The position numbers were made by a program, and so were the translations under genes. Positions 1 through 64,000 of a stretch of 64,000 nt of DNA are shown here, one piece after another; positions within the stretch are counted from its first letter, which is position 1, and each line of letters begins with the position of its first letter. Origin of the DNA: Umezawaea tangerina (GTDB lineage Bacteria; Actinomycetota; Actinomycetes; Mycobacteriales; Pseudonocardiaceae); assembly GCF_003002815.1 (NCBI RefSeq), contig NZ_PVTF01000001.1:310001-374000 (forward strand). The letters are read 5' to 3'. The notes beneath the pieces are model-generated. The model saw only the letters and a list, made by a program, of their open reading frames with translations, was not told where the DNA came from and did not search any database.

Positions 1-19
1 CGCCGCACCGGTGCTCCCA

Positions 20-1216
20 TCACTCGACCGCCAGTCGTCTGAGGATATCGAGGTTGGCGGCGCAGATCCGGGGCATGTCCAGGTTGTTGTGCACCCACTT
101 GCGGCCCGCCGCGCCGATGTCCGAGGCCAGGTCGGGGTCGTCGAGCAGCTGGTTGATCGACGCCGCCAGCTCGTCGGTGTCGCCGGGGGTGACCAGCAGC
201 GTCTCCTCCCCGTTCGCGATGCGGGCGCAGGAGAAGTAGTCCGCGCGCTCGGCCAGCACGGTGGGGGTGCCCGCGGCCATCGCCTCCAGGCTGGCGATGC
301 CGATGCCGAACCCCTGCAGGTCGTGCACCTCGACGTCGGAGCCCGCCAGCAGGCCGGGGATGTCGGACTTGGGGAGCGCTCCGGTGCAGACGACCGCGTG
401 CAGCACGCCCAGCCGCCGCGCGCGCTCCAGGAACGCGCGGTAGTAGACGCCGCCGACCACCAGGACCTTCGCGTCCGGGTGGCTCGCGAGCACCCGCGGC
501 AGCGCCTCGACGAGCGCCACGCGGTCGCGCACCGGGATCACGTGGCCGAGCGAGGCGATCACCGGGCCGTCGCCGAGGTCGAACCGCGCGCGCAGCGCCG
601 CGCGCTCGGCCTCGCGGTCCAATTCCTCGAACCGGTGCAGTTCGACCCCCACCGGAACCTGTTCGATCCGCTCGGCCGGGATTGCGTACCGGCGCCTGAT
701 GTAGTGGTGGAAGATGCGGTCGATCGCGACCACCGAGGTCGGCCGGATGTGGGCGAGGACCGGGCGCACCACGAGAGCGTCGAGCAGTCTCATCACGAGG
801 TGCGAAAAGCGCATCGGGCTTTGCAGCCGGGTGTGCAGCGTCAACAGCGAGGGGATCCGCCTGCTGCGCGCCCACAACCCGCTCTGCCACGTCAGGTCGA
901 AGAACTGGCCGTGCTGGTGGATCACGTCCGGGCGGAACTCGTCGAGCAACCGGAAAACCCGCTTGCGGTTACCCCAGCGCAACGCGAACGTGATATCGAA
1001 GTTGAACGAGAATCGCGATTCGGGGAGCGTCCACGAGGGCAGGCGGACGATCCGGATACCGTCCCGCACTTCTTCGGCAGGTGCTTTGCGGTAACCGGCG
1101 GCGATCACCAGCACCTCGTGCCCCTGCTCGGCGTAATACCTGCTCAACGTGTCCGCAACATGGGCGCTACCGCCCACCCGAGGGGGGAAGAAGTTGTTGA
1201 CGACGACGATCCGCAC
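20..1216 (-). CDS. GT4-family glycosyltransferase (GT-B fold)
   Basis: Probably transfers a sugar from a nucleotide donor to a cell-envelope glycan or lipid acceptor on the cytoplasmic side. The N-terminus opens with a Rossmann strand and a glycine loop (VVVNNFFPPRVGG), typical of the acceptor domain of GT4 enzymes. The C-terminal half has the donor-domain signature GIASLEAMAAGTP, with the conserved Glu of the E-x7-E region. At about 398 aa the length is normal for GT4. I chose the GTG at 1216 because GGAG lies 8 nt upstream; another GTG at 1231 would add five residues. No signal peptide or clear membrane segment is visible. The upstream GT2 gene is separated from it by a strong hairpin, so the two may be transcribed separately. 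Substrate unknown. Confidence 0.85.
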   Translation of the reverse strand: MRIVVVNNFFPPRVGGSAHVADTLSRYYAEQGHEVLVIAAGYRKAPAEEVRDGIRIVRLPSWTLPESRFSFNFDITFALRWGNRKRVFRLLDEFRPDVIHQHGQFFDLTWQSGLWARSRRIPSLLTLHTRLQSPMRFSHLVMRLLDALVVRPVLAHIRPTSVVAIDRIFHHYIRRRYAIPAERIEQVPVGVELHRFEELDREAERAALRARFDLGDGPVIASLGHVIPVRDRVALVEALPRVLASHPDAKVLVVGGVYYRAFLERARRLGVLHAVVCTGALPKSDIPGLLAGSDVEVHDLQGFGIGIASLEAMAAGTPTVLAERADYFSCARIANGEETLLVTPGDTDELAASINQLLDDPDLASDIGAAGRKWVHNNLDMPRICAANLDILRRLAVE

Positions 1217-1313
1217 CCGGAGGACTCCCACAGTCGGCTGTACCGAAGACCGGACGGACCATCGTGATGATGCGTCCTTGAGGTATTCGGCAGGAACAGC
1301 CGGTCACTGAAGT

Positions 1314-1350
1314 ACACGATCCGGCGAACATCCCGTTCGCCGGATCGTGT
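1314..1350 (-). terminator. Perfect 16-bp hairpin after GT2 gene
   Basis: A perfect 16-bp inverted repeat (1314-1329 with 1335-1350, 5-nt loop) lies about 9 nt beyond the stop of the minus-strand GT2 gene. There is no good U-tract, which is common for actinobacterial terminators. Confidence 0.7.
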
Positions 1351-1359
1351 CGAGTCGTC

Positions 1360-2106
1360 CTAGCGGGCGCGGCGCTTGCGGTGCTTCGCGCGTACCTTGA
1401 AAAGACCGATACCCATCTTGTAGGCGTCGTTCACCACGTTGATGGTGCTGCCCCCGCGCGTTTGCTGACCGCGCAGCCGAACCGGGACCTCGACCGGACG
1501 AATTCCGTCCTGCTCGGCGAGGTAGGCCAATTCGGTGGTGAGCAGGAAACCGGGCTCGGTCAATTTGCCGACCACGCCGCGAGCCCATTCACCGTTGAGC
1601 ACGAAAGTGCCCTGCGGGTCGCGCGTGCGCATACCGAGAACGGCGAGCCGGAGCACGAGGAATCCGGTGCTGAGCACCGCGCGCACCAGGCTGCGGTCGA
1701 TTGCCGAGTCCGGGTGCGCCTTCGAGCCGATGAACACCTTGTGCTTGTCCAGGCCCACTTTCCGCGCCTGGTCGAGGTCGTCGAACCCGAAGGGGAGGTC
1801 GTCGGCGGTGAGCACGACGTGGGCGCCCCGGCTGGCCGCGATGCCCATCCGCAGCGCGTTGCCCAGGCCCTTCTCCGAGCTCAGCACCCGCAGCTCGACC
1901 TGCGCGAACTGCCACGACTTCTCGATCGACCGCGCGAGCTCGAGCGTGTTGTCCGTCGACCCGTTCTCGACCACGACGATCTCGTTGCGCTCCCCGTCGA
2001 GGTGCTCCCCGAGTTCCTTCAACGTGGCTTCGAGGCCGTCCGCGCCGTTGTACGCCGGCACGATGTAGCTGAGTGCGACTGGACTGCTAGCCCCTGGCGT
2101 TCCCAC
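1360..2106 (-). CDS. GT2-family glycosyltransferase
   Basis: A GT-A fold, family 2 glycosyltransferase, probably polyprenyl-phosphate or glycan directed. The N-terminus shows the family pattern: YIVPAYN, then VVENGSTDNT, then LTADDLPFG as a variant of the DXD metal/nucleotide site. The usual acidic motif is here ADD. It is about 248 aa, on the short side, with a basic C-terminal tail (KHRKRRAR) and no obvious C-terminal membrane helices. The GTG at 2106 is preceded by AGGGAG at good spacing; a GTG at 2166 would add 20 residues that do not look like family sequence. It is transcribed divergently from the GT-C-like gene at 2253, and both are likely part of envelope glycan assembly. Confidence 0.8.
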   Translation of the reverse strand: MGTPGASSPVALSYIVPAYNGADGLEATLKELGEHLDGERNEIVVVENGSTDNTLELARSIEKSWQFAQVELRVLSSEKGLGNALRMGIAASRGAHVVLTADDLPFGFDDLDQARKVGLDKHKVFIGSKAHPDSAIDRSLVRAVLSTGFLVLRLAVLGMRTRDPQGTFVLNGEWARGVVGKLTEPGFLLTTELAYLAEQDGIRPVEVPVRLRGQQTRGGSTINVVNDAYKMGIGLFKVRAKHRKRRAR

Positions 2107-2252
2107 GTCAACTCCCTGGCAGACTGTGCCGATGCTGGCCAGTTCGTTTCCGGCCTGCGACGGCACGCACCCTATCGTGGGTGCGCGTCGGTGCCGGTGG
2201 CGCCTCTAGTTCTCGGCCGCCAGTGATCGGATCCACGCGAAAGGGCGATGCA

Positions 2253-4499
2253 GTGACTCTGACCGAGAGTCGAGCCGTTGATCTTCCCGATTCCGCCGGG
2301 CCTGGCGACAACGCCACCGGTGAGCAGGGTGGTCGGTGGATCGGTTTCCTCACCGTCCTGGGCGTTGCGGCCTTCGTCGGGATTGTCGCGCAACTGCCGC
2401 TGATCCGTAATCGGATCTTCTATTACTGGGACGATTCGGCGGCCGCGTTTCTGCCGCACTGGTTCAAAATCGGGACCGAGCTGCGCAGCGGCAACTGGCC
2501 GATGCTGGCGCCGGACGCCTGGATGGGCGGCAACTTCCTCAGCGAGGTCCAGCTGTCGCTGTGGAACCCGGTGTCGCTGGCCAACTACGTGCTGGTCTCC
2601 GTCCTGCCGGACCTCGCCGTGGCCGCCACCCTGGTGAAGACCGAGTTCCTCGTCCTGCTCGCGATCGGCACCTACCTGCTGGCCCGCGAGTACGGCGCGA
2701 ACCGCGGTGCGGCGGCCGCCGTCGCCACCGCGCTCCCGTTCTCCGGCTACACCCTCTTCTTCGACGCCTCCGCGTGGGTCGCGGGCCTGATCGGCTTCGC
2801 CTGGCTGCCGTGGGTCTGGTGGGCCGCCCGCCGCGTCGGCACCGGCCGGTCCAACCCGCTGCTGCTGCTCGTCCTGGGCTACCTGGGCATGAGCGTCGGC
2901 AGCCCGTACGGCGCGCTCGGCATCGTGGTCATCCTGCTCGGCGTCGCCGTCGAGCTGCTGGTCCGCAAGAACTGGCCCGGCCTGGTCAGGGTCGTCGTGA
3001 CCGGCGCGATCGTCGGCATGAGCACCCTCGTGGTCTACCTGCCGCTGCTCGGCAGCTCCGCGGTCACCTGGCGCACCGACAGCAAGCTCGACAACAACGG
3101 CTTCCTGGTGCCCGCGCTGTCCGACCTGTTCGGGCTGAGCGCCCCGACGTTCCAGGCCCAGCTGGAGTCGTGGCAGGGCACCGAGGCGTTCACGTTCCCG
3201 ATCACCTACCTGGCCTGGTTCGTCGCCCCGCTGATCCCGTGGCTGAAGTGGTCCGAGCTGCGCACCCGCGCTCGCGACTACCTGGGCCTGTTCATCTTCG
3301 GCACGGTGTACGTGCTGTTCACCATCGGCCCGTCGAACATGGGCATGTTCCGCTGGCCCGCCAGGCTCGTCGAGTACGTGTACCTGCCGGTCGTCGTGCT
3401 GTTCGCGGTCGTGCTGACCAAGGGGCTGCACAAGACCGCGGCGCGCAACCGGGCGATCATCAGCGGTGTCATCGTGCTGGCCGGGTTCTACCTGTCCTGG
3501 GCCTCGCAGCCGCACAGCTTCCAGTACCACGTGGGCGCGGCCGTCGGCGTCGGGATCCTGCTGACCGCGTTCCTCTTCGCGACCCGCCGGGCGCCCAAGT
3601 ACGCGGCGCTCGTCCTGGTCGTCGGCACCGCGGGCGTCCTCGGCTTCCAGCTGATCCACTACAAGGGCAACAACAACGTCAACCCGTGGAACTTCCCCCA
3701 CGACGTGTCCGCGATGCAGGACCGGTTCGACCACCGGTACGAGGGCAGCACGCTGCTCGTCGCCGACACCGGCGTGCTGGCCAAGAACACCGGCGGGGTG
3801 TCGCCCGAGCAGAGCTGGCGCGACGGGCTGTTCGGCGCGCAGTGGGAGGTCGCGGGGGTCCAGGCGCTGAACTCCTACACGGGCCTGGGGTACACGACGT
3901 TCTCCGACGCCCTGTGCATGAACTACTACGGCGGTGTGTGTCCGGGGGCGTTCGACCGGATCTGGCAGGCGACGTCGTCGAAGGTGGACGTGCCGCTCGC
4001 GGACGCGCTGCGGCTGGAGACCGTGGTCGTGGCCAACGGCTACCTGGACGGGCCGACGACCGCGCCCGACGGGTGGTCGGAGAAGGAGCGCACCAAGGCC
4101 GTCACGGTCCTGCACCGCGATGCCCCGCTGGCCTGGGCCGGTGGACGGCTGTCGTACGCGGCGCCCGGTGTGGAGGTCCAGGAGGACAAGGCGACCGGGG
4201 CCGAAGGGGAGACGTCGAAGTACACCGGGTCCGGGACCGTGCTCTACGCGGCGCTGGCCTGGCCGGGGTGGACGGCGACGGTGGACGGGAAGTCGGTCGA
4301 GGTGAAGCAGGGACCCGCGGGGTTGATCCAGCTGGACCTGCCCGCGGCGAAGGACGGCGGGAGCACCGTGGTGCTGGACTTCCAGCCGCCGGGGTTGAGC
4401 CTGGGGTGGAAGGTGACGCTGGTGGCGGTCGTGCTGGGGCTTGGGTTTGCGGTGCTGGTGTTCGTGCGGGAGAGGCGGCGGAGGGTGGTTGTGGAGTAG
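2253..4499 (+). CDS. YfhO-like polytopic membrane protein (GT-C-type)
   Basis: A 748-aa polytopic membrane protein with about a dozen hydrophobic segments followed by an extracytoplasmic C-terminal domain and one last helix near the C-terminus. The first loop after TM1 contains FYYWDDSAAAFLPHW, whose Asp pair is in the position of the acidic catalytic loop of GT-C enzymes. Established knowledge: GT-C and YfhO proteins use polyprenyl-phosphate sugars to glycosylate wall polymers outside the membrane. It is a clear paralogue of the protein at 24216-26279 (shared MGGNF, WNPV-LANY-LVS, SYTG-GY and CMNY blocks). That paralogue sits beside gtrB and gtrA; this copy has no such partners. GTG 2253 is preceded by AAGGG; an upstream frame from 2181 lacks support. 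Acceptor unknown. Confidence 0.75.
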   Translation: MTLTESRAVDLPDSAGPGDNATGEQGGRWIGFLTVLGVAAFVGIVAQLPLIRNRIFYYWDDSAAAFLPHWFKIGTELRSGNWPMLAPDAWMGGNFLSEVQLSLWNPVSLANYVLVSVLPDLAVAATLVKTEFLVLLAIGTYLLAREYGANRGAAAAVATALPFSGYTLFFDASAWVAGLIGFAWLPWVWWAARRVGTGRSNPLLLLVLGYLGMSVGSPYGALGIVVILLGVAVELLVRKNWPGLVRVVVTGAIVGMSTLVVYLPLLGSSAVTWRTDSKLDNNGFLVPALSDLFGLSAPTFQAQLESWQGTEAFTFPITYLAWFVAPLIPWLKWSELRTRARDYLGLFIFGTVYVLFTIGPSNMGMFRWPARLVEYVYLPVVVLFAVVLTKGLHKTAARNRAIISGVIVLAGFYLSWASQPHSFQYHVGAAVGVGILLTAFLFATRRAPKYAALVLVVGTAGVLGFQLIHYKGNNNVNPWNFPHDVSAMQDRFDHRYEGSTLLVADTGVLAKNTGGVSPEQSWRDGLFGAQWEVAGVQALNSYTGLGYTTFSDALCMNYYGGVCPGAFDRIWQATSSKVDVPLADALRLETVVVANGYLDGPTTAPDGWSEKERTKAVTVLHRDAPLAWAGGRLSYAAPGVEVQEDKATGAEGETSKYTGSGTVLYAALAWPGWTATVDGKSVEVKQGPAGLIQLDLPAAKDGGSTVVLDFQPPGLSLGWKVTLVAVVLGLGFAVLVFVRERRRRVVVE

Positions 4500-4648
4500 G
4501 GGGAGGTGTGCGGGGGCGCCCTGGGGTTTCGGCCCTGGGGCGTTTTTGCGTGTTGGGGGGTTGGTCTGTCGGGGTTGGTCCGTTGTGGTCGGTCCGTTGT
4601 GGTCGGTTGGTTGGGGTTGCTTGGGGGGTCGATCGGTGGGGTTGCTTG

Positions 4649-4813
4649 TGGGGTCAATCGGCGGGGGTCGCATCCGCCGTGGGGGGTGCGGCCGGCTTGA
4701 CTTGGGGCCCCTTTTTTGGGCTTCGTCGGGCGAAAAAGGGCAGGTGGTAGAGCCTGCCCGCCGCCGCAAGTCTAAGCCCAAAAACCCCAAGTCAAGCCGG
4801 CCGCCAGCGGACG
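4649..4813. repeat. 165-bp palindromic element, copy 1
   Basis: Identical base for base to 45041-45205 in the same orientation. Its core is a perfect 20-bp inverted repeat (4688-4707 with 4785-4804). After a 4-nt CCCC bulge the stem continues through 4712-4723 and 4774-4784, giving a stem of about 31 bp. The 50-nt apical region contains a second hairpin (gggcagg at 4738-4744 with cctgccc at 4753-4759). It lies between convergent genes. No target-site duplication is visible and no protein is encoded. It could be a REP/BIME-like repeat, a bidirectional terminator or a structured RNA. Confidence 0.9.
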
Positions 4814-4820
4814 AGCGGGC

Positions 4821-4946
4821 TCGCTTTCAGCGTCGTTGGGGGGCGAGCACTGCTCGTTTTCAGCGTCGTTGGGGGGCTTGTGCTGCTCGTTTTCGGCGTC
4901 GTTGGGGGGCTTGTGTTCGCTTCCAGCGTTGTTGAGCGGCTTGCCG
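4821..4946. repeat. Short tandem repeats beside the element, copy 1
   Basis: Four degenerate direct repeats of 33, 33, 30 and 30 bp, each beginning tcg-ttt/tcc-ag and containing gcgtcgttgggggg or a variant. A similar array of 27-bp units follows the second element copy at 45213. Confidence 0.8.
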
Positions 4947-4973
4947 GGTGGGTGGGGTGCTTGGTGGGAAAGC

Positions 4974-5008
4974 GAAAGGGCCCGTGCACTGGGTGCGCGG
5001 GCCCTTTC
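4974..5008 (-). terminator. Hairpin after the dehydrogenase gene
   Basis: A perfect 11-bp inverted repeat (gaaagggcccg / cgggccctttc, 13-nt loop) lies about 17 nt beyond the stop codon of the minus-strand dehydrogenase. Confidence 0.7.
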
Positions 5009-5025
5009 GGTTCTGACCGGGCGTC

Positions 5026-6000
5026 TTAGCCGAGGGCTGAGACGGTGGCGTGGTGGACTGCTAGGTGGGCGGGGAGGATGGCCGCGCGTTCGGCGGTTAC
5101 CTCGGTGGAGCCCGCGCCCTTTTCGAGCAGGTTGAGGAAGTGGTTGAGCTGGGCCGCGAGCGGTTCCGCGCTCTGCATGATGGTCGGGAGCTCGATGACC
5201 GTCTGCTGCTTGTACCCGACGCCGTCGGCGGCGGGGGAGTCGGCGACGTGGCGGTAGATCGTGATGTCCCTGCGGAGCAGGTCGATCTCGATCAGCCGGT
5301 CCAGCTCCAGCACGGAGATCTGGCGGACCTTGCGCTGGGAGATGCGGCTCGCGGAGATGGTCGCGAGGGCGCCGTGCGCGAAGGACATGGTGGCGTCGGC
5401 GCTGTCCTCGGACTTGTTCTCCTTGGACTGCGGCTGGAAGAAGCCGAAGGAGCCCTTGACCGCGGACGGGGCCTCGCCGATGAAGCCGATGGCCAGGTCG
5501 ATGTCGTGGATGAGCAGGTCGGTGGCGACACCGGTCTTGATCCGCGGCACGAACGGGGAGTGGCGCATGGCGTTGACCTGGACGACCTCGCCGATGAACT
5601 GCTTGGCGGTGAGGATGGCCGGGTTGAAGCGCTCGAGGAAGCCGCAGACCAGCGGGAGGCCGAGGCGCTCCGAGGTCTCGACGAGCTCGGCCGACTGCTC
5701 GTAGGTGGCCGCGAGCGGCTTCTCCACGAGGAGGGGCTTGCCCATCTCCAGGACCTGCTTGGCGATGTCGTAGTGCGCCTCGGTGGCCGCCGCGATGACG
5801 ACGGCGTCGACCTTCGCCAGCTCGTCGATCGAGTCGGTGTAGGTGGCGCCGTAGCGCTCGGCGATCTCCTTGCCGATCTCCGCGCGCTGCTCGACGAGCA
5901 GGGTGAAGTCCGCGCGGTCGGACTGGGAGAGCACGCGGGCGTGCAGCGAGCCCATCATGCCCGCGCCGACGAGGGCGATCCTGGGCTTGGCCGTGGTCAC
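5026..6000 (-). CDS. Gfo/Idh/MocA NAD-dependent sugar dehydrogenase (WlbA/GnnA-like)
   Basis: Probably oxidises a hydroxyl of a nucleotide sugar to a keto group for the coupled aminotransferase. The N-terminal Rossmann motif is IALVGAGMMG (residues about 7-16), and the family's catalytic lysine motif VEKPLA is present with Lys94. At 324 aa the length is normal. The GTG start overlaps the aminotransferase stop by 4 nt (GTGA), so the two are translationally coupled. Family knowledge: Gfo/Idh/MocA plus DegT-type pairs such as WlbA/WlbE (on UDP-GlcNAcA) and GnnA/GnnB (on UDP-GlcNAc) make 3-amino-3-deoxy sugars. The LpxA-like gene across the divergent promoter favours a GnnA-type role, by inference. 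A longer open frame extending to 6276 lies inside the aminotransferase gene and is not coding. Confidence 0.85.
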   Translation of the reverse strand: MTTAKPRIALVGAGMMGSLHARVLSQSDRADFTLLVEQRAEIGKEIAERYGATYTDSIDELAKVDAVVIAAATEAHYDIAKQVLEMGKPLLVEKPLAATYEQSAELVETSERLGLPLVCGFLERFNPAILTAKQFIGEVVQVNAMRHSPFVPRIKTGVATDLLIHDIDLAIGFIGEAPSAVKGSFGFFQPQSKENKSEDSADATMSFAHGALATISASRISQRKVRQISVLELDRLIEIDLLRRDITIYRHVADSPAADGVGYKQQTVIELPTIMQSAEPLAAQLNHFLNLLEKGAGSTEVTAERAAILPAHLAVHHATVSALG

Positions 6001-7094
6001 GCGCCGAACACCTCCCGGACGGAAGCGACGATGGTCTCGAGCTCGGCGTCGGTGAGCTTCGGGTGCACGGGCAGCGACAGCGCCTGCTCGGCGACCTTCT
6101 TGGCCACCGGCACGTCGGAGGCGATCACGTCCGCGCGGTCGCGGTAGCAGTCGTAGTCGAACACCAGCTTCGGGTAGTAGATCCCGTTGCCGATGCCCTT
6201 CTCGTTGAGCTTCGCGGACAGCTCGTCGCGGGTCACGGCGGCGTCCTCGCCGACGAGCACCGTGTACTGGTGCCACACGTGCTCGCGGCCCGGCAGCACA
6301 CCGGGGACGGTGAGGCCGGTGATGTCGGCGAGGCCCTTCGACAGCACGTCGGCGTTGCGCTGGCGCGCGGCCGTGAGCGTCGGGAGGTTCTCCAGCTGCG
6401 GGATGCCCAGCGCGGCGTGCAGGTCGGTCAGGCGGTAGTTGTGGCCCGCCATCTCGTACTGGTAGCGGGCGCGCATGCCCTGGTTCCGCATGACGCGCAG
6501 CTTGTCGGCCAGCGCGTCGTCGGAGGTGGTGATCATCCCGCCCTCGGCGGTGGTGATGTTCTTGGTGGCGTAGAGCGAGAAGCAGCCGATGCCGAAGCTG
6601 CCCGCGGCCTTGCCCTCGAACGTCGCGCCGACGGCCTGCGCGCTGTCCTCGACGATGGTCAGGCCGTGCTGCTCGGCGAGCGGCACCAGCTTGCCCATGT
6701 CCGCGGTCTGGCCGTACAGGTGCACCGGCATGAGGACCTTGGTCCGGTCGGTGACCTGCGCGGACACCGCGTCGGCGTCGATGCAGAAGTCGTCGGTGCG
6801 GATGTCGGCGAACCGGGCGGTGGCGCCCGCCTCCAGGATCGCGTTCAACGTCGCGACGAAGGTGAAGGGCGAGGTGATGACCTCGTCGCCCGGCTTGAGG
6901 TCCAGGGCCTGGATGGAGGCCACCAGCGCGGTGGTGCCGTTGTTCACGGCGATCGCGTGGGGGACCCCGGCGACCTTGGCGAAGGCCTCTTCGAAGCGCT
7001 TGACCATGGGGCCCTGGGCGATGACACCGGACCGGAGCACCTCAAGAACCAGCGGCTCCGCGTCTTGGACGTCGACAACGGTGATGGGAATCAT
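5997..7094 (-). CDS. DegT/DnrJ/EryC1/StrS sugar aminotransferase (GnnB/WlbE-like)
   Basis: A PLP enzyme that should transfer an amino group from glutamate to a keto-sugar nucleotide. Family signatures are present: GVIAQGPMVKRFEEAFA near the N-terminus, FTFVATLNAILEAGA, the VEDSAQA aspartate motif, and the PLP lysine in YATKNITTAEGG (Lys178). The length is about 365 aa, as expected. I take ATG 7094 (MIPIT), which matches the usual N-terminus of the family; an open frame upstream to 7172 lacks support. It is first in a two-gene minus-strand operon with the dehydrogenase. The 177-bp gap to the LpxA-like gene must hold two divergent promoters. The sugar substrate cannot be fixed from sequence alone; a 3-keto-UDP-sugar is the best guess. 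Confidence 0.88.
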   Translation of the reverse strand: MIPITVVDVQDAEPLVLEVLRSGVIAQGPMVKRFEEAFAKVAGVPHAIAVNNGTTALVASIQALDLKPGDEVITSPFTFVATLNAILEAGATARFADIRTDDFCIDADAVSAQVTDRTKVLMPVHLYGQTADMGKLVPLAEQHGLTIVEDSAQAVGATFEGKAAGSFGIGCFSLYATKNITTAEGGMITTSDDALADKLRVMRNQGMRARYQYEMAGHNYRLTDLHAALGIPQLENLPTLTAARQRNADVLSKGLADITGLTVPGVLPGREHVWHQYTVLVGEDAAVTRDELSAKLNEKGIGNGIYYPKLVFDYDCYRDRADVIASDVPVAKKVAEQALSLPVHPKLTDAELETIVASVREVFGA

Positions 7095-7271
7095 GCAGCA
7101 GTCTTTCGCTCCGGAGACGGTGGATTGCGTCCGGTACAGTGACTGGTCGTCCCGCCCCTGACGCGTTGCCACACGTTACCCGCCGATTGCGGCCGTGTTG
7201 CCGTGGGTCCACAGCAGGGGGCAGGGCAGTGACCTGGGTCATTCGACGACTTCTGAGCAGGAACGGACCTC

Positions 7272-7970
7272 GTGGCCAACCGCATTCACCCCACCGCCGT
7301 CATCGGCGAAGGCGTCGAGCTGGGCGATGACAACGTCATCGGCCCGTACGCCGTGATCGTCGGGCAGACCAGGATCGGCAGCGGGAACTGGATCGGCCCG
7401 CACGTGTCCATCGGCACCCCCGCGGAGGACCGGACCGGTCCCCACCCGGCCGGATGGGACGGGGAGCTGGAGGGCGCGGGTGTCGAGATCGGCGACCGCA
7501 ACCGGATCCGCGAGTACTTCACGATGCACCAGGGCACCTGGCGCACGACCCGCGTCGGCGACGGCAACTACCTGCTCTCGCGCACCCACCTCGGCCACGA
7601 CTGCCTGGTGGACGACTTCGTCACGCTGGCGTCGGTGCAGCTCGGCGGGCACTGCCACATCTGGTCGCACGCGAACGTCGGCATGGGTACCGTCGTGCAC
7701 CAGAAGGCCGAGGTCGGGCCCGGTGCGATGGTCGGCATGGGCGGCGCGGTCCGCAAGGACATCGGCCCGTTCACCATCTCGGTGGGCAACCCGGCCAGGG
7801 TCTCGGGCATCAACGTGGTGGGCCTGAGCCGCCGCGGGTGCGACGAGGCGACGATCGCGGCGCTGGAGCCGTTCCTCAAGGGGACCGGCGAACTGCCCGC
7901 CTCCGGCGTGCCGGAGGAGCTGGCGACCCTGCTGAAGGCGTGGGCCGACCGCGCCCCCGCCGACCACTGA
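7272..7970 (+). CDS. LpxA-like left-handed beta-helix acyltransferase
   Basis: A 232-aa hexapeptide-repeat acyltransferase that looks like LpxA, the acyl-ACP:UDP-GlcNAc O-acyltransferase, rather than a generic acetyltransferase. It opens with IHPTAVIGEGVELGD, and its middle carries VEIGDRNRIREYFTMHQGT, almost the LpxA signature. The histidines in THLGHDC (His106, His109) match the LpxA His122/His125 pair, the latter being catalytic. His127 in GGHC and His143 in VVHQ match further active-site histidines. The C-terminal GINVVGLSRRG is also LpxA-like. Next to an ACP and a 3-amino-sugar gene pair it probably N- or O-acylates a sugar nucleotide using acyl-ACP. The GTG start has AGGA about 10 nt upstream. 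LpxA belongs to lipid A synthesis in Gram-negatives, so its role here is unusual. Confidence 0.82.
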   Translation: MANRIHPTAVIGEGVELGDDNVIGPYAVIVGQTRIGSGNWIGPHVSIGTPAEDRTGPHPAGWDGELEGAGVEIGDRNRIREYFTMHQGTWRTTRVGDGNYLLSRTHLGHDCLVDDFVTLASVQLGGHCHIWSHANVGMGTVVHQKAEVGPGAMVGMGGAVRKDIGPFTISVGNPARVSGINVVGLSRRGCDEATIAALEPFLKGTGELPASGVPEELATLLKAWADRAPADH

Positions 7971-8002
7971 CCCATCCCCCGAGCACGGAGATCGAGAACA
8001 CC

Positions 8003-8242
8003 ATGGCGCTGAACGACAAGCTTCGCGACGTCTTCGTCGAGGCACTGGGCATCGACGCTTCCGTCGACGTGGAGAACCTCAAGTACCGCGACATCGAGGA
8101 GTGGGACTCCGTCGGCCACATGGCGCTGGTCGCGGCCATCGAGGACGAGTTCGACGTCGAGTTCGCGACCGACCAGGTCATCGACATGAGCAGCTTCAAG
8201 GTCGCCGTCGACATGCTCGAGGGCCTCGGCGCGAAGGCCTGA
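8003..8242 (+). CDS. Acyl carrier protein
   Basis: A 79-aa acidic four-helix carrier protein. The phosphopantetheine attachment motif is WDSVGHM with Ser36, where typical ACPs have DSL. It lies 32 nt after the LpxA-like gene, in the same direction. It differs from a primary fatty-acid ACP in context (no fabD/fabF neighbours) and is probably a dedicated carrier. It would be loaded by the AMP-ligase two genes downstream and would present the acyl group to the acyltransferase or to the LuxE/LuxC pair. About 200 bp separate it from the next gene, so a second promoter is possible. Confidence 0.9.
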   Translation: MALNDKLRDVFVEALGIDASVDVENLKYRDIEEWDSVGHMALVAAIEDEFDVEFATDQVIDMSSFKVAVDMLEGLGAKA

Positions 8243-8443
8243 GCCGATCCACCGGAGCGGTCCGCTCCGCACCTGGGCGCCGTGCGTCCGCGCTCGCGCG
8301 GGCGCACGGCGTTCGCCTGTGCGGGCCGCGCCCGGCCGTCCACTTCCGTGTTTCGGGCCTGCTTCATGCCGGTAACGAGCCGTCTCGGTGGGCAAGTACC
8401 CTCGACGGGGATCCAAGACGTGCCTAACAGGACTGGTTGAACT

Positions 8444-9181
8444 GTGACTGACCTCACCGACAAGGTAGCCATCGTCACCGGCGGCACCAGGGGGATCGGC
8501 CTGGCCACCGTCACCGCGCTGGCCGAGGCGGGTGCGACCGTCGTGCTGACCGGTCGCGACGAGGCCGTCGCCAAGGAGGCCGCGGCGGGCGTCCCCGGCG
8601 GCAGGGTGACCGGCGTGGCCCTCGACGTCACCGACTCCGCGGCCGTGAGCAGCACGATCCGCGCGGTCGCCAAGGAGCACGGCAGGCTCGACGTCGTCGT
8701 CGCGAACGCGGGCGTCCTTGAGGGCGCCCTGGTCGGGATGATGAAGGACGACCTGGTCGAGCGGATGCTGTCGACGAACGTCGCGGGCACGCTCTACACG
8801 GTCCAGGCCGCCGCCCGCGCGATGATGCGCAAGAAGACCGGTTCGATCGTGCTCCTGGCCTCCATCGCCGGTGAGCAGGGCAGCGCGGGCCAGAGCGCGT
8901 ACGCGGCGTCGAAGGCGGGCGTGACCGCCATCGCGAAGTCCACCGCCAAGGAGCTCGGCCGGTACGGGATCCGCGTCAACGCGGTGGCCCCCGGCGTGAT
9001 CGACACCGCGATGACCGCCGCGATGGGCGAAGAAGCCATCGCGGCCAACGTCGAGCAGACCCCGCTCGGCAGGCTCGGCTCCCCGGAGGACGTGGCGAAG
9101 GCCATCCGCTTCCTGGCGGGCGACGAGGCCGCGTTCGTCACGGGCCAGGTGCTCGGCGTCGACGGGGGCCTCGTCCTGTGA
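8444..9181 (+). CDS. FabG-like short-chain dehydrogenase/reductase
   Basis: A 245-aa classical SDR, probably an NADPH-dependent 3-oxoacyl-ACP reductase or a related ketone/aldehyde reductase. The cofactor motif TGGTRGIG is near residue 12, NAG is in the middle, and the catalytic pair is YAASK with Tyr153 and Lys157. The C-terminal GQVLGVDGGLVL is typical of FabG. The GTG start is preceded by AGGA. Its stop overlaps the GTG start of the AMP-ligase by 4 nt, beginning a run of four coupled genes (SDR, ligase, LuxE-like, LuxC-like). It may reduce a beta-keto group on the ACP-bound chain or the aldehyde released by LuxC. Confidence 0.85.
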   Translation: MTDLTDKVAIVTGGTRGIGLATVTALAEAGATVVLTGRDEAVAKEAAAGVPGGRVTGVALDVTDSAAVSSTIRAVAKEHGRLDVVVANAGVLEGALVGMMKDDLVERMLSTNVAGTLYTVQAAARAMMRKKTGSIVLLASIAGEQGSAGQSAYAASKAGVTAIAKSTAKELGRYGIRVNAVAPGVIDTAMTAAMGEEAIAANVEQTPLGRLGSPEDVAKAIRFLAGDEAAFVTGQVLGVDGGLVL

Positions 9182-10590
9182 CGGCGCGCGGTCTGCTCGA
9201 CGGCGGCGGTCGGCTGGTCGACGCCGTCAGCGGTGAGGTGTTCGAACCCGAGGAGCTGCGCGCGCGGGTCGGCGCGGTCGCCGCCGAGCTGGCCGACGTG
9301 CCGCCCGGTGTGCTGTTCGCCCGCACGGACGTCGACGTGGCCAGCGTGCTGCGGTACCTGGCGGCGTTCGAGGCGCACCGCGCCGTGGCGCTGCTGGACG
9401 CGGGCCAGGACCGCGAGGTGCTGCTGGAGCTGGTCGCCCGCTTCCGCCCGGCCGCCGTGCTCGGCGCCGACGGCGACGCCCCCGAGGGGTACCGCGGCGG
9501 TGTCGTCGGCGGCCCCGCGTGGGTCCGCGAGTCGGCCGACGGCGTGACCCCGCACCCCGACCTCGCCGTCCTGCTGCCCACCAGCGGCTCGACCGGCAAC
9601 CCCAAGTTCGTCCGGCTCTCCCGCTCCGCCGTGCTGGCGAACGCCGAGGCCATCGCGGACGTGCTGGGCATCGACGCGGCCGAGGTCGCGCCGACCAGCC
9701 TGCCGCTGCACTACAGCTACGGCATGTCCGTGCTCAACAGCCACCTCGTGCGCGGCGCGACCGTCGTCGTCGAGGGCTCCGGCGTGATGGGCAGGCCGTT
9801 CTGGACGGCGGTCGAGGAGTACAAGATCACCTCGCTGGCCGGCGTCCCGTACCACTACGAGATGCTCAAGCGGCTCAAGTTCGACCCGGCCAAGTACCCC
9901 AGCCTGCGCACCATCACGCAGGCGGGCGGCAAGCTGCGGGACGACCTGGTCGTGCTGTTCAACGACAAGATGCTGGCCGTCGGCGGCCGCATGTTCGTCA
10001 TGTACGGGCAGACCGAGGCGGGCCCCCGCATGTCGACCATCCCGGCGGAACGGCTGGCCGACAAGATCGGCTCGGCCGGTCCGGCGCTGCCCGGCGGCGC
10101 GTTCGTGATCCGCGCCGAGGACGGCACCGAGACCACCGAGCCGGACGTCGTCGGCGAGGTCCTCTACCGCGGCCCGAACGTGATGATGGGCTACGCCGAG
10201 AGCGAGGCCGAGCTGGCCGAGGGCGACACCCGTCACGGCGAGCTGGAGACCGGCGACCTCGGCAGGCTCGACTCCGACGGGTACCTGCACCTCACGGGCA
10301 GGCTCAAGCGGATCGGCAAGGTCTTCGGGAACAGGGTCAACCTCGACGACCTGGAACAACTGCTGCGCGGTTCGGGGTTGGACCTGGGAGCGGCGGCCGC
10401 GGTGCCCGCGGGCGACAAGGTGGTCGTCTGGGTGGAGGACTGCGCCGCCGACACGCGCAAGGCGGCGGCCCGCACGCTCGCGGAGAAGCTGCACCTGCAC
10501 GTGTCCGGATTCGACGTGCGGGACATCGACGCCCTGCCGCTGCTCCCCAGCGGCAAGATCGACTACCGCTCCCTGGAGGGACGGGCATGA
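9178..10590 (+). CDS. AMP-dependent acyl ligase (ANL superfamily)
   Basis: A 470-aa adenylate-forming enzyme that should activate a carboxylic acid as acyl-AMP and pass it to a thiol, here probably the pantetheine of the neighbouring ACP. The ATP-binding loop is LLPTSGSTGNPKFV, the aromatic/acid motif is MYGQTEAGP, the hinge is TGDLGRLDSDGYLHLTGRLK, and the C-terminal catalytic lysine is in LPSGKIDY (Lys460). It is shorter than CoA ligases of 500-550 aa and has a compact N-terminal half. It overlaps both flanking genes by 4 nt. Context (ACP, LuxE, LuxC) favours a fatty acyl or hydroxyacyl substrate over an amino acid, but specificity cannot be read from sequence. Confidence 0.85.
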   Translation: MTARGLLDGGGRLVDAVSGEVFEPEELRARVGAVAAELADVPPGVLFARTDVDVASVLRYLAAFEAHRAVALLDAGQDREVLLELVARFRPAAVLGADGDAPEGYRGGVVGGPAWVRESADGVTPHPDLAVLLPTSGSTGNPKFVRLSRSAVLANAEAIADVLGIDAAEVAPTSLPLHYSYGMSVLNSHLVRGATVVVEGSGVMGRPFWTAVEEYKITSLAGVPYHYEMLKRLKFDPAKYPSLRTITQAGGKLRDDLVVLFNDKMLAVGGRMFVMYGQTEAGPRMSTIPAERLADKIGSAGPALPGGAFVIRAEDGTETTEPDVVGEVLYRGPNVMMGYAESEAELAEGDTRHGELETGDLGRLDSDGYLHLTGRLKRIGKVFGNRVNLDDLEQLLRGSGLDLGAAAAVPAGDKVVVWVEDCAADTRKAAARTLAEKLHLHVSGFDVRDIDALPLLPSGKIDYRSLEGRA

Positions 10591-11654
10591 CAGCCACAGC
10601 AGAAGGTGTCTTCGGACTGGCCCAGGCCGAGCGCGAGGCGGCGCTGCTGCCCGCGCTGACCGAGCTGACCGAGCACCACCGGGCCACCTGCGAGCCGTAC
10701 GACCGCATCCTGGGCTCGCTCGGGTACGCGCACGGCGCGGAGTTCGGCACGGTCGAGGAAGTGCCGTGGCTGCCGGTCCGGATGTTCAAGCACCACGTGC
10801 TCAAGTCCGTGCCGGACGACGAGGTGTTCAAGGTCCTCACGTCGTCGGGCACGACCGGCGCCGAGGTCTCCCGCATCTACCTGGACAAGCAGGCCGCGGG
10901 TGACCAGCCGCGCTACCTGGGCCGCACGCTCCAGGCCGTGCTCGGCGAGAAGCGGCTGCCGATGCTGATGGTCGACACGATCGGCATCATCAAGAACCGC
11001 CGCTCGTTCTCGGCCCGCGGCGCGGGTGTGCTCGGCATGGCGAACTTCGGCCGCCAGCACGTGTACGCGCTCGACGAGGACGACAAGCCGGACGTGGAGG
11101 CCATCAAGGGCTTCCTGGCCAAGCACGGCTCCGAGCCGTTCCTGATCTTCGGCTTCACCTTCATGGTGTGGCAGTACCTCTACGAGGTCGCCCGCGAGCA
11201 CGAGCTGGACCTGTCCAACGGCATCCTCATCCACTCCGGTGGCTGGAAGAAGCTGATCGACCGGGCCGTGGACAACGCGGAGTTCCGGCGCGCGTTCGCC
11301 GCGGACACCGGGCTGACCAGGATCCACAACTACTACGGCATGGTCGAGCAGCTCGGCACCGTGTTCGTGGAGGGCCCGTCGGGCAACTCCCTGTACTGCC
11401 CCGACTTCGCGGACGTCGTGATCCGCGATCCCGAGACGTGGGCGGAGCAACCCGTCGGCGTGCCGGGCGTCATTGAAGTGGTCAGCACCGTGCCGCGCTC
11501 CTACCCCGGCCACGCGCTGCTCACCGAGGACCTCGGCGTCGTGCACGGCGTCGACGACGGCGACTGGCCGGGGAAGCGCTTCTCGGTACTGGGTCGTCTG
11601 CCGCGCGCGGAGGCCCGTGGATGTTCGGACACCTTCAGCGGAGGAGCGGCGTGA
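10587..11654 (+). CDS. LuxE-like acyl-protein synthetase
   Basis: A 355-aa member of the LuxE family, ATP-dependent enzymes that activate a fatty acid and transfer the acyl group to a LuxC-type reductase. The conserved ATP-site segment LTSSGTTGAEVSRIYLDK and the later SGGWKKL and NYYGMVEQLGTVF blocks fit the family. The length matches LuxE (about 370 aa). ATG 10587 overlaps the stop of the AMP-ligase, and the stop overlaps the LuxC-like GTG. No luciferase luxA or luxB homologue is in this operon, so the product is more likely an aldehyde or alcohol for biosynthesis than light. Such pairs also occur in surface-polysaccharide loci, which fits the setting. Confidence 0.85.
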   Translation: MTATAEGVFGLAQAEREAALLPALTELTEHHRATCEPYDRILGSLGYAHGAEFGTVEEVPWLPVRMFKHHVLKSVPDDEVFKVLTSSGTTGAEVSRIYLDKQAAGDQPRYLGRTLQAVLGEKRLPMLMVDTIGIIKNRRSFSARGAGVLGMANFGRQHVYALDEDDKPDVEAIKGFLAKHGSEPFLIFGFTFMVWQYLYEVAREHELDLSNGILIHSGGWKKLIDRAVDNAEFRRAFAADTGLTRIHNYYGMVEQLGTVFVEGPSGNSLYCPDFADVVIRDPETWAEQPVGVPGVIEVVSTVPRSYPGHALLTEDLGVVHGVDDGDWPGKRFSVLGRLPRAEARGCSDTFSGGAA

Positions 11655-12883
11655 GCCCCATCCAGCAGCGGTTCCCGGCCGGGCCGGACGTCGAGGTCGC
11701 CGACCTCCTCGCCGCGGTGACCGCCGAGCCCGAAGGCGGACGGCTCAAGGTCGGCGACCCCCGGATCGTGGACTTCATCGTGAAGTTCGCCCGCAAGCTG
11801 CTCGCCCCCGCGACCGCCCGTCGGTTCCCGGAGCTGGCGTCGCTGGGCTTCTTCCTGCGCCGCGGTGAGATCACCAAGGCCCTGGCGGGCCTGGAGACGA
11901 CCGGCGACGAGCTGCGCTTCCCGCGTGGACTGGTGTTCCACGTGCCACCGGCCAACGTGGACACGATCTTCGTGTACTCGTGGGCGCTGTCCGCGCTGGC
12001 GGGCAACCCCAACGTCGTGCGGATCTCCGCCCGGTCCGCCGGTGCCGCCGAGACCGTGATCGCGTGCCTGAACGAGGCGCTCGCCGAAGCGGACCCGATC
12101 GTCGCGCAGACCCAGCGGATGGTCACCTACGGCCGCGACGAGGCCGTGACGTCGGCGCTGTCGGCCGCGTGCGACCTGCGGGTCATCTGGGGCGGTGACC
12201 GGTCGGTCGCCGAGATCCGCAAGAGCCCGATCGCGCCGCACGCCCGCGACCTCACGTTCCCGGACCGGGCGTCGTTCGCCGCGATCTCCGTCGACGGCTG
12301 GGCCAACGCCACCCCGGAGCAGCGCCGCGACGCCGCCACCGGGTTCTACAACGACTCGTACTGGTTCGACCAGGCCGCCTGCTCGTCGCCCCGCACCCTG
12401 TTCTGGGTCGGCGACGAGGCGGCGGCCCAGGTCGGCCGCACCGAGTTCCTCGCCCTGCTGGGCGAGGTCGTGGCCGCCAAGCACTTCGTGGTCGAGCCCG
12501 CGATGGCCGTGCAGAAGCGGGTGTCCGCGTACGGCGTCGCCGCCGAGGGCCACGCGACCGCGATCCACTTCAACGGCAACGCGGTCGCCACGCTGGAGCT
12601 GAGCGACCCCGCCGACGTGCCGCGCGAGTGGCTCGGCGTCGGCACGTTCCCGCAGGCGACGCTGACGGGGCTGGACGAGTTCGTGCGCATCGCCGAGCGC
12701 AAGGACCAGACGTTCAGCCACTTCGGCTTCCAGCGCGAGGAGCTCGTCGAGTTCGCCCACGCCCTCGCGGGCCGGGGCATTGACAGGATCGTCCCGTTCG
12801 GATCTGCTCTCAGCTTCGCCGCGGTCTGGGACGGCTACGACCTGCTGTCCGAGTTCAGCCGCCTCACCACGGTGACCGGCTGA
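11651..12883 (+). CDS. LuxC-like acyl-CoA/acyl-protein reductase
   Basis: A 410-aa protein of the LuxC family (aldehyde-dehydrogenase-like fold), which reduces an acyl thioester to an aldehyde with NADPH. The nucleophilic cysteine expected to carry the acyl group is Cys244 in DQAACSSPRTLFWVG, matching the family's conserved C-S-P block. The stretch FHVPPANVDTIFVYSWALSA is also typical. The GTG at 11651 overlaps the LuxE-like stop by 4 nt; an upstream ATG at 11621 lies inside luxE-like coding and is not preferred. With the preceding LuxE-like protein it would form a fatty-acid reductase complex. The final gene of the group starts about 47 nt downstream. Confidence 0.87.
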   Translation: MSPIQQRFPAGPDVEVADLLAAVTAEPEGGRLKVGDPRIVDFIVKFARKLLAPATARRFPELASLGFFLRRGEITKALAGLETTGDELRFPRGLVFHVPPANVDTIFVYSWALSALAGNPNVVRISARSAGAAETVIACLNEALAEADPIVAQTQRMVTYGRDEAVTSALSAACDLRVIWGGDRSVAEIRKSPIAPHARDLTFPDRASFAAISVDGWANATPEQRRDAATGFYNDSYWFDQAACSSPRTLFWVGDEAAAQVGRTEFLALLGEVVAAKHFVVEPAMAVQKRVSAYGVAAEGHATAIHFNGNAVATLELSDPADVPREWLGVGTFPQATLTGLDEFVRIAERKDQTFSHFGFQREELVEFAHALAGRGIDRIVPFGSALSFAAVWDGYDLLSEFSRLTTVTG

Positions 12884-12930
12884 TACCCATGGCCGAGCCC
12901 ACTTCGCCCCCCGACATCACCGGAGACCCG

Positions 12931-13935
12931 ATGAAGGTCCAGGACGACCTGGCCACCACGGACGACACCGCGGCCGAAGTCGCCGCGCCGTCCAGCCGCA
13001 AGGCGACCATCATCGCCTGGGCCAAGCGACTGCTCGTCCTCCTGGTGCTGGCCGCGGCCACCTACCAGGTCGTCGACCAGTGGAACGCGGTCTCGAAGAC
13101 GCTGCTCTCGCTGTCGTGGCAGTCGATCGTGCTGTCGATGCTCGCGGTGTACGCGGGCGTCTGGCTCGGACCGGTGGTCTGGAAGGTCGTGCTGTCGGAC
13201 CTCGGCGCCCCGGTGCGGGTGTCGGAGGCGTCGAAGTTCTACCTCGTCGGGCAGCTCGGCAAGTACGTGCCCGGCGCGGTGTGGGCCGTGCTGCTGTCGA
13301 TGGAGCTGGCCAAGGAGGCGGGCGTCAGCCGCGCGCGGAGCTTCACCGCGGGCCTGATCGCCACCGGCCTCGGCGTGGTCGCCTCGATGATCACCGGGCT
13401 GCTCGCCCTGCCGATCATCCTCGACGGCGACCACCCGGAGCTGCTGTGGCTGTTCGCGCTCCTGGTCGTGGGCCTGGTGTTCCTGCACCCGGTGCCGCTG
13501 ACCTGGCTCGTGTCGACGGTCCTCAAGCTGCTCCGCAAGGCCCCGCTGCCGCACCGCCTCAACGGCTTCGCCATCTTCAAGGGCGTCGTGCTGGCGGTCG
13601 CGATCTACGTGATGTTCGGCGTGCACCTGTGGCTGCTGGCCACCTCGGTCGGCGCGCCCGGCCTCAACACGCTGATCCTGTGCGCGGGAGCCATGGGCGT
13701 GTCGATGACCGCGGGTCTGATGGCGTTCTTCCTGCCGTCCGGCCTGGGTGCCCGCGAGGCCGTCATCGTCGCCGCGCTGGCGACCGTGATGCCCGCACCC
13801 CAGGCGCTCGCGCTCGCCGTGGTGTCGCGCCTGGTGTTCACCATCGCCGACCTCAGCTCCGCGGGCATCGCGGCCGGCTTCGTCTGGTTGCAGGGCAAGC
13901 GCGGCGTCGCGCCGACCGCCCCCGTCGTCGACTAG
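12931..13935 (+). CDS. LPG-synthase/AglD-type flippase-like membrane protein
   Basis: A polytopic inner-membrane protein of about 334 aa with roughly eight hydrophobic segments, of the family related to the membrane half of MprF and to AglD (UPF0104). Family members move or synthesise lipid-linked substrates. The motif GQLGKYVPGAVWA after the second hydrophobic region and FFLPSGLGAREA near the C-terminus are the family's most conserved blocks. I choose ATG 12931, which has GGAG seven nucleotides upstream; ATG 12889 would add 14 residues and has no clear ribosome binding site. It closes the LpxA-LuxC gene group and could move the acylated sugar-lipid across the membrane, which is inference. 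It has no cytosolic lysyl-transferase domain. Confidence 0.78.
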   Translation: MKVQDDLATTDDTAAEVAAPSSRKATIIAWAKRLLVLLVLAAATYQVVDQWNAVSKTLLSLSWQSIVLSMLAVYAGVWLGPVVWKVVLSDLGAPVRVSEASKFYLVGQLGKYVPGAVWAVLLSMELAKEAGVSRARSFTAGLIATGLGVVASMITGLLALPIILDGDHPELLWLFALLVVGLVFLHPVPLTWLVSTVLKLLRKAPLPHRLNGFAIFKGVVLAVAIYVMFGVHLWLLATSVGAPGLNTLILCAGAMGVSMTAGLMAFFLPSGLGAREAVIVAALATVMPAPQALALAVVSRLVFTIADLSSAGIAAGFVWLQGKRGVAPTAPVVD

Positions 13936-13942
13936 CACCGTC

Positions 13943-13991
13943 CGACGGGAACGGGCCCTCGCCGGATGTCGGCGGGGGCCCGTTCCCGTCG
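13943..13991. terminator. Bidirectional hairpin between convergent genes
   Basis: A perfect inverted repeat of about 15 bp (cgacgggaacgggcc / ggcccgttcccgtcg) lies between the plus-strand membrane protein and the minus-strand PIG-L gene and can serve both strands. Confidence 0.75.
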
Positions 13992-13997
13992 GGGCGA

Positions 13998-15926
13998 CTA
14001 GCTCCCGGCCTGTTGCCAGGCGCCGAACGCGCCGTCCGGACCCGCGGTGGTCTGGATCGCCTCGTACAGCTTGGCGTCCCCGCCGACGACCAGCACGCGC
14101 ACCTTGCCCATCGCGTCGCGCACCGCGGCGGGCCCGACCTCGCAGTAGCCGCCGAGGTCCGTCCACGCCCCGAACGCGCCGTTGGACGCCTGCCGCGAGA
14201 CGCTGATGCCGTACCCGTCGTTGCGGTTGAACGCCAGGATCCGCGGCGTCGAACCGCCCGAGGTCACCGCCGCGACCGGCCCGACGCCGCCCTGGCCGCC
14301 GATGTGGGTGAGGCTGGTGGCCCAGGCGCCGTTCACGGTCTTCTCCGCCAGCGTGCCGCTCGCACCGTCGCCCTGCTCGCGGCTGACGATCCGGACCTTG
14401 CCGGTCGACTCGACCGCGACGCCCGGCCCGAACGTGCACTCGGCCGTGCTGGTGAGCGCCTGGTAGACCGTGCCCGAGCCGGGGTTCTGGTACCAGTGCA
14501 GGGTCTTGCCGCCGCCGTCGGCGAAGACGTGCAGCTTGCCGCTGGGGGCGGTGATCGCCACCGGCGGGGTCATGGCCTTGCCGCCGCCACCGGTGACCTC
14601 GTACCAGGTGCTGAAGCCGGAGCCCTGCTCGAAGGCGTTGCTGATCTTGCCGGCGGCGTTGACCACGTACATCTCGATGCCGCCGTCGGAGTTCACGCCG
14701 AGCGCGGGGGTGCCGTAGGCGGGGCTGGAGCCGTTGGGGTTGCCCACGTTGGTCCACGTGGTCTCGAAACCGGCGCCCGGTGCGGACTGCTTGGTGGTGA
14801 GCACCGACCCGGTGTCCAGGTCGAGCACGGCGACGCGCAGCCTGCCGTCGCCGCGCAGCGCCACCGCGACGCCCGGCGCGAACGAGCCCGTCTTGAGGGT
14901 GGTGGGGCCGACCCAGGCGCCGCCGTTGGGCTGCTTCCACACCGCCAGCGAGTCACCGGTGACGACGAAGGCGTGCAGCACGCCGGTGCTGTCGATCGCG
15001 GCCCACGGGGCCACCACGGGCCAGCGCTGGTAGTTGCGGGCCAGGTTGCTGTCGAAGGAGCCGCCGGTGAGCGGGTCGAGCGCGGCGTAGGCCTGGTAAC
15101 CGGCGGTCTTGGGGTTGAGCAGGGCGTTCGGCACGTTGGCCGGCGCGCTCTGCGTGTTGTAGCAGCGGTAGCGGGTCAGCAGCGCGAGCGGCCTGCCGGT
15201 CGGGCCGCCGTAGGCCTTCACGGCCTTCTGGGCGAACTTCGCGGCGGCGATGTGGTCCCAGTGGTCCGGCTGGTCGACGAACCGGGCGTCCTCGGGGAAC
15301 GGGTCCTGCACGCGGATCGCGGTCGGCTGGAACTGCACGAGCAGCGCGAGCAGCACGGCGTTCAGCGCGGCCTGGTTGTAGGTCTGGACGGGCACGGCGC
15401 TGCCGGTCGGGCGGATGGTGCTGGTGCTGTAGTTCGGGTTCTCCCACAGCTTCGTCAGCGCGTCGGTGTGCAGGTCGTCGCCCGCGTCCGGCAGGCTGAG
15501 GTAGATCATCTGGATCTGCGGTGCGCCGTTCAGCGTGTCGATCTCGACGGTCTTGCCCGCGACGGACATGGTCGCGCGGGTCCAGCTGTTGGGCTTGCCC
15601 GCGAGCACCGCCCACGCCCGCCGGGACCCCTCCTGCAGGTTCGCGGCCAGCTGCTCGCGGGTCTGCTGACCGGACACGCCGTTGAACTCGTCGGCGCCCA
15701 GGACGACCGTCCTCACCGGACGTCCTGACTGGATCGACGGCTGGATGTCCGGGTTCAGGAACAGCAGGTCGTCGTCCGTGTGCGCGACGATCTGCAGGAA
15801 GCTGCCACCGGTGGGCAGGGAGCGCGCCCCCGCCGCGCCCGCCGTTCCGGTTCCGACGCCGATCGCGGCCGTCGTAGCAGCCGTGATACCGGCCACCATC
15901 ACCGTTCTGCGACTGATGTGAGCCAT
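13998..15926 (-). CDS. Secreted PIG-L-family deacetylase with lectin/propeller-like C-terminus
   Basis: An exported 642-aa protein. The N-terminus is a Tat-like signal (SRRTVMVAG, then an Ala/Gly/Thr-rich hydrophobic stretch). Residues about 40-270 form a PIG-L/LmbE domain with the zinc motif AHTDDD (His49, Asp51, Asp52) and a downstream DHIAAAKFA histidine. Residues about 300-640 are repeated beta-strand units with W-x-x-G patterns (AVWKQPNGGAW, FSTWYEVTGGGG), resembling a tectonin/FG-GAP propeller or lectin. PIG-L enzymes remove N-acetyl groups from GlcNAc-type sugars; an exported one probably trims a wall or environmental glycan. The start at 15926 has a G-rich ribosome binding site about 8 nt upstream. 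A lipoprotein paralogue lies at 18943-20709. Confidence 0.82.
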   Translation of the reverse strand: MAHISRRTVMVAGITAATTAAIGVGTGTAGAAGARSLPTGGSFLQIVAHTDDDLLFLNPDIQPSIQSGRPVRTVVLGADEFNGVSGQQTREQLAANLQEGSRRAWAVLAGKPNSWTRATMSVAGKTVEIDTLNGAPQIQMIYLSLPDAGDDLHTDALTKLWENPNYSTSTIRPTGSAVPVQTYNQAALNAVLLALLVQFQPTAIRVQDPFPEDARFVDQPDHWDHIAAAKFAQKAVKAYGGPTGRPLALLTRYRCYNTQSAPANVPNALLNPKTAGYQAYAALDPLTGGSFDSNLARNYQRWPVVAPWAAIDSTGVLHAFVVTGDSLAVWKQPNGGAWVGPTTLKTGSFAPGVAVALRGDGRLRVAVLDLDTGSVLTTKQSAPGAGFETTWTNVGNPNGSSPAYGTPALGVNSDGGIEMYVVNAAGKISNAFEQGSGFSTWYEVTGGGGKAMTPPVAITAPSGKLHVFADGGGKTLHWYQNPGSGTVYQALTSTAECTFGPGVAVESTGKVRIVSREQGDGASGTLAEKTVNGAWATSLTHIGGQGGVGPVAAVTSGGSTPRILAFNRNDGYGISVSRQASNGAFGAWTDLGGYCEVGPAAVRDAMGKVRVLVVGGDAKLYEAIQTTAGPDGAFGAWQQAGS

Positions 15927-16119
15927 CTGCGATTCCCCCCAAAGAATGAATCGTCCCATGTGGACCGGCGAGAAGACGTCCCACGTGTTAAGCGGGTTGC
16001 CTCAGGGATTCGATCCGGGGGGATCACTTGTTACGCAGGGCTCCGGCGGTTCCCAAGAACGCCCGGCATGTGTCACTCTAATGGCGTAATCGGTGCTGCG
16101 GAGTGACGGGAGCTACCTG

Positions 16120-16248
16120 ATGAGGTTCGCGAAGAACGCCCGGTTGGCGGTAGCCGCGTTCGGGCTGGTCGCGCTGGCCCTCCTCGCCGTCGCGCCGGGC
16201 TCGGCGGGACTCGCCGACCAGCCCGGCTCCGTGCGGATCACGGGCTAG
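16120..16248 (+). CDS. Small secreted peptide (42 aa)
   Basis: A possible 42-residue secreted peptide. It begins MRFAKNARLAVAA, followed by a hydrophobic core rich in Leu/Ala/Val and a likely cleavage site after APGSAGLA, leaving a mature tail of only about 10-13 residues ending VRITG. The ATG has GGGAG about 8 nt upstream. Its stop shares the CTAG palindrome with the stop of the convergent HAD gene, so the two reading frames overlap by 4 nt. No family is recognised. It could also be a leader peptide. Confidence 0.5.
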   Translation: MRFAKNARLAVAAFGLVALALLAVAPGSAGLADQPGSVRITG

Positions 16249-17057
16249 AACCAGCGCTCCAGCACCAGCGCCACACCGTCGTCGGTGTGCTGCGCGGTCA
16301 CCTCGTCCGCCACCGCCCGCGCCTCCGCGTGCGCGTTGGCCATCGCCACCCCGTGGCCGGCCCAGGTCAGCATCGGCACGTCGTTCGGCATGTCCCCGAA
16401 CGCCACCACGTCCTCCCGCGGCACGCCCGCGCGCTCGGCCACGTCCGCCAGCCCGGTCGCCTTCGTGACACCGGCCGCGGACAGCTCGACCAGCCCGCTG
16501 TTCGTGGAGAACGTCACGACGACCTCCTCGCCCAGCACGGCCTCCGCCGCGAGCGCCATCTCCGCGCTCGTCATCGTGTCGTGCTGCGCGAGCAGCTTCA
16601 CGGCGGTGCGGCCGAGCACCTCGGCGAGCGGCACCTCGACGTCGTCGCTGTCGATCCACGGGTGCCGGTAGGTCCGCTCCGCCACGAACGGCCGGACGCG
16701 GTCGTCGTGCGCGGTCGCACCGACCCGCTCGGAGGCGAACGCCACGTCCGGGATCGCCTCGCGCAGCGCCTCGGCCAGGTCCGACAGCAGCACCGGCTCC
16801 AGCCCGCGCTGCCAGACCACCCGGTCCTCGCCGACGTCGTAGAGCGCCGCACCGTTCGCGCACACCACGAACCCGGTCGTCCCGACCTGCTCCGCGATCA
16901 TCGACACCCAGCGCGGCGGACGACCCGTGACCAACACGAACGGGGTACCCGACCCGATCACCCGCCGGACCACCGCCGCCGTCCGTTCGCTCACCCGGTT
17001 GTCCAGGCCGATCAGCGTTCCGTCGATGTCCGAGGCAACCAAGCGGGGTCTCTCCAC
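16245..17057 (-). CDS. Cof-type HAD-IIB hydrolase
   Basis: A 270-aa haloacid-dehalogenase phosphatase of subclass IIB. Motif I is SDIDGTLIG with the nucleophilic Asp near residue 10, motif II is LVTGRPP, motif III is VTKATGL with the conserved Lys, and motif IV is GDMPNDVPML. The cap domain sits between motifs II and III, as in Cof/YidA. Such enzymes dephosphorylate sugar phosphates or other small metabolites in the cytoplasm; the substrate cannot be predicted. The start is GTG. It is divergent from the luciferase-like gene (58 bp apart), and its stop overlaps the small peptide gene on the other strand. Confidence 0.88.
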   Translation of the reverse strand: MERPRLVASDIDGTLIGLDNRVSERTAAVVRRVIGSGTPFVLVTGRPPRWVSMIAEQVGTTGFVVCANGAALYDVGEDRVVWQRGLEPVLLSDLAEALREAIPDVAFASERVGATAHDDRVRPFVAERTYRHPWIDSDDVEVPLAEVLGRTAVKLLAQHDTMTSAEMALAAEAVLGEEVVVTFSTNSGLVELSAAGVTKATGLADVAERAGVPREDVVAFGDMPNDVPMLTWAGHGVAMANAHAEARAVADEVTAQHTDDGVALVLERWF

Positions 17058-17115
17058 ACCCTCATACTGCCTTGCCCGTTCGTGGCCGTGGGGTGGTCAT
17101 CGTTACTGTTCCCCT

Positions 17116-18027
17116 GTGCGTACCGGCATCGTCATCCTCCCCGAACACCGCTGGTGGGTGGCCGAGCCCAAGTGGCGCGCCGCCGAGGAGCTGGGCTTCC
17201 ACCACGCGTGGACCTACGACCACCTCGGCTGGCGGACCCTCGTGGACGGCCCCTGGTTCGGCGCCGTCCCGACCCTCACCGCGGCCGCCGCCGTCACCTC
17301 CCGCATCAGGCTCGGCACCCTGGTGGCCACCCCCAACTTCCGGCACCCGGTGCCGTTCGCGCGCGACCTGATGGCGCTGGACGACGTGTCCGACGGCCGC
17401 ATCGCGCTCGGGGTGGGCGCCGGCGCCCAGGGCGGGTACGACACCCGTGTCACCGGCGGTGGTGACGTGGTCGGCCGGGCGGCCCGGTTCGGCGAGTTCG
17501 TCGAGCTGCTGGACCTGCTGCTCACCCGCGAGCGGACCACCTGGAAGGGCGAGTTCTACGAGGCCGTCGAGGCCCGCAGCGCCCCAGGTTGCGTGCAGCG
17601 GCCGCGGCTGCCGTTCGTGGTGGCGGCGAACGGGCCGAAGGCCATGGACGTGGCGGTCCGCTACGGCACGGGGTGGGTGACGACCGGCGCGGGCGGCGAG
17701 ACCGTCGAGGAGTGGTGGCGCGGTGTCGAGTCGTTGTCGGACGCGTTCGACGAGAAGCTGGCGTCCATCGAACGGGCACGGGAGACGGCCGACCGGTACC
17801 TGCTGCTCGACGCCGCGCCGCTCTACTCGCTGACCAGCGTCGAGGTCTTCCGCGACATGGTCGGCCGCGCCCAGGACCTCGGCTTCACCGACGTGATCAC
17901 GCACTGGCCGCGCGAGGACGGCGTGTACGCCGGCAGCGAGTCGGTGCTGGAACAGGTCGCCGCCGACGTCCTCCCGGAACTGACCGCCGTCCCCATGCCG
18001 TGGCCCGCACCGCCGCGCAAGGACTGA
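17116..18027 (+). CDS. LLM-class flavin-dependent oxidoreductase
   Basis: A 303-aa luciferase-like monooxygenase-fold protein. It starts at GTG (RTGIVILPEHRWW). Family features are AEELGFHHAWTYDHLGW, the segment SRIRLGTLVATPNFRHP after the first sheet, and DDVSDGRIALGVGAG. This pattern is closer to F420-dependent LLM enzymes of actinobacteria than to bacterial luciferase LuxA/LuxB. It is probably a coenzyme-F420 or FMN redox enzyme of unknown substrate. The starts of this gene and the HAD gene are 58 bp apart, so they share a divergent promoter. It is not close enough to the LuxC/LuxE pair to propose a working lux system. Confidence 0.83.
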   Translation: MRTGIVILPEHRWWVAEPKWRAAEELGFHHAWTYDHLGWRTLVDGPWFGAVPTLTAAAAVTSRIRLGTLVATPNFRHPVPFARDLMALDDVSDGRIALGVGAGAQGGYDTRVTGGGDVVGRAARFGEFVELLDLLLTRERTTWKGEFYEAVEARSAPGCVQRPRLPFVVAANGPKAMDVAVRYGTGWVTTGAGGETVEEWWRGVESLSDAFDEKLASIERARETADRYLLLDAAPLYSLTSVEVFRDMVGRAQDLGFTDVITHWPREDGVYAGSESVLEQVAADVLPELTAVPMPWPAPPRKD

Positions 18028-18174
18028 CGCACCGAACCGGACGTCCCCCGGTCGTGAAGGCCCCCTGAGCCACGAGGCCCAGTGATTGCTGGCTTGGTCG
18101 TGGCTCGCATGACGCTGGGCGTGGGTTCTTGGAACGTTGGCACTGTGCTGGGCATGGCCGGCGTTCAACGACGT

Positions 18175-18510
18175 TCAGTCATCGGTCGTATCCGGGTTGG
18201 TGGCTTCGGCGAGCCAAGCCAGATACGCGGCAGGGGCCTCAGCGATAACCGTTGCGATGATCTCCGGATTGTCCCAGGGGTGGTTCTCCTGAAGGTGGAT
18301 CTCAAGTGCTACGTACCGAGTTTCGGTTGTTTTGAAGATCACCTTCCATTCTTCGCTTTCATTGATTTCGCCGTGGTGGCGGTAGACGGACGTAACGGGA
18401 CCTATGATCTGGACACCTCCTGCTAGTCGATCTGCAACCGCACTTCTCGCCAGTGAAATCGCTTGGGCGCGAGTCGCAGTTGCAGTCGTAACCTGAAGAT
18501 ATTTATCCAT
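18175..18510 (-). CDS. cutA: CutA divalent-ion tolerance family protein
   Basis: A 111-aa CutA1-type protein, a small trimeric cytosolic protein linked to divalent metal tolerance in E. coli, though its real role is unclear. It begins MDKYLQVTTATATRAQA and has the family core GPVTSVYRHHGEINESEEWK and ENHPWDNPEIIA. Codon use is visibly less GC-biased than in the neighbours (many A/T third positions), and the flanks are also AT-richer, suggesting acquisition by transfer. It stands alone, with no operon partner. Confidence 0.85.
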   Translation of the reverse strand: MDKYLQVTTATATRAQAISLARSAVADRLAGGVQIIGPVTSVYRHHGEINESEEWKVIFKTTETRYVALEIHLQENHPWDNPEIIATVIAEAPAAYLAWLAEATNPDTTDD

Positions 18511-18942
18511 GTGCTCAGTCTAGTGGCTGCCCGAGGCGCAAGAGCTGTGCTGCGCTGGGTGCGAGTCCACCCTTCGGGCGGTCGTTTCTGGTTGAGGCCT
18601 AGAACTACTTCTTAGGCCTCCACGCCGGGAACGCCGCGCCGATATCCACGGGGCGTTGTTCAAGTTGGCCTGCGCACTGATATGTGACCGACGCCTCCGC
18701 TTATTTTGATAGGAGGTCTTGGTTTGATTCCCAATCTGCGGGAACATTCGCGCACGATGCCGGTTGCCACCTGTGGAGGTCCCGCGCGCAGGCGTCGTAC
18801 CAGCGTGGGAGCAATGTGGCTTAGCCCAAGGTGCTCAGGGGCCCGACGTTTTCCGCGAGGTCGTTTTTCGGGTTCTTCAGCACAGCCCGCCCAGAGGTAC
18901 TCCGATCGTGGAGCCCTCACCTGGGAAAATACCGCACGGTGG
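18511..18942. other. AT-richer intergenic region
   Basis: A 432-bp stretch with lower GC than the rest of the window, continuous with the cutA island. It contains an 11-bp near-perfect hairpin (gaggcctagaa / ttcttaggcctc, about 18593-18620). No gene with a plausible start, length and codon use is visible. Confidence 0.6.
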
Positions 18943-20709
18943 TCAGGTCAGCGGATCGGTGGCCAGCTGTCCGTCGGGGCCGATGGCGAGTGCGAGGACG
19001 CCGTTGTCGTCGGGGACGACGGCGGGGTAGTCGACGGTGGGGGTCTTGCGGGGGGTCCAGGGGGCGAAGCCGCCGCCGGGGAGCTCGTGGGTGGTGGTGA
19101 CGGCGCCGTCGGCGTCCCGGCCGACCAGCACCAGGCCGTTCCGGTCTACGGCCGCGACCTGGCCGGGGCCGCCGGGGCCGGGGACGAGGACGGGGGTGGT
19201 CCAGCCGGTGGGGGTGCGCTTGCTGATGGCGACCTCGCCGGTGAGCGCCACCCGGTACAGCAGTGCGTCCCGCAGCACGACGGGGGCGGCGGCCGGTGTC
19301 GCCGACGGGAAGGCGGCGTCCCAGCCGTTGTGCCAGCGCTGGACGCCGGTGGTGGTCGTGCCGAAGACCTCGACGCCGTCCGGGCCGTTCACGGCGGCGA
19401 GGCCGTCGAGGATGCCGGAGCCGCCCAGGTCCTCCCACTTCCCCCACGAGCCGTCCGCGGCCTGCGACACCCTGGCCACCCCGCCGCCGCTGGTGCGCAC
19501 GAACACGCTGACGGGGCCGTCGGGGGTGGCGAGGGCGAACGGGGCGCCGACGTCGGTGCCGGGGGACGGGCTGTCCAGGTCGGTCCAGGTGCCGCCGCGC
19601 CAGCAGGTGATGGTGTCCTTGTCGGTCCGCCGCCCGCACACGTGCAGGCCGTCGCGGCCGGTGGCGACGCTCAACGCCGGGGCGAGGACGCCGCCGGGCG
19701 GTGCGAGGTCGGTGCTGGTCCACGCGCCGTCGCGGCGGGTCCAGGCGGTGACCTGGCCGGAGCGGACGGCGAAGGCGCGCAGGTCGCCGTGCTCGTCGCG
19801 GCCGACCCAGGAGACGCCGCGCGGCCAGCGGTGGTACATCCGCCTTGGCCAGTCCTGGTAGCTCTGCTGGTCGCCGACCATGGGGTCGTGGACGCGGTAC
19901 CGCGCGAAGTCGTCGAGCTTGTCCCGCTGCTGGGCCTGGTCGAGGTTCACCGGGACCTGCTCGACGTTGTAGTCGCGGTAGCCGACCTGGACGAACACCG
20001 GCTGCTTGGCCGACCTGCGGTAGAGCAGGGCGGCCTCCTCGGTGAACCTCGCGGTCATCAGGTGGTCGGGGTGGTCGTAGAACGGCTGCCAGTGCGGGTA
20101 CGAGGTGTCCGGGTGGGTGTCCTGGGTGCGCACGACGGTCGGTTGGAACCTGGTCATCAGCGTCTGGAGCAGGTCGAGCAGCGCGTAGCGGGTGTACCGG
20201 TAGGAGCGCGGCACCTTCGCCCCGCTGGGCACGAGGGTCGCGGCGCGGACGGACTCGCTGCGGTCGGCCCACAGCTTGCGCAGGGCGTGCTGGCCGCCGT
20301 GGTCCTCCGGCAGGTTGACGAAGATCAGCTTGATCCCCGGCCGCGCGCTCAGCTCGTACTGCTCGACCGAGTGGTCCGCGTCGATCCGCAGCGCCGAGCC
20401 GCGCCACTCGTCGGGCGCGCCCGCCATGGCGGCGTAGGCGGCGCGGACGCCCTCCTGCCGCTGGGCGACGTAGCCGGGCACGTCCGCGGCGTTGGACTCG
20501 CCGCTGGTCAGGTACACCGTGACGACCTGGCGGCCTGCGCGGATGTCGTCGCCGAGGTCGGGGTTCATGAACAGCAGGTCGTCGTCCTGGTGGGCGACGA
20601 CCTGCAACGACAGCGGCCCGGTCGAGGCGGTCTCCGCGGGGACGCGGGCCGAGCAGGCGATGACCAGCCCGGTGAGGGCCAGCGCGACGAGCAGGCGCAG
20701 GTGCTTCAC
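18943..20709 (-). CDS. PIG-L-family deacetylase lipoprotein with propeller-like C-terminus
   Basis: A 588-aa exported enzyme related to the protein at 13998-15926. Its signal peptide ends in a lipobox (LVIAC), so it is probably a lipoprotein anchored to the outer face of the membrane. The PIG-L domain has the zinc motif VAHQDDDLLFMNPD near residue 37 and a later PFYDHPDHLMTARF histidine pair, followed by a long C-terminal half of beta repeats rich in W, G and T. The GTG start overlaps the stop of the upstream membrane protein by 4 nt, so deacetylase and GT-C-like protein are coupled. It probably deacetylates the sugar that the membrane protein transfers, or the finished polymer, which is inference. 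Confidence 0.82.
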   Translation of the reverse strand: MKHLRLLVALALTGLVIACSARVPAETASTGPLSLQVVAHQDDDLLFMNPDLGDDIRAGRQVVTVYLTSGESNAADVPGYVAQRQEGVRAAYAAMAGAPDEWRGSALRIDADHSVEQYELSARPGIKLIFVNLPEDHGGQHALRKLWADRSESVRAATLVPSGAKVPRSYRYTRYALLDLLQTLMTRFQPTVVRTQDTHPDTSYPHWQPFYDHPDHLMTARFTEEAALLYRRSAKQPVFVQVGYRDYNVEQVPVNLDQAQQRDKLDDFARYRVHDPMVGDQQSYQDWPRRMYHRWPRGVSWVGRDEHGDLRAFAVRSGQVTAWTRRDGAWTSTDLAPPGGVLAPALSVATGRDGLHVCGRRTDKDTITCWRGGTWTDLDSPSPGTDVGAPFALATPDGPVSVFVRTSGGGVARVSQAADGSWGKWEDLGGSGILDGLAAVNGPDGVEVFGTTTTGVQRWHNGWDAAFPSATPAAAPVVLRDALLYRVALTGEVAISKRTPTGWTTPVLVPGPGGPGQVAAVDRNGLVLVGRDADGAVTTTHELPGGGFAPWTPRKTPTVDYPAVVPDDNGVLALAIGPDGQLATDPLT

Positions 20710-22625
20710 GGTGCCGCGCTCTCCGGTCCGACCAGTCTGTACACGACCGCGTCCTCGTTCTCGTAGACCTTGGCCAGGAAGTCGGCCCCACCCAGATCAC
20801 GCAGCCCGGTGGCCCGGCGGTTGTACTCGCGGACGAACCCGCGGCCGATCAGGACGTACCGGACGTTCAGGTGCTGCACCGCGGCGCGCACCTTCGGGTC
20901 GGTGTCGTAGTCGCGGAAGTGCGCCTGGAGGGTGAACACGTCGGGCGACTCCAGGGAGCCGTCGTAGTGCCCGGCGACCGGGTGGACACCGGCGATCGCG
21001 TACATCCACAACGACCCGTCGTTGCGGTCGTTGAGCACCCGCTCGTCCGGTTTCACCAGCCCGCCGAGCTCCTGCATGGCGAGGACCTCGTTCTTCGTCA
21101 CCACGTAGGACTGGTCCTCGCGCGCGGTGTACCCGTACGCCCGGTGCGCCTGGACCTCGTTCGCGCGGACGTACAGGCCGCCGCTGAGCAGCACCAGCAC
21201 GCCCAGCGCGGCCGCCGAGGTGACCAGCGGGACGCGCAGGCGGCGGCCGAGCAGGTCGTGCACCTGCGCCACCCCGTGCCCGGCGACCACGCACAGCGGC
21301 ACGGTGGCCAGCGCGACCAGCCGGAACTGGTCGTTCCACCACGGGCTGGTCGCCTTCGCCACCCACGGCTGGGAGAACGACGCCGTCAGCACGAAGATCG
21401 CGCCGAACAGCAGCGCGGGCCCGGCGACCCAGCGCAGCGCGGCGAGCCGCCGGAACGCGAACAGCCCGATCCACAGGGCGACGGCCAGCCAGATCTGCGG
21501 GCGCGCGGTCACGTGCTGGAACGTCAGCAGGGTGCCCACGGCCTGGCTGACCGGGAACGTCGACGGCCAGTCGACCAGCGCGATGTTGCCGGACACGCTC
21601 AGCGCGCCGAACAGGTGCGGCACCGCCACCAGTCCGCCCACCGCCATCGGCGGCAGCAGCGCGACCAGGTCGCGCCGGGCCGTCGACCAGGTGCCCCACC
21701 AGCGCTGCACCAGCATCGGGAGGACGAACAGGATCCCGCCGAACAACGTGCTGGAGTGCACCGCGAGCAGCCCGACGGCGCAGGCGGCGAGCACCGCGCC
21801 GGTGTCCGGCGAGGGCCTGCGCAGGTACCGGTCGAGCACGGTCGCCAGCACCGGTGTGAACGCCAGCCCGACGGTGAACGGCAGCAGCGGGCCGCGCCAC
21901 AGGTTGTCGTAGGTCGCGCTGGTCGCCGCGACCGCGACGAGCGCCGTGGCGCCCGCGGTCACCGCGCGGCCGCCGAAGTGCCGGACCAGCGCGGCCAGCG
22001 ACAGCGCCAGCAGACCGGGCAGCAGCACCGTGGTCGCGTTCAGCACGGCCGGGACCGGGGCCCCGCCGAGCGTGTACACCAGGCTGCCGACGAGGTGGTA
22101 GGCGTTCGGGTAGAACAGGCCGCCGGGCAGCTCGTACCAGTTGACCCTGCTCGTGCCGTACAGGCTGCCGTCGCCGGTGTCGGCGATGTAGCGGATCCCG
22201 TTGGCGTGGTAGCCCGCGTCCCAGTCCTGCGGGATGGCGTTCAGGTCGCCGCCCATCGCCCGGAACAGCACCACGAACCCCACCGCGAACGCCGCCAGCA
22301 GGCACAGCGCGACCGCCGCGTCCGCCCGGCGCGTCCACGGGGAAGGCGGTTCGCCGCCGCGGGAGAACCGCCGCAGCCACAGGAACACCGCGGCCACGGC
22401 CAGCGTGTAGACGCAGAACGTAACGGGCGTGAAGGGGATGCCGATCTTCCAGAGCCAGGGTCCCGCGACACCTGCGACGAAGTACGTGAGCAGCGGCGAG
22501 ACCGAGGCGAGCGACCAGCCCCGCAGCCCCGTGGCGAGCGCCACCAGGCCACCGGGCACCCAGAGCACCAGGACGGCGAGGGCGATCGTGGTCACGGTCG
22601 GCAACATGCCTGCGTGGTTGGGCAC
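20706..22625 (-). CDS. DUF6541-like polytopic membrane protein, GT-C-like
   Basis: A 639-aa integral membrane protein with about 12-14 hydrophobic segments and a C-terminal extracytoplasmic domain (from about residue 500). A loop after the early helices reads PQDWDAGYHANGIRYIADTG, where the Asp residues could form the catalytic acid site of a GT-C transferase. Similar proteins occur in actinobacterial cell-wall and teichoic-acid regions. It is the first gene of a two-gene minus-strand operon with the PIG-L lipoprotein. GTG 22625 is used; a Met at 22607 is an alternative. Acceptor and donor are not known. Confidence 0.68.
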   Translation of the reverse strand: MPNHAGMLPTVTTIALAVLVLWVPGGLVALATGLRGWSLASVSPLLTYFVAGVAGPWLWKIGIPFTPVTFCVYTLAVAAVFLWLRRFSRGGEPPSPWTRRADAAVALCLLAAFAVGFVVLFRAMGGDLNAIPQDWDAGYHANGIRYIADTGDGSLYGTSRVNWYELPGGLFYPNAYHLVGSLVYTLGGAPVPAVLNATTVLLPGLLALSLAALVRHFGGRAVTAGATALVAVAATSATYDNLWRGPLLPFTVGLAFTPVLATVLDRYLRRPSPDTGAVLAACAVGLLAVHSSTLFGGILFVLPMLVQRWWGTWSTARRDLVALLPPMAVGGLVAVPHLFGALSVSGNIALVDWPSTFPVSQAVGTLLTFQHVTARPQIWLAVALWIGLFAFRRLAALRWVAGPALLFGAIFVLTASFSQPWVAKATSPWWNDQFRLVALATVPLCVVAGHGVAQVHDLLGRRLRVPLVTSAAALGVLVLLSGGLYVRANEVQAHRAYGYTAREDQSYVVTKNEVLAMQELGGLVKPDERVLNDRNDGSLWMYAIAGVHPVAGHYDGSLESPDVFTLQAHFRDYDTDPKVRAAVQHLNVRYVLIGRGFVREYNRRATGLRDLGGADFLAKVYENEDAVVYRLVGPESAAP

Positions 22626-22807
22626 ACGACCACCTGGGGGTTTGGCGCGAGGTCGACCCCGCGGCGGAGGCCGGTAGGTTATCGGCCCCCCTCACCGCTG
22701 CGTACAGTGACTACCGCAAGACGCCGGGGCAGGGTAGGGGAGCAACCTGAAGAAGGCCTGAAGCGTCTTGAGCTGTGTAGGAGTCGTGCGTACCGGGGAG
22801 GAACCGC

Positions 22808-23827
22808 ATGCGCCTGTCGGTCGTCATTCCGTGCTTCAACGAGGAGCGCGGGCTGGCGGAGCTGCACGAGGTGCTCTGCCGCGTGCTGCCGGAGGTGTCG
22901 GAGGACTTCGAGGTCATCCTGGTCGACGACGGCAGCAAGGACGGAACGCTCGGCGAGCTGCGCCTGCTCGCCGACCGCGACCCCAGGTTCAGGTTCCTCG
23001 CGTTGAGCCGGAACTTCGGCAAGGAAGCCGCCATGTTGGCGGGTTTGAGCCAGGCAAACGGCGAGCTGGTGGCCATCATGGACGCCGACCTCCAGCACCC
23101 GCCCGAACTGCTCGGCCGGATGGTCGACCTCCTCGCGGGCGGCTACGACCAGGTCGTAGCCCGGCGCACCAGGACCGGCGAGAAGCCGACTCGCAAGATG
23201 CTCTCGCACCTGTACTACCGGTTGATCAACAAGGTCGTGGACGTCGAGCTCGAGGACGGCGTCGGCGACTTCCGCGTGCTGACCCGCCGCGCCGTGCAGG
23301 CGCTGCTCTCGCTCGGCGAGTACAACCGGTTCTCCAAGGGCCTGTTCGCCTGGATCGGCTTCGACACCGCCGTCGTGGACTACGAGAACGTGCAGCGGCA
23401 CGCGGGCAACAGCACGTGGACGTTCCGCAAGCTGCTGAACTACGGCATCGACGGCGTGGTGTCGTTCAACAACCGCCCGCTGCGCCTGGCGATCTACCTC
23501 GGCGGCCTCGTGACGGCGCTGGCGTTCTGCTACTCGGTCTTCATCGTCGTGCACGCCGTCCGCGACGGGATCTTCGTCCCCGGCTACGTGACGATCATGT
23601 GCGGCGTGCTCGGACTGGGCGGTCTGCAGCTGCTGTTCCTCGGCGTGATCGGCGAGTACCTGGGCCGCATCTACTACGAGACCAAGCGCAGACCGCACTT
23701 CCTGGTCAAGGAGTCCAGCGGCCGCCCCATCCCGGTCACCGTCCCGCTGGGACCCGAGGTGGCCGACCACTCCGACCTCGCGGGCACCCCGGTGGTCATG
23801 CCCTTCGCGGAGCGCACCCCGTCGTGA
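22808..23827 (+). CDS. GtrB-like polyprenyl-phosphate glycosyltransferase
   Basis: A 339-aa GT2 enzyme with two C-terminal transmembrane helices (about residues 230-290). It should load a hexose from a nucleotide sugar onto undecaprenyl or decaprenyl phosphate at the inner face of the membrane. Motifs are SVVIPCFNEE, ILVDDGSKDGT, ALSRNFGKEAA, the DXD-like site MDADLQHPPE, and GDFRVLTRRA. These match GtrB/DPM1-type synthases. Its stop overlaps the GTG of gtrA by 4 nt. With gtrA and the GT-C-like protein downstream it forms a three-part glycosylation system like the Gtr systems of Shigella phages and of some Gram-positive bacteria. Confidence 0.9.
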   Translation: MRLSVVIPCFNEERGLAELHEVLCRVLPEVSEDFEVILVDDGSKDGTLGELRLLADRDPRFRFLALSRNFGKEAAMLAGLSQANGELVAIMDADLQHPPELLGRMVDLLAGGYDQVVARRTRTGEKPTRKMLSHLYYRLINKVVDVELEDGVGDFRVLTRRAVQALLSLGEYNRFSKGLFAWIGFDTAVVDYENVQRHAGNSTWTFRKLLNYGIDGVVSFNNRPLRLAIYLGGLVTALAFCYSVFIVVHAVRDGIFVPGYVTIMCGVLGLGGLQLLFLGVIGEYLGRIYYETKRRPHFLVKESSGRPIPVTVPLGPEVADHSDLAGTPVVMPFAERTPS

Positions 23828-24219
23828 ACCAGCAGCTCGCCAGGATCCTCCGGTTCGGGCTCGTCGGAGTGGTCAACACGGGGGTCTACTACGGCTGCTA
23901 CCTCCTGTTCTGCCGGTGGCTGCCGGTCATGGCGGCGCACGTGCTCGCCTTCGCCGTGGCGATGGTCGGCTCGTACTTCCTGAGCTGCTACTTCACCTTC
24001 CGCACCAAGCCGACGTGGCGGAAGTTCCTGCTCTTCCCGCTCTCCAACGCGACGAACTTCGTGATCAGCACCGCGGGCCTGTACCTGCTCGTGCACTGGC
24101 TCGACGTGGACAGCCGGATCGCGCCGCTGGTCGCGGCCGCCGCGGCCATCCCGTTCACCTACCTCGTCGCCCAGTTCGTGCTGGTCACCCGCACCGCCGA
24201 AAGTGAGCTCCAGCCTTGA
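23824..24219 (+). CDS. GtrA-like flippase
   Basis: A 131-aa membrane protein with four hydrophobic helices, typical of the GtrA family. GtrA proteins are thought to flip the polyprenyl-phosphate sugar made by GtrB to the outer face. Family features are ILRFGLVGVVNTGVYYG at the N-terminus and SYFLSCYFTFR in the middle. It overlaps the genes on both sides by 4 nt (GTGA with gtrB, TTGA with the GT-C gene), a tight operon. Confidence 0.9.
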   Translation: MNQQLARILRFGLVGVVNTGVYYGCYLLFCRWLPVMAAHVLAFAVAMVGSYFLSCYFTFRTKPTWRKFLLFPLSNATNFVISTAGLYLLVHWLDVDSRIAPLVAAAAAIPFTYLVAQFVLVTRTAESELQP

Positions 24220-26279
24220 CCCAGCTCGCCCGCAGGGCGCTGCCGGCAGCGGCGGTCGTCCTGGTCGTCGCGCTGCTCGCCGAACTCCCGTTCCTGCGCA
24301 ACAGGTTCTTCTACGTCTGGGACGACAGCGCCGCGCAGTTCCTGCCCACGTGGCACTTCCTCGGCGACCGGCTCGCCGCGGGCGAGTGGCCGGTGTTCCT
24401 GTCGGTCGACAACTGGATGGGCGGCAACTTCTCCGCCGAGGCCCTGTTCGGCCTGTGGAACCCGGTCAACCTGGCGAACTACCTGCTGGTGTCCCGGTTC
24501 GACGACCTCGCGCTCGCCGGGCTGGTGGTGAAGACCGAGTTCCTGGTGCTGCTCGCGCTGGGCGCGTACCTGCTCTGCCGCGAGTACGACGCCAAGCCCG
24601 CCGCGGCCGCCGTCATCGCGATCGCCTTGCCGTTCGGCGGTTTCACGCTCTACTACGACACCGCGTCGTGGGTGGCGGGCCTGATGGCGTTCACCTGGAT
24701 CCCGTACACGTGGTGGTCGGCCCGCCGGGTCGCCCGCGGCGTCGGGAGTCCACTGTGGCCGTTCCTGTTCGGCGCGCTCGCCGTCACGACGGGGAACCCG
24801 TACGGGCTGCTCGGCGTGTGCGCGGTGCTGGCCGCGCTGCTGGTCGAGTCGTGGCTGGTCCGCGACCGCGCGGCGCTGCTGCGGCTGGTGCTGGTCGGCG
24901 TGCTCGTCGCGCTGGTCGTGCCGCTGGTGTACCTGCCGCTGCTGGGGAACTCGGCGGTGACCGAGCGCGCGGGCCAGGGCTTCGCCGCCACCGGCATGCT
25001 GATGCCGAGGCTGTCGGACTTCCTCAACCCGTCCATGCCCAGCCACCAGCCGATGATCACCACGTTCGCCAACCCGACCCGGCTGAGCGTGCCCGGTGTG
25101 TACTTCGCCTGGTTCGTCGTGCCGCTGCTGCCCTGGCTGGACTGGGGGATCGTCAGGCAGCGGTGGCGCGAGCTGACGGCGGTGTTCGTCGTGTTCGGCG
25201 GGTACCTGCTGCTGGCGATCGGACCGTCGAACATGTGGATGTTCCGGTTCCCGCTGCGCCACGTCGAGGTGATCTACCTGGCGTTCGGCGTGGTCTTCGC
25301 GGTGCTGCTCAGCGCGGGCCTGCGCACCGACCGGACGCGCGCGCGTGTGCTGGTCACCACGGGCGCCCTGCTGTTCACCGCCTACCTGACGTTCGCGGCG
25401 GGCCCGTGGGAGTTCCGCCGCCACCTGGTGTCGCTGGCGCTGCTCGTGGTCGGCACCGCGCTGGCCGTGCGGCTGGCGAACACCCGCGCGCTGCACGTGG
25501 TGCTGGTGGCGGGCGTGGCGCTCGCGCTGCTGCTGCAGACCGCCTGGTTCCCCAAGAACGCCGACGTCGCGCAGTACGCGTTCCCGCGCACGGTCTCCGA
25601 GCTGCGCGCCGACGACTACCAGGGCACCACCTACCAGGTCGGCTCGGTCGTCGTCGGCAACAACGGGCTGCTGCTCGACGCGGCCACCGTCGCCTCCTAC
25701 ACCGGCATGGGCTACCGGAAGTTCAAGCAGGCCACCTGCATGAACTACCTCGGCACGACCTGCGCGCAGGGCCTCGACAAGCTGCTGGAGCCCACCGAGG
25801 TCGGCCCGCCGCTGATCGACCTCATGCGGGTGGAGACCGTCGTCGTGCAGAAGGCGGTCAACCCGAACCCGGTCACGCCGCCGGGCTGGCGGGTCGAGCG
25901 GAGCAACGATCTCGTCACGGTGTTGCGGCGCACGGGGGACATCCCGTGGCCGGGCGGACGGGTTTCCTGGACCGATGCAGGACTCTCCGCCGACCGCTCG
26001 ACCGACACCCGCGAGGAGCTGCGTGTGGACCGCCCCGGCAAGGTCGTCCTCGCCAGGCTGAACTGGCCGGGCTACCGCGCAGAGCTCGACGGGCAGCCCG
26101 TGGACGTGCGGGAAGGTCCGGCCGGACTCGTCGTCCTCGACGTGCCGAAGGCGGGCTCGCTGACCCTCACCTGGAGACCGCCCGGTCTGGTGCCCGGACT
26201 CGTCGCCGCGGCGCTGGCCGTGCTCGGCGCGCTGGCCCTGAGCGCGGTGACCGTCGTGCGCCGCCGTCGTTTTGGCTGA
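24216..26279 (+). CDS. YfhO-like GT-C transferase, third gene of a Gtr system
   Basis: A 687-aa polytopic protein with about 12 hydrophobic segments, a C-terminal soluble domain and a last helix. The first loop has FYVWDDSAAQFLPTW, as in its paralogue at 2253-4499, and the two share blocks along their length (MGGNF, WNPV-LANY, CMNYLG). In the Gtr scheme GtrB loads the sugar, GtrA flips it, and a strain-specific third protein (GtrC) transfers it to a polymer; this protein holds the third position. The start is a TTG overlapping the stop of gtrA. It ends about 70 bp before glf, so co-transcription with galactan genes is possible. The acceptor, perhaps galactan or a teichoic acid, is inference. 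Confidence 0.8.
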   Translation: MTQLARRALPAAAVVLVVALLAELPFLRNRFFYVWDDSAAQFLPTWHFLGDRLAAGEWPVFLSVDNWMGGNFSAEALFGLWNPVNLANYLLVSRFDDLALAGLVVKTEFLVLLALGAYLLCREYDAKPAAAAVIAIALPFGGFTLYYDTASWVAGLMAFTWIPYTWWSARRVARGVGSPLWPFLFGALAVTTGNPYGLLGVCAVLAALLVESWLVRDRAALLRLVLVGVLVALVVPLVYLPLLGNSAVTERAGQGFAATGMLMPRLSDFLNPSMPSHQPMITTFANPTRLSVPGVYFAWFVVPLLPWLDWGIVRQRWRELTAVFVVFGGYLLLAIGPSNMWMFRFPLRHVEVIYLAFGVVFAVLLSAGLRTDRTRARVLVTTGALLFTAYLTFAAGPWEFRRHLVSLALLVVGTALAVRLANTRALHVVLVAGVALALLLQTAWFPKNADVAQYAFPRTVSELRADDYQGTTYQVGSVVVGNNGLLLDAATVASYTGMGYRKFKQATCMNYLGTTCAQGLDKLLEPTEVGPPLIDLMRVETVVVQKAVNPNPVTPPGWRVERSNDLVTVLRRTGDIPWPGGRVSWTDAGLSADRSTDTREELRVDRPGKVVLARLNWPGYRAELDGQPVDVREGPAGLVVLDVPKAGSLTLTWRPPGLVPGLVAAALAVLGALALSAVTVVRRRRFG

Positions 26280-27530
<1,251 letters not shown>

Positions 27531-27542
27531 TCTTGAGCGCAC

Positions 27543-27590
27543 GGTGATCGCCCGGTGGGACGTCGGATTCCCACCGGGCGATCACCTTTT
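27543..27590 (+). terminator. Intrinsic terminator after glf
   Basis: A perfect 18-bp inverted repeat (27543-27560 with 27569-27586) is followed directly by TTTT, 13 nt after the glf stop codon. It is the only classic U-tract terminator I see in the window. Confidence 0.88.
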
Positions 27591-27643
27591 GTGAACACGG
27601 TGGAACGGCAAGCGCCCGGACGGGCGGCGGCCGCCCCCGTGGG

Positions 27644-27703
27644 TACTATGTGGCTTAACGCCGCCGCACCTGAACCACGACTCGTGGCGTTCGCGGTGCG
27701 GCG
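27644..27703 (+). promoter_or_regulatory. Candidate -10 box and leader hairpin of glfT2
   Basis: TACTAT at 27644-27649 fits a -10 box, though I see no good -35. A two-part stem follows: cgccgcacc (27662-27670) with ggtgcggcg (27695-27703), enclosing ccacga/tcgtgg (27675-27680, 27682-27687). It would lie at the very 5' end of the glfT2 mRNA, about 80 nt before the start codon. Confidence 0.35.
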
Positions 27704-27781
27704 CTTCTCGCCATGACCACACGCCGAACGTTCGAATCTGAACCCGAAACCGCGTTGATGGCGGTTCGCCGGAGGAAGCAC

Positions 27782-29758
27782 GTGACCGAGCAGGCCAAGG
27801 CCGCTAGCGCCGCCGCCCCGAAGATCGAGACGACCGCTCCGGACAGCAAGGTCAGCGACGTGGCTTCGGTCCGCGTCGCGGCCAGGGGAGCGGGACTCAA
27901 CCCGAACCAGGTGCTGCAGCGGGTGATCCTGCCCCGCGACGAGGACCCGCTCGACGTCCGTCCGCTGTACCTGGACGAGCCCGCGAACGTGCACAGCCAC
28001 GTCGTGTCCCGCCGGTCGGTGACCGTGCCGTCGTCGGCCAAGGTCTCGTTCGCGTCGTACTTCAACGCGTTCCCGGCCAGCTACTGGAAGCGCTGGACCG
28101 TCGTCGAGGAGGTCGTGCTGCGCCTGTCCGTGCGCGGCGCGGGCCGCGTCGACGTCTACCGCTCCAAGCCCAGCGGCGACCACATCCACCTCGAGGGCCA
28201 CGCCGTGCGCAGCCCGAAGGCGTGGACGAACCTCGAGCTGCGGATCAGCCTCAAGCCGTTCGAGGACGGCGGCTGGATCTGGTTCGACGTGTTCACCGAC
28301 GACACGGCGCTGGAGATCAAGGAAGCCGCGTGGACGACGGACACGCCGCTGCCGGAGCAGAAGGTCGCCATCGGCATGACGACCATGCGCCCGATCGACG
28401 CGGTCATCGCGCTGCGGGCGCTCGGCGAGGACCCCGCGGTCCTCGACGTCGTGCAGAAGGTGTTCGTCGCCGACCAGGGCGCCGTCAAGGTCAAGGACAC
28501 CCAGGGCTACGCCGAGGCGCGCAAGCTCCTCGGTGACAAGCTGGAGATCATCGAGCAGGAGAACCTCGGCGGCTCGGGCGGCTTCACCCGCGGCCTGTAC
28601 GAGGCGATCGAGCACACCGACGTCGCCCAGATCATGCTCATGGACGACGACATCCGGCTGGAGCCGGACGCCGTGCTGCGCTCCAACGCGTTCGCCCGCG
28701 CCTGCGCCCAGCCGGTCATCGTCGGCAGCCACATGCTGAACCTGCAGGCCCGCTCGCGGCTGCACAGCATGGGCGAGGTCGTCGACCTGGCCACCTGCAA
28801 CTGGCGCGCGGCCCCCGGTGCCCTCACCGACCACGACTTCTCGACGGACACCCTCCGCGAGACCGAAGAGCTGCACCTGCGCATCAACTCCACCTACAAC
28901 GGCTGGTGGATGTGCCTGTTCCCGCGCGAGGTCGTGCAGCGCACCGGCTACCCGCTGCCGCTGTTCATCAAGTGGGACGACGCGGAGTACTCGCTGCGCG
29001 CGCTGGAGAAGGGCTACCCGACGGTGTCGCTGCCCGGCTCCGCCGTGTGGCACATGCCGTGGACCGACAAGAACGACGCCACGGACTGGCAGGCCTACTT
29101 CCACACCCGCAACCGCCTGGTGATGGCGGCGCTGCACAGCCCGTACGACATCCGCTCCACGCTGCTGAAGCAGGGCCTCAAGCTCACCCTGCGCCACCTG
29201 CTGTCGATGGAGTACTCCACCGTCGCCGTGCAGCAGAAGGCCATCGAGGACTTCCTCGCGGGCCCGAGCAAGCTGTTCGACTCGCTGCGCACCGCGCTGC
29301 CGGAGATCCAGCAGCTGCGCAAGCAGTACACCGACGCCCAGATCCTCACGTCGGCCCGCGAGTTCCCGCCGCCCACCTACGACATGGTGCGCGCCGAGCA
29401 GATGCTCAAGCCCCCGGTGAACCCCGCGGTCATCGCCGCCAAGGCCTCCAAGGCCCTGCTGCACAACCTGCGCGACCCGGAGAGCTCCACGGCCGACCGC
29501 CCGCAGATCAACGTGCCCGCCACCAACGCCCGCTGGTTCCTCCTCGGCAACCTGGACAGCGCCACCGTGTCCAACGCCGACGGCAGCGGTGTCGCGTTCC
29601 GCAAGCGCGACCCGAAGGAGTTCCGCCAGCTGGCCGCGAGGTCGGCGCGCAACTACCGCAGGCTCGCCCAGGAGTGGCCGCGCCTGAAGAAGGTCTACCG
29701 CGACGCCCTCCCCGAGCTCACCTCGGTGGAGTCGTGGCGGAAGATCTTCGAGAACTGA
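27782..29758 (+). CDS. glfT2: Polymerising galactofuranosyltransferase GlfT2
   Basis: Extends the galactan chain by alternating beta-1,5 and beta-1,6 galactofuranose additions from UDP-Galf, at the cytoplasmic face of the membrane. The protein is 658 aa; mycobacterial GlfT2 is about 637. The N-terminal beta domain (PLYLDEPANVHS to about residue 200) is followed by the GT-A domain with NLGGSGGFTRG and the acidic MDDDIRLEPDA site (Asp288-Asp290). Next come GWWMCLFPREV, the WDDAEYSLRA acid motif and AVWHMPW. The C-terminal region is helical. I choose GTG 27782 because GGAGG lies at ideal spacing; an ATG at 27713 would add 23 residues. It follows glf, as in mycobacteria where Rv3808c and Rv3809c are adjacent. 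Confidence 0.95.
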   Translation: MTEQAKAASAAAPKIETTAPDSKVSDVASVRVAARGAGLNPNQVLQRVILPRDEDPLDVRPLYLDEPANVHSHVVSRRSVTVPSSAKVSFASYFNAFPASYWKRWTVVEEVVLRLSVRGAGRVDVYRSKPSGDHIHLEGHAVRSPKAWTNLELRISLKPFEDGGWIWFDVFTDDTALEIKEAAWTTDTPLPEQKVAIGMTTMRPIDAVIALRALGEDPAVLDVVQKVFVADQGAVKVKDTQGYAEARKLLGDKLEIIEQENLGGSGGFTRGLYEAIEHTDVAQIMLMDDDIRLEPDAVLRSNAFARACAQPVIVGSHMLNLQARSRLHSMGEVVDLATCNWRAAPGALTDHDFSTDTLRETEELHLRINSTYNGWWMCLFPREVVQRTGYPLPLFIKWDDAEYSLRALEKGYPTVSLPGSAVWHMPWTDKNDATDWQAYFHTRNRLVMAALHSPYDIRSTLLKQGLKLTLRHLLSMEYSTVAVQQKAIEDFLAGPSKLFDSLRTALPEIQQLRKQYTDAQILTSAREFPPPTYDMVRAEQMLKPPVNPAVIAAKASKALLHNLRDPESSTADRPQINVPATNARWFLLGNLDSATVSNADGSGVAFRKRDPKEFRQLAARSARNYRRLAQEWPRLKKVYRDALPELTSVESWRKIFEN

Positions 29759-29775
29759 TCTCGACCTGATCCGCC

Positions 29776-29813
29776 GCGAGGAGGCCCGGACCCGCTGGTC
29801 CGGGCCTTCTCGC
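29776..29813. terminator. Bidirectional hairpin after glfT2
   Basis: A 17-bp stem with one mismatch (29776-29792 with 29797-29813) lies between the convergent glfT2 and the CoA-binding protein gene. Confidence 0.75.
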
Positions 29814-29821
29814 TGTGCGGC

Positions 29822-30283
29822 TCACGCCCGGCGCGAGGTGATGACCCCGGTGTTGAACCCGGCCAGGTGCAGCCCGCCGTGGAACCGGGCGTGCTCGATC
29901 TTCACGCACCGGTTCATCACGACGTTCAGACCCGCTTCCTCGGCCTTCGCCGCGGCTCCCTCGTGGTGCAGCCCCAGCTGCAACCACAGCGTCCGGGCGC
30001 CCGCGGCGACCACCTCGTCCGCCACACCGGGCAGGTCCTCGTGCTTGCGGAACACCGACACCAGGTCCGGCACCTCCGGGAGGTCGGCCAACGACGGGTG
30101 GACCCGGTGGCCCAGCAGCTCGTCCAGCCGCGGGTTCACGAAGTAGACCCGGTAGTCCGTGGACGACAGCAGGTACGTCGCCACGAAGAAGCTGGGACGC
30201 GCCGTGGTGGCCGAGGCCCCCACCAGCGCCACGGACCTCGTCTCCCGCAGCAGCGCCTGCCTGCCGACCGCCGACTCGATCAT
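29822..30283 (-). CDS. CoA-binding domain protein (YccU-like)
   Basis: A 153-aa Rossmann-type CoA-binding protein. It contains VALVGASATTARPSFFVA and VYFVNPRLDELLGH, then LWLQLGLHHEGAAAKAEEAGL and VMNRCVKIEHAR. The Cys-Val-Lys segment is characteristic of the stand-alone CoA-binding family. Its ATG overlaps the stop of metY by 4 nt, so it is coupled to sulfhydrylase production. A role in sulfur or CoA persulfide metabolism is a guess from that link only. Confidence 0.85.
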   Translation of the reverse strand: MIESAVGRQALLRETRSVALVGASATTARPSFFVATYLLSSTDYRVYFVNPRLDELLGHRVHPSLADLPEVPDLVSVFRKHEDLPGVADEVVAAGARTLWLQLGLHHEGAAAKAEEAGLNVVMNRCVKIEHARFHGGLHLAGFNTGVITSRRA

Positions 30284-31572
30284 TTCACCGCCCTGGTCAA
30301 CGCCTGGTCCAAGTCCCACAGGACGTCGTCGACGTCCTCCAGGCCCACCGAGATCCGGATCAGGTCCGGGGTCACCCCGGCCGCCACCAGCTGCTCGTCC
30401 GTCAGCTGCTGGTGCGTGGTCGAACCGGGGTGGATCACCAGCGTCCGCACGTCCCCGACGTTCGCCAGGTGGCTGCACAGCTCCACCGACTCCACGAACC
30501 GCTGCCCGGCCCCGCGGCCCCCGACGACCCCGAACGCGAACACCGCCCCCGGCCCGGCGGGCAGGTACCGCGCGGCCCGCGCGTGGTGCCGGTGCGAGGG
30601 CAGCCCGGCGTAGGACACCCACGACACCCGCTCGTCGGCCTCCAGCCACTCGGCGACGGCTTGGGCGTTGCGGACGTGCTCGTCCATCCGTTGCGGCAGC
30701 GTCTCCACGCCCTGGAGCAGCAGGAACGCCGACTGCGGTGACAGCGCCGCCCCGATGTCGCGCAGCTGCTCGGCCCGCAACCGGGTGCAGAACGCGTACT
30801 CCCCGAAGTTCTCCCAGTACCGCAGGCCGCCGTAGCTGGGCACGACCTCGGTCATCCGCGGGAAGTTCCCGTTGCCCCAGTCGAACCCGCCGGAGTCCAC
30901 GACGACACCGCCGAGCGTCGTGCCGTGCCCGCCGAGGAACTTCGTCGCCGAGTGCAGCACGATGTCGGCGCCGTGCTCCAACGGCCGCACCAGGTACGGC
31001 GTCGCCAGGGTCGCGTCCACCACCAGCGGGATCCCGTGCGAGTGCGCCAGCTCGGCCAGACCGGCCAGGTCGGCGATCACCCCGGACGGGTTGCCGATCA
31101 CCTCGGTGAAGATCAGCTTCGTGCGGTCGGTGACGGCCGCGGCGTAGTCGGCGACGTCCTCGCCAGCCACGAACGTCGTGGACACGCCGAACCGGGCCAG
31201 CGTGCCGGTGAGCTGGGTGACCGTGCCACCGTAGAGCCCCGACGCCGACACGACGTGGTCGCCCGCCTCGGTCAGCGCGGCGAACGTGAGGAACTCGGCC
31301 GCCTGGCCGCTGGACGTGGCGACCGCCCCGATCCCGCCCTCCAGGCTGGCGACGCGCTCCTCGAACGCGGCCACCGTGGGGTTGCCGATCCGGCTGTAGA
31401 CGTTGCCGTACTTCTGCAGCGCGAACAGGTTCGCGGCGTCCGCGGTGTCCTGGAAGACGAAGCTCGTCGTCTGGTAGATCGGCACGGCGCGGGCACCGGT
31501 GGTCGGGTCGGGCGCGCCACCCGCGTGCAGCGCCCTGGTGCGGAAGCCCCAGGCGCGGTCCTCTCGGCTCAT
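30280..31572 (-). CDS. metY: O-acetylhomoserine sulfhydrylase
   Basis: A PLP enzyme of the Cys/Met metabolism family that makes homocysteine from O-acetylhomoserine and sulfide. Signature pieces are TRALHAGGAPDPTTGARAVP, TTSFVF, YSRIGNPTVAAFEERVA and the PLP lysine in LHSATKFLGGHGTTLGG. The insert GFDWGNGNFPRMTEVVPSYGG and the length of about 430 aa favour MetY over MetB/MetC. I choose ATG 31572; a GTG at 31587 would add five residues. It is followed by the coupled CoA-binding gene and is divergent from the methyltransferase at 31661. No SAM riboswitch is visible in the short upstream gap. Confidence 0.92.
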   Translation of the reverse strand: MSREDRAWGFRTRALHAGGAPDPTTGARAVPIYQTTSFVFQDTADAANLFALQKYGNVYSRIGNPTVAAFEERVASLEGGIGAVATSSGQAAEFLTFAALTEAGDHVVSASGLYGGTVTQLTGTLARFGVSTTFVAGEDVADYAAAVTDRTKLIFTEVIGNPSGVIADLAGLAELAHSHGIPLVVDATLATPYLVRPLEHGADIVLHSATKFLGGHGTTLGGVVVDSGGFDWGNGNFPRMTEVVPSYGGLRYWENFGEYAFCTRLRAEQLRDIGAALSPQSAFLLLQGVETLPQRMDEHVRNAQAVAEWLEADERVSWVSYAGLPSHRHHARAARYLPAGPGAVFAFGVVGGRGAGQRFVESVELCSHLANVGDVRTLVIHPGSTTHQQLTDEQLVAAGVTPDLIRISVGLEDVDDVLWDLDQALTRAVK

Positions 31573-31660
31573 CCTGCCGATCCTCACCCATCCGGACCCC
31601 GTGCGGAAGGCGGTCCACGCGGTGGGACAACCGAACCACCGGGTCGGGCGTACTCAAGCC

Positions 31661-32419
31661 ATGGGGAGCAAGAGGAGAGCGGATTACTACGACGGTCCGG
31701 CCCACGACTACGTGAGCTACTGGGACGGGCGCGACTACGAGCACGCAGCTGAGGAGGTGGCGATCCGCAAGTTGTTGGGGGACAACATGTTCGAGCACGC
31801 CGCCGACATCGGTGGCGGCTACGGCAGGCTGAGCCTGCTGCTGCGGCGGTACGCCGAGCGGGTCACCCTGGCCGAACCGAGCAAGCGGCAGCTCGACGTG
31901 GCCGCCGACTTCCTGGCCGGGCACCCGGAGATCGAACGCCTGCAGACGCAGGCCGACGACCTCGCGTTCGCCGACGGGTCGCTCGACCTGGTGACCATGA
32001 TCCGCGTGTCGCACCACCTGCCGACCCCGGCCGTCGAGTTCGCCGAGCTCAGCCGGGTCCTGGTCAGCGGTGGCACGGCCATCGTGGAGGTCGCCAACGT
32101 CGCCCACGCCCGCAACCGGCTGCGCTACCTGCTGCGCCGCCGACCGCTGCCGGTCAAGCCGGTCGACATCCGGTCGCCGGAGAACCGGCACGACGGCGAG
32201 ATCCCGTTCGTCAACCACAACCCGCACGTGGTGATCGACCAGCTGGCCGCGGTCGGACTGCGCACCGTCCGGGTGCTGTCGGTGTCGAACCTGCGCAGCA
32301 GGACGCTGAAGAGGGTGCTGCCGCACCGCACCCTCGTCGCGCTGGAGAGCTTCCTCCAGCCGGTGCTCGCCCCGTTGTTCTTCGGGCCGAGCATCTTCCT
32401 CCTGCTGCGCAAGCGGTGA
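31661..32419 (+). CDS. Class I SAM-dependent methyltransferase
   Basis: A 252-aa methyltransferase. Motif I is AADIGGGYGRLS, the acidic motif II region is VTLAEPSKRQLD, and DDLAFADGSLDLVTM is the post-II segment typical of the type 11 family. A C-terminal region after residue 150 is Arg-rich, then hydrophobic (PVLAPLFFGPSIFLLL), possibly membrane-associated. The substrate is unknown; a lipid or polyprenyl-linked sugar would suit the setting. Its stop is only 4 bp from the stop of the convergent secreted protein gene. Confidence 0.85.
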   Translation: MGSKRRADYYDGPAHDYVSYWDGRDYEHAAEEVAIRKLLGDNMFEHAADIGGGYGRLSLLLRRYAERVTLAEPSKRQLDVAADFLAGHPEIERLQTQADDLAFADGSLDLVTMIRVSHHLPTPAVEFAELSRVLVSGGTAIVEVANVAHARNRLRYLLRRRPLPVKPVDIRSPENRHDGEIPFVNHNPHVVIDQLAAVGLRTVRVLSVSNLRSRTLKRVLPHRTLVALESFLQPVLAPLFFGPSIFLLLRKR

Positions 32420-32423
32420 CGGG

Positions 32424-32903
32424 TCAGCAGCCGCAGGTGTAGTACACGACGTCCCAGTGGTCGACCTCGCGGAAGTAGACGTTGCCCGAGGGCGCCTGCC
32501 ACTTGTCGCCGCCCAGCGGGGCGAACGCCGTGGTGATGTGGTTGTTCAGGCAGGTCGACAGCGAGAAGTCGAGCTTGTAGCCGTTCCAGTGGCTGAAGGT
32601 GTCGGTGGCGTGACCGACCTCGGTACCGCCGGTCACGTTCACCGCGCACCCGGTCGCCTGCTTGAGCGCGATGACGCCCTGGACGGACGCGAGGTTGACC
32701 TGCTCGAACGACGTGCAGGACGGGTTGTCGCGGTCGACGCAGCCGCCGCTGGAGGACCAGGTCACGCCGGCGGCGGCCAGCCTGGCCACCGCGTCGGCGT
32801 GGGTCAGCTTGACGGGGTCGGCCTCGGCACTGGCGGCGGTGGACCCCAGTGCCAGTGCCGCGACGGCCAGTGCGAGTGCGGACAGTCCACGGGCGATGCG
32901 CAC
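32424..32903 (-). CDS. Small secreted M15-like (hedgehog/DD-peptidase fold) protein
   Basis: A 159-aa secreted protein with a clear signal peptide (RIARGLSALALAVAALALG to ASA). The mature part has six cysteines. Its core HATDTFSHWNGYKLDF looks like the M15 zinc signature S-x-H-x(2)-G-x-A-x-D, with His and Asp in place. The later REVDHWDVVYY matches the second signature with Glu and His. This suggests a small D-Ala-D-Ala-type peptidase or peptidoglycan-binding relative acting outside the cell; it is an inference from pattern only. The GTG at 32903 has AGGGGAA just upstream. It stands between the methyltransferase (convergent) and the ABC transporter operon. Confidence 0.6.
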   Translation of the reverse strand: MRIARGLSALALAVAALALGSTAASAEADPVKLTHADAVARLAAAGVTWSSSGGCVDRDNPSCTSFEQVNLASVQGVIALKQATGCAVNVTGGTEVGHATDTFSHWNGYKLDFSLSTCLNNHITTAFAPLGGDKWQAPSGNVYFREVDHWDVVYYTCGC

Positions 32904-32979
32904 GTGTTCCCCTTCGACGTCGGGACCTTCCACCGACCACTACGAGTGGCACCGCCGCGGGGTTGAGCGTCGACCGGGA

Positions 32980-33792
32980 CTACTCCTTGATGCCGCTCTC
33001 GACCACGCCGCGCACCAGGAACCGCTGCAGCACCAGGAACACGACGACCAGCGGCGTGATCGAGACGGCGGCGGCGAGGAACAGCTCGTGCACGTTGATG
33101 CTCTGCGCGGTCAGGAACACCGACAGCGCGACCTGCACGGTCCACGACCCCTGGTCCTGGGCGATGACCAGCGGCCAGAGGAACTGGTTCCAGCTCGTCA
33201 TGAACGCGATGACGCCGAGCGCGGCGAAGAAGCCGCGCGAGTTGGGCACGACGATCCGCCAGTAGGTGCCCCAGTGGCCGAGGCCGTCGATGCGGGCGGC
33301 CTCCTCCAGCTCGCGCGGGAAGGTGCGGAAGTACTGCCGGAACAGGAAGGCGGTGAACCCGCTGAACAGGCCGGGGATCACGAGCCCGCGCAGGTCGCTG
33401 ACCCAGCCGAGCGCGGACACCACGACGAACGTCGGCACGAACGTCACCGCGGCCGGGATCATCAGGGTGGCCAGGACGGCGTAGAACACCTTGTCCGCGT
33501 GCCGGTACGGGATGCGCGCCAGGCCGTACCCCGCGAGCGAGCACAGCAGCAGCTGGCCCGCGGTCTGCAGGACCGCGACCACGGTCGAGTTCAGCACGCT
33601 GCGCAGGATCGGCACCGCCGGGTCGCCGAACAGCTCGCCGAAGTTCTCCCAGTGCGGCTGGTCCGGGAAGAACCGCCAGTCCCGCGCGGTGATCTCGGCC
33701 TCGGTCGCGAGCCCGTTGCGGACGATCAGGTAGAACGGCAGCAGGAACACCACCGCCGCCACCGACAGCGCCAGGTAACGCAGGACCTTCAC
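32980..33792 (-). CDS. Carbohydrate ABC transporter permease (MalG-type)
   Basis: The second inner-membrane subunit of a sugar importer, 270 aa with six hydrophobic helices. The EAA loop that docks to the ATPase is present (EEAARIDGLGHWGTYWRIVVP, here seen as EAARIDGLG). The GTG start overlaps the stop of the other permease by 4 nt. No ATPase gene follows, so the transporter probably uses a shared MsiK/MsmK-type ATPase encoded elsewhere, as is common in actinobacteria. The sugar is unknown. Confidence 0.92.
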   Translation of the reverse strand: MKVLRYLALSVAAVVFLLPFYLIVRNGLATEAEITARDWRFFPDQPHWENFGELFGDPAVPILRSVLNSTVVAVLQTAGQLLLCSLAGYGLARIPYRHADKVFYAVLATLMIPAAVTFVPTFVVVSALGWVSDLRGLVIPGLFSGFTAFLFRQYFRTFPRELEEAARIDGLGHWGTYWRIVVPNSRGFFAALGVIAFMTSWNQFLWPLVIAQDQGSWTVQVALSVFLTAQSINVHELFLAAAVSITPLVVVFLVLQRFLVRGVVESGIKE

Positions 33793-34673
33793 CGGGTGAT
33801 CGCCTTGCCCTGCACCAGGGTCACCGCGGCGATCACGAGCGCGAGCAGCACCGCGCCCGCGCCGCCGTGCCCGAAGTCCTGCTCACCGCTGCCCAGGGAC
33901 GTGTAGTACAGGTACACCAGCGGCGGCCGGGCGAACGGCGGGTAGCCCTGCGCGGTGCCGAGCACGTTGTAGAACTCGTCGAACGCCTGGTAGGCGGCGA
34001 TCAGGTTGAGCAGCAGCACCGCGACCGACGTCGTGCGCAGCTGCGGCAGCGTGATGTAGCGCAGCGTCTGCCACCCCGGCTTGGCGCCGTCGATCCACGC
34101 GGCCTCGTAGAGGTGCTTGGGGATGCGCTGGAGCCCGGCGATGAACAGGATCAGGTAGAAGCCCAGCTGGAGCCACAGCCGCAGCGTCACCAGCACGACC
34201 CAGTACCACGGCGGGTCGGTGGACCCGACCCACGCGATCGGGTCGACGCCGAACCAGCCCAGCACGGTGTTCGCCAGCCCGTAGCGGACCCCGTTGAAGA
34301 TCGACAGCTTCCACACCAGCGACGCCACCACGTAGGAGCACGCGGCGGGCAGGAAGAAGACCGACCGGAAGAACGCCTGCATGACCGTGATCCGGTTGAC
34401 CAGCAACGCCAAGCCCAGCGACAGCACGAACGTCGTCGGCACGATGAACAGCGCGAACGCGCTGAACGTGCCGAGGCTGCGCAGGAACGGCCCGTCGGTC
34501 AGCATGTCCGCGTAGTTGGCCAGCCCCACGAAGTCCGTCGGCGTGACCGTGTTGCGCGCGTCGAAGAACGACAGCGCCGCGCTCCAGCCGATCGGGACGT
34601 AGACGAACGCCAGCAGGCCGACGGCGAACGGGCCGACGAACAGCCAGAAGGCGCGGGTGTCCGACCGCCTCAT
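33789..34673 (-). CDS. Carbohydrate ABC transporter permease (MalF-type)
   Basis: The first permease of the importer, 294 aa with six helices. Its EAA motif is YEAAWIDGAKPGWQTLRYI and its N-terminal FWLFVGPFAVGLLAFVYVP is typical. It overlaps the binding-protein gene before it and the second permease after it by 4 nt each, so the three genes are translated in series. Confidence 0.92.
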   Translation of the reverse strand: MRRSDTRAFWLFVGPFAVGLLAFVYVPIGWSAALSFFDARNTVTPTDFVGLANYADMLTDGPFLRSLGTFSAFALFIVPTTFVLSLGLALLVNRITVMQAFFRSVFFLPAACSYVVASLVWKLSIFNGVRYGLANTVLGWFGVDPIAWVGSTDPPWYWVVLVTLRLWLQLGFYLILFIAGLQRIPKHLYEAAWIDGAKPGWQTLRYITLPQLRTTSVAVLLLNLIAAYQAFDEFYNVLGTAQGYPPFARPPLVYLYYTSLGSGEQDFGHGGAGAVLLALVIAAVTLVQGKAITR

Positions 34674-35929
34674 CCGTACAGGCGCTTGAGCTCGTCGCGC
34701 GCTTTCTGGGCCGCGGCCCTCAACTCGGTGTCCGCGTCGGCGCCTTCGCGGACCACGCGCGACACGGCGTCGTCCAGCGCCGAGCTCATCGACGGCGCCC
34801 AGTCCGGCGGGTTGGAGGACTTCGCGTTGTCCCGGACGAACCTCACCGCGTCGGCGGCCACCCCCGTGGTCAGCTTGCCCGCCTTGGCGGCCAGGCTCTC
34901 GCGCGGCGGGATGTGGAAGCCGTAGGAGAGGTTGAAGTCCTCCTGGTAGTCGGTGCGGTCGACCCACAGCCACTTGATGAACGCCTTGGCCTCGTCGACG
35001 TGCTTGCTCTTGGCGTTCACCATCGCGCCGTACGCGCCGACCGGCACGCTCGCCCGCCCGTTGTCGTCGAGCTTCGGCCACGGCAGCACGCCGAAGTCGT
35101 CGCCCAGCGCCTTCTGCACCGCGGGCACCGTCCAGAGGCCGGTCCACTGCATCGCCACGAGACCCTGGGTGAACGCGTCGGGCTCGGCCCAGTCCTTCAC
35201 CGCGCCCTGGAGCATCGCCCCGCTGGCGTAGAGCTCCCGCAGCTTGCCGATCGCCACCGCGGCGGACGGCTCGTCGAACCCGACGTCGTGGCCCGCCGTC
35301 ACGTAGTCCAGCCCGACCGACCACAGCGCGGGCCCGCCCAGCACGGCGACGCCGCCGTCGTTGCCCGCGAAGATGCCCTTCACGTCCCCCTTGGTCAACC
35401 GCCGCGCCGCGTCGACCAGCTCGTCCACAGTGGACGGCGGCTTGACCCCCGCCGCGTCGAACATGCTCTTGCGGTAGAACAGCATCTGCATGTCCACGGC
35501 CTGCGGGACGCCGTACACCTGCCCGTCGACGGTGTGCCCGGCGAGGATGGTCTTGGTGAAGTCGTCCTTCGCGGACGCGATCACGTCGTCCAGCGGCACG
35601 ATCTGCCCCGACCGGACCGCGCTGATCTGGGTCACGGACTCGAACACGTCCGGTTCGCCGCCCGCGGCCAGCAGCGCGGCGGCGAGCTTCGAGTCGTAGT
35701 CGCCCGGATTCCACTGCACGCTCACGGTCGCCTTGTCGTAGGACCCGGCGTACCGCTCGACGGCCTGCTGCACCCCCGGCTCGCCGTAGGCGTGGTACCA
35801 CTGCTTGAGCGCCTGGCCGCTCCCGCCGCCGCGGCCGGTGTTCGAGCCGCAGGCGCCGAGCAGGCCCGCCAGCGCGGCGGCCCCGGTCGCGGACAGGACG
35901 GTGCGTCGACTGATGTCCCCGGAGTTCAC
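34670..35929 (-). CDS. Extracellular sugar-binding lipoprotein of the ABC importer
   Basis: A 419-aa family 1 solute-binding protein. The N-terminus has twin arginines (SRRTVL) followed by a hydrophobic stretch and a lipobox (LLGAC), so it is a Tat-type lipoprotein. Mature-protein features are GEPDVFESVTQI, VYGVPQAVDMQMLFYRKSMF, TVDELVDAARRLT and VGAYGAMVNAKSKHVDEAKA, all usual for CUT1 sugar-binding proteins. GTG 35929 is chosen because the signal peptide starts there. It leads a three-gene operon without ATPase or regulator. No sugar can be assigned. Confidence 0.92.
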   Translation of the reverse strand: MNSGDISRRTVLSATGAAALAGLLGACGSNTGRGGGSGQALKQWYHAYGEPGVQQAVERYAGSYDKATVSVQWNPGDYDSKLAAALLAAGGEPDVFESVTQISAVRSGQIVPLDDVIASAKDDFTKTILAGHTVDGQVYGVPQAVDMQMLFYRKSMFDAAGVKPPSTVDELVDAARRLTKGDVKGIFAGNDGGVAVLGGPALWSVGLDYVTAGHDVGFDEPSAAVAIGKLRELYASGAMLQGAVKDWAEPDAFTQGLVAMQWTGLWTVPAVQKALGDDFGVLPWPKLDDNGRASVPVGAYGAMVNAKSKHVDEAKAFIKWLWVDRTDYQEDFNLSYGFHIPPRESLAAKAGKLTTGVAADAVRFVRDNAKSSNPPDWAPSMSSALDDAVSRVVREGADADTELRAAAQKARDELKRLYG

Positions 35930-36157
35930 ACGGTCCGTACTACTACGGCTGCGCTGTGTGCACAAACCATCCCACCCGCCGGCGACCGGTTCGGAGCAGC
36001 GGCGGGGAGGACGGCCACGAGGGGTCTGCCGTGCGGCCGAGCGCCCCACGGCGTGTCCGCCGGATGCCGGTGCACCGCTTCGGGCTGCCGCAGTGCGCCA
36101 CCCGTCGGGTCGGTGCCGAGCCCGGTGGCGAAGGGCGGGGTCGCCCCCGCCCCCCGC

Positions 36158-37057
36158 TCACTTGCGGAAGAACCGCTCCCGCTGGCCGAGGCGCACGAGC
36201 TTGAGCCACTCGACGAACGCCTTCGGGTCCTTGCGGACGGCGATGAAGTACAGGCCGAACCGGAAGACCTCCAGCGCGCCGAGCTTGCGCATGCCCGGCT
36301 GCGACAGCAGGTACCCGCGGTTGCGGTAGGTGTAGTACCGCTTGATCGGGTTCTCGGGGTCCTGCGCGTGGAACCGGCCGCCGAGCATCGGCTTGAACTC
36401 GTCCGAGCCGTCCGGGTGCAGGTAGGCCACCTTGAGCGACGTGCCGAAGCGCAGCCCCGTGCGGACGAGCCTGCGGTGGATCTCGACCTCGTCGCCGCGG
36501 AAGAACAGCCGGTAGTCCGGCACGCCGATGACGTCCACCGTGGACGCGCGGAAGAGCGCCCCGTTGAACAGCGACGCGATGCCGGGCAGGAAGTCCGTGC
36601 CGAGCTCGCCGGTGTTGCGCTTCCACGTCAGGCCGCGGCGCAGCGGGAACGCGAGCTTGTCCGGCGCCTCGATGTTCGACACCACCGGGGAGATCGCGGC
36701 GAGCTTGCGCTTCTCCGCCTCCTCCAGCAGCACGGCCAGCACGGTCTCGTCGGCGGGCCTGCCGTCGTCGTCGGCCAGCCACAGCCACTCCGCGCCCAGC
36801 GACAGTGCGTGCAGCATGCCGAGCGCGAACCCGCCCGCGCCACCGAGGTTGCGGTGCGAGGCGAGGTACGTGGACGGGATGGGGCACTGGTCGACGAGGT
36901 CCTCGACGGGCTGGTCGGGACCGTTGTCCACGACCACCAGGTGGTCGGGGACCCTGGTCTGCGACGCCAGCACCTTGAGCGACTCCGAGAGGAGGTCGCG
37001 GCGGTGCCGCGTCACGACCACGGCCACGACGGAGCCCTTGGGCAGTGCCTCGATCAC
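36158..37057 (-). CDS. glfT1: Initiating galactofuranosyltransferase GlfT1
   Basis: A 299-aa GT2 enzyme. In mycobacteria GlfT1 (Rv3782) adds the first galactofuranose residues to the decaprenyl-linked rhamnosyl-GlcNAc primer. Strong family matches are VVVDNGPDQPVEDLV, HRNLGGAGGFALGMLHAL, WLADDDGRPAD (acidic site), LLPGIASLFNGALFRAST, FFRGDEVEIHRRLVRTGL and GSDEFKPMLGGRFHAQ, then YTYRNRGYLLSQPG. The GTG start lies 3 bp after the stop of wzt, and wzm precedes it, the same set as Rv3781-Rv3783. About 230 bp without a gene follow before the binding-protein gene. Confidence 0.93.
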   Translation of the reverse strand: MIEALPKGSVVAVVVTRHRRDLLSESLKVLASQTRVPDHLVVVDNGPDQPVEDLVDQCPIPSTYLASHRNLGGAGGFALGMLHALSLGAEWLWLADDDGRPADETVLAVLLEEAEKRKLAAISPVVSNIEAPDKLAFPLRRGLTWKRNTGELGTDFLPGIASLFNGALFRASTVDVIGVPDYRLFFRGDEVEIHRRLVRTGLRFGTSLKVAYLHPDGSDEFKPMLGGRFHAQDPENPIKRYYTYRNRGYLLSQPGMRKLGALEVFRFGLYFIAVRKDPKAFVEWLKLVRLGQRERFFRK

Positions 37058-37060
37058 GGT

Positions 37061-37876
37061 CTAATCGCCACCATTCGTGCTGAGCACGGGATCGCCGCCG
37101 ATGCGGGCAAGGGTCTCCGGGCTGAGGTACTTGAACGGGTCCTGGCCCTTGTACGCGGTGAGCACCTCGCGCAGGGAGCCCTGCTGCTTGACCATGCCCT
37201 CGTCCATCCAGATCGCCGAGTCGCAGAAGTCGATCAGCGTCTCGTCGGAGTGGTTGGCGAACACCAGCAGGCCGGAGCGCTTGACCAGGTCCTTCAGGCG
37301 TTCCCGCGCCTTCGACATGAACGCCGCGTCGACCGCGCCGATGCCCTCGTCGAGCAGCAGGATCTCGGGGTCGATGGACGTCACGACACCGAGCGCCAGC
37401 CGGACGCGCATACCGGTGGAGTAGGTGCGCAGCGGCATCGACAGGTAGTCGCCGAGCTCGGTGAACTCGGCGATGTCGTCGACCCGCTTCTCCATCTGCT
37501 TGCGGGTCATGCCCAGGAACAGGCCGCGGATCATGATGTTCTCGTACCCGGAGATCTCCGGGTCCATGCCGACGCCGAGGTCGAACACCGGCGCGACCTT
37601 GCCGGTGATCCGGGAGCTGCCCCTGGTGGGCTCGTAGATGCCCGCCAGCAGGCGCAGCAGCGTCGACTTGCCCGCGCCGTTGTGCCCGACCAGGCCGACC
37701 CGGTCGCCCTCCTTGATGGAGAGGGTGATGTCGTGCAGGGCCTCGATTATCGGGACCCGGCCTTCGGAACCGATCTTGCCGCCGACCTTGCCGAGGGCGA
37801 GCTTCTTCAGCGACCTCGACTTGGCGTCGAAGATCGGGAAGTCGACCGATGCGTTCCAGACTTCGATGCTGACCAT
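37061..37876 (-). CDS. wzt: Galactan ABC exporter ATPase Wzt
   Basis: The ATPase that powers export of the lipid-linked galactan through Wzm. It is 271 aa; Walker A is GHNGAGKSTLLRLLAG (residues about 65-80), the signature is YSTGMRVRLALG, and Walker B is EILLLDEGIGAVD, followed by the H-loop FANHSDE. The N-terminal NASVDFPIFDAKSRSLKK is typical of polysaccharide exporters. There is no C-terminal carbohydrate-binding domain, as in Rv3781. ATG 37876 has GAGG nine nt upstream; GTG 37891 is an alternative. It is co-transcribed with wzm and glfT1. Confidence 0.93.
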   Translation of the reverse strand: MVSIEVWNASVDFPIFDAKSRSLKKLALGKVGGKIGSEGRVPIIEALHDITLSIKEGDRVGLVGHNGAGKSTLLRLLAGIYEPTRGSSRITGKVAPVFDLGVGMDPEISGYENIMIRGLFLGMTRKQMEKRVDDIAEFTELGDYLSMPLRTYSTGMRVRLALGVVTSIDPEILLLDEGIGAVDAAFMSKARERLKDLVKRSGLLVFANHSDETLIDFCDSAIWMDEGMVKQQGSLREVLTAYKGQDPFKYLSPETLARIGGDPVLSTNGGD

Positions 37877-37891
37877 GAAGTGCTGCCTCAC

Positions 37892-38803
37892 TCAGACCCA
37901 GTAGGAGACGCGGGCACGGTAGTTGCGCAGCGCCACGAATGCCAATGCCCAGCCGCCGATCGTGAACGCGCCGACCACCACCCAATGGTGCCAGTACTGC
38001 GCGTGCCCGATCAGCGGTGCCCGGACGATCTCCACGAAGTGGTAGAGCGGGTTGAGCTCCGCGATCAGGATCCGCCAGTTGCCCTCGCCGTTCGTGACCT
38101 TGTTGAGCACACCCGTGTGCCACACGATCGGCGTCATGAAGAAGATCAGGTTGATGAAGCTGTTGATCACCGGCGGGATGTCCCGGAACCGGGTGCTGAT
38201 GATGCCGAACAGCAGCGCCACCCACACGGCGTTGACGACGACGAGCGCCATCGCGGGGATCACCAGGAGGATCGTCCAGGTGATGCCCGGATGCATGAAG
38301 TCGTCGCCCTCCATGTGGTAGGGCTTCGTCAGCGCGGGGAAGAAGACGATCAGCACGATCACGTAGACGGCCAGGTTGTGCGCGAAGAAGAGCAGCTGGC
38401 GCCACACCATCCGCAGCACGTGCACGGTCATCGGCGCAGGTAGGTGCTTGATCAGCCCCTCGTTGGCGATGAAGACGTCGGTGCCCTCGGTGATCACCCC
38501 GAGGATGAAGTTCCAGATGACGAACCCGACCGTGACGTACGGCAGGAACGTCGCGATGTCCTGGTTGAACAGCGTCGAGTACAGCAGGCCGAGCGCCAGC
38601 GCCGTGGAACCCATGGAGATGGTGATCCACAGTGGACCGATCACCGAGCGGCGGTAGCGCTGCTTGATGTCCTGCCAGCCGAGGTGTCCCCAGAGTTCTC
38701 GGTGCTGCCACGCGTCTCGCACATCGGCGAACGCGCGCGCGAAGGTGCGCGAGTTGGACGCGGGGGGTGCCTCAGGTCGGTCGACCGTACTCGTGGGTTG
38801 CAC
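37892..38803 (-). CDS. wzm: Galactan ABC exporter permease Wzm
   Basis: A 303-aa ABC-2 type membrane subunit with six hydrophobic helices and a cytosolic N-terminal amphipathic part (LGWQDIKQRYRRSVIGPLW). It forms the channel through which the polyprenyl-linked galactan leaves the cytoplasm, powered by Wzt. Family sequence includes FLPYVTVGFVIWNF and LNPLYHFVEIVRAPLIG. It starts with GTG and ends just before wzt. A hairpin at 38817-38848 lies upstream, marking the end of the preceding methyltransferase gene. Confidence 0.93.
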   Translation of the reverse strand: MQPTSTVDRPEAPPASNSRTFARAFADVRDAWQHRELWGHLGWQDIKQRYRRSVIGPLWITISMGSTALALGLLYSTLFNQDIATFLPYVTVGFVIWNFILGVITEGTDVFIANEGLIKHLPAPMTVHVLRMVWRQLLFFAHNLAVYVIVLIVFFPALTKPYHMEGDDFMHPGITWTILLVIPAMALVVVNAVWVALLFGIISTRFRDIPPVINSFINLIFFMTPIVWHTGVLNKVTNGEGNWRILIAELNPLYHFVEIVRAPLIGHAQYWHHWVVVGAFTIGGWALAFVALRNYRARVSYWV

Positions 38804-38816
38804 GAGAGCTGAGACT

Positions 38817-38848
38817 ACCGGCGGCAGGTGTGCGCACTTGCCGCCGGT
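38817..38848 (-). terminator. Hairpin after the TylF-like gene
   Basis: A 14-bp stem with one mismatch and a 4-nt loop (38817-38830 with 38835-38848) lies 14 bp beyond the stop of the minus-strand methyltransferase and upstream of wzm. Confidence 0.7.
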
Positions 38849-38862
38849 CGGTCACGGAGCGG

Positions 38863-39726
38863 TTACCGATCTTCGGAACCGGCCAACACGCTGGTCACCT
38901 TCACGATCACCTGTTCGTGGTCGTAGGTGTACCCCTCGTAGCTGAACTCGATGCCGGACTTCTCCACGTACTCCATCCAGGCCCTGTGCTCGTGCTGCTC
39001 CCAGCCGGGGAAGTTGAAGTACTCGTCGAACGCGACGACGCTGCCGGGCACCAGCCGGGGGCCCACGAGGTCCAGGACGGTCTTCGTGGACGAGTACAGG
39101 TCGCAGTCGACGTGCAGGAACGCCACCGGCCCCTCGTGCTCCTTGAGGAAGCCGGGCAGGGTGTCGTCGAACCAGCCGACGACGAGCTCGGCGCCCGGCA
39201 CGTCGGGCAGGCCCTCGACGTTGAACATCCCGGCGGGGAAGCCGTTGCGCCAGTCCTCGGGCAGGCCCTCGAACGAGTCGAAGCCGTAGACGTCCTGCTC
39301 GCCGCGCGAGGCGGCGATGATCTTCAGGGTGCTGCCGGTGTAGACGCCGAACTCCAGCGCCAGGCCGTCCTGCTCGACCAGCCCCAGCGCGAACTCGAGC
39401 GTCTGGTGGGGGTGGCCGAACTGCGGCACCTTGGGCATGTGGTCGCGCACGAACTGCGCGCTCTGCAGCGCGGCCTCGCGCTCACCGGCGAAGACCAGGT
39501 CGCGGCGCGCCCTGATCTCGAACTGCCGGGTGGTCTCCACGATCCGGTCGGACTGGTGCCGCACGTCCTCGCGCAGGCCGTCCAGTTCGCGCTGGAGCGC
39601 GTCGATCCGCTCGGTCTGCGCGCGGTGGTAGGGGCCGACCACTTCGTCGATCGCCCTGGTCACCTTGTCGCGGAGGGATCGGCGGACCTGTTCGGCTCGC
39701 AGGGTGCGGCGGACTCGGTCGAGCAC
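38863..39726 (-). CDS. TylF/MycF-like class I O-methyltransferase
   Basis: A 287-aa protein with an N-terminal helical, probably coiled-coil region (residues about 20-75, rich in Arg/Glu/Gln) and a C-terminal methyltransferase domain. The SAM site is LALEFGVYTGSTLKIIA, and the metal/acid segment is VAFLHVDCDLYSSTKTVLDL followed by FDEYFNFPGWEQHE, which resembles macrocin-type (TylF) sugar O-methyltransferases. It could methylate a wall sugar in the galactan region. GTG 39726 has GGAGAA eight nt upstream. It sits between bpa and the wzm-wzt-glfT1 operon, all on the minus strand. Confidence 0.85.
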   Translation of the reverse strand: MLDRVRRTLRAEQVRRSLRDKVTRAIDEVVGPYHRAQTERIDALQRELDGLREDVRHQSDRIVETTRQFEIRARRDLVFAGEREAALQSAQFVRDHMPKVPQFGHPHQTLEFALGLVEQDGLALEFGVYTGSTLKIIAASRGEQDVYGFDSFEGLPEDWRNGFPAGMFNVEGLPDVPGAELVVGWFDDTLPGFLKEHEGPVAFLHVDCDLYSSTKTVLDLVGPRLVPGSVVAFDEYFNFPGWEQHEHRAWMEYVEKSGIEFSYEGYTYDHEQVIVKVTSVLAGSEDR

Positions 39727-39827
39727 GTCGGGTTCTCCTCTCGGCGCACCAAAGTCGCCGCTTCGTCCATCGGTGTGCGGGTGGCCCCCGGCACCGTCGT
39801 GCGTGAGAGGCGCAGTCTGCACCGAAC

Positions 39828-40367
39828 TCAGAGGTACTGGCCAGACCCCGAGATGTGCGGACCTTCGGGAGCTTCCAGTCCGCCGCTGCCCGCGGGCAGC
39901 GCGCGACCGCGCATCTGCTCCAGCTGGACCCGCGCCGCCATCTGCTGGGCGAACAGCGCGGTCTGGATGCCGTGGAACAGGCCCTCCAGCCAGCCGACCA
40001 GCTGCGCCTGCGCGATCCGCAGCTCCGCGTCGGAGGGGATCCCGTCCTCGGTGAACGGCAGCGACAGGCGCTCCAGCTCGTCGCGCAGCTCCGGCGCGAG
40101 GCCGTCCTCGAGCTCCTCGATGGACCTCTTGTGGATCTCCTTGAGGCGGGCGCGGCTGGCCTCGTCCAGCGGTGCCGCGCGCACCTCCTCGAGCAGCTGC
40201 TTGATCATCGTGCCGATCCGCATGACCTTCGCCGGTTGCTCCACGAGCTCCGACACGTCCTGCCCGCCGTTGGTGTCGGCGTCGGCGGGGATCCGGGCGG
40301 TGCCCACGGGGGTCCCGTCCGGCCCGACCACCACGACGTGCCTCTCGTTCTCGCCTGCCTCGCTCAT
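39828..40367 (-). CDS. bpa: Bacterial proteasome activator Bpa
   Basis: A 179-aa ATP-independent activator of the 20S proteasome. In mycobacteria Bpa (Rv3780) forms a dodecameric ring that opens the proteasome gate for unfolded proteins. The central helical bundle (KVMRIGTMIKQLLEEVRAAP through LERLSLPF) is well conserved, and the protein ends in GQYL, the C-terminal motif that docks into the proteasome alpha ring. The N-terminal 35 residues are acidic and flexible. Next to wzm-wzt-glfT1, it reproduces the mycobacterial gene order. The ATG start is clear. Confidence 0.95.
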   Translation of the reverse strand: MSEAGENERHVVVVGPDGTPVGTARIPADADTNGGQDVSELVEQPAKVMRIGTMIKQLLEEVRAAPLDEASRARLKEIHKRSIEELEDGLAPELRDELERLSLPFTEDGIPSDAELRIAQAQLVGWLEGLFHGIQTALFAQQMAARVQLEQMRGRALPAGSGGLEAPEGPHISGSGQYL

Positions 40368-40458
40368 GCGTCCATCCTGGCCCGATCGGCGGAACGCGCA
40401 CCAACCGGGTCCTGCCCCTGCTGCAGGCGGACTCGTCCACCTCCGTACGGTGTGCGGC

Positions 40459-41658
40459 ATGGCGTTCGACGTCGCTCGGGTCCGGGGTCTCTTCCCCGCT
40501 CTCGGCGACGGCTGGGTGCACCTGGACGCTCCGGCGGGCATGCAGGTGCCCGAACAGGTGGCCACAGCCGTCTCCACCGCACTTCGCGCCCCGGTTTCCG
40601 GGCCGGGTGGCATCTTCCCCGCCTCCCAGCGCGCCGAGGCCATCGTGGACGCGGCCCGCCGCGCCATCGCGGACCTCGTGGGCGCCGACCCGGCGGGCGT
40701 CGTGCTCGGCCCGAACTCCGCGGTCCTGCTGCAACGCCTGGCCGACGCCATGTCCGACGGCTGGTTCCTCGGCGACGAGGTCGTGGTGTCCCGGCTCGAC
40801 CACCCGTCGAACATCGCGCCGTGGCAGCGGGCCGCGCAGCGCACCGGCAGCGTCGTGCGGTGGGCCGAGGTCGACATCGAGACCTGCGAGCTCCCCGGCT
40901 GGCAGTACGACGAGCTGGTGACCGACCGCTGCAAGCTGGTCACGGTGACCGCGGCCTCCGGCGCCGTCGGCACCCGCCCGGACCTCCGCAAGATCGCCGA
41001 GGCCGCCCGCCGCAAGGACGCGCTGGTCGTCGTCGACGCCTCGTCCGCCGCGCCGTTCGTGCCGCTGGACATCACCTCGATGAACGCCGACGTGGTCGCC
41101 GTGTCCGCGAACACCTGGGGCGGCCCGCCCGTCGGCGCGCTGGTGTTCCGCGACGCCTCGATGCTCGACCACCTGCCGTCGTGCTCGGTCGAGCCGGGCG
41201 CGCGCGGACCGGAACGGCTGGAGCTGGGCCCGCACGCCTACCCGCTGCTGGCGGGCCTGGTCGCGTCGGTGGACTACCTCGCGGGCCTGGACGACGCCGC
41301 CATCGGCCCCCGCCGCGAGCGCGTGCTGACGTCGTTGGGCTCGGTGAAGGCCTACCAGGCCGGCCTGCTGGCCAACCTGATCAACGAGCTGCGCTCGCTG
41401 CGCCACGTGATGGTGATCGGCGACGCCATGCGCCGGGTCCCCGCGCTGGCGTTCACGATCGCGGGCGTCAAGGCCGCCGAGGGCGTGGAGCACCTGTCCG
41501 AGCGCGGTGTCTGCGCGTTCGCCGACCCCGGCCAGCACGGCGTGTTCTCGGTGCTCGGGGTGGGCGAAGTGGGTGGTGCCATCAGAGTCGGCCTCGCGCA
41601 CTACACGAACGCGGTAGAAGTGGACCAGCTCGTGCGGGCGGTCGCCGAGCTGGGATAG
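40459..41658 (+). CDS. Class V aminotransferase-fold protein lacking the PLP lysine
   Basis: A 399-aa protein of the cysteine-desulfurase/class V aminotransferase superfamily (TIGR01976-like). It has LDAPAGMQVPEQVA at the N-terminus, RLDHPSNIAPW, VVVDASSAAPFVPLDI with the PLP-pairing Asp, and GPERLELGPHAYPLLAGLV. The place where family members carry the Schiff-base lysine (S-x-H-K-x-x-G-P) reads SANTWGGPPVG, with Asn218-Thr219 where His-Lys are expected. It may therefore not be a classical PLP enzyme. It is divergent from bpa (91 bp apart), matching the mycobacterial Rv3778c-Rv3780 arrangement. Function unknown. Confidence 0.85.
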   Translation: MAFDVARVRGLFPALGDGWVHLDAPAGMQVPEQVATAVSTALRAPVSGPGGIFPASQRAEAIVDAARRAIADLVGADPAGVVLGPNSAVLLQRLADAMSDGWFLGDEVVVSRLDHPSNIAPWQRAAQRTGSVVRWAEVDIETCELPGWQYDELVTDRCKLVTVTAASGAVGTRPDLRKIAEAARRKDALVVVDASSAAPFVPLDITSMNADVVAVSANTWGGPPVGALVFRDASMLDHLPSCSVEPGARGPERLELGPHAYPLLAGLVASVDYLAGLDDAAIGPRRERVLTSLGSVKAYQAGLLANLINELRSLRHVMVIGDAMRRVPALAFTIAGVKAAEGVEHLSERGVCAFADPGQHGVFSVLGVGEVGGAIRVGLAHYTNAVEVDQLVRAVAELG

Positions 41659-41677
41659 GGGAAGCGGGGAGGCCTGG

Positions 41678-42319
41678 GTGGACGACTCGCTGGCACGGGA
41701 GCTCGCCGACCTGGCGGCGCTGCAGCGGTTGGCGCCGATCATGTCCGACTACCTGCCGAACACGGCGCAGGAGCTGCGGCCCGCCGCGCTCGCGGCCGTG
41801 GTCGACGAGATCCTGCTCGGCTCGCGCACCGTCCTGGTGGAGTGCGGCTGCGGCTCGTCGTCGGTGATCCTGGCCCGGTTCCTGGCCAGGCGCGGGTTCG
41901 GGCACCTGCTGTCCATCGAGCACGACGAGCGCACCGCCGCGTTCGTGGCCAGCCAGCTGCGCCGCGAGGGCCTCGGCCGGGTCGCGCGGGTCGTGTACGC
42001 CCCGCTGGACGCCCACCCGGCCGCGCTGGGCACGTCGACCTGGTACGCCCCGCAGCTGGTGCACGACGAGGTGTCCGACTTCGTCGGCCGCTTCGGCCTG
42101 GTGGACCTGCTGCTGGTGGACGGGCCGTCGCTGGGCGACGCCCGCTACCCCGCCCTGCCGGTGCTGAGGGCGGTGCTCGCGCCTGGTGCCGCGGTGCTGG
42201 TCGACGACGCCGACCGGCCGGGTGAGCAGGCGGTGCTGGTGCGCTGGGCGGAGGAGTTCTCGCTGCGCTTCCGCACCACCCCGCGCACCTCGCTGGCCAC
42301 CGCCACCGCGTTGGACTGA
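41678..42319 (+). CDS. Class I SAM-dependent methyltransferase-like protein
   Basis: A 213-aa protein with the SAM-binding motif LVECGCGSSSVILARFLA, a following acidic residue in LSIEHDERTAA, and VDLLLVDGPSLGDARYP, the pattern of the methyltransferase_24/O-methyltransferase-3 group. It begins at GTG 41678 with GGGGAGG just upstream, 19 bp after the aminotransferase-fold gene, so the two are probably co-transcribed. Substrate unknown. Confidence 0.75.
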   Translation: MDDSLARELADLAALQRLAPIMSDYLPNTAQELRPAALAAVVDEILLGSRTVLVECGCGSSSVILARFLARRGFGHLLSIEHDERTAAFVASQLRREGLGRVARVVYAPLDAHPAALGTSTWYAPQLVHDEVSDFVGRFGLVDLLLVDGPSLGDARYPALPVLRAVLAPGAAVLVDDADRPGEQAVLVRWAEEFSLRFRTTPRTSLATATALD

Positions 42320-42508
42320 GCATCACGCGCAGTGCGCCTGTTTTGTGTTACCCGTTCGTAGAGTAGTTGCGGAATTGGTGTTTGGAAAAAGTTTAGTCGC
42401 GTTGAGCTGGGTAAATGCATTTCTCTCCACTTCCGGGTGAACCTGCTCGAAGGGGCATCCGAACGTTCCTCTGTAACAGGTGCCGATTCGTGGAGGGAGG
42501 TGAATTTC
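42320..42508 (+). promoter_or_regulatory. AT-richer upstream region of secreted repeat-protein genes
   Basis: A 189-bp gap with much lower GC than its surroundings, holding the promoter for the two secreted proteins that follow. It ends in a very strong ribosome binding site (ggagggaggtg, 8 nt before the ATG at 42509). I cannot assign a -10/-35 pair with confidence. Confidence 0.4.
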
Positions 42509-43384
42509 ATGAAGACAACCAGTTCCACCTATATCCGACGAATGCTCATTTCCGCCGGATTCCTGATCGGTTTCGGTGTCCTCGCCGTGGGGACGGCGAA
42601 CGCCGAGGAGGACAGCTCCTCGGGTCTGCTGGGCGGCCTCTCGCAGGTCGTCGCACCGGTGACCGACCAGGTCGTCGCACCCGTGGCCGATCGACTGGCC
42701 CCGGTGACCGACCGGCTGGCGCCCGCGGTGAGCGGGGTGACCGCGGTGGCCGAGCCGGTGCTCGCACCGGTGACCGCCGCGGTCGGTCCTCTGACCGAAC
42801 CGCTGCGACCGGTGGTCGACCAGCTCGCGCCGACCGCCAACGGCGTCGCGGACCTGGTCGCGCCGGTGCTCGAACCGCTGCGACCCGTGGCGGAGCCCTT
42901 GCTGGGCCCGGTGGTCGACGTGGTGGACAGGACGCTCCCGGTGGCGACACCGGTGCTCCAGCCCGTCACCGGACCACTGGTGGACACCCCCGTGGTGCCC
43001 ACGACCCCGGTCGTGCCCGACGTGTCACCGCCGGTTCCGGCGGAGGCGGCCGCTCCCGCAAGGGACGCACGGCCTTCCACGGGAGTCCCCGCTTGGGGAC
43101 CCTCGTCGAAGACCGCGACCACACCGCCCCCGTCGACCTCGACGGCCACCACCGCGCCTGTCCCGCGGTACCAGGGTGACGTGCCCGCGGTACCGCACGA
43201 CATCCCGTTCGCGGTGCAGGGGATGACGACGTCCGCTTCGACGGGTGGTTCCACCGGCTCCGCGCCGGCCGACCTCCCCGTCTCGTCGAGGGCGAAACCG
43301 CACAAGACCGCGTCGACCGTCATCACCGGCGGTCCACCCGGTGGGTCGTGGTTCTACGACTACGGCCTCAGCCATCCCAGTTGA
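42509..43384 (+). CDS. Secreted Pro/Val-rich repeat protein
   Basis: A 291-aa secreted protein with no recognised enzyme domain. The signal peptide is RRMLISAGFLIGFGVLAVG ending in ANA. The mature N-terminus (EEDSSSGLLGGL) is followed by about 140 residues of degenerate short repeats of the type PVTDRLAPV / PVLEPLRPV, likely extended or helical and amphipathic. The last 100 residues are rich in Pro, Thr and Ser, with a hydrophobic end (GGSWFYDYGLSHPS). There is no sortase signal or lipobox. It has the strongest ribosome binding site in the window. It precedes another secreted repeat protein by 57 bp, and both probably belong to the cell surface. Confidence 0.75.
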   Translation: MKTTSSTYIRRMLISAGFLIGFGVLAVGTANAEEDSSSGLLGGLSQVVAPVTDQVVAPVADRLAPVTDRLAPAVSGVTAVAEPVLAPVTAAVGPLTEPLRPVVDQLAPTANGVADLVAPVLEPLRPVAEPLLGPVVDVVDRTLPVATPVLQPVTGPLVDTPVVPTTPVVPDVSPPVPAEAAAPARDARPSTGVPAWGPSSKTATTPPPSTSTATTAPVPRYQGDVPAVPHDIPFAVQGMTTSASTGGSTGSAPADLPVSSRAKPHKTASTVITGGPPGGSWFYDYGLSHPS

Positions 43385-43441
43385 CCCACCTGATCGACCG
43401 AGCCGACAGATCACCGAGCTTGATCATCAGGAAGGTCAGAC

Positions 43442-44986
43442 ATGCACAAGTACGTCCAACGCGGCTTGCTCGCCGCGGTCCTGTCCGGCGGGTTCGTCCT
43501 GCTGGGGCAGACGATGGCGAGCGCCGACACGTCCCACACCGGACCGCTCGGCCTCGGCGGCGTCGTCAACACCGTGACGTCCTCCATCGCGGGCGACGGC
43601 GGTGACTCGGGCGACGGCGGCAACGCCTCCAGCTCGAACAGCGCCACCTCGGGTGGCTCCGGCAACTCGGGGAACTCCGGTTCCACCGGCGGCAACTCGG
43701 CCTACGGGCTGTGCGTGCTGGCGGAGTGCAACACCACCGTCGGTTCCGGCGACTCGGGCAACACGGGGTCGACCGGTGACACGGGCAACGCCTCCAACAA
43801 CAGCAACACCGTCGGCGGCAACTCGGGTTCCGCTGGTGACGGCGGCAACGCGGTCGGCACGGGTGGTTCTCGTGGTGACTCGTCCGCTGTCGCCGAAGGT
43901 GGCAACGGCGGTGACTCGGGCAACGGCGGCAACGCCTCCAGCTCGAACAGCGCCACCTCGGGCGGCTCCGGCGACTCCGGTGACTCGGGGTCGACCGGTG
44001 GCAACTCGGCCTACGGCCTGTGCGTGCTCGCCGAGTGCAGCACGAGCGTGAGCTCGGGCGACTCGGGCAACACGGGCGCGACCGGTGACACCGGCGACGC
44101 CTCCAACACCAGCACGACCGTTGGCGGCAACTCCGGCCCCGCGGGCGATGGCGGCAACGCCACGGCCGAGGGCACCCGGGGCCACGGCAAGTGGAACCGC
44201 GGCGACTCCGACGTGAGCGCGGTCGCGGGTAGCGGCGGCAACTCGGGTGATGGTGGGAACGCCAGCAGCTCGAACTCCGCTGTGAGCGGTGGTTCGGGTG
44301 ACTCGGGTGCCTCGGGGTCGACCGGCGGCAACAACGCCGTCGTGTTCGACCTCGGCGGCAGCCGGTGGAACCACGACGAGTCCAGCACCAAGGTGACGTC
44401 CGGCGACTCGGGCAACACCGGTGCGACCGGGGACACGGGCGACGCGACCAACCACAGCAACACGGTTGGTGGGAACTCGGGTTCGGCGGGCGATGGTGGG
44501 AACGCCATGGCTTGGGTGTCGGGTGGCCAGGAGAAGTGGGGCCACGGCGACAAGTGGGGCCACGGCGACAAGTGGGGCCACGGGGACAAGTGGGGCCACG
44601 GGGACAGCTGGAACCGTGGCGGCTCCGATGTGAGTGCGGTTGCGGGTAACGGCGGTAACTCGGGTGATGGCGGGAATGCCACCAGTTCGAACTCCGCGGG
44701 CTCAGGGGCTTCCGGGAACTCGGGTGACTCCGGGTCCACGGGGGGCAACACGGCCATCACCGGGACCCGTGGCGGCGATCACGGGTGGATGAAGTCCGGG
44801 TGGATGAAGTCCGGTTGGAAGCACCACGAGGGTGTGAAGTCGTGGACCAAGGTGACTTCGGGCGACTCGGGTGACACCGGGTGGACCGGGGACACGGGTG
44901 ACGCGACCAACCACAGCAACACGGTCGGTGGGCACTCTGGTCCGGCGGGTGACGGCGGCAACGCCAAGGCGCACGCTCGGGTGTAG
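43442..44986 (+). CDS. Secreted Gly/Ser/Asn/Asp triplet-repeat protein
   Basis: A 514-aa secreted protein. The signal peptide (RGLLAAVLSGGFVLLG to ASA) is followed by a short GPLGLGGV stretch and then four large repeats beginning near nt 43590, 43910, 44230 and 44650. Each has GNSGDGGNASSSNSA-like and SGDSGNTGATGDTGDA-like segments in which Gly falls mostly at every third residue without Pro. Between these lie variable inserts: AYGLCVLAEC with paired Cys in repeats 1 and 2, an Asn/His/Trp-rich insert in repeat 3, and WMKSG units in repeat 4. A fourfold HGDKWG-type run (44534-44605) follows repeat 3. Two RGDS motifs occur. Gly-x-x repeats of this kind can form polyglycine-II bundles. Function unknown; probably structural or adhesive. 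Confidence 0.8.
   Translation: MHKYVQRGLLAAVLSGGFVLLGQTMASADTSHTGPLGLGGVVNTVTSSIAGDGGDSGDGGNASSSNSATSGGSGNSGNSGSTGGNSAYGLCVLAECNTTVGSGDSGNTGSTGDTGNASNNSNTVGGNSGSAGDGGNAVGTGGSRGDSSAVAEGGNGGDSGNGGNASSSNSATSGGSGDSGDSGSTGGNSAYGLCVLAECSTSVSSGDSGNTGATGDTGDASNTSTTVGGNSGPAGDGGNATAEGTRGHGKWNRGDSDVSAVAGSGGNSGDGGNASSSNSAVSGGSGDSGASGSTGGNNAVVFDLGGSRWNHDESSTKVTSGDSGNTGATGDTGDATNHSNTVGGNSGSAGDGGNAMAWVSGGQEKWGHGDKWGHGDKWGHGDKWGHGDSWNRGGSDVSAVAGNGGNSGDGGNATSSNSAGSGASGNSGDSGSTGGNTAITGTRGGDHGWMKSGWMKSGWKHHEGVKSWTKVTSGDSGDTGWTGDTGDATNHSNTVGGHSGPAGDGGNAKAHARV
44534..44605 (+). repeat. 18-bp tandem repeat, four copies
   Basis: Four nearly identical 18-bp units inside the Gly-repeat gene, encoding K-W-G-H-G-D four times. 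The His and Asp at fixed spacing could bind metal. Confidence 0.85.
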
Positions 44987-45040
44987 GTGGCCATGAGGTG
45001 ATCAGGGCGGGGTCGGCTGGTGCCGGCCCCGCCTTCTTTT

Positions 45041-45205
45041 TGGGGTCAATCGGCGGGGGTCGCATCCGCCGTGGGGGGTGCGGCCGGCTTGACTTGGGGC
45101 CCCTTTTTTGGGCTTCGTCGGGCGAAAAAGGGCAGGTGGTAGAGCCTGCCCGCCGCCGCAAGTCTAAGCCCAAAAACCCCAAGTCAAGCCGGCCGCCAGC
45201 GGACG
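45041..45205. repeat. 165-bp palindromic element, copy 2
   Basis: Identical to 4649-4813 over all 165 bp, without gaps and in the same orientation. The 20-bp perfect inverted repeat lies at 45080-45099 and 45177-45196. It again sits between convergent genes. Confidence 0.9.
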
Positions 45206-45212
45206 GGCGTGC

Positions 45213-45293
45213 TCGCTTCCAGCATCGTGGGCAGGTTGCTCGTTGCCGGCATCGTGGGGCGGTTGCTTGTTGCCGGCGTGGTGGGGCGGTTGG
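45213..45293. repeat. Short tandem repeats beside the element, copy 2
   Basis: Three degenerate 27-bp units (tcg-ttgccggcatcgtggggcggttgc type). They resemble the 30-33-bp units after copy 1 but have diverged in length and sequence, whereas the 165-bp element itself has not. Confidence 0.75.
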
Positions 45294-45307
45294 GTTTTTC
45301 TCGTTTT

Positions 45308-46282
45308 CTAGTCGGTTTTCAACAGCAGCTTTCCGAAGACGTCGCCGCCGTTTTCCAGGGCTTGGTGTGCGGCGGCGGCTTCGCGCATCGGCACCACGTC
45401 GTGCACGATCGGTTTCACCTGGCCGGAGGCGATCAGTGGCCAGAGGCCCTGGCGCACGGCTGCGACGATCTCCCCCTTGCTGCCGGGTCCTTCGACCGGC
45501 CTGCTGCGCAGGCGGGTGCCGGAGACGGTGCCAAGTTTGGCCATGAGCTTGCCGAGGTTCAGTTCGGCGGACACGCCGCCCTGGAGGCCGATGACCACGA
45601 GCCTGCCGTTGAGGTTCAAGACGTCGATGTTGCGGTCCAGGTACTTCGCGCCCATGTTGTCCAGCACGACGTCGGCGGCCTTCACCTCGGTGACGAAGTC
45701 CTGTTCGCGGTAGTTGACCGTGATGTCCGCGCCGAGCTCGGCGCAGCGGGTGAGGCGGTCGGCTGAGCCGGCGGTCACGGCGACGCGTGCGCCGAGCGCC
45801 TTGCCGACCTGGATGGCGTGCGTGCCGATGCCGCCCGCGCCGCCGTGCACGAGCAGCAGTTCGCCGGCGGTCAGCTTGGCGTGCATGACGACGTTGGACC
45901 ACACGGTGCAGGCCACTTCGGGCAGTGAGGCGGCGGTGACGAGGTCGACGCCGTCGGGCAGGGGGAGCAGTTGGGGGGCCGGTACGACGACCTTCTCGGC
46001 GTAGCCGCCGCCCGCGAGCAGGGCGCAGACCTCGTCGCCGACGTTCCAGCCGGTGACGCCCTCGCCGAGCGCGGTGATCGTGCCGGAGCACTCCATGCCG
46101 AGGATCTCCGAGGCGCCGGGTGGTGGTGGGTAGAAACCCTGGCGCTGCAACAGGTCCGCGCGGTTGAGCGCGCCGGCCGCGACGTCGAGGAGCACCTCGC
46201 CCGGTCCCGGTGTCGGATCGGGGACCTCGGTCCACTCGAGGACGTCGGGCCCGCCTGGTTCACGAATCGTGATCGCGTACAT
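45308..46282 (-). CDS. NAD(P)H quinone oxidoreductase (zinc-independent MDR, PIG3-like)
   Basis: A 324-aa medium-chain reductase. The catalytic domain begins MYAITIREPGGPDVLEW and continues with GALNRADLLQRQGFYPPPPG, characteristic of the PIG3/quinone oxidoreductase group. The cofactor motif is VHGGAGGIGTHAIQVGKALG, and the YREQDF segment follows. No structural zinc cysteines are present. It probably reduces quinones or enals with NADPH in the cytoplasm. A similar gene lies near bpa and the class V aminotransferase in mycobacteria. It is 57 bp from the divergent GNAT gene. Confidence 0.9.
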   Translation of the reverse strand: MYAITIREPGGPDVLEWTEVPDPTPGPGEVLLDVAAGALNRADLLQRQGFYPPPPGASEILGMECSGTITALGEGVTGWNVGDEVCALLAGGGYAEKVVVPAPQLLPLPDGVDLVTAASLPEVACTVWSNVVMHAKLTAGELLLVHGGAGGIGTHAIQVGKALGARVAVTAGSADRLTRCAELGADITVNYREQDFVTEVKAADVVLDNMGAKYLDRNIDVLNLNGRLVVIGLQGGVSAELNLGKLMAKLGTVSGTRLRSRPVEGPGSKGEIVAAVRQGLWPLIASGQVKPIVHDVVPMREAAAAHQALENGGDVFGKLLLKTD

Positions 46283-46339
46283 GGTGCCGACGGTAATCCG
46301 GTCGCGCCGCGGACGTCGGGTCCGGGAGCATCACGACGC

Positions 46340-46987
46340 ATGGATCCGTGGCCCTTCCGACACCTCGTCCTCCGCACACCCCGGCTCGAGCTGCGCCCGG
46401 ACGACGACGAGGGCCTCCTCGAGCTCGTCGAGGAGGCGCACCACGGGATCCACCCGCCCGACCAGATGCCGTTCGGCGTCGGGTGGAGCGACACCCCGGC
46501 TGAGGACCTGGGGCGCACGATGCTCCAGCACCACTGGCGGGTGCGGGCGGAGCTGACCGCGGCCAAGTGGACCCTCAACTTCCTGGTGCGGTTCGACGGC
46601 CGGGTGATCGGCACCCAGGGGATCGGGGCGGAGGACTTCGCGGTCACCGGCGAGGTGCACACCGGGTCGTGGGTGGGGCTGCGGCACCAGGGCAAGGGCA
46701 TCGGCACCGAGATGCGCGCCGCGGTGCTGGTGTTCGCGTTCGACCACCTCGGGGCGACCAGGGCCCGGTCGTCGGCGTGGAGCGAGAACGCGAAGTCGTT
46801 GGGCGTCAGCCGCAAGCTCGGGTACGTCGACGACGGAACGCAGAGAGTCACCAGGCGCGGGCAAGCGAGTGATGACGTCCGGTTGCTGCTCACTCACGAT
46901 CGGTTCATCAGGCCTGCTTGGACCCTTGAGGTGGCCGGTTCGTCCGGGTGCCTGGGCCTGCTCACGCAGGGCGAACCCGCCGAGTGA
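46340..46987 (+). CDS. GNAT-family N-acetyltransferase (RimJ/RimL type)
   Basis: A 215-aa acetyltransferase of the type 3 GNAT group. The N-terminal LVLRTPRLELRPDDDEGL is typical, and the acetyl-CoA loop is LRHQGKGIGTEMRAAVL, followed by SAWSENAKSLGVSRKLGY. The last 30 residues after VRLLLTHDRF are less conserved. It may acetylate a protein N-terminus, an amine or an antibiotic. It starts at ATG 46340. Confidence 0.88.
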   Translation: MDPWPFRHLVLRTPRLELRPDDDEGLLELVEEAHHGIHPPDQMPFGVGWSDTPAEDLGRTMLQHHWRVRAELTAAKWTLNFLVRFDGRVIGTQGIGAEDFAVTGEVHTGSWVGLRHQGKGIGTEMRAAVLVFAFDHLGATRARSSAWSENAKSLGVSRKLGYVDDGTQRVTRRGQASDDVRLLLTHDRFIRPAWTLEVAGSSGCLGLLTQGEPAE

Positions 46988-47052
46988 CGGATTGATTTCG
47001 GACAGTCGGCGCTTGCATGGTTCTCCATCCGAACGATTGGGGAATTTCGATC

Positions 47053-48591
47053 ATGTCCGGAAGAACACGACGCGCGGGTCTGAGCGCGATCGCGGCCGCC
47101 GCCGCACTGGCGCTGATCGTCGCGCCGACCGCCCACGCAGCACCCAAGGCCGAGCCCGTCGGGCCCGCCCTGGCCACGAAGCTCGTCAAGGCCGTCTCCG
47201 CTGACGGCATCAACCGCCACCTGATCGCCCTGCAGCGGTTGGCGGACCGCAACAACGGCACCCGCGCGGTCGGCACGCCCGGCTACGACGCGAGCGTCGA
47301 GTACGTCGCGACCAAGCTGCGCGGCGCGGGCTTCGACGTGACCACACCGGAGTTCACCTACCCGGTCCAGGTCACCGACGCCGCCACGACCAAGGTCGGC
47401 GCCGCGACGTACGAGACCCTCCCGATGGAGGAGTCGCCGCAGACGCCGGTGGGCGGCATCACCGGCCCGCTCCGCGCGGTCCCCGAGGACGCCACGCCCG
47501 GTTGCGAGGCGAGCGACTTCGCGGGCCAGGACTTCACCGGCGCCATCGCCGTGATCCGCCGCGGCGCCTGCACGTTCGACATCAAGCACCGCAACGCCGC
47601 CGCCGCGGGCGCCATCGCCGTGGTCGTGGCGAACAACGTCGACGGCAAGCTGTCCGGCGTCACCCTCGGCCAGCCCGGCGTCATCCCCACCGGCGGCGTC
47701 AGCAAGGCCGACGGCACCACGCTGTTCGGCCTCGCGGGCCAGACCGCAACGGTCGACATGCGCTTCCACGAGGACATCAAGACCGCGCGCAACGTCATCG
47801 CGCAGACCAAGACGGGCCGCAAGGACAACGTCGTGATGGCGGGCTCGCACCTCGACAGCGTCGAGGCGGGCCCCGGCATCAACGACAACGGCTCCGGCTC
47901 CGCGTCGCTGCTGGAAACCGCTCTCCAGCTGGGCTCCAAGCCCAAGGTGGGCAACGCCGTCCGCTTCGCCTGGTGGGGCGCCGAGGAACTGGGGCTCGTC
48001 GGCTCCACGGAGTACGTCCGGGCGCTCACGTTCGAGCAGCAGCTCGACATCGCGCTGTACCTGAACTTCGACATGGTCGCCTCGCCCAACGCCGCCTACT
48101 TCGTCTACGACGGCGACGACTCCGACGCCACCGGCGCAGGTGCGGGCCCCTACGGCTCCGCCCAGATCGAGAAGGCGTTCGTCGACTACCTGACCACGGC
48201 GAAGAGCGTGCAGACCGAGGGCACCGACTTCACCGGCCGTTCGGACTACGGCGAGTTCATCAACGTCGGCATCCCCGCGGGTGGCCTGTTCACCGGCGCC
48301 GAGGGCATCAAGACCCCGGCGCAGGCGGCCAAGTGGGGCGGCACCGCCGGTGTCGCCTACGACAAGTGCTACCACCAGGCCTGCGACAACCTCGGCAACC
48401 TGGACCGCGTGGCGCTCGACCGCAACGGCGACGCCATCGCCTGGGTGACCGCGTCCTACGCGATCAGCACCGAGGACGTCAACGGCGTCCCGCCGCGCGT
48501 CCAGCGCGCCGCGGTCCGCGCCGCGGTCCGCGCCGCGTCGGCCAAGGGCTTCAAGGTCGCCGAGCACCACTCGCACGGCCTCACCGCGTAG
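47053..48591 (+). CDS. Secreted M28 aminopeptidase with PA domain
   Basis: A 512-aa secreted zinc aminopeptidase like the Streptomyces griseus enzyme. The signal peptide ends near AHA. A protease-associated domain is inserted at residues about 125-240. The two-zinc catalytic domain has His266 (GSHLDSV), Asp278 (GINDNGSG), the Glu311-Glu312 pair (WGAEELGLVGS), Asp340 (FDMVASP) and His441 (CYHQACD, with flanking cysteines likely paired), so the full ligand set is intact. ATG 47053 starts the signal peptide; an upstream ATG at 47017 is unlikely. It is a digestive exo-peptidase acting outside the cell. Confidence 0.94.
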   Translation: MSGRTRRAGLSAIAAAAALALIVAPTAHAAPKAEPVGPALATKLVKAVSADGINRHLIALQRLADRNNGTRAVGTPGYDASVEYVATKLRGAGFDVTTPEFTYPVQVTDAATTKVGAATYETLPMEESPQTPVGGITGPLRAVPEDATPGCEASDFAGQDFTGAIAVIRRGACTFDIKHRNAAAAGAIAVVVANNVDGKLSGVTLGQPGVIPTGGVSKADGTTLFGLAGQTATVDMRFHEDIKTARNVIAQTKTGRKDNVVMAGSHLDSVEAGPGINDNGSGSASLLETALQLGSKPKVGNAVRFAWWGAEELGLVGSTEYVRALTFEQQLDIALYLNFDMVASPNAAYFVYDGDDSDATGAGAGPYGSAQIEKAFVDYLTTAKSVQTEGTDFTGRSDYGEFINVGIPAGGLFTGAEGIKTPAQAAKWGGTAGVAYDKCYHQACDNLGNLDRVALDRNGDAIAWVTASYAISTEDVNGVPPRVQRAAVRAAVRAASAKGFKVAEHHSHGLTA

Positions 48592-48605
48592 TACCCAGCA
48601 CGGAA

Positions 48606-48639
48606 AAGGCGCGTCCGGGCACCAGCCCGGACGCGCCTT
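48606..48639. terminator. Bidirectional hairpin between M28 and YpfJ genes
   Basis: A perfect 15-bp stem (48606-48620 with 48625-48639, 4-nt loop) lies between convergent genes. Confidence 0.8.
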
Positions 48640-48659
48640 CCGCGTGTGGAGACCTGCGG

Positions 48660-49586
48660 TCAGCCCAGGTTGTTCGTGTCGAACGTCCCGCACTTCGCGG
48701 GGTCGCCGCTCTCGTAGCCGGTGCGGTACCACTTCTGCCGCTGGGCGGACGAGCCGTGGCTGAACTGGGTGGTGTCGACCTTGCCGCCGCCCAGGTTCTT
48801 CTGGATGTAGTCGTCGCCGATGCGGCTGGCGGCGTCCAGGGCGGCGTTCACGTCCTCGTCGGTCACGCCGGTGATCAGCGGCTTGCCGGACGCGGTCGGG
48901 GTGGTCGTGGCGTGGTTGGCCCAGGCGCCCGCGTAGCAGTCGGCCTGCAGCTCCAGGCGCACCGAGTCGGAGGTGGGGCCGGTGCCCTCCTTGACGCGGC
49001 TGGAGGTGCCGAGCAGGTTCTGCACGTGGTGGCCGTACTCGTGGGCGAGGACGTACGCCTCGACGAACGGGCCGCCGGTCGCGCCGAACGTGGTCTTCAG
49101 CTCCTGGAAGAACGCCAGGTCGATGTACACCTCGGAGTCGGCCGGGCAGTAGAACGGGCCCGCGGCGGAGGTGGCGCTGCCGCAGCCGGTGTTCACGCCG
49201 CCCTGGAAGAAGTTCGTCTTGACCGCTTTGTAGGTGTTGCCGGAGCGGGCGAACTGGTCGCTCCAGTAGGCCTGGATCGAGTTGATGAACGCGACGGCCC
49301 GGCAGTCGTCCTCGCGGTTCGCGTCCGCGCCGGTCTTGCACTTGTCGCGCAATGCCGACGAGTCGACCTGCTGGTTCTGCCCGACGTCGCCGAAACCGCT
49401 GGGGATCTGGATGCCCCCGCCGCCACCGCCGGCGAACTGGGACAGCAGGAAGTAGATGATCAGCCCGACCACGCTGAGCCCGCCGCCACCGACCGCGACC
49501 CGACCACCGATGCCCCCGCCGCCACCGCCACCGCGCTGGTCGTCGATCTGGGAAGTGTCGAGTTCGGCGTCCTCGTTGAACTGCAC
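48660..49586 (-). CDS. YpfJ/neutral zinc metallopeptidase family membrane protein
   Basis: A 308-aa protein of the putative neutral zinc metallopeptidase family. A Gly-rich N-terminus (VQFNEDAELDTSQIDDQRGG) leads into a single membrane helix (LSVVGLIIYFLLSQFAG), so the catalytic domain is outside the cell. The zinc site is AHEYGHHVQN (His182, Glu183, His186), with a further LELQADCYAGAWA motif supplying the third ligand. FYCPADSEVYIDLAFFQEL is also family-typical. GTG 49586 has GGAGG at good spacing. Its physiological substrate is unknown. Confidence 0.92.
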   Translation of the reverse strand: MQFNEDAELDTSQIDDQRGGGGGGGIGGRVAVGGGGLSVVGLIIYFLLSQFAGGGGGGIQIPSGFGDVGQNQQVDSSALRDKCKTGADANREDDCRAVAFINSIQAYWSDQFARSGNTYKAVKTNFFQGGVNTGCGSATSAAGPFYCPADSEVYIDLAFFQELKTTFGATGGPFVEAYVLAHEYGHHVQNLLGTSSRVKEGTGPTSDSVRLELQADCYAGAWANHATTTPTASGKPLITGVTDEDVNAALDAASRIGDDYIQKNLGGGKVDTTQFSHGSSAQRQKWYRTGYESGDPAKCGTFDTNNLG

Positions 49587-50121
49587 CGTATGTCCTCCCG
49601 CCAGGGCCCGTAGCGGCTCACGATAGCCCGGCGCGCACGCCTGGGCGCGGCGCCCGACGTCGGGGCACCGCACCCAGGTGTTCAAACGTGGAAGTCGACG
49701 ATCGCCGTCGTCGCGAGGTTGGCGTGGAGGTCGACCGGTCCGCCCCTGAGAGTGGACCGACGTCGAGCTCAACAGCGTCGATGTGCGCGGATGACACCGG
49801 TGGCGCCTGCGCACCCGATACCCGGCGGTCTGCCGCTCGCATTCGCGACCGGATCGAAGGATCAGGTCCGATCGCGGGGATGCGGCCGACGACGAACATC
49901 AGTGCGAAGAGTTACCTGCACGGCACCACCTGACCCCTTCCGGGTGCGCCATCGGAAATTGTTTTCCGGTTTCTCCGGTGGCCTGTCCCTGCATCGACTA
50001 TGCGCTTGATCAGCGCGAACCACAACCGTTCGGCACGTCCCTGAAGTGGTGAAATGTTCCATCCACCGGAAGGGTGCACGGAGAGCGCGCAATGGTCGCG
50101 GAGAGCGAACGGTTTAGGAGA
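49587..50121. other. Intergenic region without recognised features
   Basis: A 535-bp gap. The part from about 49930 to 50110 is less GC-rich. Short open frames occur on both strands, but none has convincing codon use together with a ribosome binding site, and I see no RNA gene or strong hairpin. Confidence 0.5.
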
Positions 50122-50862
50122 TCACACCCAGGAAAAGGTCCAGGCGATCTTTTCCTGGATCTGCTTTCCGTACCCAACGAGCGAATCCGAATGCTTTTCC
50201 ACGTTGTTCGGGCAGAACACCCAGTGCTCGGCCGCCACGTGCACCGCGTGCTCGTCGGCGACCGGCGGCGCGGCGGCGGCGAGGTTCATGCCGAACTCGC
50301 CGACCCGCACGACCCGGACGCCGAACCGCTCCTCCCACGACCGCAGGAACGCCGACAGCGGCACGGTGTCGGCGTGGCTCGCCGCGCCCTCCCAGCCCAT
50401 GGCGGTCGGTGCGTCCGCGCTGCGGTCGACCGGCACCAGCGCCAGCCGCGGCCCGTCGGCCTCCAGGATCCCGGCGTACCAGTCCGCGACCGCGTCCGGG
50501 TCCCGCTCGGGCTCACCGGCCGCCGTCAGACCGGGGCAGTGCTCGCCGAACGGCGCCAGCAGGTCGAAGTCCTCGGCCCGCTCCACCCAGTCGTCCCAGG
50601 TGTCGGTCATGAACTCGTCCGGGTCGTGCTGGTCGACGTACCCGGTGTCCTCGGGCGTGCCGCTGCGGGTCCACCAGGGCGCGTCCTGGACGACCAGGAC
50701 CGGCCAGAGGCCGGAGGACTCGTGCTTGTTGCGCAGCAGCGCCCACAGGCCGGTGGGGGTGGCGTCGTCGGAGAGCCAGAACGCCGGTTCACCGCCGACC
50801 TCGACGATCCGCCCCGGCGGGAGGGCGGCGGTGAGCGCGTCGAGTCGGTCCTGGAGGTCCAC
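50122..50862 (-). CDS. DUF4253-domain protein
   Basis: A 246-aa cytoplasmic protein. The C-terminal third carries the DUF4253 pattern: RVVRVGEFGMNLAAAAPP, then HAVHVAAEHWVFCPNNVEKH. The N-terminal part (LPPGRIVEVGGEPAFWLSDD) is common in such proteins. The domain occurs in actinobacteria next to immunity- or SMI1-like proteins, but no toxin is visible here. The last 40 codons are less GC-biased. GTG 50862 has TAGGAG just upstream. Function unknown. Confidence 0.78.
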   Translation of the reverse strand: MDLQDRLDALTAALPPGRIVEVGGEPAFWLSDDATPTGLWALLRNKHESSGLWPVLVVQDAPWWTRSGTPEDTGYVDQHDPDEFMTDTWDDWVERAEDFDLLAPFGEHCPGLTAAGEPERDPDAVADWYAGILEADGPRLALVPVDRSADAPTAMGWEGAASHADTVPLSAFLRSWEERFGVRVVRVGEFGMNLAAAAPPVADEHAVHVAAEHWVFCPNNVEKHSDSLVGYGKQIQEKIAWTFSWV

Positions 50863-50995
50863 GGTGCTCCTAGCGGTGGCGGTCGGGGCGGCGGGACCAC
50901 CTTGCCAACAGGCTCCGCGCGGCACGTCCAGGGGGCCCCGAACACACCCGTGGGGCGGCGGGCCGAAGCCCACCGCCCCACGGGGTCGCAGCTCG

Positions 50996-52708
50996 CTACG
51001 CGGTGGTCTTGATCCGGCCGAGGGCCGGGGGCGCCTGGTTCGGGTGCGAGCCCAGGTAGGCCGCGAAGGCGTCGAGGTCGATGCCGCCGCCGGTGATGGC
51101 GGTGCCGACCGTGAAGCCGGGGAAGCCGTCACCGCCGCCCTGCAGGAAGCTGTTGATCGTGATGCGGTAGCTCGCCGCCGGGTCGACCGGCGTGCCCGCG
51201 ATCGCCAGGTCGGTGATCTTCGAGCCGATGGGCGCGGAGGTCGACCAGGTGTAGGTCAGGCTCGACGACGGCTGCAGGATGATCTGCCGGGTCGCCGACC
51301 ACTGCTGCTCCAGCACCGCCTTGAGCTGGGTACCGGTCAGCGTGACCGTCTGCAGGATGTTGCCGAACGGCTGGACGGTGAACGCCTCGCCGTAGGTGAC
51401 CACGCCGTTGCCCTCGCCCGCGGGGGAGCTGGGGAACGTGAGGTCGGCGCGCACGCCGCCGGGGTTCATCAGCGCGGCGACCGCGCCGTTGCCGGTGGTG
51501 GCGGCGAGCTGCGAGTCGGCGATCAGGTTGCCCAGCGGCGACTCGCCGGTGGCGGCCTGCGCGCGCAGGATGTCCGCGCTGATGGTGCCGATCTGCTTGT
51601 TCGCGATCGGGCCCGACTTGGACTTCGCCTTGTCGATGATCGCCTGGATGCCGGCGTCCGGCGCGACGTCCTGGGTGACGATCTTGTTCTCGGCCTTGGT
51701 CTCCGAGCGGATGACGTCGCGGGTCTTGCGGTCGATCTTCAGGTCGACCACGGACAGCTCACGGCCGAAGGCCAGGCCCTCGATGAACGGGCGCGGGTTG
51801 CCCGCCGGGTCCTTCACGGTGCAGTTGTAGTGCTGGTGGCTGTGGCCGCTGAACACCGCGTCGATCTTCGGGCTGACCTTCTCCGCGATCAGCTGACCGG
51901 GACCGGGGGTGTTCGTGCAGCCGTTGGGGCCGGTCTGGCCGACGGGGTTGTCACCCTGGTGCACCAGCAGCACGATCGACTTGATGCCGATCAGGTTGAG
52001 CAGGTCCGCGTACTTGTTCGCGGCCTTGATCTCGTCGCCGAACTGCAGCTCCTTGATCCCGTTCGGGTCGACCAGGATCGGCACGTCCTTGAGCGGCATG
52101 CCGATGAAGCCGATCGGGACGCCGTCGCGGAGCTCCACCCAGAACGGCGGCAGCGCGGGCAGACCCGACCGCGCCTTGGTCACGTTCGCGCCCAGGATCG
52201 GGAACTTCGCACCCCGGTAGGTGTCGTCGAACTGGCAGCCGTCGACCGGGTGGCAGCCGCCCTGCTGGATGCGCAGCAGCTCCTTGTAGCCCTCGTCGAA
52301 CTCGTGGTTGCCCGCGGCGGTCGCGTTCAGGCCCACGGTGTTCAGCACGTCGATGGTCGGCTCGTCGTGGAACAGCGCCGACACGATCGGCGAGGCGCCG
52401 ATCAGGTCGCCCTGGCCGACGATGACCGAGTTCTTCACCTCGGACTGCAGCTTCTTGATGTGCGTCGCGTTGTACGCGGCACCACCGGCGTTGACCGTCG
52501 TGCCGTCGGCCAGGGTCACACGACCGGACGAGCCGGTCGGCGGCTCGATGTTGCCGTGCAGGTCGTTGATGCCGATCAGGCGGACGTCGACCGCGCGCTG
52601 GGCGCGCTGGGCGTCGACATCTGCCTGGGCCGGGCTGCCGGCGAACGTGATCGCCAGTCCAACCCCGGCGGTCGCCACCAGCGCGGCGGTCCGTCTGAAC
52701 GAGCTCAT
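50996..52708 (-). CDS. Secreted 5'-nucleotidase/metallophosphatase (UshA-like)
   Basis: A 570-aa exported enzyme that removes phosphate from nucleotides or related phosphodiesters. The signal peptide ends ...PAQA. The metal-binding motifs of the catalytic domain are all present: GINDLHGN, GQGDLIGASP, TAAGNHEFDEGY, then LVHQGDN and FSGHSHQHYN. The C-terminal substrate domain carries SPLGNLIADSQ, NPGGVRADL, TVQPFGN and YRITINSFLQGGGDGFPGF, completing the UshA-type architecture. It starts at ATG 52708 and is divergent from a MarR regulator. Confidence 0.94.
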   Translation of the reverse strand: MSSFRRTAALVATAGVGLAITFAGSPAQADVDAQRAQRAVDVRLIGINDLHGNIEPPTGSSGRVTLADGTTVNAGGAAYNATHIKKLQSEVKNSVIVGQGDLIGASPIVSALFHDEPTIDVLNTVGLNATAAGNHEFDEGYKELLRIQQGGCHPVDGCQFDDTYRGAKFPILGANVTKARSGLPALPPFWVELRDGVPIGFIGMPLKDVPILVDPNGIKELQFGDEIKAANKYADLLNLIGIKSIVLLVHQGDNPVGQTGPNGCTNTPGPGQLIAEKVSPKIDAVFSGHSHQHYNCTVKDPAGNPRPFIEGLAFGRELSVVDLKIDRKTRDVIRSETKAENKIVTQDVAPDAGIQAIIDKAKSKSGPIANKQIGTISADILRAQAATGESPLGNLIADSQLAATTGNGAVAALMNPGGVRADLTFPSSPAGEGNGVVTYGEAFTVQPFGNILQTVTLTGTQLKAVLEQQWSATRQIILQPSSSLTYTWSTSAPIGSKITDLAIAGTPVDPAASYRITINSFLQGGGDGFPGFTVGTAITGGGIDLDAFAAYLGSHPNQAPPALGRIKTTA

Positions 52709-52848
52709 GTTTCCTCCTGCGGGGCGCCTGAGTAGGCAGGCGCGCTACGGCGCAGGAGTTTGCCCTCCCGGGCAGTCGGAAACCAGACATCCGCGTCGAT
52801 CGTCGGCGAATGGAGATGTCACCGCCCCTCGGCATTAACCTGGGAAGC

Positions 52849-53325
52849 GTGACGGATGCCGGGCAGGAGCCGCGTTGGCTCGATCAGGACGAGATGCGCG
52901 CGTGGCGCAACTACGTGACCGGGGCGGCGATGCTCGAAGACCGGCTGCACCGCGAGCTGCAGACCGGCCACGGACTGTCGCTGGCCGACTACGAGCTGAT
53001 GGTTCGGCTCTCCGAACAGCCCGGCGGCCGGATGCGCATGTCCCAGCTCGCCGAAGACGTCGCCTCCTCCAAGAGCCGGGTCTCCCACCAGGTCGCCAGG
53101 ATGGAACGCGAAGGCCTCCTCGCCCGCCGCGAATGCCAGGACGACGGCCGCGGCGTCCTCGCCGAACTCACCCCGAAGGGCCTCGAAGCCCTCAAGACCG
53201 CCGCCCCGACCCACGTCGACGGCGTCCGCGAGCACATCATCGACCTGCTGACCCCGCAGGAGCAGGAAGTGCTGGCGAAGGTGTTCGACCGGGTCATCAC
53301 CCACCTGCGGTCGCTGGACGGGTAA
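52849..53325 (+). CDS. MarR-family transcriptional regulator
   Basis: A 158-aa winged-helix DNA-binding protein. The core LSLADYELMVRLSEQPGGRM is followed by the recognition helix MSQLAEDVASSKSRVSHQVARME and the wing RRECQDDGRGVLAELTPKG (shorter pieces quoted, all typical MarR). I choose GTG 52849, where the family-like sequence begins; an ATG at 52810 would add 13 residues. It is divergent from the 5'-nucleotidase and could control it. The tRNA-Ser gene starts 15 bp after its stop. Confidence 0.9.
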   Translation: MTDAGQEPRWLDQDEMRAWRNYVTGAAMLEDRLHRELQTGHGLSLADYELMVRLSEQPGGRMRMSQLAEDVASSKSRVSHQVARMEREGLLARRECQDDGRGVLAELTPKGLEALKTAAPTHVDGVREHIIDLLTPQEQEVLAKVFDRVITHLRSLDG

Positions 53326-53340
53326 TCTCACAGCGCACCG

Positions 53341-53425
53341 GGAAGCGTGGCAGAGCGGCCGAATGCATCCGCCTTGAAAGCGGAAGACGGGTAACCGTCC
53401 GGGGGTTCAAATCCCTCCGCTTCCG
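53341..53425 (+). tRNA. tRNA-Ser (anticodon TGA)
   Basis: The cloverleaf is complete: acceptor ggaagcg/cgcttcc, anticodon stem tccgc/gcgga with loop CTTGAAA (anticodon TGA), a long variable arm of the class II type, and a GTTCAAAT T-loop. CCA is not encoded. Confidence 0.96.
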
Positions 53426-53437
53426 CTGGCTTGACCA

Positions 53438-53482
53438 GCACGAACAGGGGCGGCCCGCCGCACGGTGGGCTGCCCCTCGTGC
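53438..53482. terminator. Hairpin after tRNA-Ser
   Basis: A long imperfect stem (gcacga...ggggcggcccgccg with cggtgggctgcccctcgtgc, with G-U pairs and a 3-nt bulge) starts 13 nt after the tRNA. Confidence 0.55.
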
Positions 53483-53520
53483 GTCGTCGTCCCGATCGTC
53501 GTCCCATTCGTCCGCGGGCA

Positions 53521-53700
53521 CTAACCGGCGCGGTGCACGGTGGTGCGGGCGGTGCGGGACCACACGGCCTGGTTGCAGTTGGTGAAGGTGGCGATCAGGT
53601 CGCCTCCCAGGGTGCCGATGGTGGCGATGGTGCCGCGACCGGGAACGGTGTCGCCGGGCCTGAGGTCGGTGACGGGCAGGTCGGGCAGTTCGCGGAGCAT
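53521..53700 (-). CDS. Small hypothetical protein (59 aa)
   Basis: A 59-aa protein starting MLRELPDLPVTDLRPGDT, with a likely beta-rich middle (RGTIATIGTLGGDLIATF) and a single Cys in FTNCNQAVWSR. The third codon positions are almost all G or C, and AAAGGA lies 6 nt before the ATG; both support real coding. No family is recognised. It is convergent with the tRNA-Ser gene. Confidence 0.6.
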   Translation of the reverse strand: MLRELPDLPVTDLRPGDTVPGRGTIATIGTLGGDLIATFTNCNQAVWSRTARTTVHRAG

Positions 53701-54248
53701 GGCGGTCCTTTCCGGGGTCTGGTGGGGCCGTGGTCCAGCGACGGGGCCTGCTGGTTCGGGACAGCGTGAAGAGAGGGCACCCCGCGCAGGTCGGCCGTGG
53801 TGATGTCGACGACGTCGCCCGTGGCGTGCAGCGGCGGACCGAGCCGGGTGACCGGTGCGGCGGTGTCACGTGGATCCCGGTGGTTCCGCGGCGACACCGG
53901 AAGTCCCTGCACCCGGGTTACCGCACCGACGGTCGTGCGGATCCCGTGGATTCGCACCGTGGAACACAGCACCCAGCACGTCGGCCCACCGGGCCGAGGC
54001 GGGTGCGGGTACGGCGGTCGCCGCCCACTGGGCCGGTGCCGTCGGCCGGGCGGGGACCGCGGTGGCGCGAGGCGAACCACGTGGGGTGGTCACGAAACGG
54101 GAAAGATCGCTGGTGAGGGGCCTGTAGGGGTAACGGGCCCGTGGGTGGGGGCGATTGGCCCTTTGAGCGGGCGTGGTCCGTTCCGGTGGCGGCCTGGGGG
54201 AGGTCGGCCGAGTGTCGCGGTACCACTTCTCGGGGGAAGGCTCAGCTC
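53701..54248. other. Intergenic region, possible degenerate coding sequence
   Basis: A 548-bp gap. On the minus strand, from about 53960 to 53710, one frame has GC-biased third positions and reads sensibly (GDVVDITTADLRGVPSLHA). It has no clear start, and its open frame runs into the 59-aa gene in another frame, so I treat it as a possible gene remnant or a missed small gene. The stretch from 54100 holds the upstream region of the surface protein. Confidence 0.35.
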
Positions 54249-55856
54249 TTGTCCAGTCGGATCACGAGCGGACTCGTCGCGGTCGCGGCCGTGTTCGCCA
54301 TGGTGTTGCCGGGTACGGCGGCGGCGCAGCCCGCGGGTGCCGAGATCGAGGTGACGGGGGCGTTCGACAAGCCCGCGTTCGACTCGGGCGAGGCGATCAC
54401 CGCGACCATCACGATCAAGAACACCGGGTCGGCCGCCGCGGAGAAGGTGCGGGTCGGGACGAGCGGCGGTACGTCGGGTTTCCGGCCGGAGACGAGCTCG
54501 TGGGGGCCGGTGGCGCAGACGTCGACGGGCATCCGGCTCGCGCCGGGCGCGTCGCAGGTCGTGCACCTCACCGGCAAGGTGAGCCAGGTGGTGGACGGGC
54601 AGCTGGTGCTCCAGGTGCAGATCGTCACCAGCTCCGCCGAGGGCGACAAGTCGAACAACTCGGTGAACGCCAAGGCCGCCGTCACGTTCGGGGCCGGTAC
54701 GGCGGCGTTCACCGTGTACGGCGACGCCAACGGCAACAACAAGGTGGACGCCGGTGAGGGCATCGCGGGGGTGGCGGTGCACCTGATCGGGCCCGCGACC
54801 GCCTCCCGCGAGCAGGAGCTGACCACCGGCCCGGACGGCAAGGCGGTCTTCCCCGGCCTGGCCACGGGGTCCTACCGGGCCACGTACGTCGGCGCGGCCG
54901 GGTACCAGGTGACGCCGGACCTCGCCGTGGTCGTGCAGACCGGCAAGCAGGTCGACGTGATCCGCAAGGCCGACAAGGGCTTGTCCGACCGGCTCGACGC
55001 GAAGCTGGCGTTCGACAAGGACGCCTACGCCGCGGGCGACGCGCTCACGCTGAAGGTCACGCTGACCAGCAAGGGCACCGCGTTCCCCGCCGTGCACGCG
55101 TACTGCACCGGCGCGGGCGAGCCCTACGAGCTGGTCAACACCGACGACAGCTGGGGCGACCTGAAGTACGAGGGCAACGGCGTCGCGCTCGCCGCCGGCC
55201 AGACCAAGACCGTCGAGGTCAAGACCGCCATCCCGCAGGGCTCGTCCGCCTTCGGGTTCGTGTCCGCCACCTGCCAGTTCGGCCCCGAGGTCGACGGCGG
55301 CGAGGGCTACCCGCAGTCCGTCGACACCGCCAAGGTCCCCGGCGACCCGGCCGACGCCTCCGGCAGGCTCTCCCAGGACGGCGACCAGCCCGTTCCCGCC
55401 ACCAAGATCGTCCTGGTGGACACCGGCACCACCCACCCGGTCGCGAGCGCCACCACCGACGCCGACGGCAAGTTCGAGTTCAAGGGCGTCCCGGCGGGCC
55501 GCTACGACCCCGTGGTCGTCGGCCCCTGGCAGCTCGTCGCGGGCAAGGACAACCTGTTCAGCCTGGTCAAGGACGTCCCCCACGTCCACGACCTGGCCGT
55601 CGTGGCGGGTCCCGAGGTCGCCGACCCGGAGACCGCCACCCCGTCGACCTCCGAAACGCCCACGTCCGAACCGACCTCCGAGGCGCCCGTCGCCGCGGAC
55701 GGCGCGGACAACGACTCCGGCTTCCTCGCCTCGACCGGCGCCAGCGTGCTCGGCCTCTCGCTGCTCGGCCTGCTCGTGCTGGTCGGCGGGGCGGCGATCG
55801 TGGTCACCGTCCGCCGCCGCAAGGGCAAGGGGGACGTCGGGCCCGAGCAGGTCTGA
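54249..55856 (+). CDS. LAXTG-anchored cell-wall surface protein
   Basis: A 535-aa surface protein. It starts at TTG, which is preceded by GGAAGG, and has a signal peptide ending near AAAQPAGA. Residues about 30-155 form a CARDB/Ig-like domain (AITATITIKNTGSAAAEKVR). Residues about 160-240 form an SdrD-B/Cna-B-like domain starting with an EF-hand-like loop (YGDANGNNKVDAGEG). A second Ig-like domain and another B-type repeat (TTDADGKFEFKGVPAGRY) follow. The C-terminus has a Thr/Glu/Pro-rich linker, the sortase motif LASTG, a hydrophobic helix and a basic tail (RRRKGKG). LAXTG is the signal for class E sortases of GC-rich Gram-positives, so the protein is probably attached to peptidoglycan. Confidence 0.85.
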   Translation: MSSRITSGLVAVAAVFAMVLPGTAAAQPAGAEIEVTGAFDKPAFDSGEAITATITIKNTGSAAAEKVRVGTSGGTSGFRPETSSWGPVAQTSTGIRLAPGASQVVHLTGKVSQVVDGQLVLQVQIVTSSAEGDKSNNSVNAKAAVTFGAGTAAFTVYGDANGNNKVDAGEGIAGVAVHLIGPATASREQELTTGPDGKAVFPGLATGSYRATYVGAAGYQVTPDLAVVVQTGKQVDVIRKADKGLSDRLDAKLAFDKDAYAAGDALTLKVTLTSKGTAFPAVHAYCTGAGEPYELVNTDDSWGDLKYEGNGVALAAGQTKTVEVKTAIPQGSSAFGFVSATCQFGPEVDGGEGYPQSVDTAKVPGDPADASGRLSQDGDQPVPATKIVLVDTGTTHPVASATTDADGKFEFKGVPAGRYDPVVVGPWQLVAGKDNLFSLVKDVPHVHDLAVVAGPEVADPETATPSTSETPTSEPTSEAPVAADGADNDSGFLASTGASVLGLSLLGLLVLVGGAAIVVTVRRRKGKGDVGPEQV

Positions 55857-55915
55857 CCCGAGCCGATCGCGGGGGTGGTGTCGCGCGGCGGCGCCGCCCC
55901 TGCCATGTTTGACGG

Positions 55916-56266
55916 ATGACCGCTCGATTCAAGGACCTCTGCCTCGACGCCGGTGACCACCACGCGCTCGCGGACTGGTGGTGCACGGCCATCGGGTACG
56001 TCCGCCGCACCGTCGAGGGCGAGGCCGAACGGCCCACGGCGTGGCCCGTGCCGATCGAGGACCCGACGGGTGCGGGGCCGCTGATCTGGGTGGTGCCGGT
56101 CGAGGAGGAGAAGGTCGTCAAGAACCGCATGCACATCGACGTCTTCGGCAGCGTGGACGAGCTGCTGTCGCTGGGCGCGACGCTGGTGCGGCGCAGGGAC
56201 GACGAGATCGAGTGGGACGTCCTGGCCGACCCCGAGGGCAACGAGTTCTGCGTCTTCACACCCTGA
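55916..56266 (+). CDS. VOC-family protein (glyoxalase-like)
   Basis: A 116-aa vicinal-oxygen-chelate fold protein of the Glyoxalase_6 type. It has DLCLDAGDHHALADWWCTAIGY at the N-terminus (His near residue 15), MHIDVFGSVDELLSLGA in the second half, and DPEGNEFCVF at the end, with possible metal ligands His and Glu. Substrate unknown. Confidence 0.85.
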   Translation: MTARFKDLCLDAGDHHALADWWCTAIGYVRRTVEGEAERPTAWPVPIEDPTGAGPLIWVVPVEEEKVVKNRMHIDVFGSVDELLSLGATLVRRRDDEIEWDVLADPEGNEFCVFTP

Positions 56267-56407
56267 CGGCCCTCCCGGCGACCCGGCGCGTGAGCCGTCG
56301 AAAGCCCTGAGCCGCGCTAAGGAACTGTCGCACTTGCCACACATCCGACGTCTCGTCCGCCGGGGCGGGCATAGTGCTCGCATCGCGAACCAACCGGGGG
56401 AGGCAGC

Positions 56408-57163
56408 GTGACGCCGCTCGAGATGCTCGCCGTGGTGGTCGCCGGGGTGTTCGCGGGCGGCATCAACACGGTGGTGGGCTCGGGCACGCTCGTGACGTTC
56501 CCCGTGCTGCTCGCCGTCGGCTACCCGCCGGTCGTGGCGAACGTGTCGAACAGCCTCGGCCTGGTGCCGGGGTCGCTCAGCGGCGCGTTCGGCTACCGCA
56601 ACGAGCTCAAGGGCCAGGGCGGCCGGGTCAAACGGCTGCTGCCCGCGTCGATCCTCGGCGCGATCGTCGGGGCGATCCTGCTGGTCACGTTGCCGGAGAA
56701 GGCGTTCTCGGCGATCGTGCCGGTGCTGATCGTCATCGCGCTGGTGCTGGTCGTCCTGCAGCCGTGGCTGAACCGCAAGCTGTCCGAGCGCACCGCCGAA
56801 CGCCCGGCCGACGGCGGGCTGCTGCTCTGGTTCGGCGTGTTCGCGGGCGGCATCTACGGCGGCTACTTCGGTGCGGCGCAAGGCGTCCTGGTGATGGGCA
56901 TGATGGGCGTGCTGGTCACCGAGCACCTCCAGCGGCTCAACGCGCTGAAGAACGTGCTGACCGCGTTCGTGAACCTGGTCGCGGGCATCCTGTTCATCTT
57001 CATCGCCCACGTGGCGTGGCTGCCGGTGCTGCTGCTCGCGGTCGGCTCGGTGGTGGGCGGCCAGATCGGCGCGAAGGTCGGCCGGAAACTGCCCCCGGTC
57101 GCCCTCCGCGCCGTCATCGTGGTCGTCGGCCTCGCCGCGATCGCGAAGCTCCTACTCGGCTGA
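56408..57163 (+). CDS. TauE/SafE-family anion exporter
   Basis: A 251-aa membrane protein with about eight hydrophobic helices in two related halves. [20 protein letters not shown] at the start and [19 protein letters not shown] in the middle are the duplicated family motif. Such proteins export sulfite or other organic anions. The GTG start lies downstream of gggggagg. Its stop overlaps the convergent HisC/Pat gene by 12 bp. Confidence 0.9.
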
Positions 57164-58222
57164 CCAGGCCTTCGCCGCGGCCAGGAAGGCGTCGTTCTCC
57201 TCCGGCTCGCCGATGGTCACGCGCGCGCCGTCCCCGGCGAACGCCCGCACCACGACCTTGTGCGCCAGGCAGTGGTCGTTGAACGCCAGCGTCCGCTCAC
57301 CCAGCGGCAGCCACACGAAGTTCGCCTGCGACGGCGGCACCTCGAACCCGGCCGCGACCAGCTCGTCGCGCACCCGGCCGCGTTCGGCCACGATCGCGCG
57401 GCACCGCTCCATCAGCTCGTCCTCGGCGTCGAGCGACGCGATCGCGGCGACCTGCGCCAGCGCGTTGACGGAGAACGGCACGTACACCTTGCGCAGCGCC
57501 TCGACGACCCGCTCGGACGCCACCGCGTAGCCGACCCGCAGCCCGGCCAGGCCGTAGGCCTTGGAGAACGTCCGCAGCACGGCCACGTTGTCCCGGCCCT
57601 GCTCCCACTGGGTCTTCGCGAACTCGACGCCGTCGGGCACGTGCGGGTCGTCGACGAACTCCTTGTAGGCCTCGTCGATCACCACCAGCACGTCGTCGGG
57701 CACCCGTGCGACGAACGCCTCCAGGTCGGCGGTGCGCACGGCGGTGCCGGTGGGGTTGTTGGGGTTGCACACGAACAGCAGCCGCGTCCTCGGCGTGATC
57801 GCGGCGAGCATCGCGTCCAGGTCCAGCTCGTGCCCGGACGTCAGCGGCACGCGCGTCTGCGCGGCGCCGACCACGTGCGTGAGCAGCGGGTAGGCCTCGA
57901 ACGAGCGCCACGGGAACAGCACCTCGTCGCCGTCGGCGCAGGTGGCCTGGATGAGCTGCTGGCACAGGGTCACCGAGCCGCTGCCGGTGGCGATCCGGTC
58001 CGCGGGCACCCCGAGCTTGTCGGCGAGCCGGTCGACCAGCTCGACGCACCCGGTGTCGGGGTAGCGGTTCATCGCGGTCGCGGCCTCGGCCACCGCGCGG
58101 ACCACGCTGGGCAGCGGACCGGCCGACACCTCGTTGCTGGCGAGCTTGATCGCCCCCGGAACGGTCTTGCCTGGCACGTAGGACGGCAGCGCGTCCAGGT
58201 CGGCACGGGTTCGCACGGACAT
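57152..58222 (-). CDS. pat: Histidinol-phosphate/aromatic aminotransferase (HisC2/Pat-type)
   Basis: A 356-aa class I/II PLP aminotransferase. It has [15 protein letters not shown] at the N-terminus, [23 protein letters not shown], and the PLP lysine in [17 protein letters not shown], and ends with [11 protein letters not shown]. Its length and sequence resemble mycobacterial Rv3772 (HisC2), annotated as an aromatic or histidinol-phosphate aminotransferase. No other his gene is nearby, which favours the aromatic amino acid role. ATG 58222 has AAGGAG at good spacing; an upstream GTG at 58318 is not supported. Confidence 0.9.
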
Positions 58223-58356
58223 CCCAGAACTCCTTCCGGCCTGCACCGACGCGGGCCTGAGCTGGACGTTATCCCGTCGGGGGCCCGCGGCGGGACACTG
58301 GTCCGTCTGGTTGGTCACGTTGACCGTTGTTCACCCCGGCGTGGAAGGCTGGTCCC

Positions 58357-59043
58357 ATGACTCAGACCCGGACCGAGACGTTTCCGCTCACCGACGGCCG
58401 TGAACTGCGGTTGACCGTCGCCGAGCCGGAGAACGCCGTCCGCGGCGGCCTGGTCGTGCTGCACGAGGCGCGCGGTGTCACGGACACCGTGCGCGGCCTC
58501 GTGGGCACGCTCGCCGACGAGGGGTGGCTCGTGGTCGCCCCGCACCTCTACCGCGACGCGGACGAGCTGGCCGACGGCGACGTGCCGGACCGGGTCAGCA
58601 AGCTGTCCGGCGAGGCGGTGCTGGCGGACACCGACGTGGCGTTCGTCTGGCTGGGCCAGCAGGGCGTCCCGGCCGACCGGATGGGCGTGCTGGGCTTCGA
58701 CCTCGGCGGCTCGGTCGCGATGGTCGTCGCGGCCAGCAGGACCATCGGCGCGGCGGTCACGATCGGCGGCGGCGGGATCCTCACGCCGCTGTCGGACGGC
58801 CTTCCCCCTCTGGTGGAGGCGGCCACCGAGCTGACCTGCCCGTGGCTCGGCCTCTACGGCGACGACGACAGCCAGATCGCGCAGGCGGACGTGGAGAAGC
58901 TGCGCGACGCGGCGGCGGCCGCCGAGATCGCCACCGACGTCGTCCGGTTCGCCGACTCGAGCCACCGGTTCGACACCTCCCCCGCCGCGAGCGCGGAGGC
59001 GTGGCAACGGGTGCTGAACTGGTTCGATTCACACCTCCGATAA
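58357..59043 (+). CDS. Dienelactone-hydrolase-family protein with Asp at the nucleophile position
   Basis: A 228-aa alpha/beta hydrolase of the dienelactone hydrolase family. The N-terminal segment GGLVVLHEARGVTDTVRGL and VVAPHLYRD are typical. The nucleophile elbow reads LGFDLGGS, with Asp115 where the family has Cys (or Ser). A candidate acid is in YGDDDSQ (Asp169-171), and the catalytic His would be His203 in SSHRFD. An Asp-Asp-His set occurs in haloalkane dehalogenases and epoxide hydrolases, so the enzyme may use that chemistry, or be inactive as an esterase. It is divergent from the HisC/Pat gene. Confidence 0.85.
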   Translation: MTQTRTETFPLTDGRELRLTVAEPENAVRGGLVVLHEARGVTDTVRGLVGTLADEGWLVVAPHLYRDADELADGDVPDRVSKLSGEAVLADTDVAFVWLGQQGVPADRMGVLGFDLGGSVAMVVAASRTIGAAVTIGGGGILTPLSDGLPPLVEAATELTCPWLGLYGDDDSQIAQADVEKLRDAAAAAEIATDVVRFADSSHRFDTSPAASAEAWQRVLNWFDSHLR

Positions 59044-59143
59044 GACGTCTTTCCGGCGGATTGGAACCGAACGTCCTTCCGAGTACATCTAAGGACGTAT
59101 CCGCGACGGACTCGCGGGTACTTGCTGTGCAAGGGGGTAGTCG

Positions 59144-59596
59144 ATGTCCGAGGACGCAAGCACCGTGCCACCGGTCGGGGGAACGGTGGCCGCACAACCC
59201 AACTTCACCGCCGTCGCGCAGGCCGACCTGGTCACGGCGCACAGCGCGGTCGCGGCCGTCGACCAGGCCGTGGACAAGGGCAAGGTCCAGCTGGACAAGG
59301 GTTCCGCCGCCGACCTGATCAAGGCGATCGGCGACGCGCGGGACCGGGTGCAGGACCTGTACACCGCGGTCCGCGACCAGCTGGACATCCCGCTCCAGTT
59401 CGGCGACAACTGGGTCGGCCGGTCGATCAGCCGCCGGCTGCGCGAGGTCGCCACCGGGGACCACGAGTCCGCCGTCTTCGTGATCCGGGAGTTCCTGGAG
59501 GTGCTGGAGGACGTGGAGACCACCGTCCGGCAGGCGTCCAAGCACACGGAGAACACCGACGACGACCTGGCGCACACGATGGGGGGCAAGTACTGA
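59144..59596 (+). CDS. ESX-associated helical protein
   Basis: A 150-aa mainly helical protein with no signal peptide. Its middle has LVTAHSAVAAVDQAVDKGKV and a W-V-G turn (GDNWVGRSISRRL) reminiscent of WXG-type helical hairpins, then ESAVFVIREFLEVLEDVETT. It overlaps the PPE-like gene by 1 nt (TGATG). From position and fold it is probably a partner of the PPE-like protein in an ESX-type secretion substrate, which is inference. ATG 59144 has AGGGGG upstream. Confidence 0.65.
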   Translation: MSEDASTVPPVGGTVAAQPNFTAVAQADLVTAHSAVAAVDQAVDKGKVQLDKGSAADLIKAIGDARDRVQDLYTAVRDQLDIPLQFGDNWVGRSISRRLREVATGDHESAVFVIREFLEVLEDVETTVRQASKHTENTDDDLAHTMGGKY

Positions 59597-60855
59597 TGGT
59601 GGACCACAAGAAGGACAGCCCGCCGAACCCCTACCCGGAGCACAAGTCGTCGAAGGAGCCCTCGGAGCTGGGCGAGAAGGTCGACTGGATGACCTACACG
59701 CACCAGGAGCTCTACGACATGGTGCACACGGGCGTCGACCTCACCAGCGCCGCGGCGGTCAAGGACAACTGGACCAAGCTCGGCACCACCCTCGCCGAGG
59801 TCAAGGACCAGCTCATCGGCGCGATCTTCGCCTCCTCCAGCGGGTGGGAGGGCGAGTCCGCGGAGAAGGCGCGCGACGGCCTGCTCACCGTCGTGAAGTG
59901 GGCGGAGAACACCAGCGACCACGCCACCAACGTCGCCGAGTGCATCTCGGTGGAGATCCAGCACGTGCAGACCGCGCGCGAGCAGATGCCCGCGCCCGCA
60001 CCGGCCCCCGCGGTCGTGACGCCCGCCCCGTCGACGATCGCACCGGTCGCCGTGCCGGGCAGCCCGGTGGCCGCGCCCGCCGTCCCGACCGGCATCGACG
60101 CGCTGGCGCCGGTCGCCACGCCGACGGCGCCCGTCGCCCCGGTCAGCGGGGCGCAGTCGCCGTTCACGGGCATCGACTCGATCGGCGCGCCGGTCGTCGA
60201 CGCGACCGTGGCCGCCGACGCCGGGCACCGCACGGCCGCGCAGGTGATGGCCGCGTTCCAGCAGGGCTCGTTCGCGGTCGACCAGACCGTGCCCGCGTTC
60301 AGCCCGCCGGTGAACCCGGTGGCGCCGCCGGAGGTCAAGTCGCCGGTGGGCGGCGTCGACCGGATCGCGGCTCCCACGACCGGGTCCGCCGCGCCCGTGG
60401 TCGGTCCGGCGATCGTGCCGCCCGTCGCGGGTCGCACGCAGGCGATGACCACCGGTTCCGGCGGCGGCGGTGGTGGCGGTGGCGGTTACGCCCCGGCCGC
60501 CCGCGGTGGCGGTTACTCGTCCGGTGGTGGTTACCAGCCCGTGCCGTCCTCCGGCGGCAGCGGTGGCGGAGGTGGTGCGGGCGGTTCGGCCGCCCCGTCC
60601 GGTCCCGGCGGGGCCAGCGGCGTGATCGGCGGCGCGGACTCCCGTGCCGCGTCCGCCCAGCCGTCGGCCGTCCAGGGCCCCAAGTCCGCGGGCGGCCCGG
60701 CGGGAGGCGGCGGCATGATGGGCGGCGCCCCGATGGCCGCCCCGATGGGCGGGCAGTCCGACCAGACCGACCACCGCCGTGCCAAGTACCTCGAAGAGGA
60801 CGACGACCTGTTCGGGCTGGGGAACAAGGCCGCGCCGCCGGTGATCGGGACGTGA
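59596..60855 (+). CDS. PPE-like ESX secretion substrate
   Basis: A 419-aa protein with two parts. Residues about 30-135 are helical and PPE/WXG100-like, with DWMTYTHQELYDMVHTGVD and the turn SSSGWEGESAEKARDG. Residues 135-400 are low-complexity, first Ala/Pro/Val-rich, then Gly/Ser-rich. The acidic C-terminus reads RRAKYLEEDDDLFGLG. No signal peptide is present, as expected for an ESX substrate. The stop overlaps the EspG-like gene by 4 nt. It probably leaves the cell by a type VII system encoded elsewhere; no EccC or EccD is in the window. Confidence 0.75.
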   Translation: MVDHKKDSPPNPYPEHKSSKEPSELGEKVDWMTYTHQELYDMVHTGVDLTSAAAVKDNWTKLGTTLAEVKDQLIGAIFASSSGWEGESAEKARDGLLTVVKWAENTSDHATNVAECISVEIQHVQTAREQMPAPAPAPAVVTPAPSTIAPVAVPGSPVAAPAVPTGIDALAPVATPTAPVAPVSGAQSPFTGIDSIGAPVVDATVAADAGHRTAAQVMAAFQQGSFAVDQTVPAFSPPVNPVAPPEVKSPVGGVDRIAAPTTGSAAPVVGPAIVPPVAGRTQAMTTGSGGGGGGGGGYAPAARGGGYSSGGGYQPVPSSGGSGGGGGAGGSAAPSGPGGASGVIGGADSRAASAQPSAVQGPKSAGGPAGGGGMMGGAPMAAPMGGQSDQTDHRRAKYLEEDDDLFGLGNKAAPPVIGT

Positions 60856-61625
60856 TCGACGACGAACCGCGGGTCTTCCGGCTCGCCGCGCAGGAGTTCT
60901 TCGTGCTGTGGACCTCCGTCCACGGCGACCGCCACCCGCCACCGGTCGGCACCCGGCACTACGGGCGCACCGAGGCCGACCGCGCCGAGCTGCTGGCGAC
61001 CTGCTCCCGCACGCTCTCCGCGCGCGGCCTGGGCACGGTGGAGCGGCCCGACGGCGAGCTGCACGCGCTGCTGCGCGGCCTGGTCGAGTTCGACGTGGGC
61101 CTCGAGCTCGTGTTCTCCCGGCGCGGCGAGACCGCCCGCGGCCTGGCCACGGCGGGCTGGCACGGCGCGTTCGTGGCGCGCGTGGGGGAGCAGGTCCAGC
61201 TCGCCGGGTTCCGGCCCACCGCGCTGGCGTCGACGACCGTGTCGACGCTGCCCGCGGCCAGGCCGGGCGCCGGGCGTTCGGTCAACCTCCGCTGGGACGA
61301 CTACGTGGCCGCCGGTGCAGCGGGCGAACGCGACGGCGTGCCGGGGTTCCTCGGCTCGCTGCGGTACGCCGGGGTGCGCGAACCGGAGGCGACGACGCTC
61401 ATGCGGGCCCTCACCACCCGCAGCGGTGGCGGGCAGGTCGCCGTGATCGGCCGCAACCGGGCCGGGTACCTGCACCCGACCGGGCGGACGCTGTCGTGGC
61501 TGGACAGCTCGGACGGCCGGTACCTCGTGCGCAACGAGGCGGGCTGGTTCGTGATGGCCCCGACCGACCCGGCGCGGCTCACCACCGAACTGGAGGACCT
61601 GGTGGAAGGCGCCAGCCGCGACTAG
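60852..61625 (+). CDS. EspG-family ESX chaperone
   Basis: A 257-aa protein of the ESX secretion-associated EspG family. In mycobacteria EspG binds the helical tip of PPE proteins in the cytosol and keeps them ready for secretion. Family-like pieces are FRLAAQEFFVLWTSV near the N-terminus, LLRGLVEFDVGLELVF, and GRTLSWLDSSDGRYLV near the C-terminus. It is translationally coupled to the PPE-like gene by GTGA, which fits a dedicated chaperone-substrate pair. Confidence 0.82.
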   Translation: MIDDEPRVFRLAAQEFFVLWTSVHGDRHPPPVGTRHYGRTEADRAELLATCSRTLSARGLGTVERPDGELHALLRGLVEFDVGLELVFSRRGETARGLATAGWHGAFVARVGEQVQLAGFRPTALASTTVSTLPAARPGAGRSVNLRWDDYVAAGAAGERDGVPGFLGSLRYAGVREPEATTLMRALTTRSGGGQVAVIGRNRAGYLHPTGRTLSWLDSSDGRYLVRNEAGWFVMAPTDPARLTTELEDLVEGASRD

Positions 61626-61682
61626 CGCGTTGTGTGGGTCCCAGCTGTGGTTCTCGGCCGTCGGATCGGCTAGGAACTGGGT

Positions 61683-63653
61683 ATGACCGACACGCACGCC
61701 GAGGCCGAACTCCTGTGGCGGCCCGACCCCGACCGGGTCGCGGACAGCCGGATCGCCGCGTTCCGCGACTGGCTGCGAGCCGAGCGCGGGCTCGACCTCG
61801 CCGACTACGCCGAGCTGTGGACGTGGTCGACGACCGACCTCGAGGCCTTCTGGGGCGCGATCGCCGAGTTCTTCGACGTCGCGTTCCACACCCCGCCCGA
61901 ACGCGTGCTGGGCGCCGCGACCATGCCGGGCGCGCAGTGGTTCCCCGGCGCCACGCTCAACTACGCCGAGCACGCCCTGCGCCCCGGCCCCGGCCGCGCG
62001 GACGACGACCTCGCGGTGATCTTCCACCGCGAGGACGGGCTGGCCGAGAACCTCACCTACGGCGAGCTGCGCCGCCGGGTGGCCGCCGTGCGGGCCGGTC
62101 TCGTCGCGCTGGGCGTCGCGAAGGGCGACCGGGTGGTCGCCCTGGTGCCCAACTCGCCGGAGGCGCTCATCGCCTTCCTGGCGGCCGCGAGCCTGGGCGC
62201 CACGTGGTCGTCGTGCTCACCGGACTTCGGCGCGCGCGCCATCTCCGACCGGTTCACCCAGATCGAGCCCACGGTGCTGATCGCCGTCGACGGCTACCGG
62301 TACAACGGCCGCGCGTTCGACGTGCGCCCGACCGTGGACAAGCTGCGGTCCGAGATCGGCTCCCTGAAGGCCACCGTGCTGGTCGACTACACCGGCGGCG
62401 CGCTGCCGGACGCGGTCGGCTGGGCGGACCTGCTGGCCGAGCACGACGGCGCGCCCATGGCGTACGAGCCGGTGCCGTTCGACCACCCGCTGTGGGTCCT
62501 GTACTCCTCCGGCACCACCGGGCTGCCCAAGGGCATCGTCCAGGGGCACGGCGGGATCGTGCTGGAGCACCTGAAGATGCTCGGCCTGCACGCCGACCTC
62601 GGCCCCGGCGACCGCTTCTTCTGGTTCACCACCACCGGCTGGATGATGTGGAACTACGTCATCGCGGGCCTGCTCGTGGGCACGACCGTCGTCCTGTTCG
62701 ACGGCAGCCCCGGCTACCCCGACCTGAACGCGCTGTGGCACCTGGCGGAGCAGCACCGGGTCACCTACTTCGGCACCTCCGCGCCGTACATCCAGTCGTG
62801 CCTCAAGGAGGAGCTGCGCCCCGGCGAGCGCTACGACCTCACCGGGCTGCGCGTCGTCGGCTCCACCGGCGCCCCGCTCACCCCCGAGGGCTTCCGCTGG
62901 ATCGCCGACGCCATCGGCGAGGACGTCCAGATCGCCAGCGTCTCCGGCGGCACCGACCTCTGCACGGCCTTCGTCTGCGCCGCCCCCGACCTCCCGGTGT
63001 GGCTCGGCGAGCTCTCCTGCCGCGCGCTCGGCGCCGCCGTCACCGCCTACGACGAGGCGGGCCACGAGGTCGTCGACCAGGTCGGCGAGCTCGTCGTCAC
63101 CAAGCCCATGCCGTCCATGCCGGTGTTCTTCTGGGGCGACGACGACGGCTCCCGGCTCCGCGAGGCCTACTTCGAGGACTTCCCCGGCGTCTGGCGCCAC
63201 GGCGACTGGATCCGCATCACCCCGCGCGGCTCGTCGGTCATCTACGGCCGCAGCGACTCCACCCTCAACCGCGGCGGCGTCCGCATGGGCACCAGCGAGT
63301 TCTACCGCGTCGTCGAAGCCGTCCCCGGCGTCGCCGACTCCCTCGTCATCGACACCTCCGGCGCGGGCCTCACCGACGGCCAGCTCCTCTGCTTCCTGGT
63401 CCTGGCCGACGGCACCGCGCTGGAAGACGTCGAACCCACCCTCCGCAAGGACCTCCGCACCAACCTGTCACCGAGACACGTCCCCGACAGGTTCATCACC
63501 GTCACCGAGATCCCCCGCACCCTCAACGGCAAGAAGTGCGAGGTCCCCGTCAAGAAGATCCTGGCAGGCACCCCACCCACCAGCGCCGTGAGCCTCGACG
63601 CCCTCCGCAATCCCGACTCCCTCACCCCATTCCTCGACCTCGCCCCGAACTAG
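61683..63653 (+). CDS. aacS: Acetoacetyl-CoA synthetase
   Basis: A 656-aa ANL-superfamily enzyme that activates acetoacetate to acetoacetyl-CoA with ATP. The N-terminal cap has LLWRPDPDRVADSRIAAFRD, typical of acetoacetate-CoA ligase, followed by FPGATLNYAEHAL and ATWSSCSPDFG. The ATP loop is LYSSGTTGLPKGIVQGHGG, then TTTGWMMWNYVIAGLL and SVSGGTDLCTAFV, and the catalytic lysine is near NGKKCEVPVKKIL. The length is as expected for the family. It starts at ATG 61683 and stands alone. It is followed by a hairpin and a tRNA-Ser. Confidence 0.93.
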   Translation: MTDTHAEAELLWRPDPDRVADSRIAAFRDWLRAERGLDLADYAELWTWSTTDLEAFWGAIAEFFDVAFHTPPERVLGAATMPGAQWFPGATLNYAEHALRPGPGRADDDLAVIFHREDGLAENLTYGELRRRVAAVRAGLVALGVAKGDRVVALVPNSPEALIAFLAAASLGATWSSCSPDFGARAISDRFTQIEPTVLIAVDGYRYNGRAFDVRPTVDKLRSEIGSLKATVLVDYTGGALPDAVGWADLLAEHDGAPMAYEPVPFDHPLWVLYSSGTTGLPKGIVQGHGGIVLEHLKMLGLHADLGPGDRFFWFTTTGWMMWNYVIAGLLVGTTVVLFDGSPGYPDLNALWHLAEQHRVTYFGTSAPYIQSCLKEELRPGERYDLTGLRVVGSTGAPLTPEGFRWIADAIGEDVQIASVSGGTDLCTAFVCAAPDLPVWLGELSCRALGAAVTAYDEAGHEVVDQVGELVVTKPMPSMPVFFWGDDDGSRLREAYFEDFPGVWRHGDWIRITPRGSSVIYGRSDSTLNRGGVRMGTSEFYRVVEAVPGVADSLVIDTSGAGLTDGQLLCFLVLADGTALEDVEPTLRKDLRTNLSPRHVPDRFITVTEIPRTLNGKKCEVPVKKILAGTPPTSAVSLDALRNPDSLTPFLDLAPN

Positions 63654-63672
63654 TCGACGAGACGAAGATCAC

Positions 63673-63724
63673 GATCATGCGCGTCACGCCCCGTTAACCC
63701 GCGTTCCGGCGTGACCGCATGATC
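63673..63724. terminator. Hairpin after aacS
   Basis: A 17-bp stem with one bulged base (gatcatgcgcgtcacgcc with ggcgtgaccgcatgatc) begins about 20 nt after the aacS stop. Confidence 0.65.
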
Positions 63725-63847
63725 GGTGCTTGAGTCGTTGACCAGGGGATACGAGGTGCGGAGGGGGTGGCTGAGGCGTTAGAGGGGGGCCGTTTTGCTT
63801 GTCAGGTGGGGGCATGTGTAATCTATGCGTCGTAGCCGAGGGCTCCG

Positions 63848-63938
63848 GGAGGCTTCGCCTAGTCTGGTCTATGGCGCCGCACTGCTAATGCGGTTTGGGT
63901 TTATCGCCCATCCCGGGTTCAAATCCCGGAGCCTCCGC
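63848..63938 (+). tRNA. tRNA-Ser (anticodon GCT)
   Basis: Class II tRNA with acceptor ggaggct/agcctcc, anticodon stem ccgca/tgcgg with loop CTGCTAA (anticodon GCT), a long variable arm and a GTTCAAAT T-loop. CCA is not encoded. Confidence 0.96.
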
Positions 63939-63974
63939 AACACCCGGCCTCGGCCGGGTGACAACTGAATACAC

Positions 63975-64000
63975 GCGCCCGTAGCTCAACGGATAGAGCA
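63975..64000 (+). tRNA. tRNA-Arg, 5' part (cut by window end)
   Basis: The first 26 nt begin gcgcccgtagctcaacggat, which is the usual start of actinobacterial tRNA-Arg (ACG). The anticodon lies outside the window, so the identity is an inference. Confidence 0.7.

What the first reader, a model, noticed from the sequence alone, without database searches (positions are those of the whole stretch)
5026..12883. LpxA-like acyltransferase, ACP and 3-amino-sugar genes in a bacterium without lipid A
A Gfo/Idh dehydrogenase and a DegT aminotransferase (5026-7094) face an LpxA-like protein with conserved active-site histidines (His106, His109, His127, His143) and an ACP. In Acidithiobacillus and Leptospira, GnnA and GnnB make UDP-GlcNAc3N, which LpxA then N-acylates. 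The same three activities side by side in a Gram-positive suggest an N-acylated 3-amino sugar on a wall polymer or glycolipid, an unexpected chemistry. Known WlbA/WlbE pathways on UDP-GlcNAcA are the main alternative.
Basis: partly seen in the sequence, partly recalled or inferred. Interest (0 to 1): 0.78.

Follow-up and report, generated by a model that had tools for sequence, protein, structure and literature searches.

The report
LpxA-type amino-sugar acylation in actinobacteria
A Gram-positive bacterium and some of its relatives carry a gene set that looks built to make an unusual 3-amino sugar and hang a short acyl chain on it with an enzyme otherwise known from the outer-membrane lipid A of Gram-negative bacteria.

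Summary
Window 5026-8242 encodes a GnnA-like Gfo/Idh dehydrogenase, a DegT aminotransferase, an LpxA-family protein with its catalytic histidines, and an ACP. No LpxC or LpxB was found in the genome. In 86 LpxA orthologues picked by similarity, 71 have at least four of these five genes nearby, and 68 of 69 complete sets read LpxA-ACP-FabG-ligase-LuxE-LuxC. Of 59 relatives, 16 have the LpxA: 13 with a strong GnnA match, 3 with a weak one in the same locus; 2 of the other 43 have a strong GnnA. The dehydrogenase fits GnnA much better than WlbA. The residue capping the LpxA acyl pocket is Met or Leu in all 86, so the chain should be short. The same five genes occur with pseudaminic-acid genes in Aeromonas (published) and Nonomuraea (seen here), so they look like an exchangeable acyl supply for amino sugars. 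Best reading: UDP-GlcNAc to UDP-GlcNAc3N, N-acylation with a short ACP-bound acid, then an envelope glycan. Substrates, acyl group and final glycan are inferred, not shown. New variant of a known kind.

The parts
5026..6000 (-). GnnA-like Gfo/Idh dehydrogenase (324 aa), proposed UDP-GlcNAc 3-dehydrogenase
   Evidence: Best PDB match 7bvj/7bvk E 3e-26, 215 bits with the family profile; NCBIfam UDP-GlcNAc 3-dehydrogenase 146 bits, cut-off 450; His165 in 63 of 63 orthologues
5997..7094 (-). DegT/DnrJ/EryC1/StrS aminotransferase (365 aa), proposed GnnB
   Evidence: Pfam 401 bits; Lys178 in 114 of 114 cluster members, second DegT genes included; shares four bases with the dehydrogenase gene
7272..7970 (+). 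LpxA-family acyltransferase (232 aa), proposed N-acyltransferase of the 3-amino sugar
   Evidence: NCBIfam LpxA 181 bits (cut-off 226) and 160 bits (cut-off 231); PDB 4eqy E 1e-34; catalytic His 86 of 86
8003..8242 (+). stand-alone acyl carrier protein (79 aa)
   Evidence: PF00550 24 bits; Ser36 in 73 of 73 orthologues
8444..9181 (+). FabG-like SDR reductase (245 aa)
   Evidence: Tyr153/Lys157 in 70 of 70
9178..10590 (+). AMP-forming acid ligase (470 aa), proposed loader of the ACP
   Evidence: PF00501; best PDB matches oxalate-CoA ligases, closely followed by other ligases; Arg284, Asp360 and Lys460 in 72 of 72
10587..11654 (+). LuxE-like acyl-protein synthetase (355 aa)
   Evidence: PF04443 148 bits; Cys346 in 73 of 73
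11621..12883 (+). LuxC-like acyl reductase (420 aa, start predicted)
   Evidence: PF05893 92 bits; Cys254 in 72 of 72
12889..13935 (+). polytopic membrane protein, LPG_synthase_TM family; possible lipid-linked sugar flippase
   Evidence: PF03706 49 bits; cluster present in 72 of 95 loci, six loci counted twice
20..1231 (-). GT4 glycosyltransferase
   Evidence: Pfam; cluster present in 67 of 95 loci, six loci counted twice
1360..2166 (-). GT2 glycosyltransferase
   Evidence: Pfam; cluster in 8 of 95 loci
2181..4499 (+). YfhO-like membrane protein, possible GT-C glycosyltransferase
   Evidence: PF09586 43 bits over its C-terminal end only, searched as 2256-4499

Best explanation
A cytoplasmic pathway for an N-acylated 3-amino sugar. 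Step 1 (inferred from family): the Gfo/Idh enzyme oxidises C3 of UDP-GlcNAc. Step 2 (inferred): the DegT enzyme transaminates the ketone to give UDP-GlcNAc3N. Step 3 (inferred): the AMP-ligase loads a short carboxylic acid on the ACP; LuxE and LuxC reduce a carboxyl group of that acid or its precursor to an aldehyde and the FabG-like SDR reduces the aldehyde or a keto group, leaving a short hydroxylated acyl-ACP. Step 4 (inferred): the LpxA-family enzyme moves this acyl group to the 3-amine. Step 5 (inferred): glycosyltransferases and the membrane protein build and flip an envelope glycan. Shown here: the genes, their conserved linkage and order, intact catalytic residues, no LpxC or LpxB match, and the recurrence of the same five genes near another amino-sugar pathway (pseudaminic acid).
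For: LpxA, not another hexapeptide enzyme: NCBIfam LpxA 181 bits against 91 for NeuD; PDB LpxA E 1e-34, first non-LpxA entries at 8e-12, WlbB-type entry 3mqg at 5e-7. GnnA: the profile gives 7bvj 215 bits, next 135, 3q2k 84. LpxA with GnnA across 59 relatives: strong GnnA in 13 of 16 LpxA-positive and 2 of 43 LpxA-negative genomes; the other 3 LpxA-positive genomes have a weak match inside the LpxA locus. LpxA with ACP: 70 of 72 adjacent on one strand. Gene order 68 of 69. Catalytic Ser/Cys/Lys/His invariant in all orthologues counted. Short acyl pocket: the position of E. coli Gly173 is Met in 77 and Leu in 9 of 86. Same five genes, listed in the same order, in Aeromonas flagellin glycosylation islands with pse genes (PMC7874193, passages) and within 10 kb of PseB/PseC/PseI-type genes in Nonomuraea. 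The published mass of the Aeromonas pseudaminic-acid derivative, 376.14 Da, equals di-N-acetyl-Pse with one acetyl replaced by C4H6O3, 376.148.
Against: All scores for LpxA and UDP-GlcNAc 3-dehydrogenase lie below the curated NCBIfam cut-offs. The E. coli QDLK loop of LpxA is replaced by a segment with His58/Trp62 (83 of 83 with letters), so the acceptor may differ. 14 of 86 orthologues have none of the five genes nearby and one has three (one of the 14, L128, is cut off 1 kb downstream), so the block is not needed for whatever LpxA does there. LuxE occurs in only 9 of 59 relatives. In three of the 16 LpxA-positive relatives (G011, G028, G035) GnnA lies far from LpxA, and in G011 and G028 the LpxA is a divergent copy with an ordinary QDL loop; without these two the strong-GnnA count is 11 of 14 against 4 of 45. 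GnnB cannot be told from 4-aminotransferases by profile. No glycan structure supports any step. The 376 Da match is a composition only, the Aeromonas island also has PseH, and the same glycan ends in an unknown 102 Da moiety that would fit C4H6O3 as well. The substrate of LuxE/LuxC is unknown. Orthologue counts are dominated by Amycolatopsis and are not independent.
Confidence: 0.55

Rival explanations
1. A Wlb/Wbp-like route: the sugar is first oxidised to UDP-GlcNAcA and the trio makes a 2,3-diamino uronic acid, or the product is oxidised afterwards as in euryarchaea.
For: The four haloarchaeal GnnA/GnnB loci opened sit beside a nucleotide-sugar dehydrogenase; the genome has two UDPG_MGDP_dh genes elsewhere.
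Against: The dehydrogenase matches WlbA structures much less well than GnnA (84 and 75 against 215 bits; identities of these PDB entries are recalled); the acyltransferase is LpxA, not WlbB; no UDPG_MGDP_dh match on the window's contig.
Confidence: 0.13
2. The LpxA-like enzyme and the ACP/FabG/ligase/LuxE/LuxC block serve different products: LpxA acetylates or acylates the amino sugar from a general donor, while the block makes an aldehyde or a second acyl group.
For: 14 of 86 LpxA orthologues have none of the five genes nearby; the block occurs without LpxA near pse genes, in a Deinococcus polysaccharide locus and, rearranged, in Rhizobium with a transketolase pair.
Against: LpxA and ACP are adjacent on one strand in 70 of 72 loci and the order is kept in 68 of 69; in 59 relatives all 9 genomes with LuxE also have an LpxA, though in one of them (G011) only a divergent LpxA on another contig.
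Confidence: 0.17
3. The cluster makes a secreted small molecule, not an envelope glycan.
For: The organism is rich in carrier-protein assembly lines (145 PF00550 matches); ACP plus adenylating enzyme is typical of such pathways; the distribution is patchy (LpxA in 16, LuxE in 9 of 59 relatives).
Against: Glycosyltransferases, membrane proteins and the galactan genes Glf and GlfT2 lie in the same stretch; a Glf cluster member lies in 10 of 95 loci, at least one locus counted twice.
Confidence: 0.12

Closest known systems
GnnA/GnnB/LpxA of Acidithiobacillus and Leptospira (UDP-GlcNAc3N branch of lipid A; recalled)
   Same: Same three enzyme families; 7bvj (recalled as GnnA) is the best match of the dehydrogenase; catalytic His of LpxA kept
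   Different: No LpxC or LpxB match; Met/Leu at the acyl-ruler position and a changed acceptor loop; an ACP and ligase of its own; shorter protein (232 aa; 262 in E. coli 1lxa)
Archaeal UDP-GlcNAc 3-dehydrogenase pathway (NF040723)
   Same: Best NCBIfam equivalog for the dehydrogenase (146 bits); haloarchaeal genes lead the plasmid hits for GnnA and share the top with Streptomyces genes for GnnB
   Different: The four archaeal loci opened carry a nucleotide-sugar dehydrogenase, three of them also a small acyltransferase, and no LpxA
WlbA/WlbE/WlbB and WbpB/WbpE/WbpD (UDP-GlcNAc3NAcA; recalled)
   Same: Gfo/Idh + DegT + hexapeptide acyltransferase logic
   Different: Weak matches of dehydrogenase and acyltransferase
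ACP, FabG, AMP-synthetase, LuxE, LuxC genes of Aeromonas group II and enterobacterial flagellin glycosylation islands
   Same: Same five activities, listed in the same order for Aeromonas (PMC7874193) and named together for enterobacteria (PMC4875605) (passages)
   Different: There with flagellin glycosylation genes, pse genes in Aeromonas; here with GnnA/GnnB and LpxA
LuxC/LuxE fatty acid reductase of luminous bacteria
   Same: LuxE and LuxC families with a conserved candidate acyl cysteine each
   Different: Far below the NCBIfam lux equivalog cut-offs (57 against 550 and 34.5 against 750 bits); no luciferase gene among the block's members

Membership tests
LpxA (acyl-ACP--UDP-GlcNAc acyltransferase) | Catalytic His125 and His160/Gln161 of the E. 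coli enzyme | tested here: met
   86 of 86 orthologues for each
LpxA (acyl-ACP--UDP-GlcNAc acyltransferase) | Score over the curated NCBIfam cut-off | tested here: not met
   181 bits against 226; 160 against 231
LpxA (acyl-ACP--UDP-GlcNAc acyltransferase) | Genome encodes further lipid A steps (LpxC, LpxB) | tested here: not met
   No match in the own genome; LpxD and LpxK not searched
LpxA (acyl-ACP--UDP-GlcNAc acyltransferase) | Uses acyl-ACP | tested here: inconclusive
   An ACP gene is adjacent in 70 of 72 loci that have both; no assay
LpxA (acyl-ACP--UDP-GlcNAc acyltransferase) | Fold: left-handed parallel beta-helix | tested here: inconclusive
   Hexapeptide repeats by Pfam; the predicted model gave no PDB match at E <= 0.001
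GnnA / UDP-GlcNAc 3-dehydrogenase | Closer to GnnA than to WlbA/WbpB | tested here: met
   215 against 84 and 75 bits; entry identities recalled
GnnA / UDP-GlcNAc 3-dehydrogenase | Score over the curated NF040723 cut-off | tested here: not met
   146 against 450; two haloarchaeal proteins scanned also fall short, 196 and 234
GnnB (3-aminotransferase) | Groups with 3- rather than 4-aminotransferases | tested here: inconclusive
   2oga (DesV, recalled), PerA, QdtB and WbpE entries score 334-378 bits, 7b0d 398
WlbA/WlbB pathway | WlbB/WbpD-type acyltransferase and a UDP-GlcNAc 6-dehydrogenase in the locus | tested here: not met
   3mqg 33 bits against LpxA 123; UDPG_MGDP_dh matches only on contigs C6 and C11
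LuxCDE fatty acid reductase | Acyl cysteines of LuxE and LuxC | tested here: met
   Cys346 73 of 73; Cys254 72 of 72; their equivalence to the lux cysteines is recalled
LuxCDE fatty acid reductase | Curated NCBIfam cut-offs for LuxE and LuxC | tested here: not met
   57 against 550; 34.5 against 750

The most novel reading that the evidence does not exclude
A movable five-gene module (ACP, SDR, AMP-ligase, LuxE, LuxC) makes a short reduced acyl group, perhaps a C4 dihydroxy- or omega-hydroxyacyl group made by LuxE/LuxC reduction of a small dicarboxylic acid, and hands it on ACP to whichever amino-sugar acyltransferase is at hand: an LpxA-family enzyme acting on UDP-GlcNAc3N in Pseudonocardiaceae, others on pseudaminic-acid precursors in Aeromonas and Nonomuraea. 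It would be carboxylate reduction by lux-type enzymes used for glycan decoration, and LpxA chemistry outside lipid A in a Gram-positive.
Probability: 0.3. Interest if true: 0.75.

Novelty: new variant of a known kind. Interest (0 to 1): 0.6.

Why it matters
If true, LpxA, a standard marker of lipid A, also works in Gram-positive envelope biosynthesis, and LuxE/LuxC relatives have a job outside luminescence that recurs in several phyla. It predicts an acylated diamino sugar in Amycolatopsis, Lentzea and relatives, which are well-known antibiotic producers, and gives a direct test for the lux-like genes of flagellin glycosylation islands.

Tried and rejected
Structure prediction of the LpxA-like protein from 24 family sequences gave mean pLDDT 75. 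A Foldseek search of PDB had no match at E <= 0.001; in the 50 rows shown LpxA chains appear at E 0.17 and above, behind unrelated repeat proteins. I treat the model as uninformative, but it does not support the fold.

An earlier count of neighbours under-counted LuxE and LuxC because overlapping hits were filtered; I replaced it by clustering of called ORFs. One search used 95 loci: the 80 named ones and 15 of the 17 unnamed ones; the two left out (L056, L057) hold divergent LpxA copies. Six of the 95 are the same loci fetched twice, recognised by equal contig lengths, which leaves 89; three of these (L049, L136, L146) had no ORF in the LpxA cluster, which leaves 86. The order count did not test the strand of LpxA (one locus, L115, has it on the other strand). 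One alignment contains a stray 11-base row that I added by mistake; counts for the ligase come.

The co-occurrence table counts weak GnnA matches only where they lie in the LpxA locus; 39 of 60 genomes have some match at E <= 1e-15, most of them ordinary relatives of the Gfo/Idh family as far as identity shows.

The Rhizobium protein annotated as an LpxA-type enzyme scores 153 bits with NeuD and 52 with LpxA, so I do not count it as LpxA. The Shewanella sfmABCDE flagellin genes looked like a parallel but are a different gene set. A Legionella plasmid lpxA region, looked at as a lipid A reference, showed lpxA next to fabZ. A PADLOC scan of LpxA and LuxE was empty. A blastn search of a Nonomuraea luxE against E. 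coli genomes found nothing, which says little at that sensitivity. I saw no paper on an LpxA enzyme or a 2,3-diamino sugar in Pseudonocardiaceae: one search listed 3 papers, seen as titles and abstract starts, and one search listed 20 of 371, none of those 20 holding 'LpxA'; these searches do not show absence. Papers: passages only of PMC7874193, PMC4875605, PMC9290775 and PMC3958885; abstract, outline and passages of PMC3765264; all others search listings. Recalled, from no call: functions of E. coli LpxA residues (ruler Gly173, QDLK loop), the names of PDB entries 7bvj, 3q2k, 3q2i, 3mqg and 2oga, the Acidithiobacillus, Leptospira and Methanococcus pathways, and which genera belong to Pseudonocardiaceae.
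Full report
What is there. The window lies in a 10.68 Mb actinobacterial genome. The run continues with a FabG-like SDR, an AMP-forming ligase, LuxE, LuxC and a polytopic membrane protein up to 13935. The dehydrogenase and aminotransferase genes share four bases; SDR/ligase, ligase/LuxE and LuxE/LuxC also overlap as predicted. LuxE occurs once in the genome. The ACP is the last of the 145 PF00550 matches listed (22.9 bits), so it is a divergent carrier.

Is it LpxA? The protein scores 181 bits with the NCBIfam LpxA model and 91 with NeuD. LpxA crystal structures lead the PDB list (E 1e-34); the first other sugar acetyltransferases follow at 8e-12 and the WlbB-type entry at 5e-7. In 86 orthologues the E. 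coli His125, His160 and Gln161 equivalents are invariant, Arg204 is kept in 85, and Gly173, recalled as the acyl-chain ruler, is Met in 77 and Leu in 9. Met at that place is recalled to limit other LpxA enzymes to about ten carbons. The QDLK loop of E. coli, recalled as an acceptor contact, is replaced by a segment with His58 and Trp62 (83 of 83 with letters). The protein falls short of the curated LpxA cut-offs, and the genome has no LpxC or LpxB match. A predicted structure did not help. By sequence it is an LpxA relative working outside lipid A, with a changed acceptor site and probably a short acyl group.

Is it the GnnA/GnnB route? A profile of 17 dehydrogenases gives 215 bits to 7bvj (recalled as Acidithiobacillus GnnA), 135 to the next entry, and 84 and 75 to 3q2k and 3q2i (recalled as WlbA). 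NCBIfam's best equivalog is the archaeal UDP-GlcNAc 3-dehydrogenase, below its cut-off for the window protein (146 of 450) and also for the two haloarchaeal proteins scanned (196 and 234). The 30 best plasmid hits of the dehydrogenase are haloarchaeal, and the 25 best of the aminotransferase are haloarchaeal and Streptomyces. Four haloarchaeal loci opened have the pair beside a nucleotide-sugar dehydrogenase; one Streptomyces locus has a DegT and Gfo/Idh pair without one in view. The aminotransferase profile does not decide between 3- and 4-amination. I favour UDP-GlcNAc as substrate, with a uronic acid variant as the main rival.

Linkage. In 60 genomes including our own, 31 match the LpxA query at E <= 1e-3, but only our own and 16 relatives at E < 1e-25. 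Of the 16, 13 have a strong GnnA (E < 1e-80) and 3 a weaker one (30-37% identity) in the LpxA locus; of the 43 others 2 have a strong GnnA. In three of the 13 (G011, G028, G035) the GnnA lies far from LpxA, and in G011 and G028 the LpxA is a divergent copy; counting these two as negative gives 11 of 14 strong against 4 of 45. Nine of 59 relatives have LuxE, all among the 16; in G011 LuxE lies about 6 kb from GnnA, not near its divergent LpxA. Relatedness makes the Fisher values too small to be taken literally. An even sample of 396 genomes of the phylum has 5 with a match at E <= 1e-20, our own included, so the gene is concentrated near this family. The named scan kept the best 80 of 320 relatives: many Amycolatopsis, with Kibdelosporangium, Lentzea, Saccharothrix, Actinoalloteichus, Thermocrispum and others, three Micromonosporaceae, two Yinghuangia and one Frankiaceae bin. 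Among 86 unique loci 71 have at least four of the five block genes, one has three and 14 have none; 68 of 69 complete blocks read LpxA-ACP-FabG-ligase-LuxE-LuxC. This set was chosen by similarity to the window, so these are not species frequencies. Of the 14 without the block, 6 have a member of the GnnA cluster in the locus (L052, L053, L054, L130, L133, L135) and some others a more distant one, which suggests that the trio is the core and the block an add-on that sets the acyl group.

What the five-gene block may do. It has intact catalytic residues in every copy counted: ACP Ser 73 of 73, LuxE Cys 73 of 73, LuxC Cys 72 of 72, ligase Lys460, Asp360 and Arg284 72 of 72, SDR Tyr and Lys 70 of 70. 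The same five genes, listed in the same order, lie in Aeromonas group II flagellin glycosylation islands with pse genes (PMC7874193), are named together for enterobacterial islands (PMC4875605), and lie in this order in a Deinococcus plasmid polysaccharide locus. In Nonomuraea gerenzanensis the block lies some 4.5 kb downstream of a group with PseB (494 bits, cut-off 408), PseC (412, cut-off 423.5), PseI (434, cut-off 340) and a PseG-like gene (120, cut-off 154). The authors of the two papers suggest a liposugar. I suggest instead a short acyl group. The ligase is nearest in the PDB to oxalate-CoA ligases, though only 9 bits ahead of a non-ribosomal peptide synthetase entry, and has an invariant Arg284 where the two printed oxalate ligases show Leu. 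The LpxA pocket is capped. The 376.14 Da pseudaminic-acid derivative of A. piscicola AH-3 fits one acetyl replaced by C4H6O3 (376.148), while a mono-hydroxybutanoyl swap gives 360.153. The unknown terminal 102 Da moiety of that glycan would also fit C4H6O3 (102.032), so which of the two the block makes, if either, is open.

Where the sugar goes. The locus carries GT4 and GT2 glycosyltransferases, a YfhO-like membrane protein and a possible flippase. Galactan genes Glf and GlfT2 begin 13.5-15 kb downstream of LuxC in the window, and a Glf cluster member recurs in 10 of 95 loci, at least one counted twice. In many Amycolatopsis loci a second DegT, a GalE-like epimerase and a hexapeptide acetyltransferase-like gene lie nearby; the nearest homologue of that epimerase in our genome is 36% identical and on another contig. 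This favours an envelope glycan or glycolipid but does not name it; the patchy distribution leaves room for a specialised product.

Verdict. It is a new variant of a known kind, with a bolder reading about an exchangeable lux-type acyl module.

Noticed in passing
L065 (Nonomuraea gerenzanensis, NZ_LT559118.1), 2-14333: Pseudaminic-acid genes (PseB, PseC, PseI, PseG-like) with the ACP-FabG-ligase-LuxE-LuxC block downstream; the 11.85 Mb record is filed as a plasmid and has 10 annotated features.
   Followed up: partly
L064 (Rhizobium anhuiense plasmid), 5170-17353: A rearranged block with two transketolase genes, NeuD-type acyltransferase, a small ACP-like protein, ligase, DegT, LuxE, LuxC, SDR, GMC oxidoreductase and FabZ; perhaps another product in which an aldehyde meets a transketolase.
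   Followed up: partly
window 22808-29758: GT2, GtrA, a large membrane protein without Pfam match, Glf and GlfT2: an arabinogalactan-type galactan locus.
   Followed up: no
window 13998-15902 (-) and 18943-20709 (-): Two large PIG-L-type proteins (25.7 and 47 bits; the first is under the Pfam cut-off); a DUF6541 membrane protein lies next to the second.
   Followed up: no
L057 (unnamed relative G028), 9983-11694: Two LpxA-like genes in tandem, the first with a GGEPQDLS loop as in ordinary LpxA, in an actinobacterium.
   Followed up: no
window 42542-44922: Stretch with several short ORFs of similar, proline- and valine-rich sequence on the minus strand.
   Followed up: no
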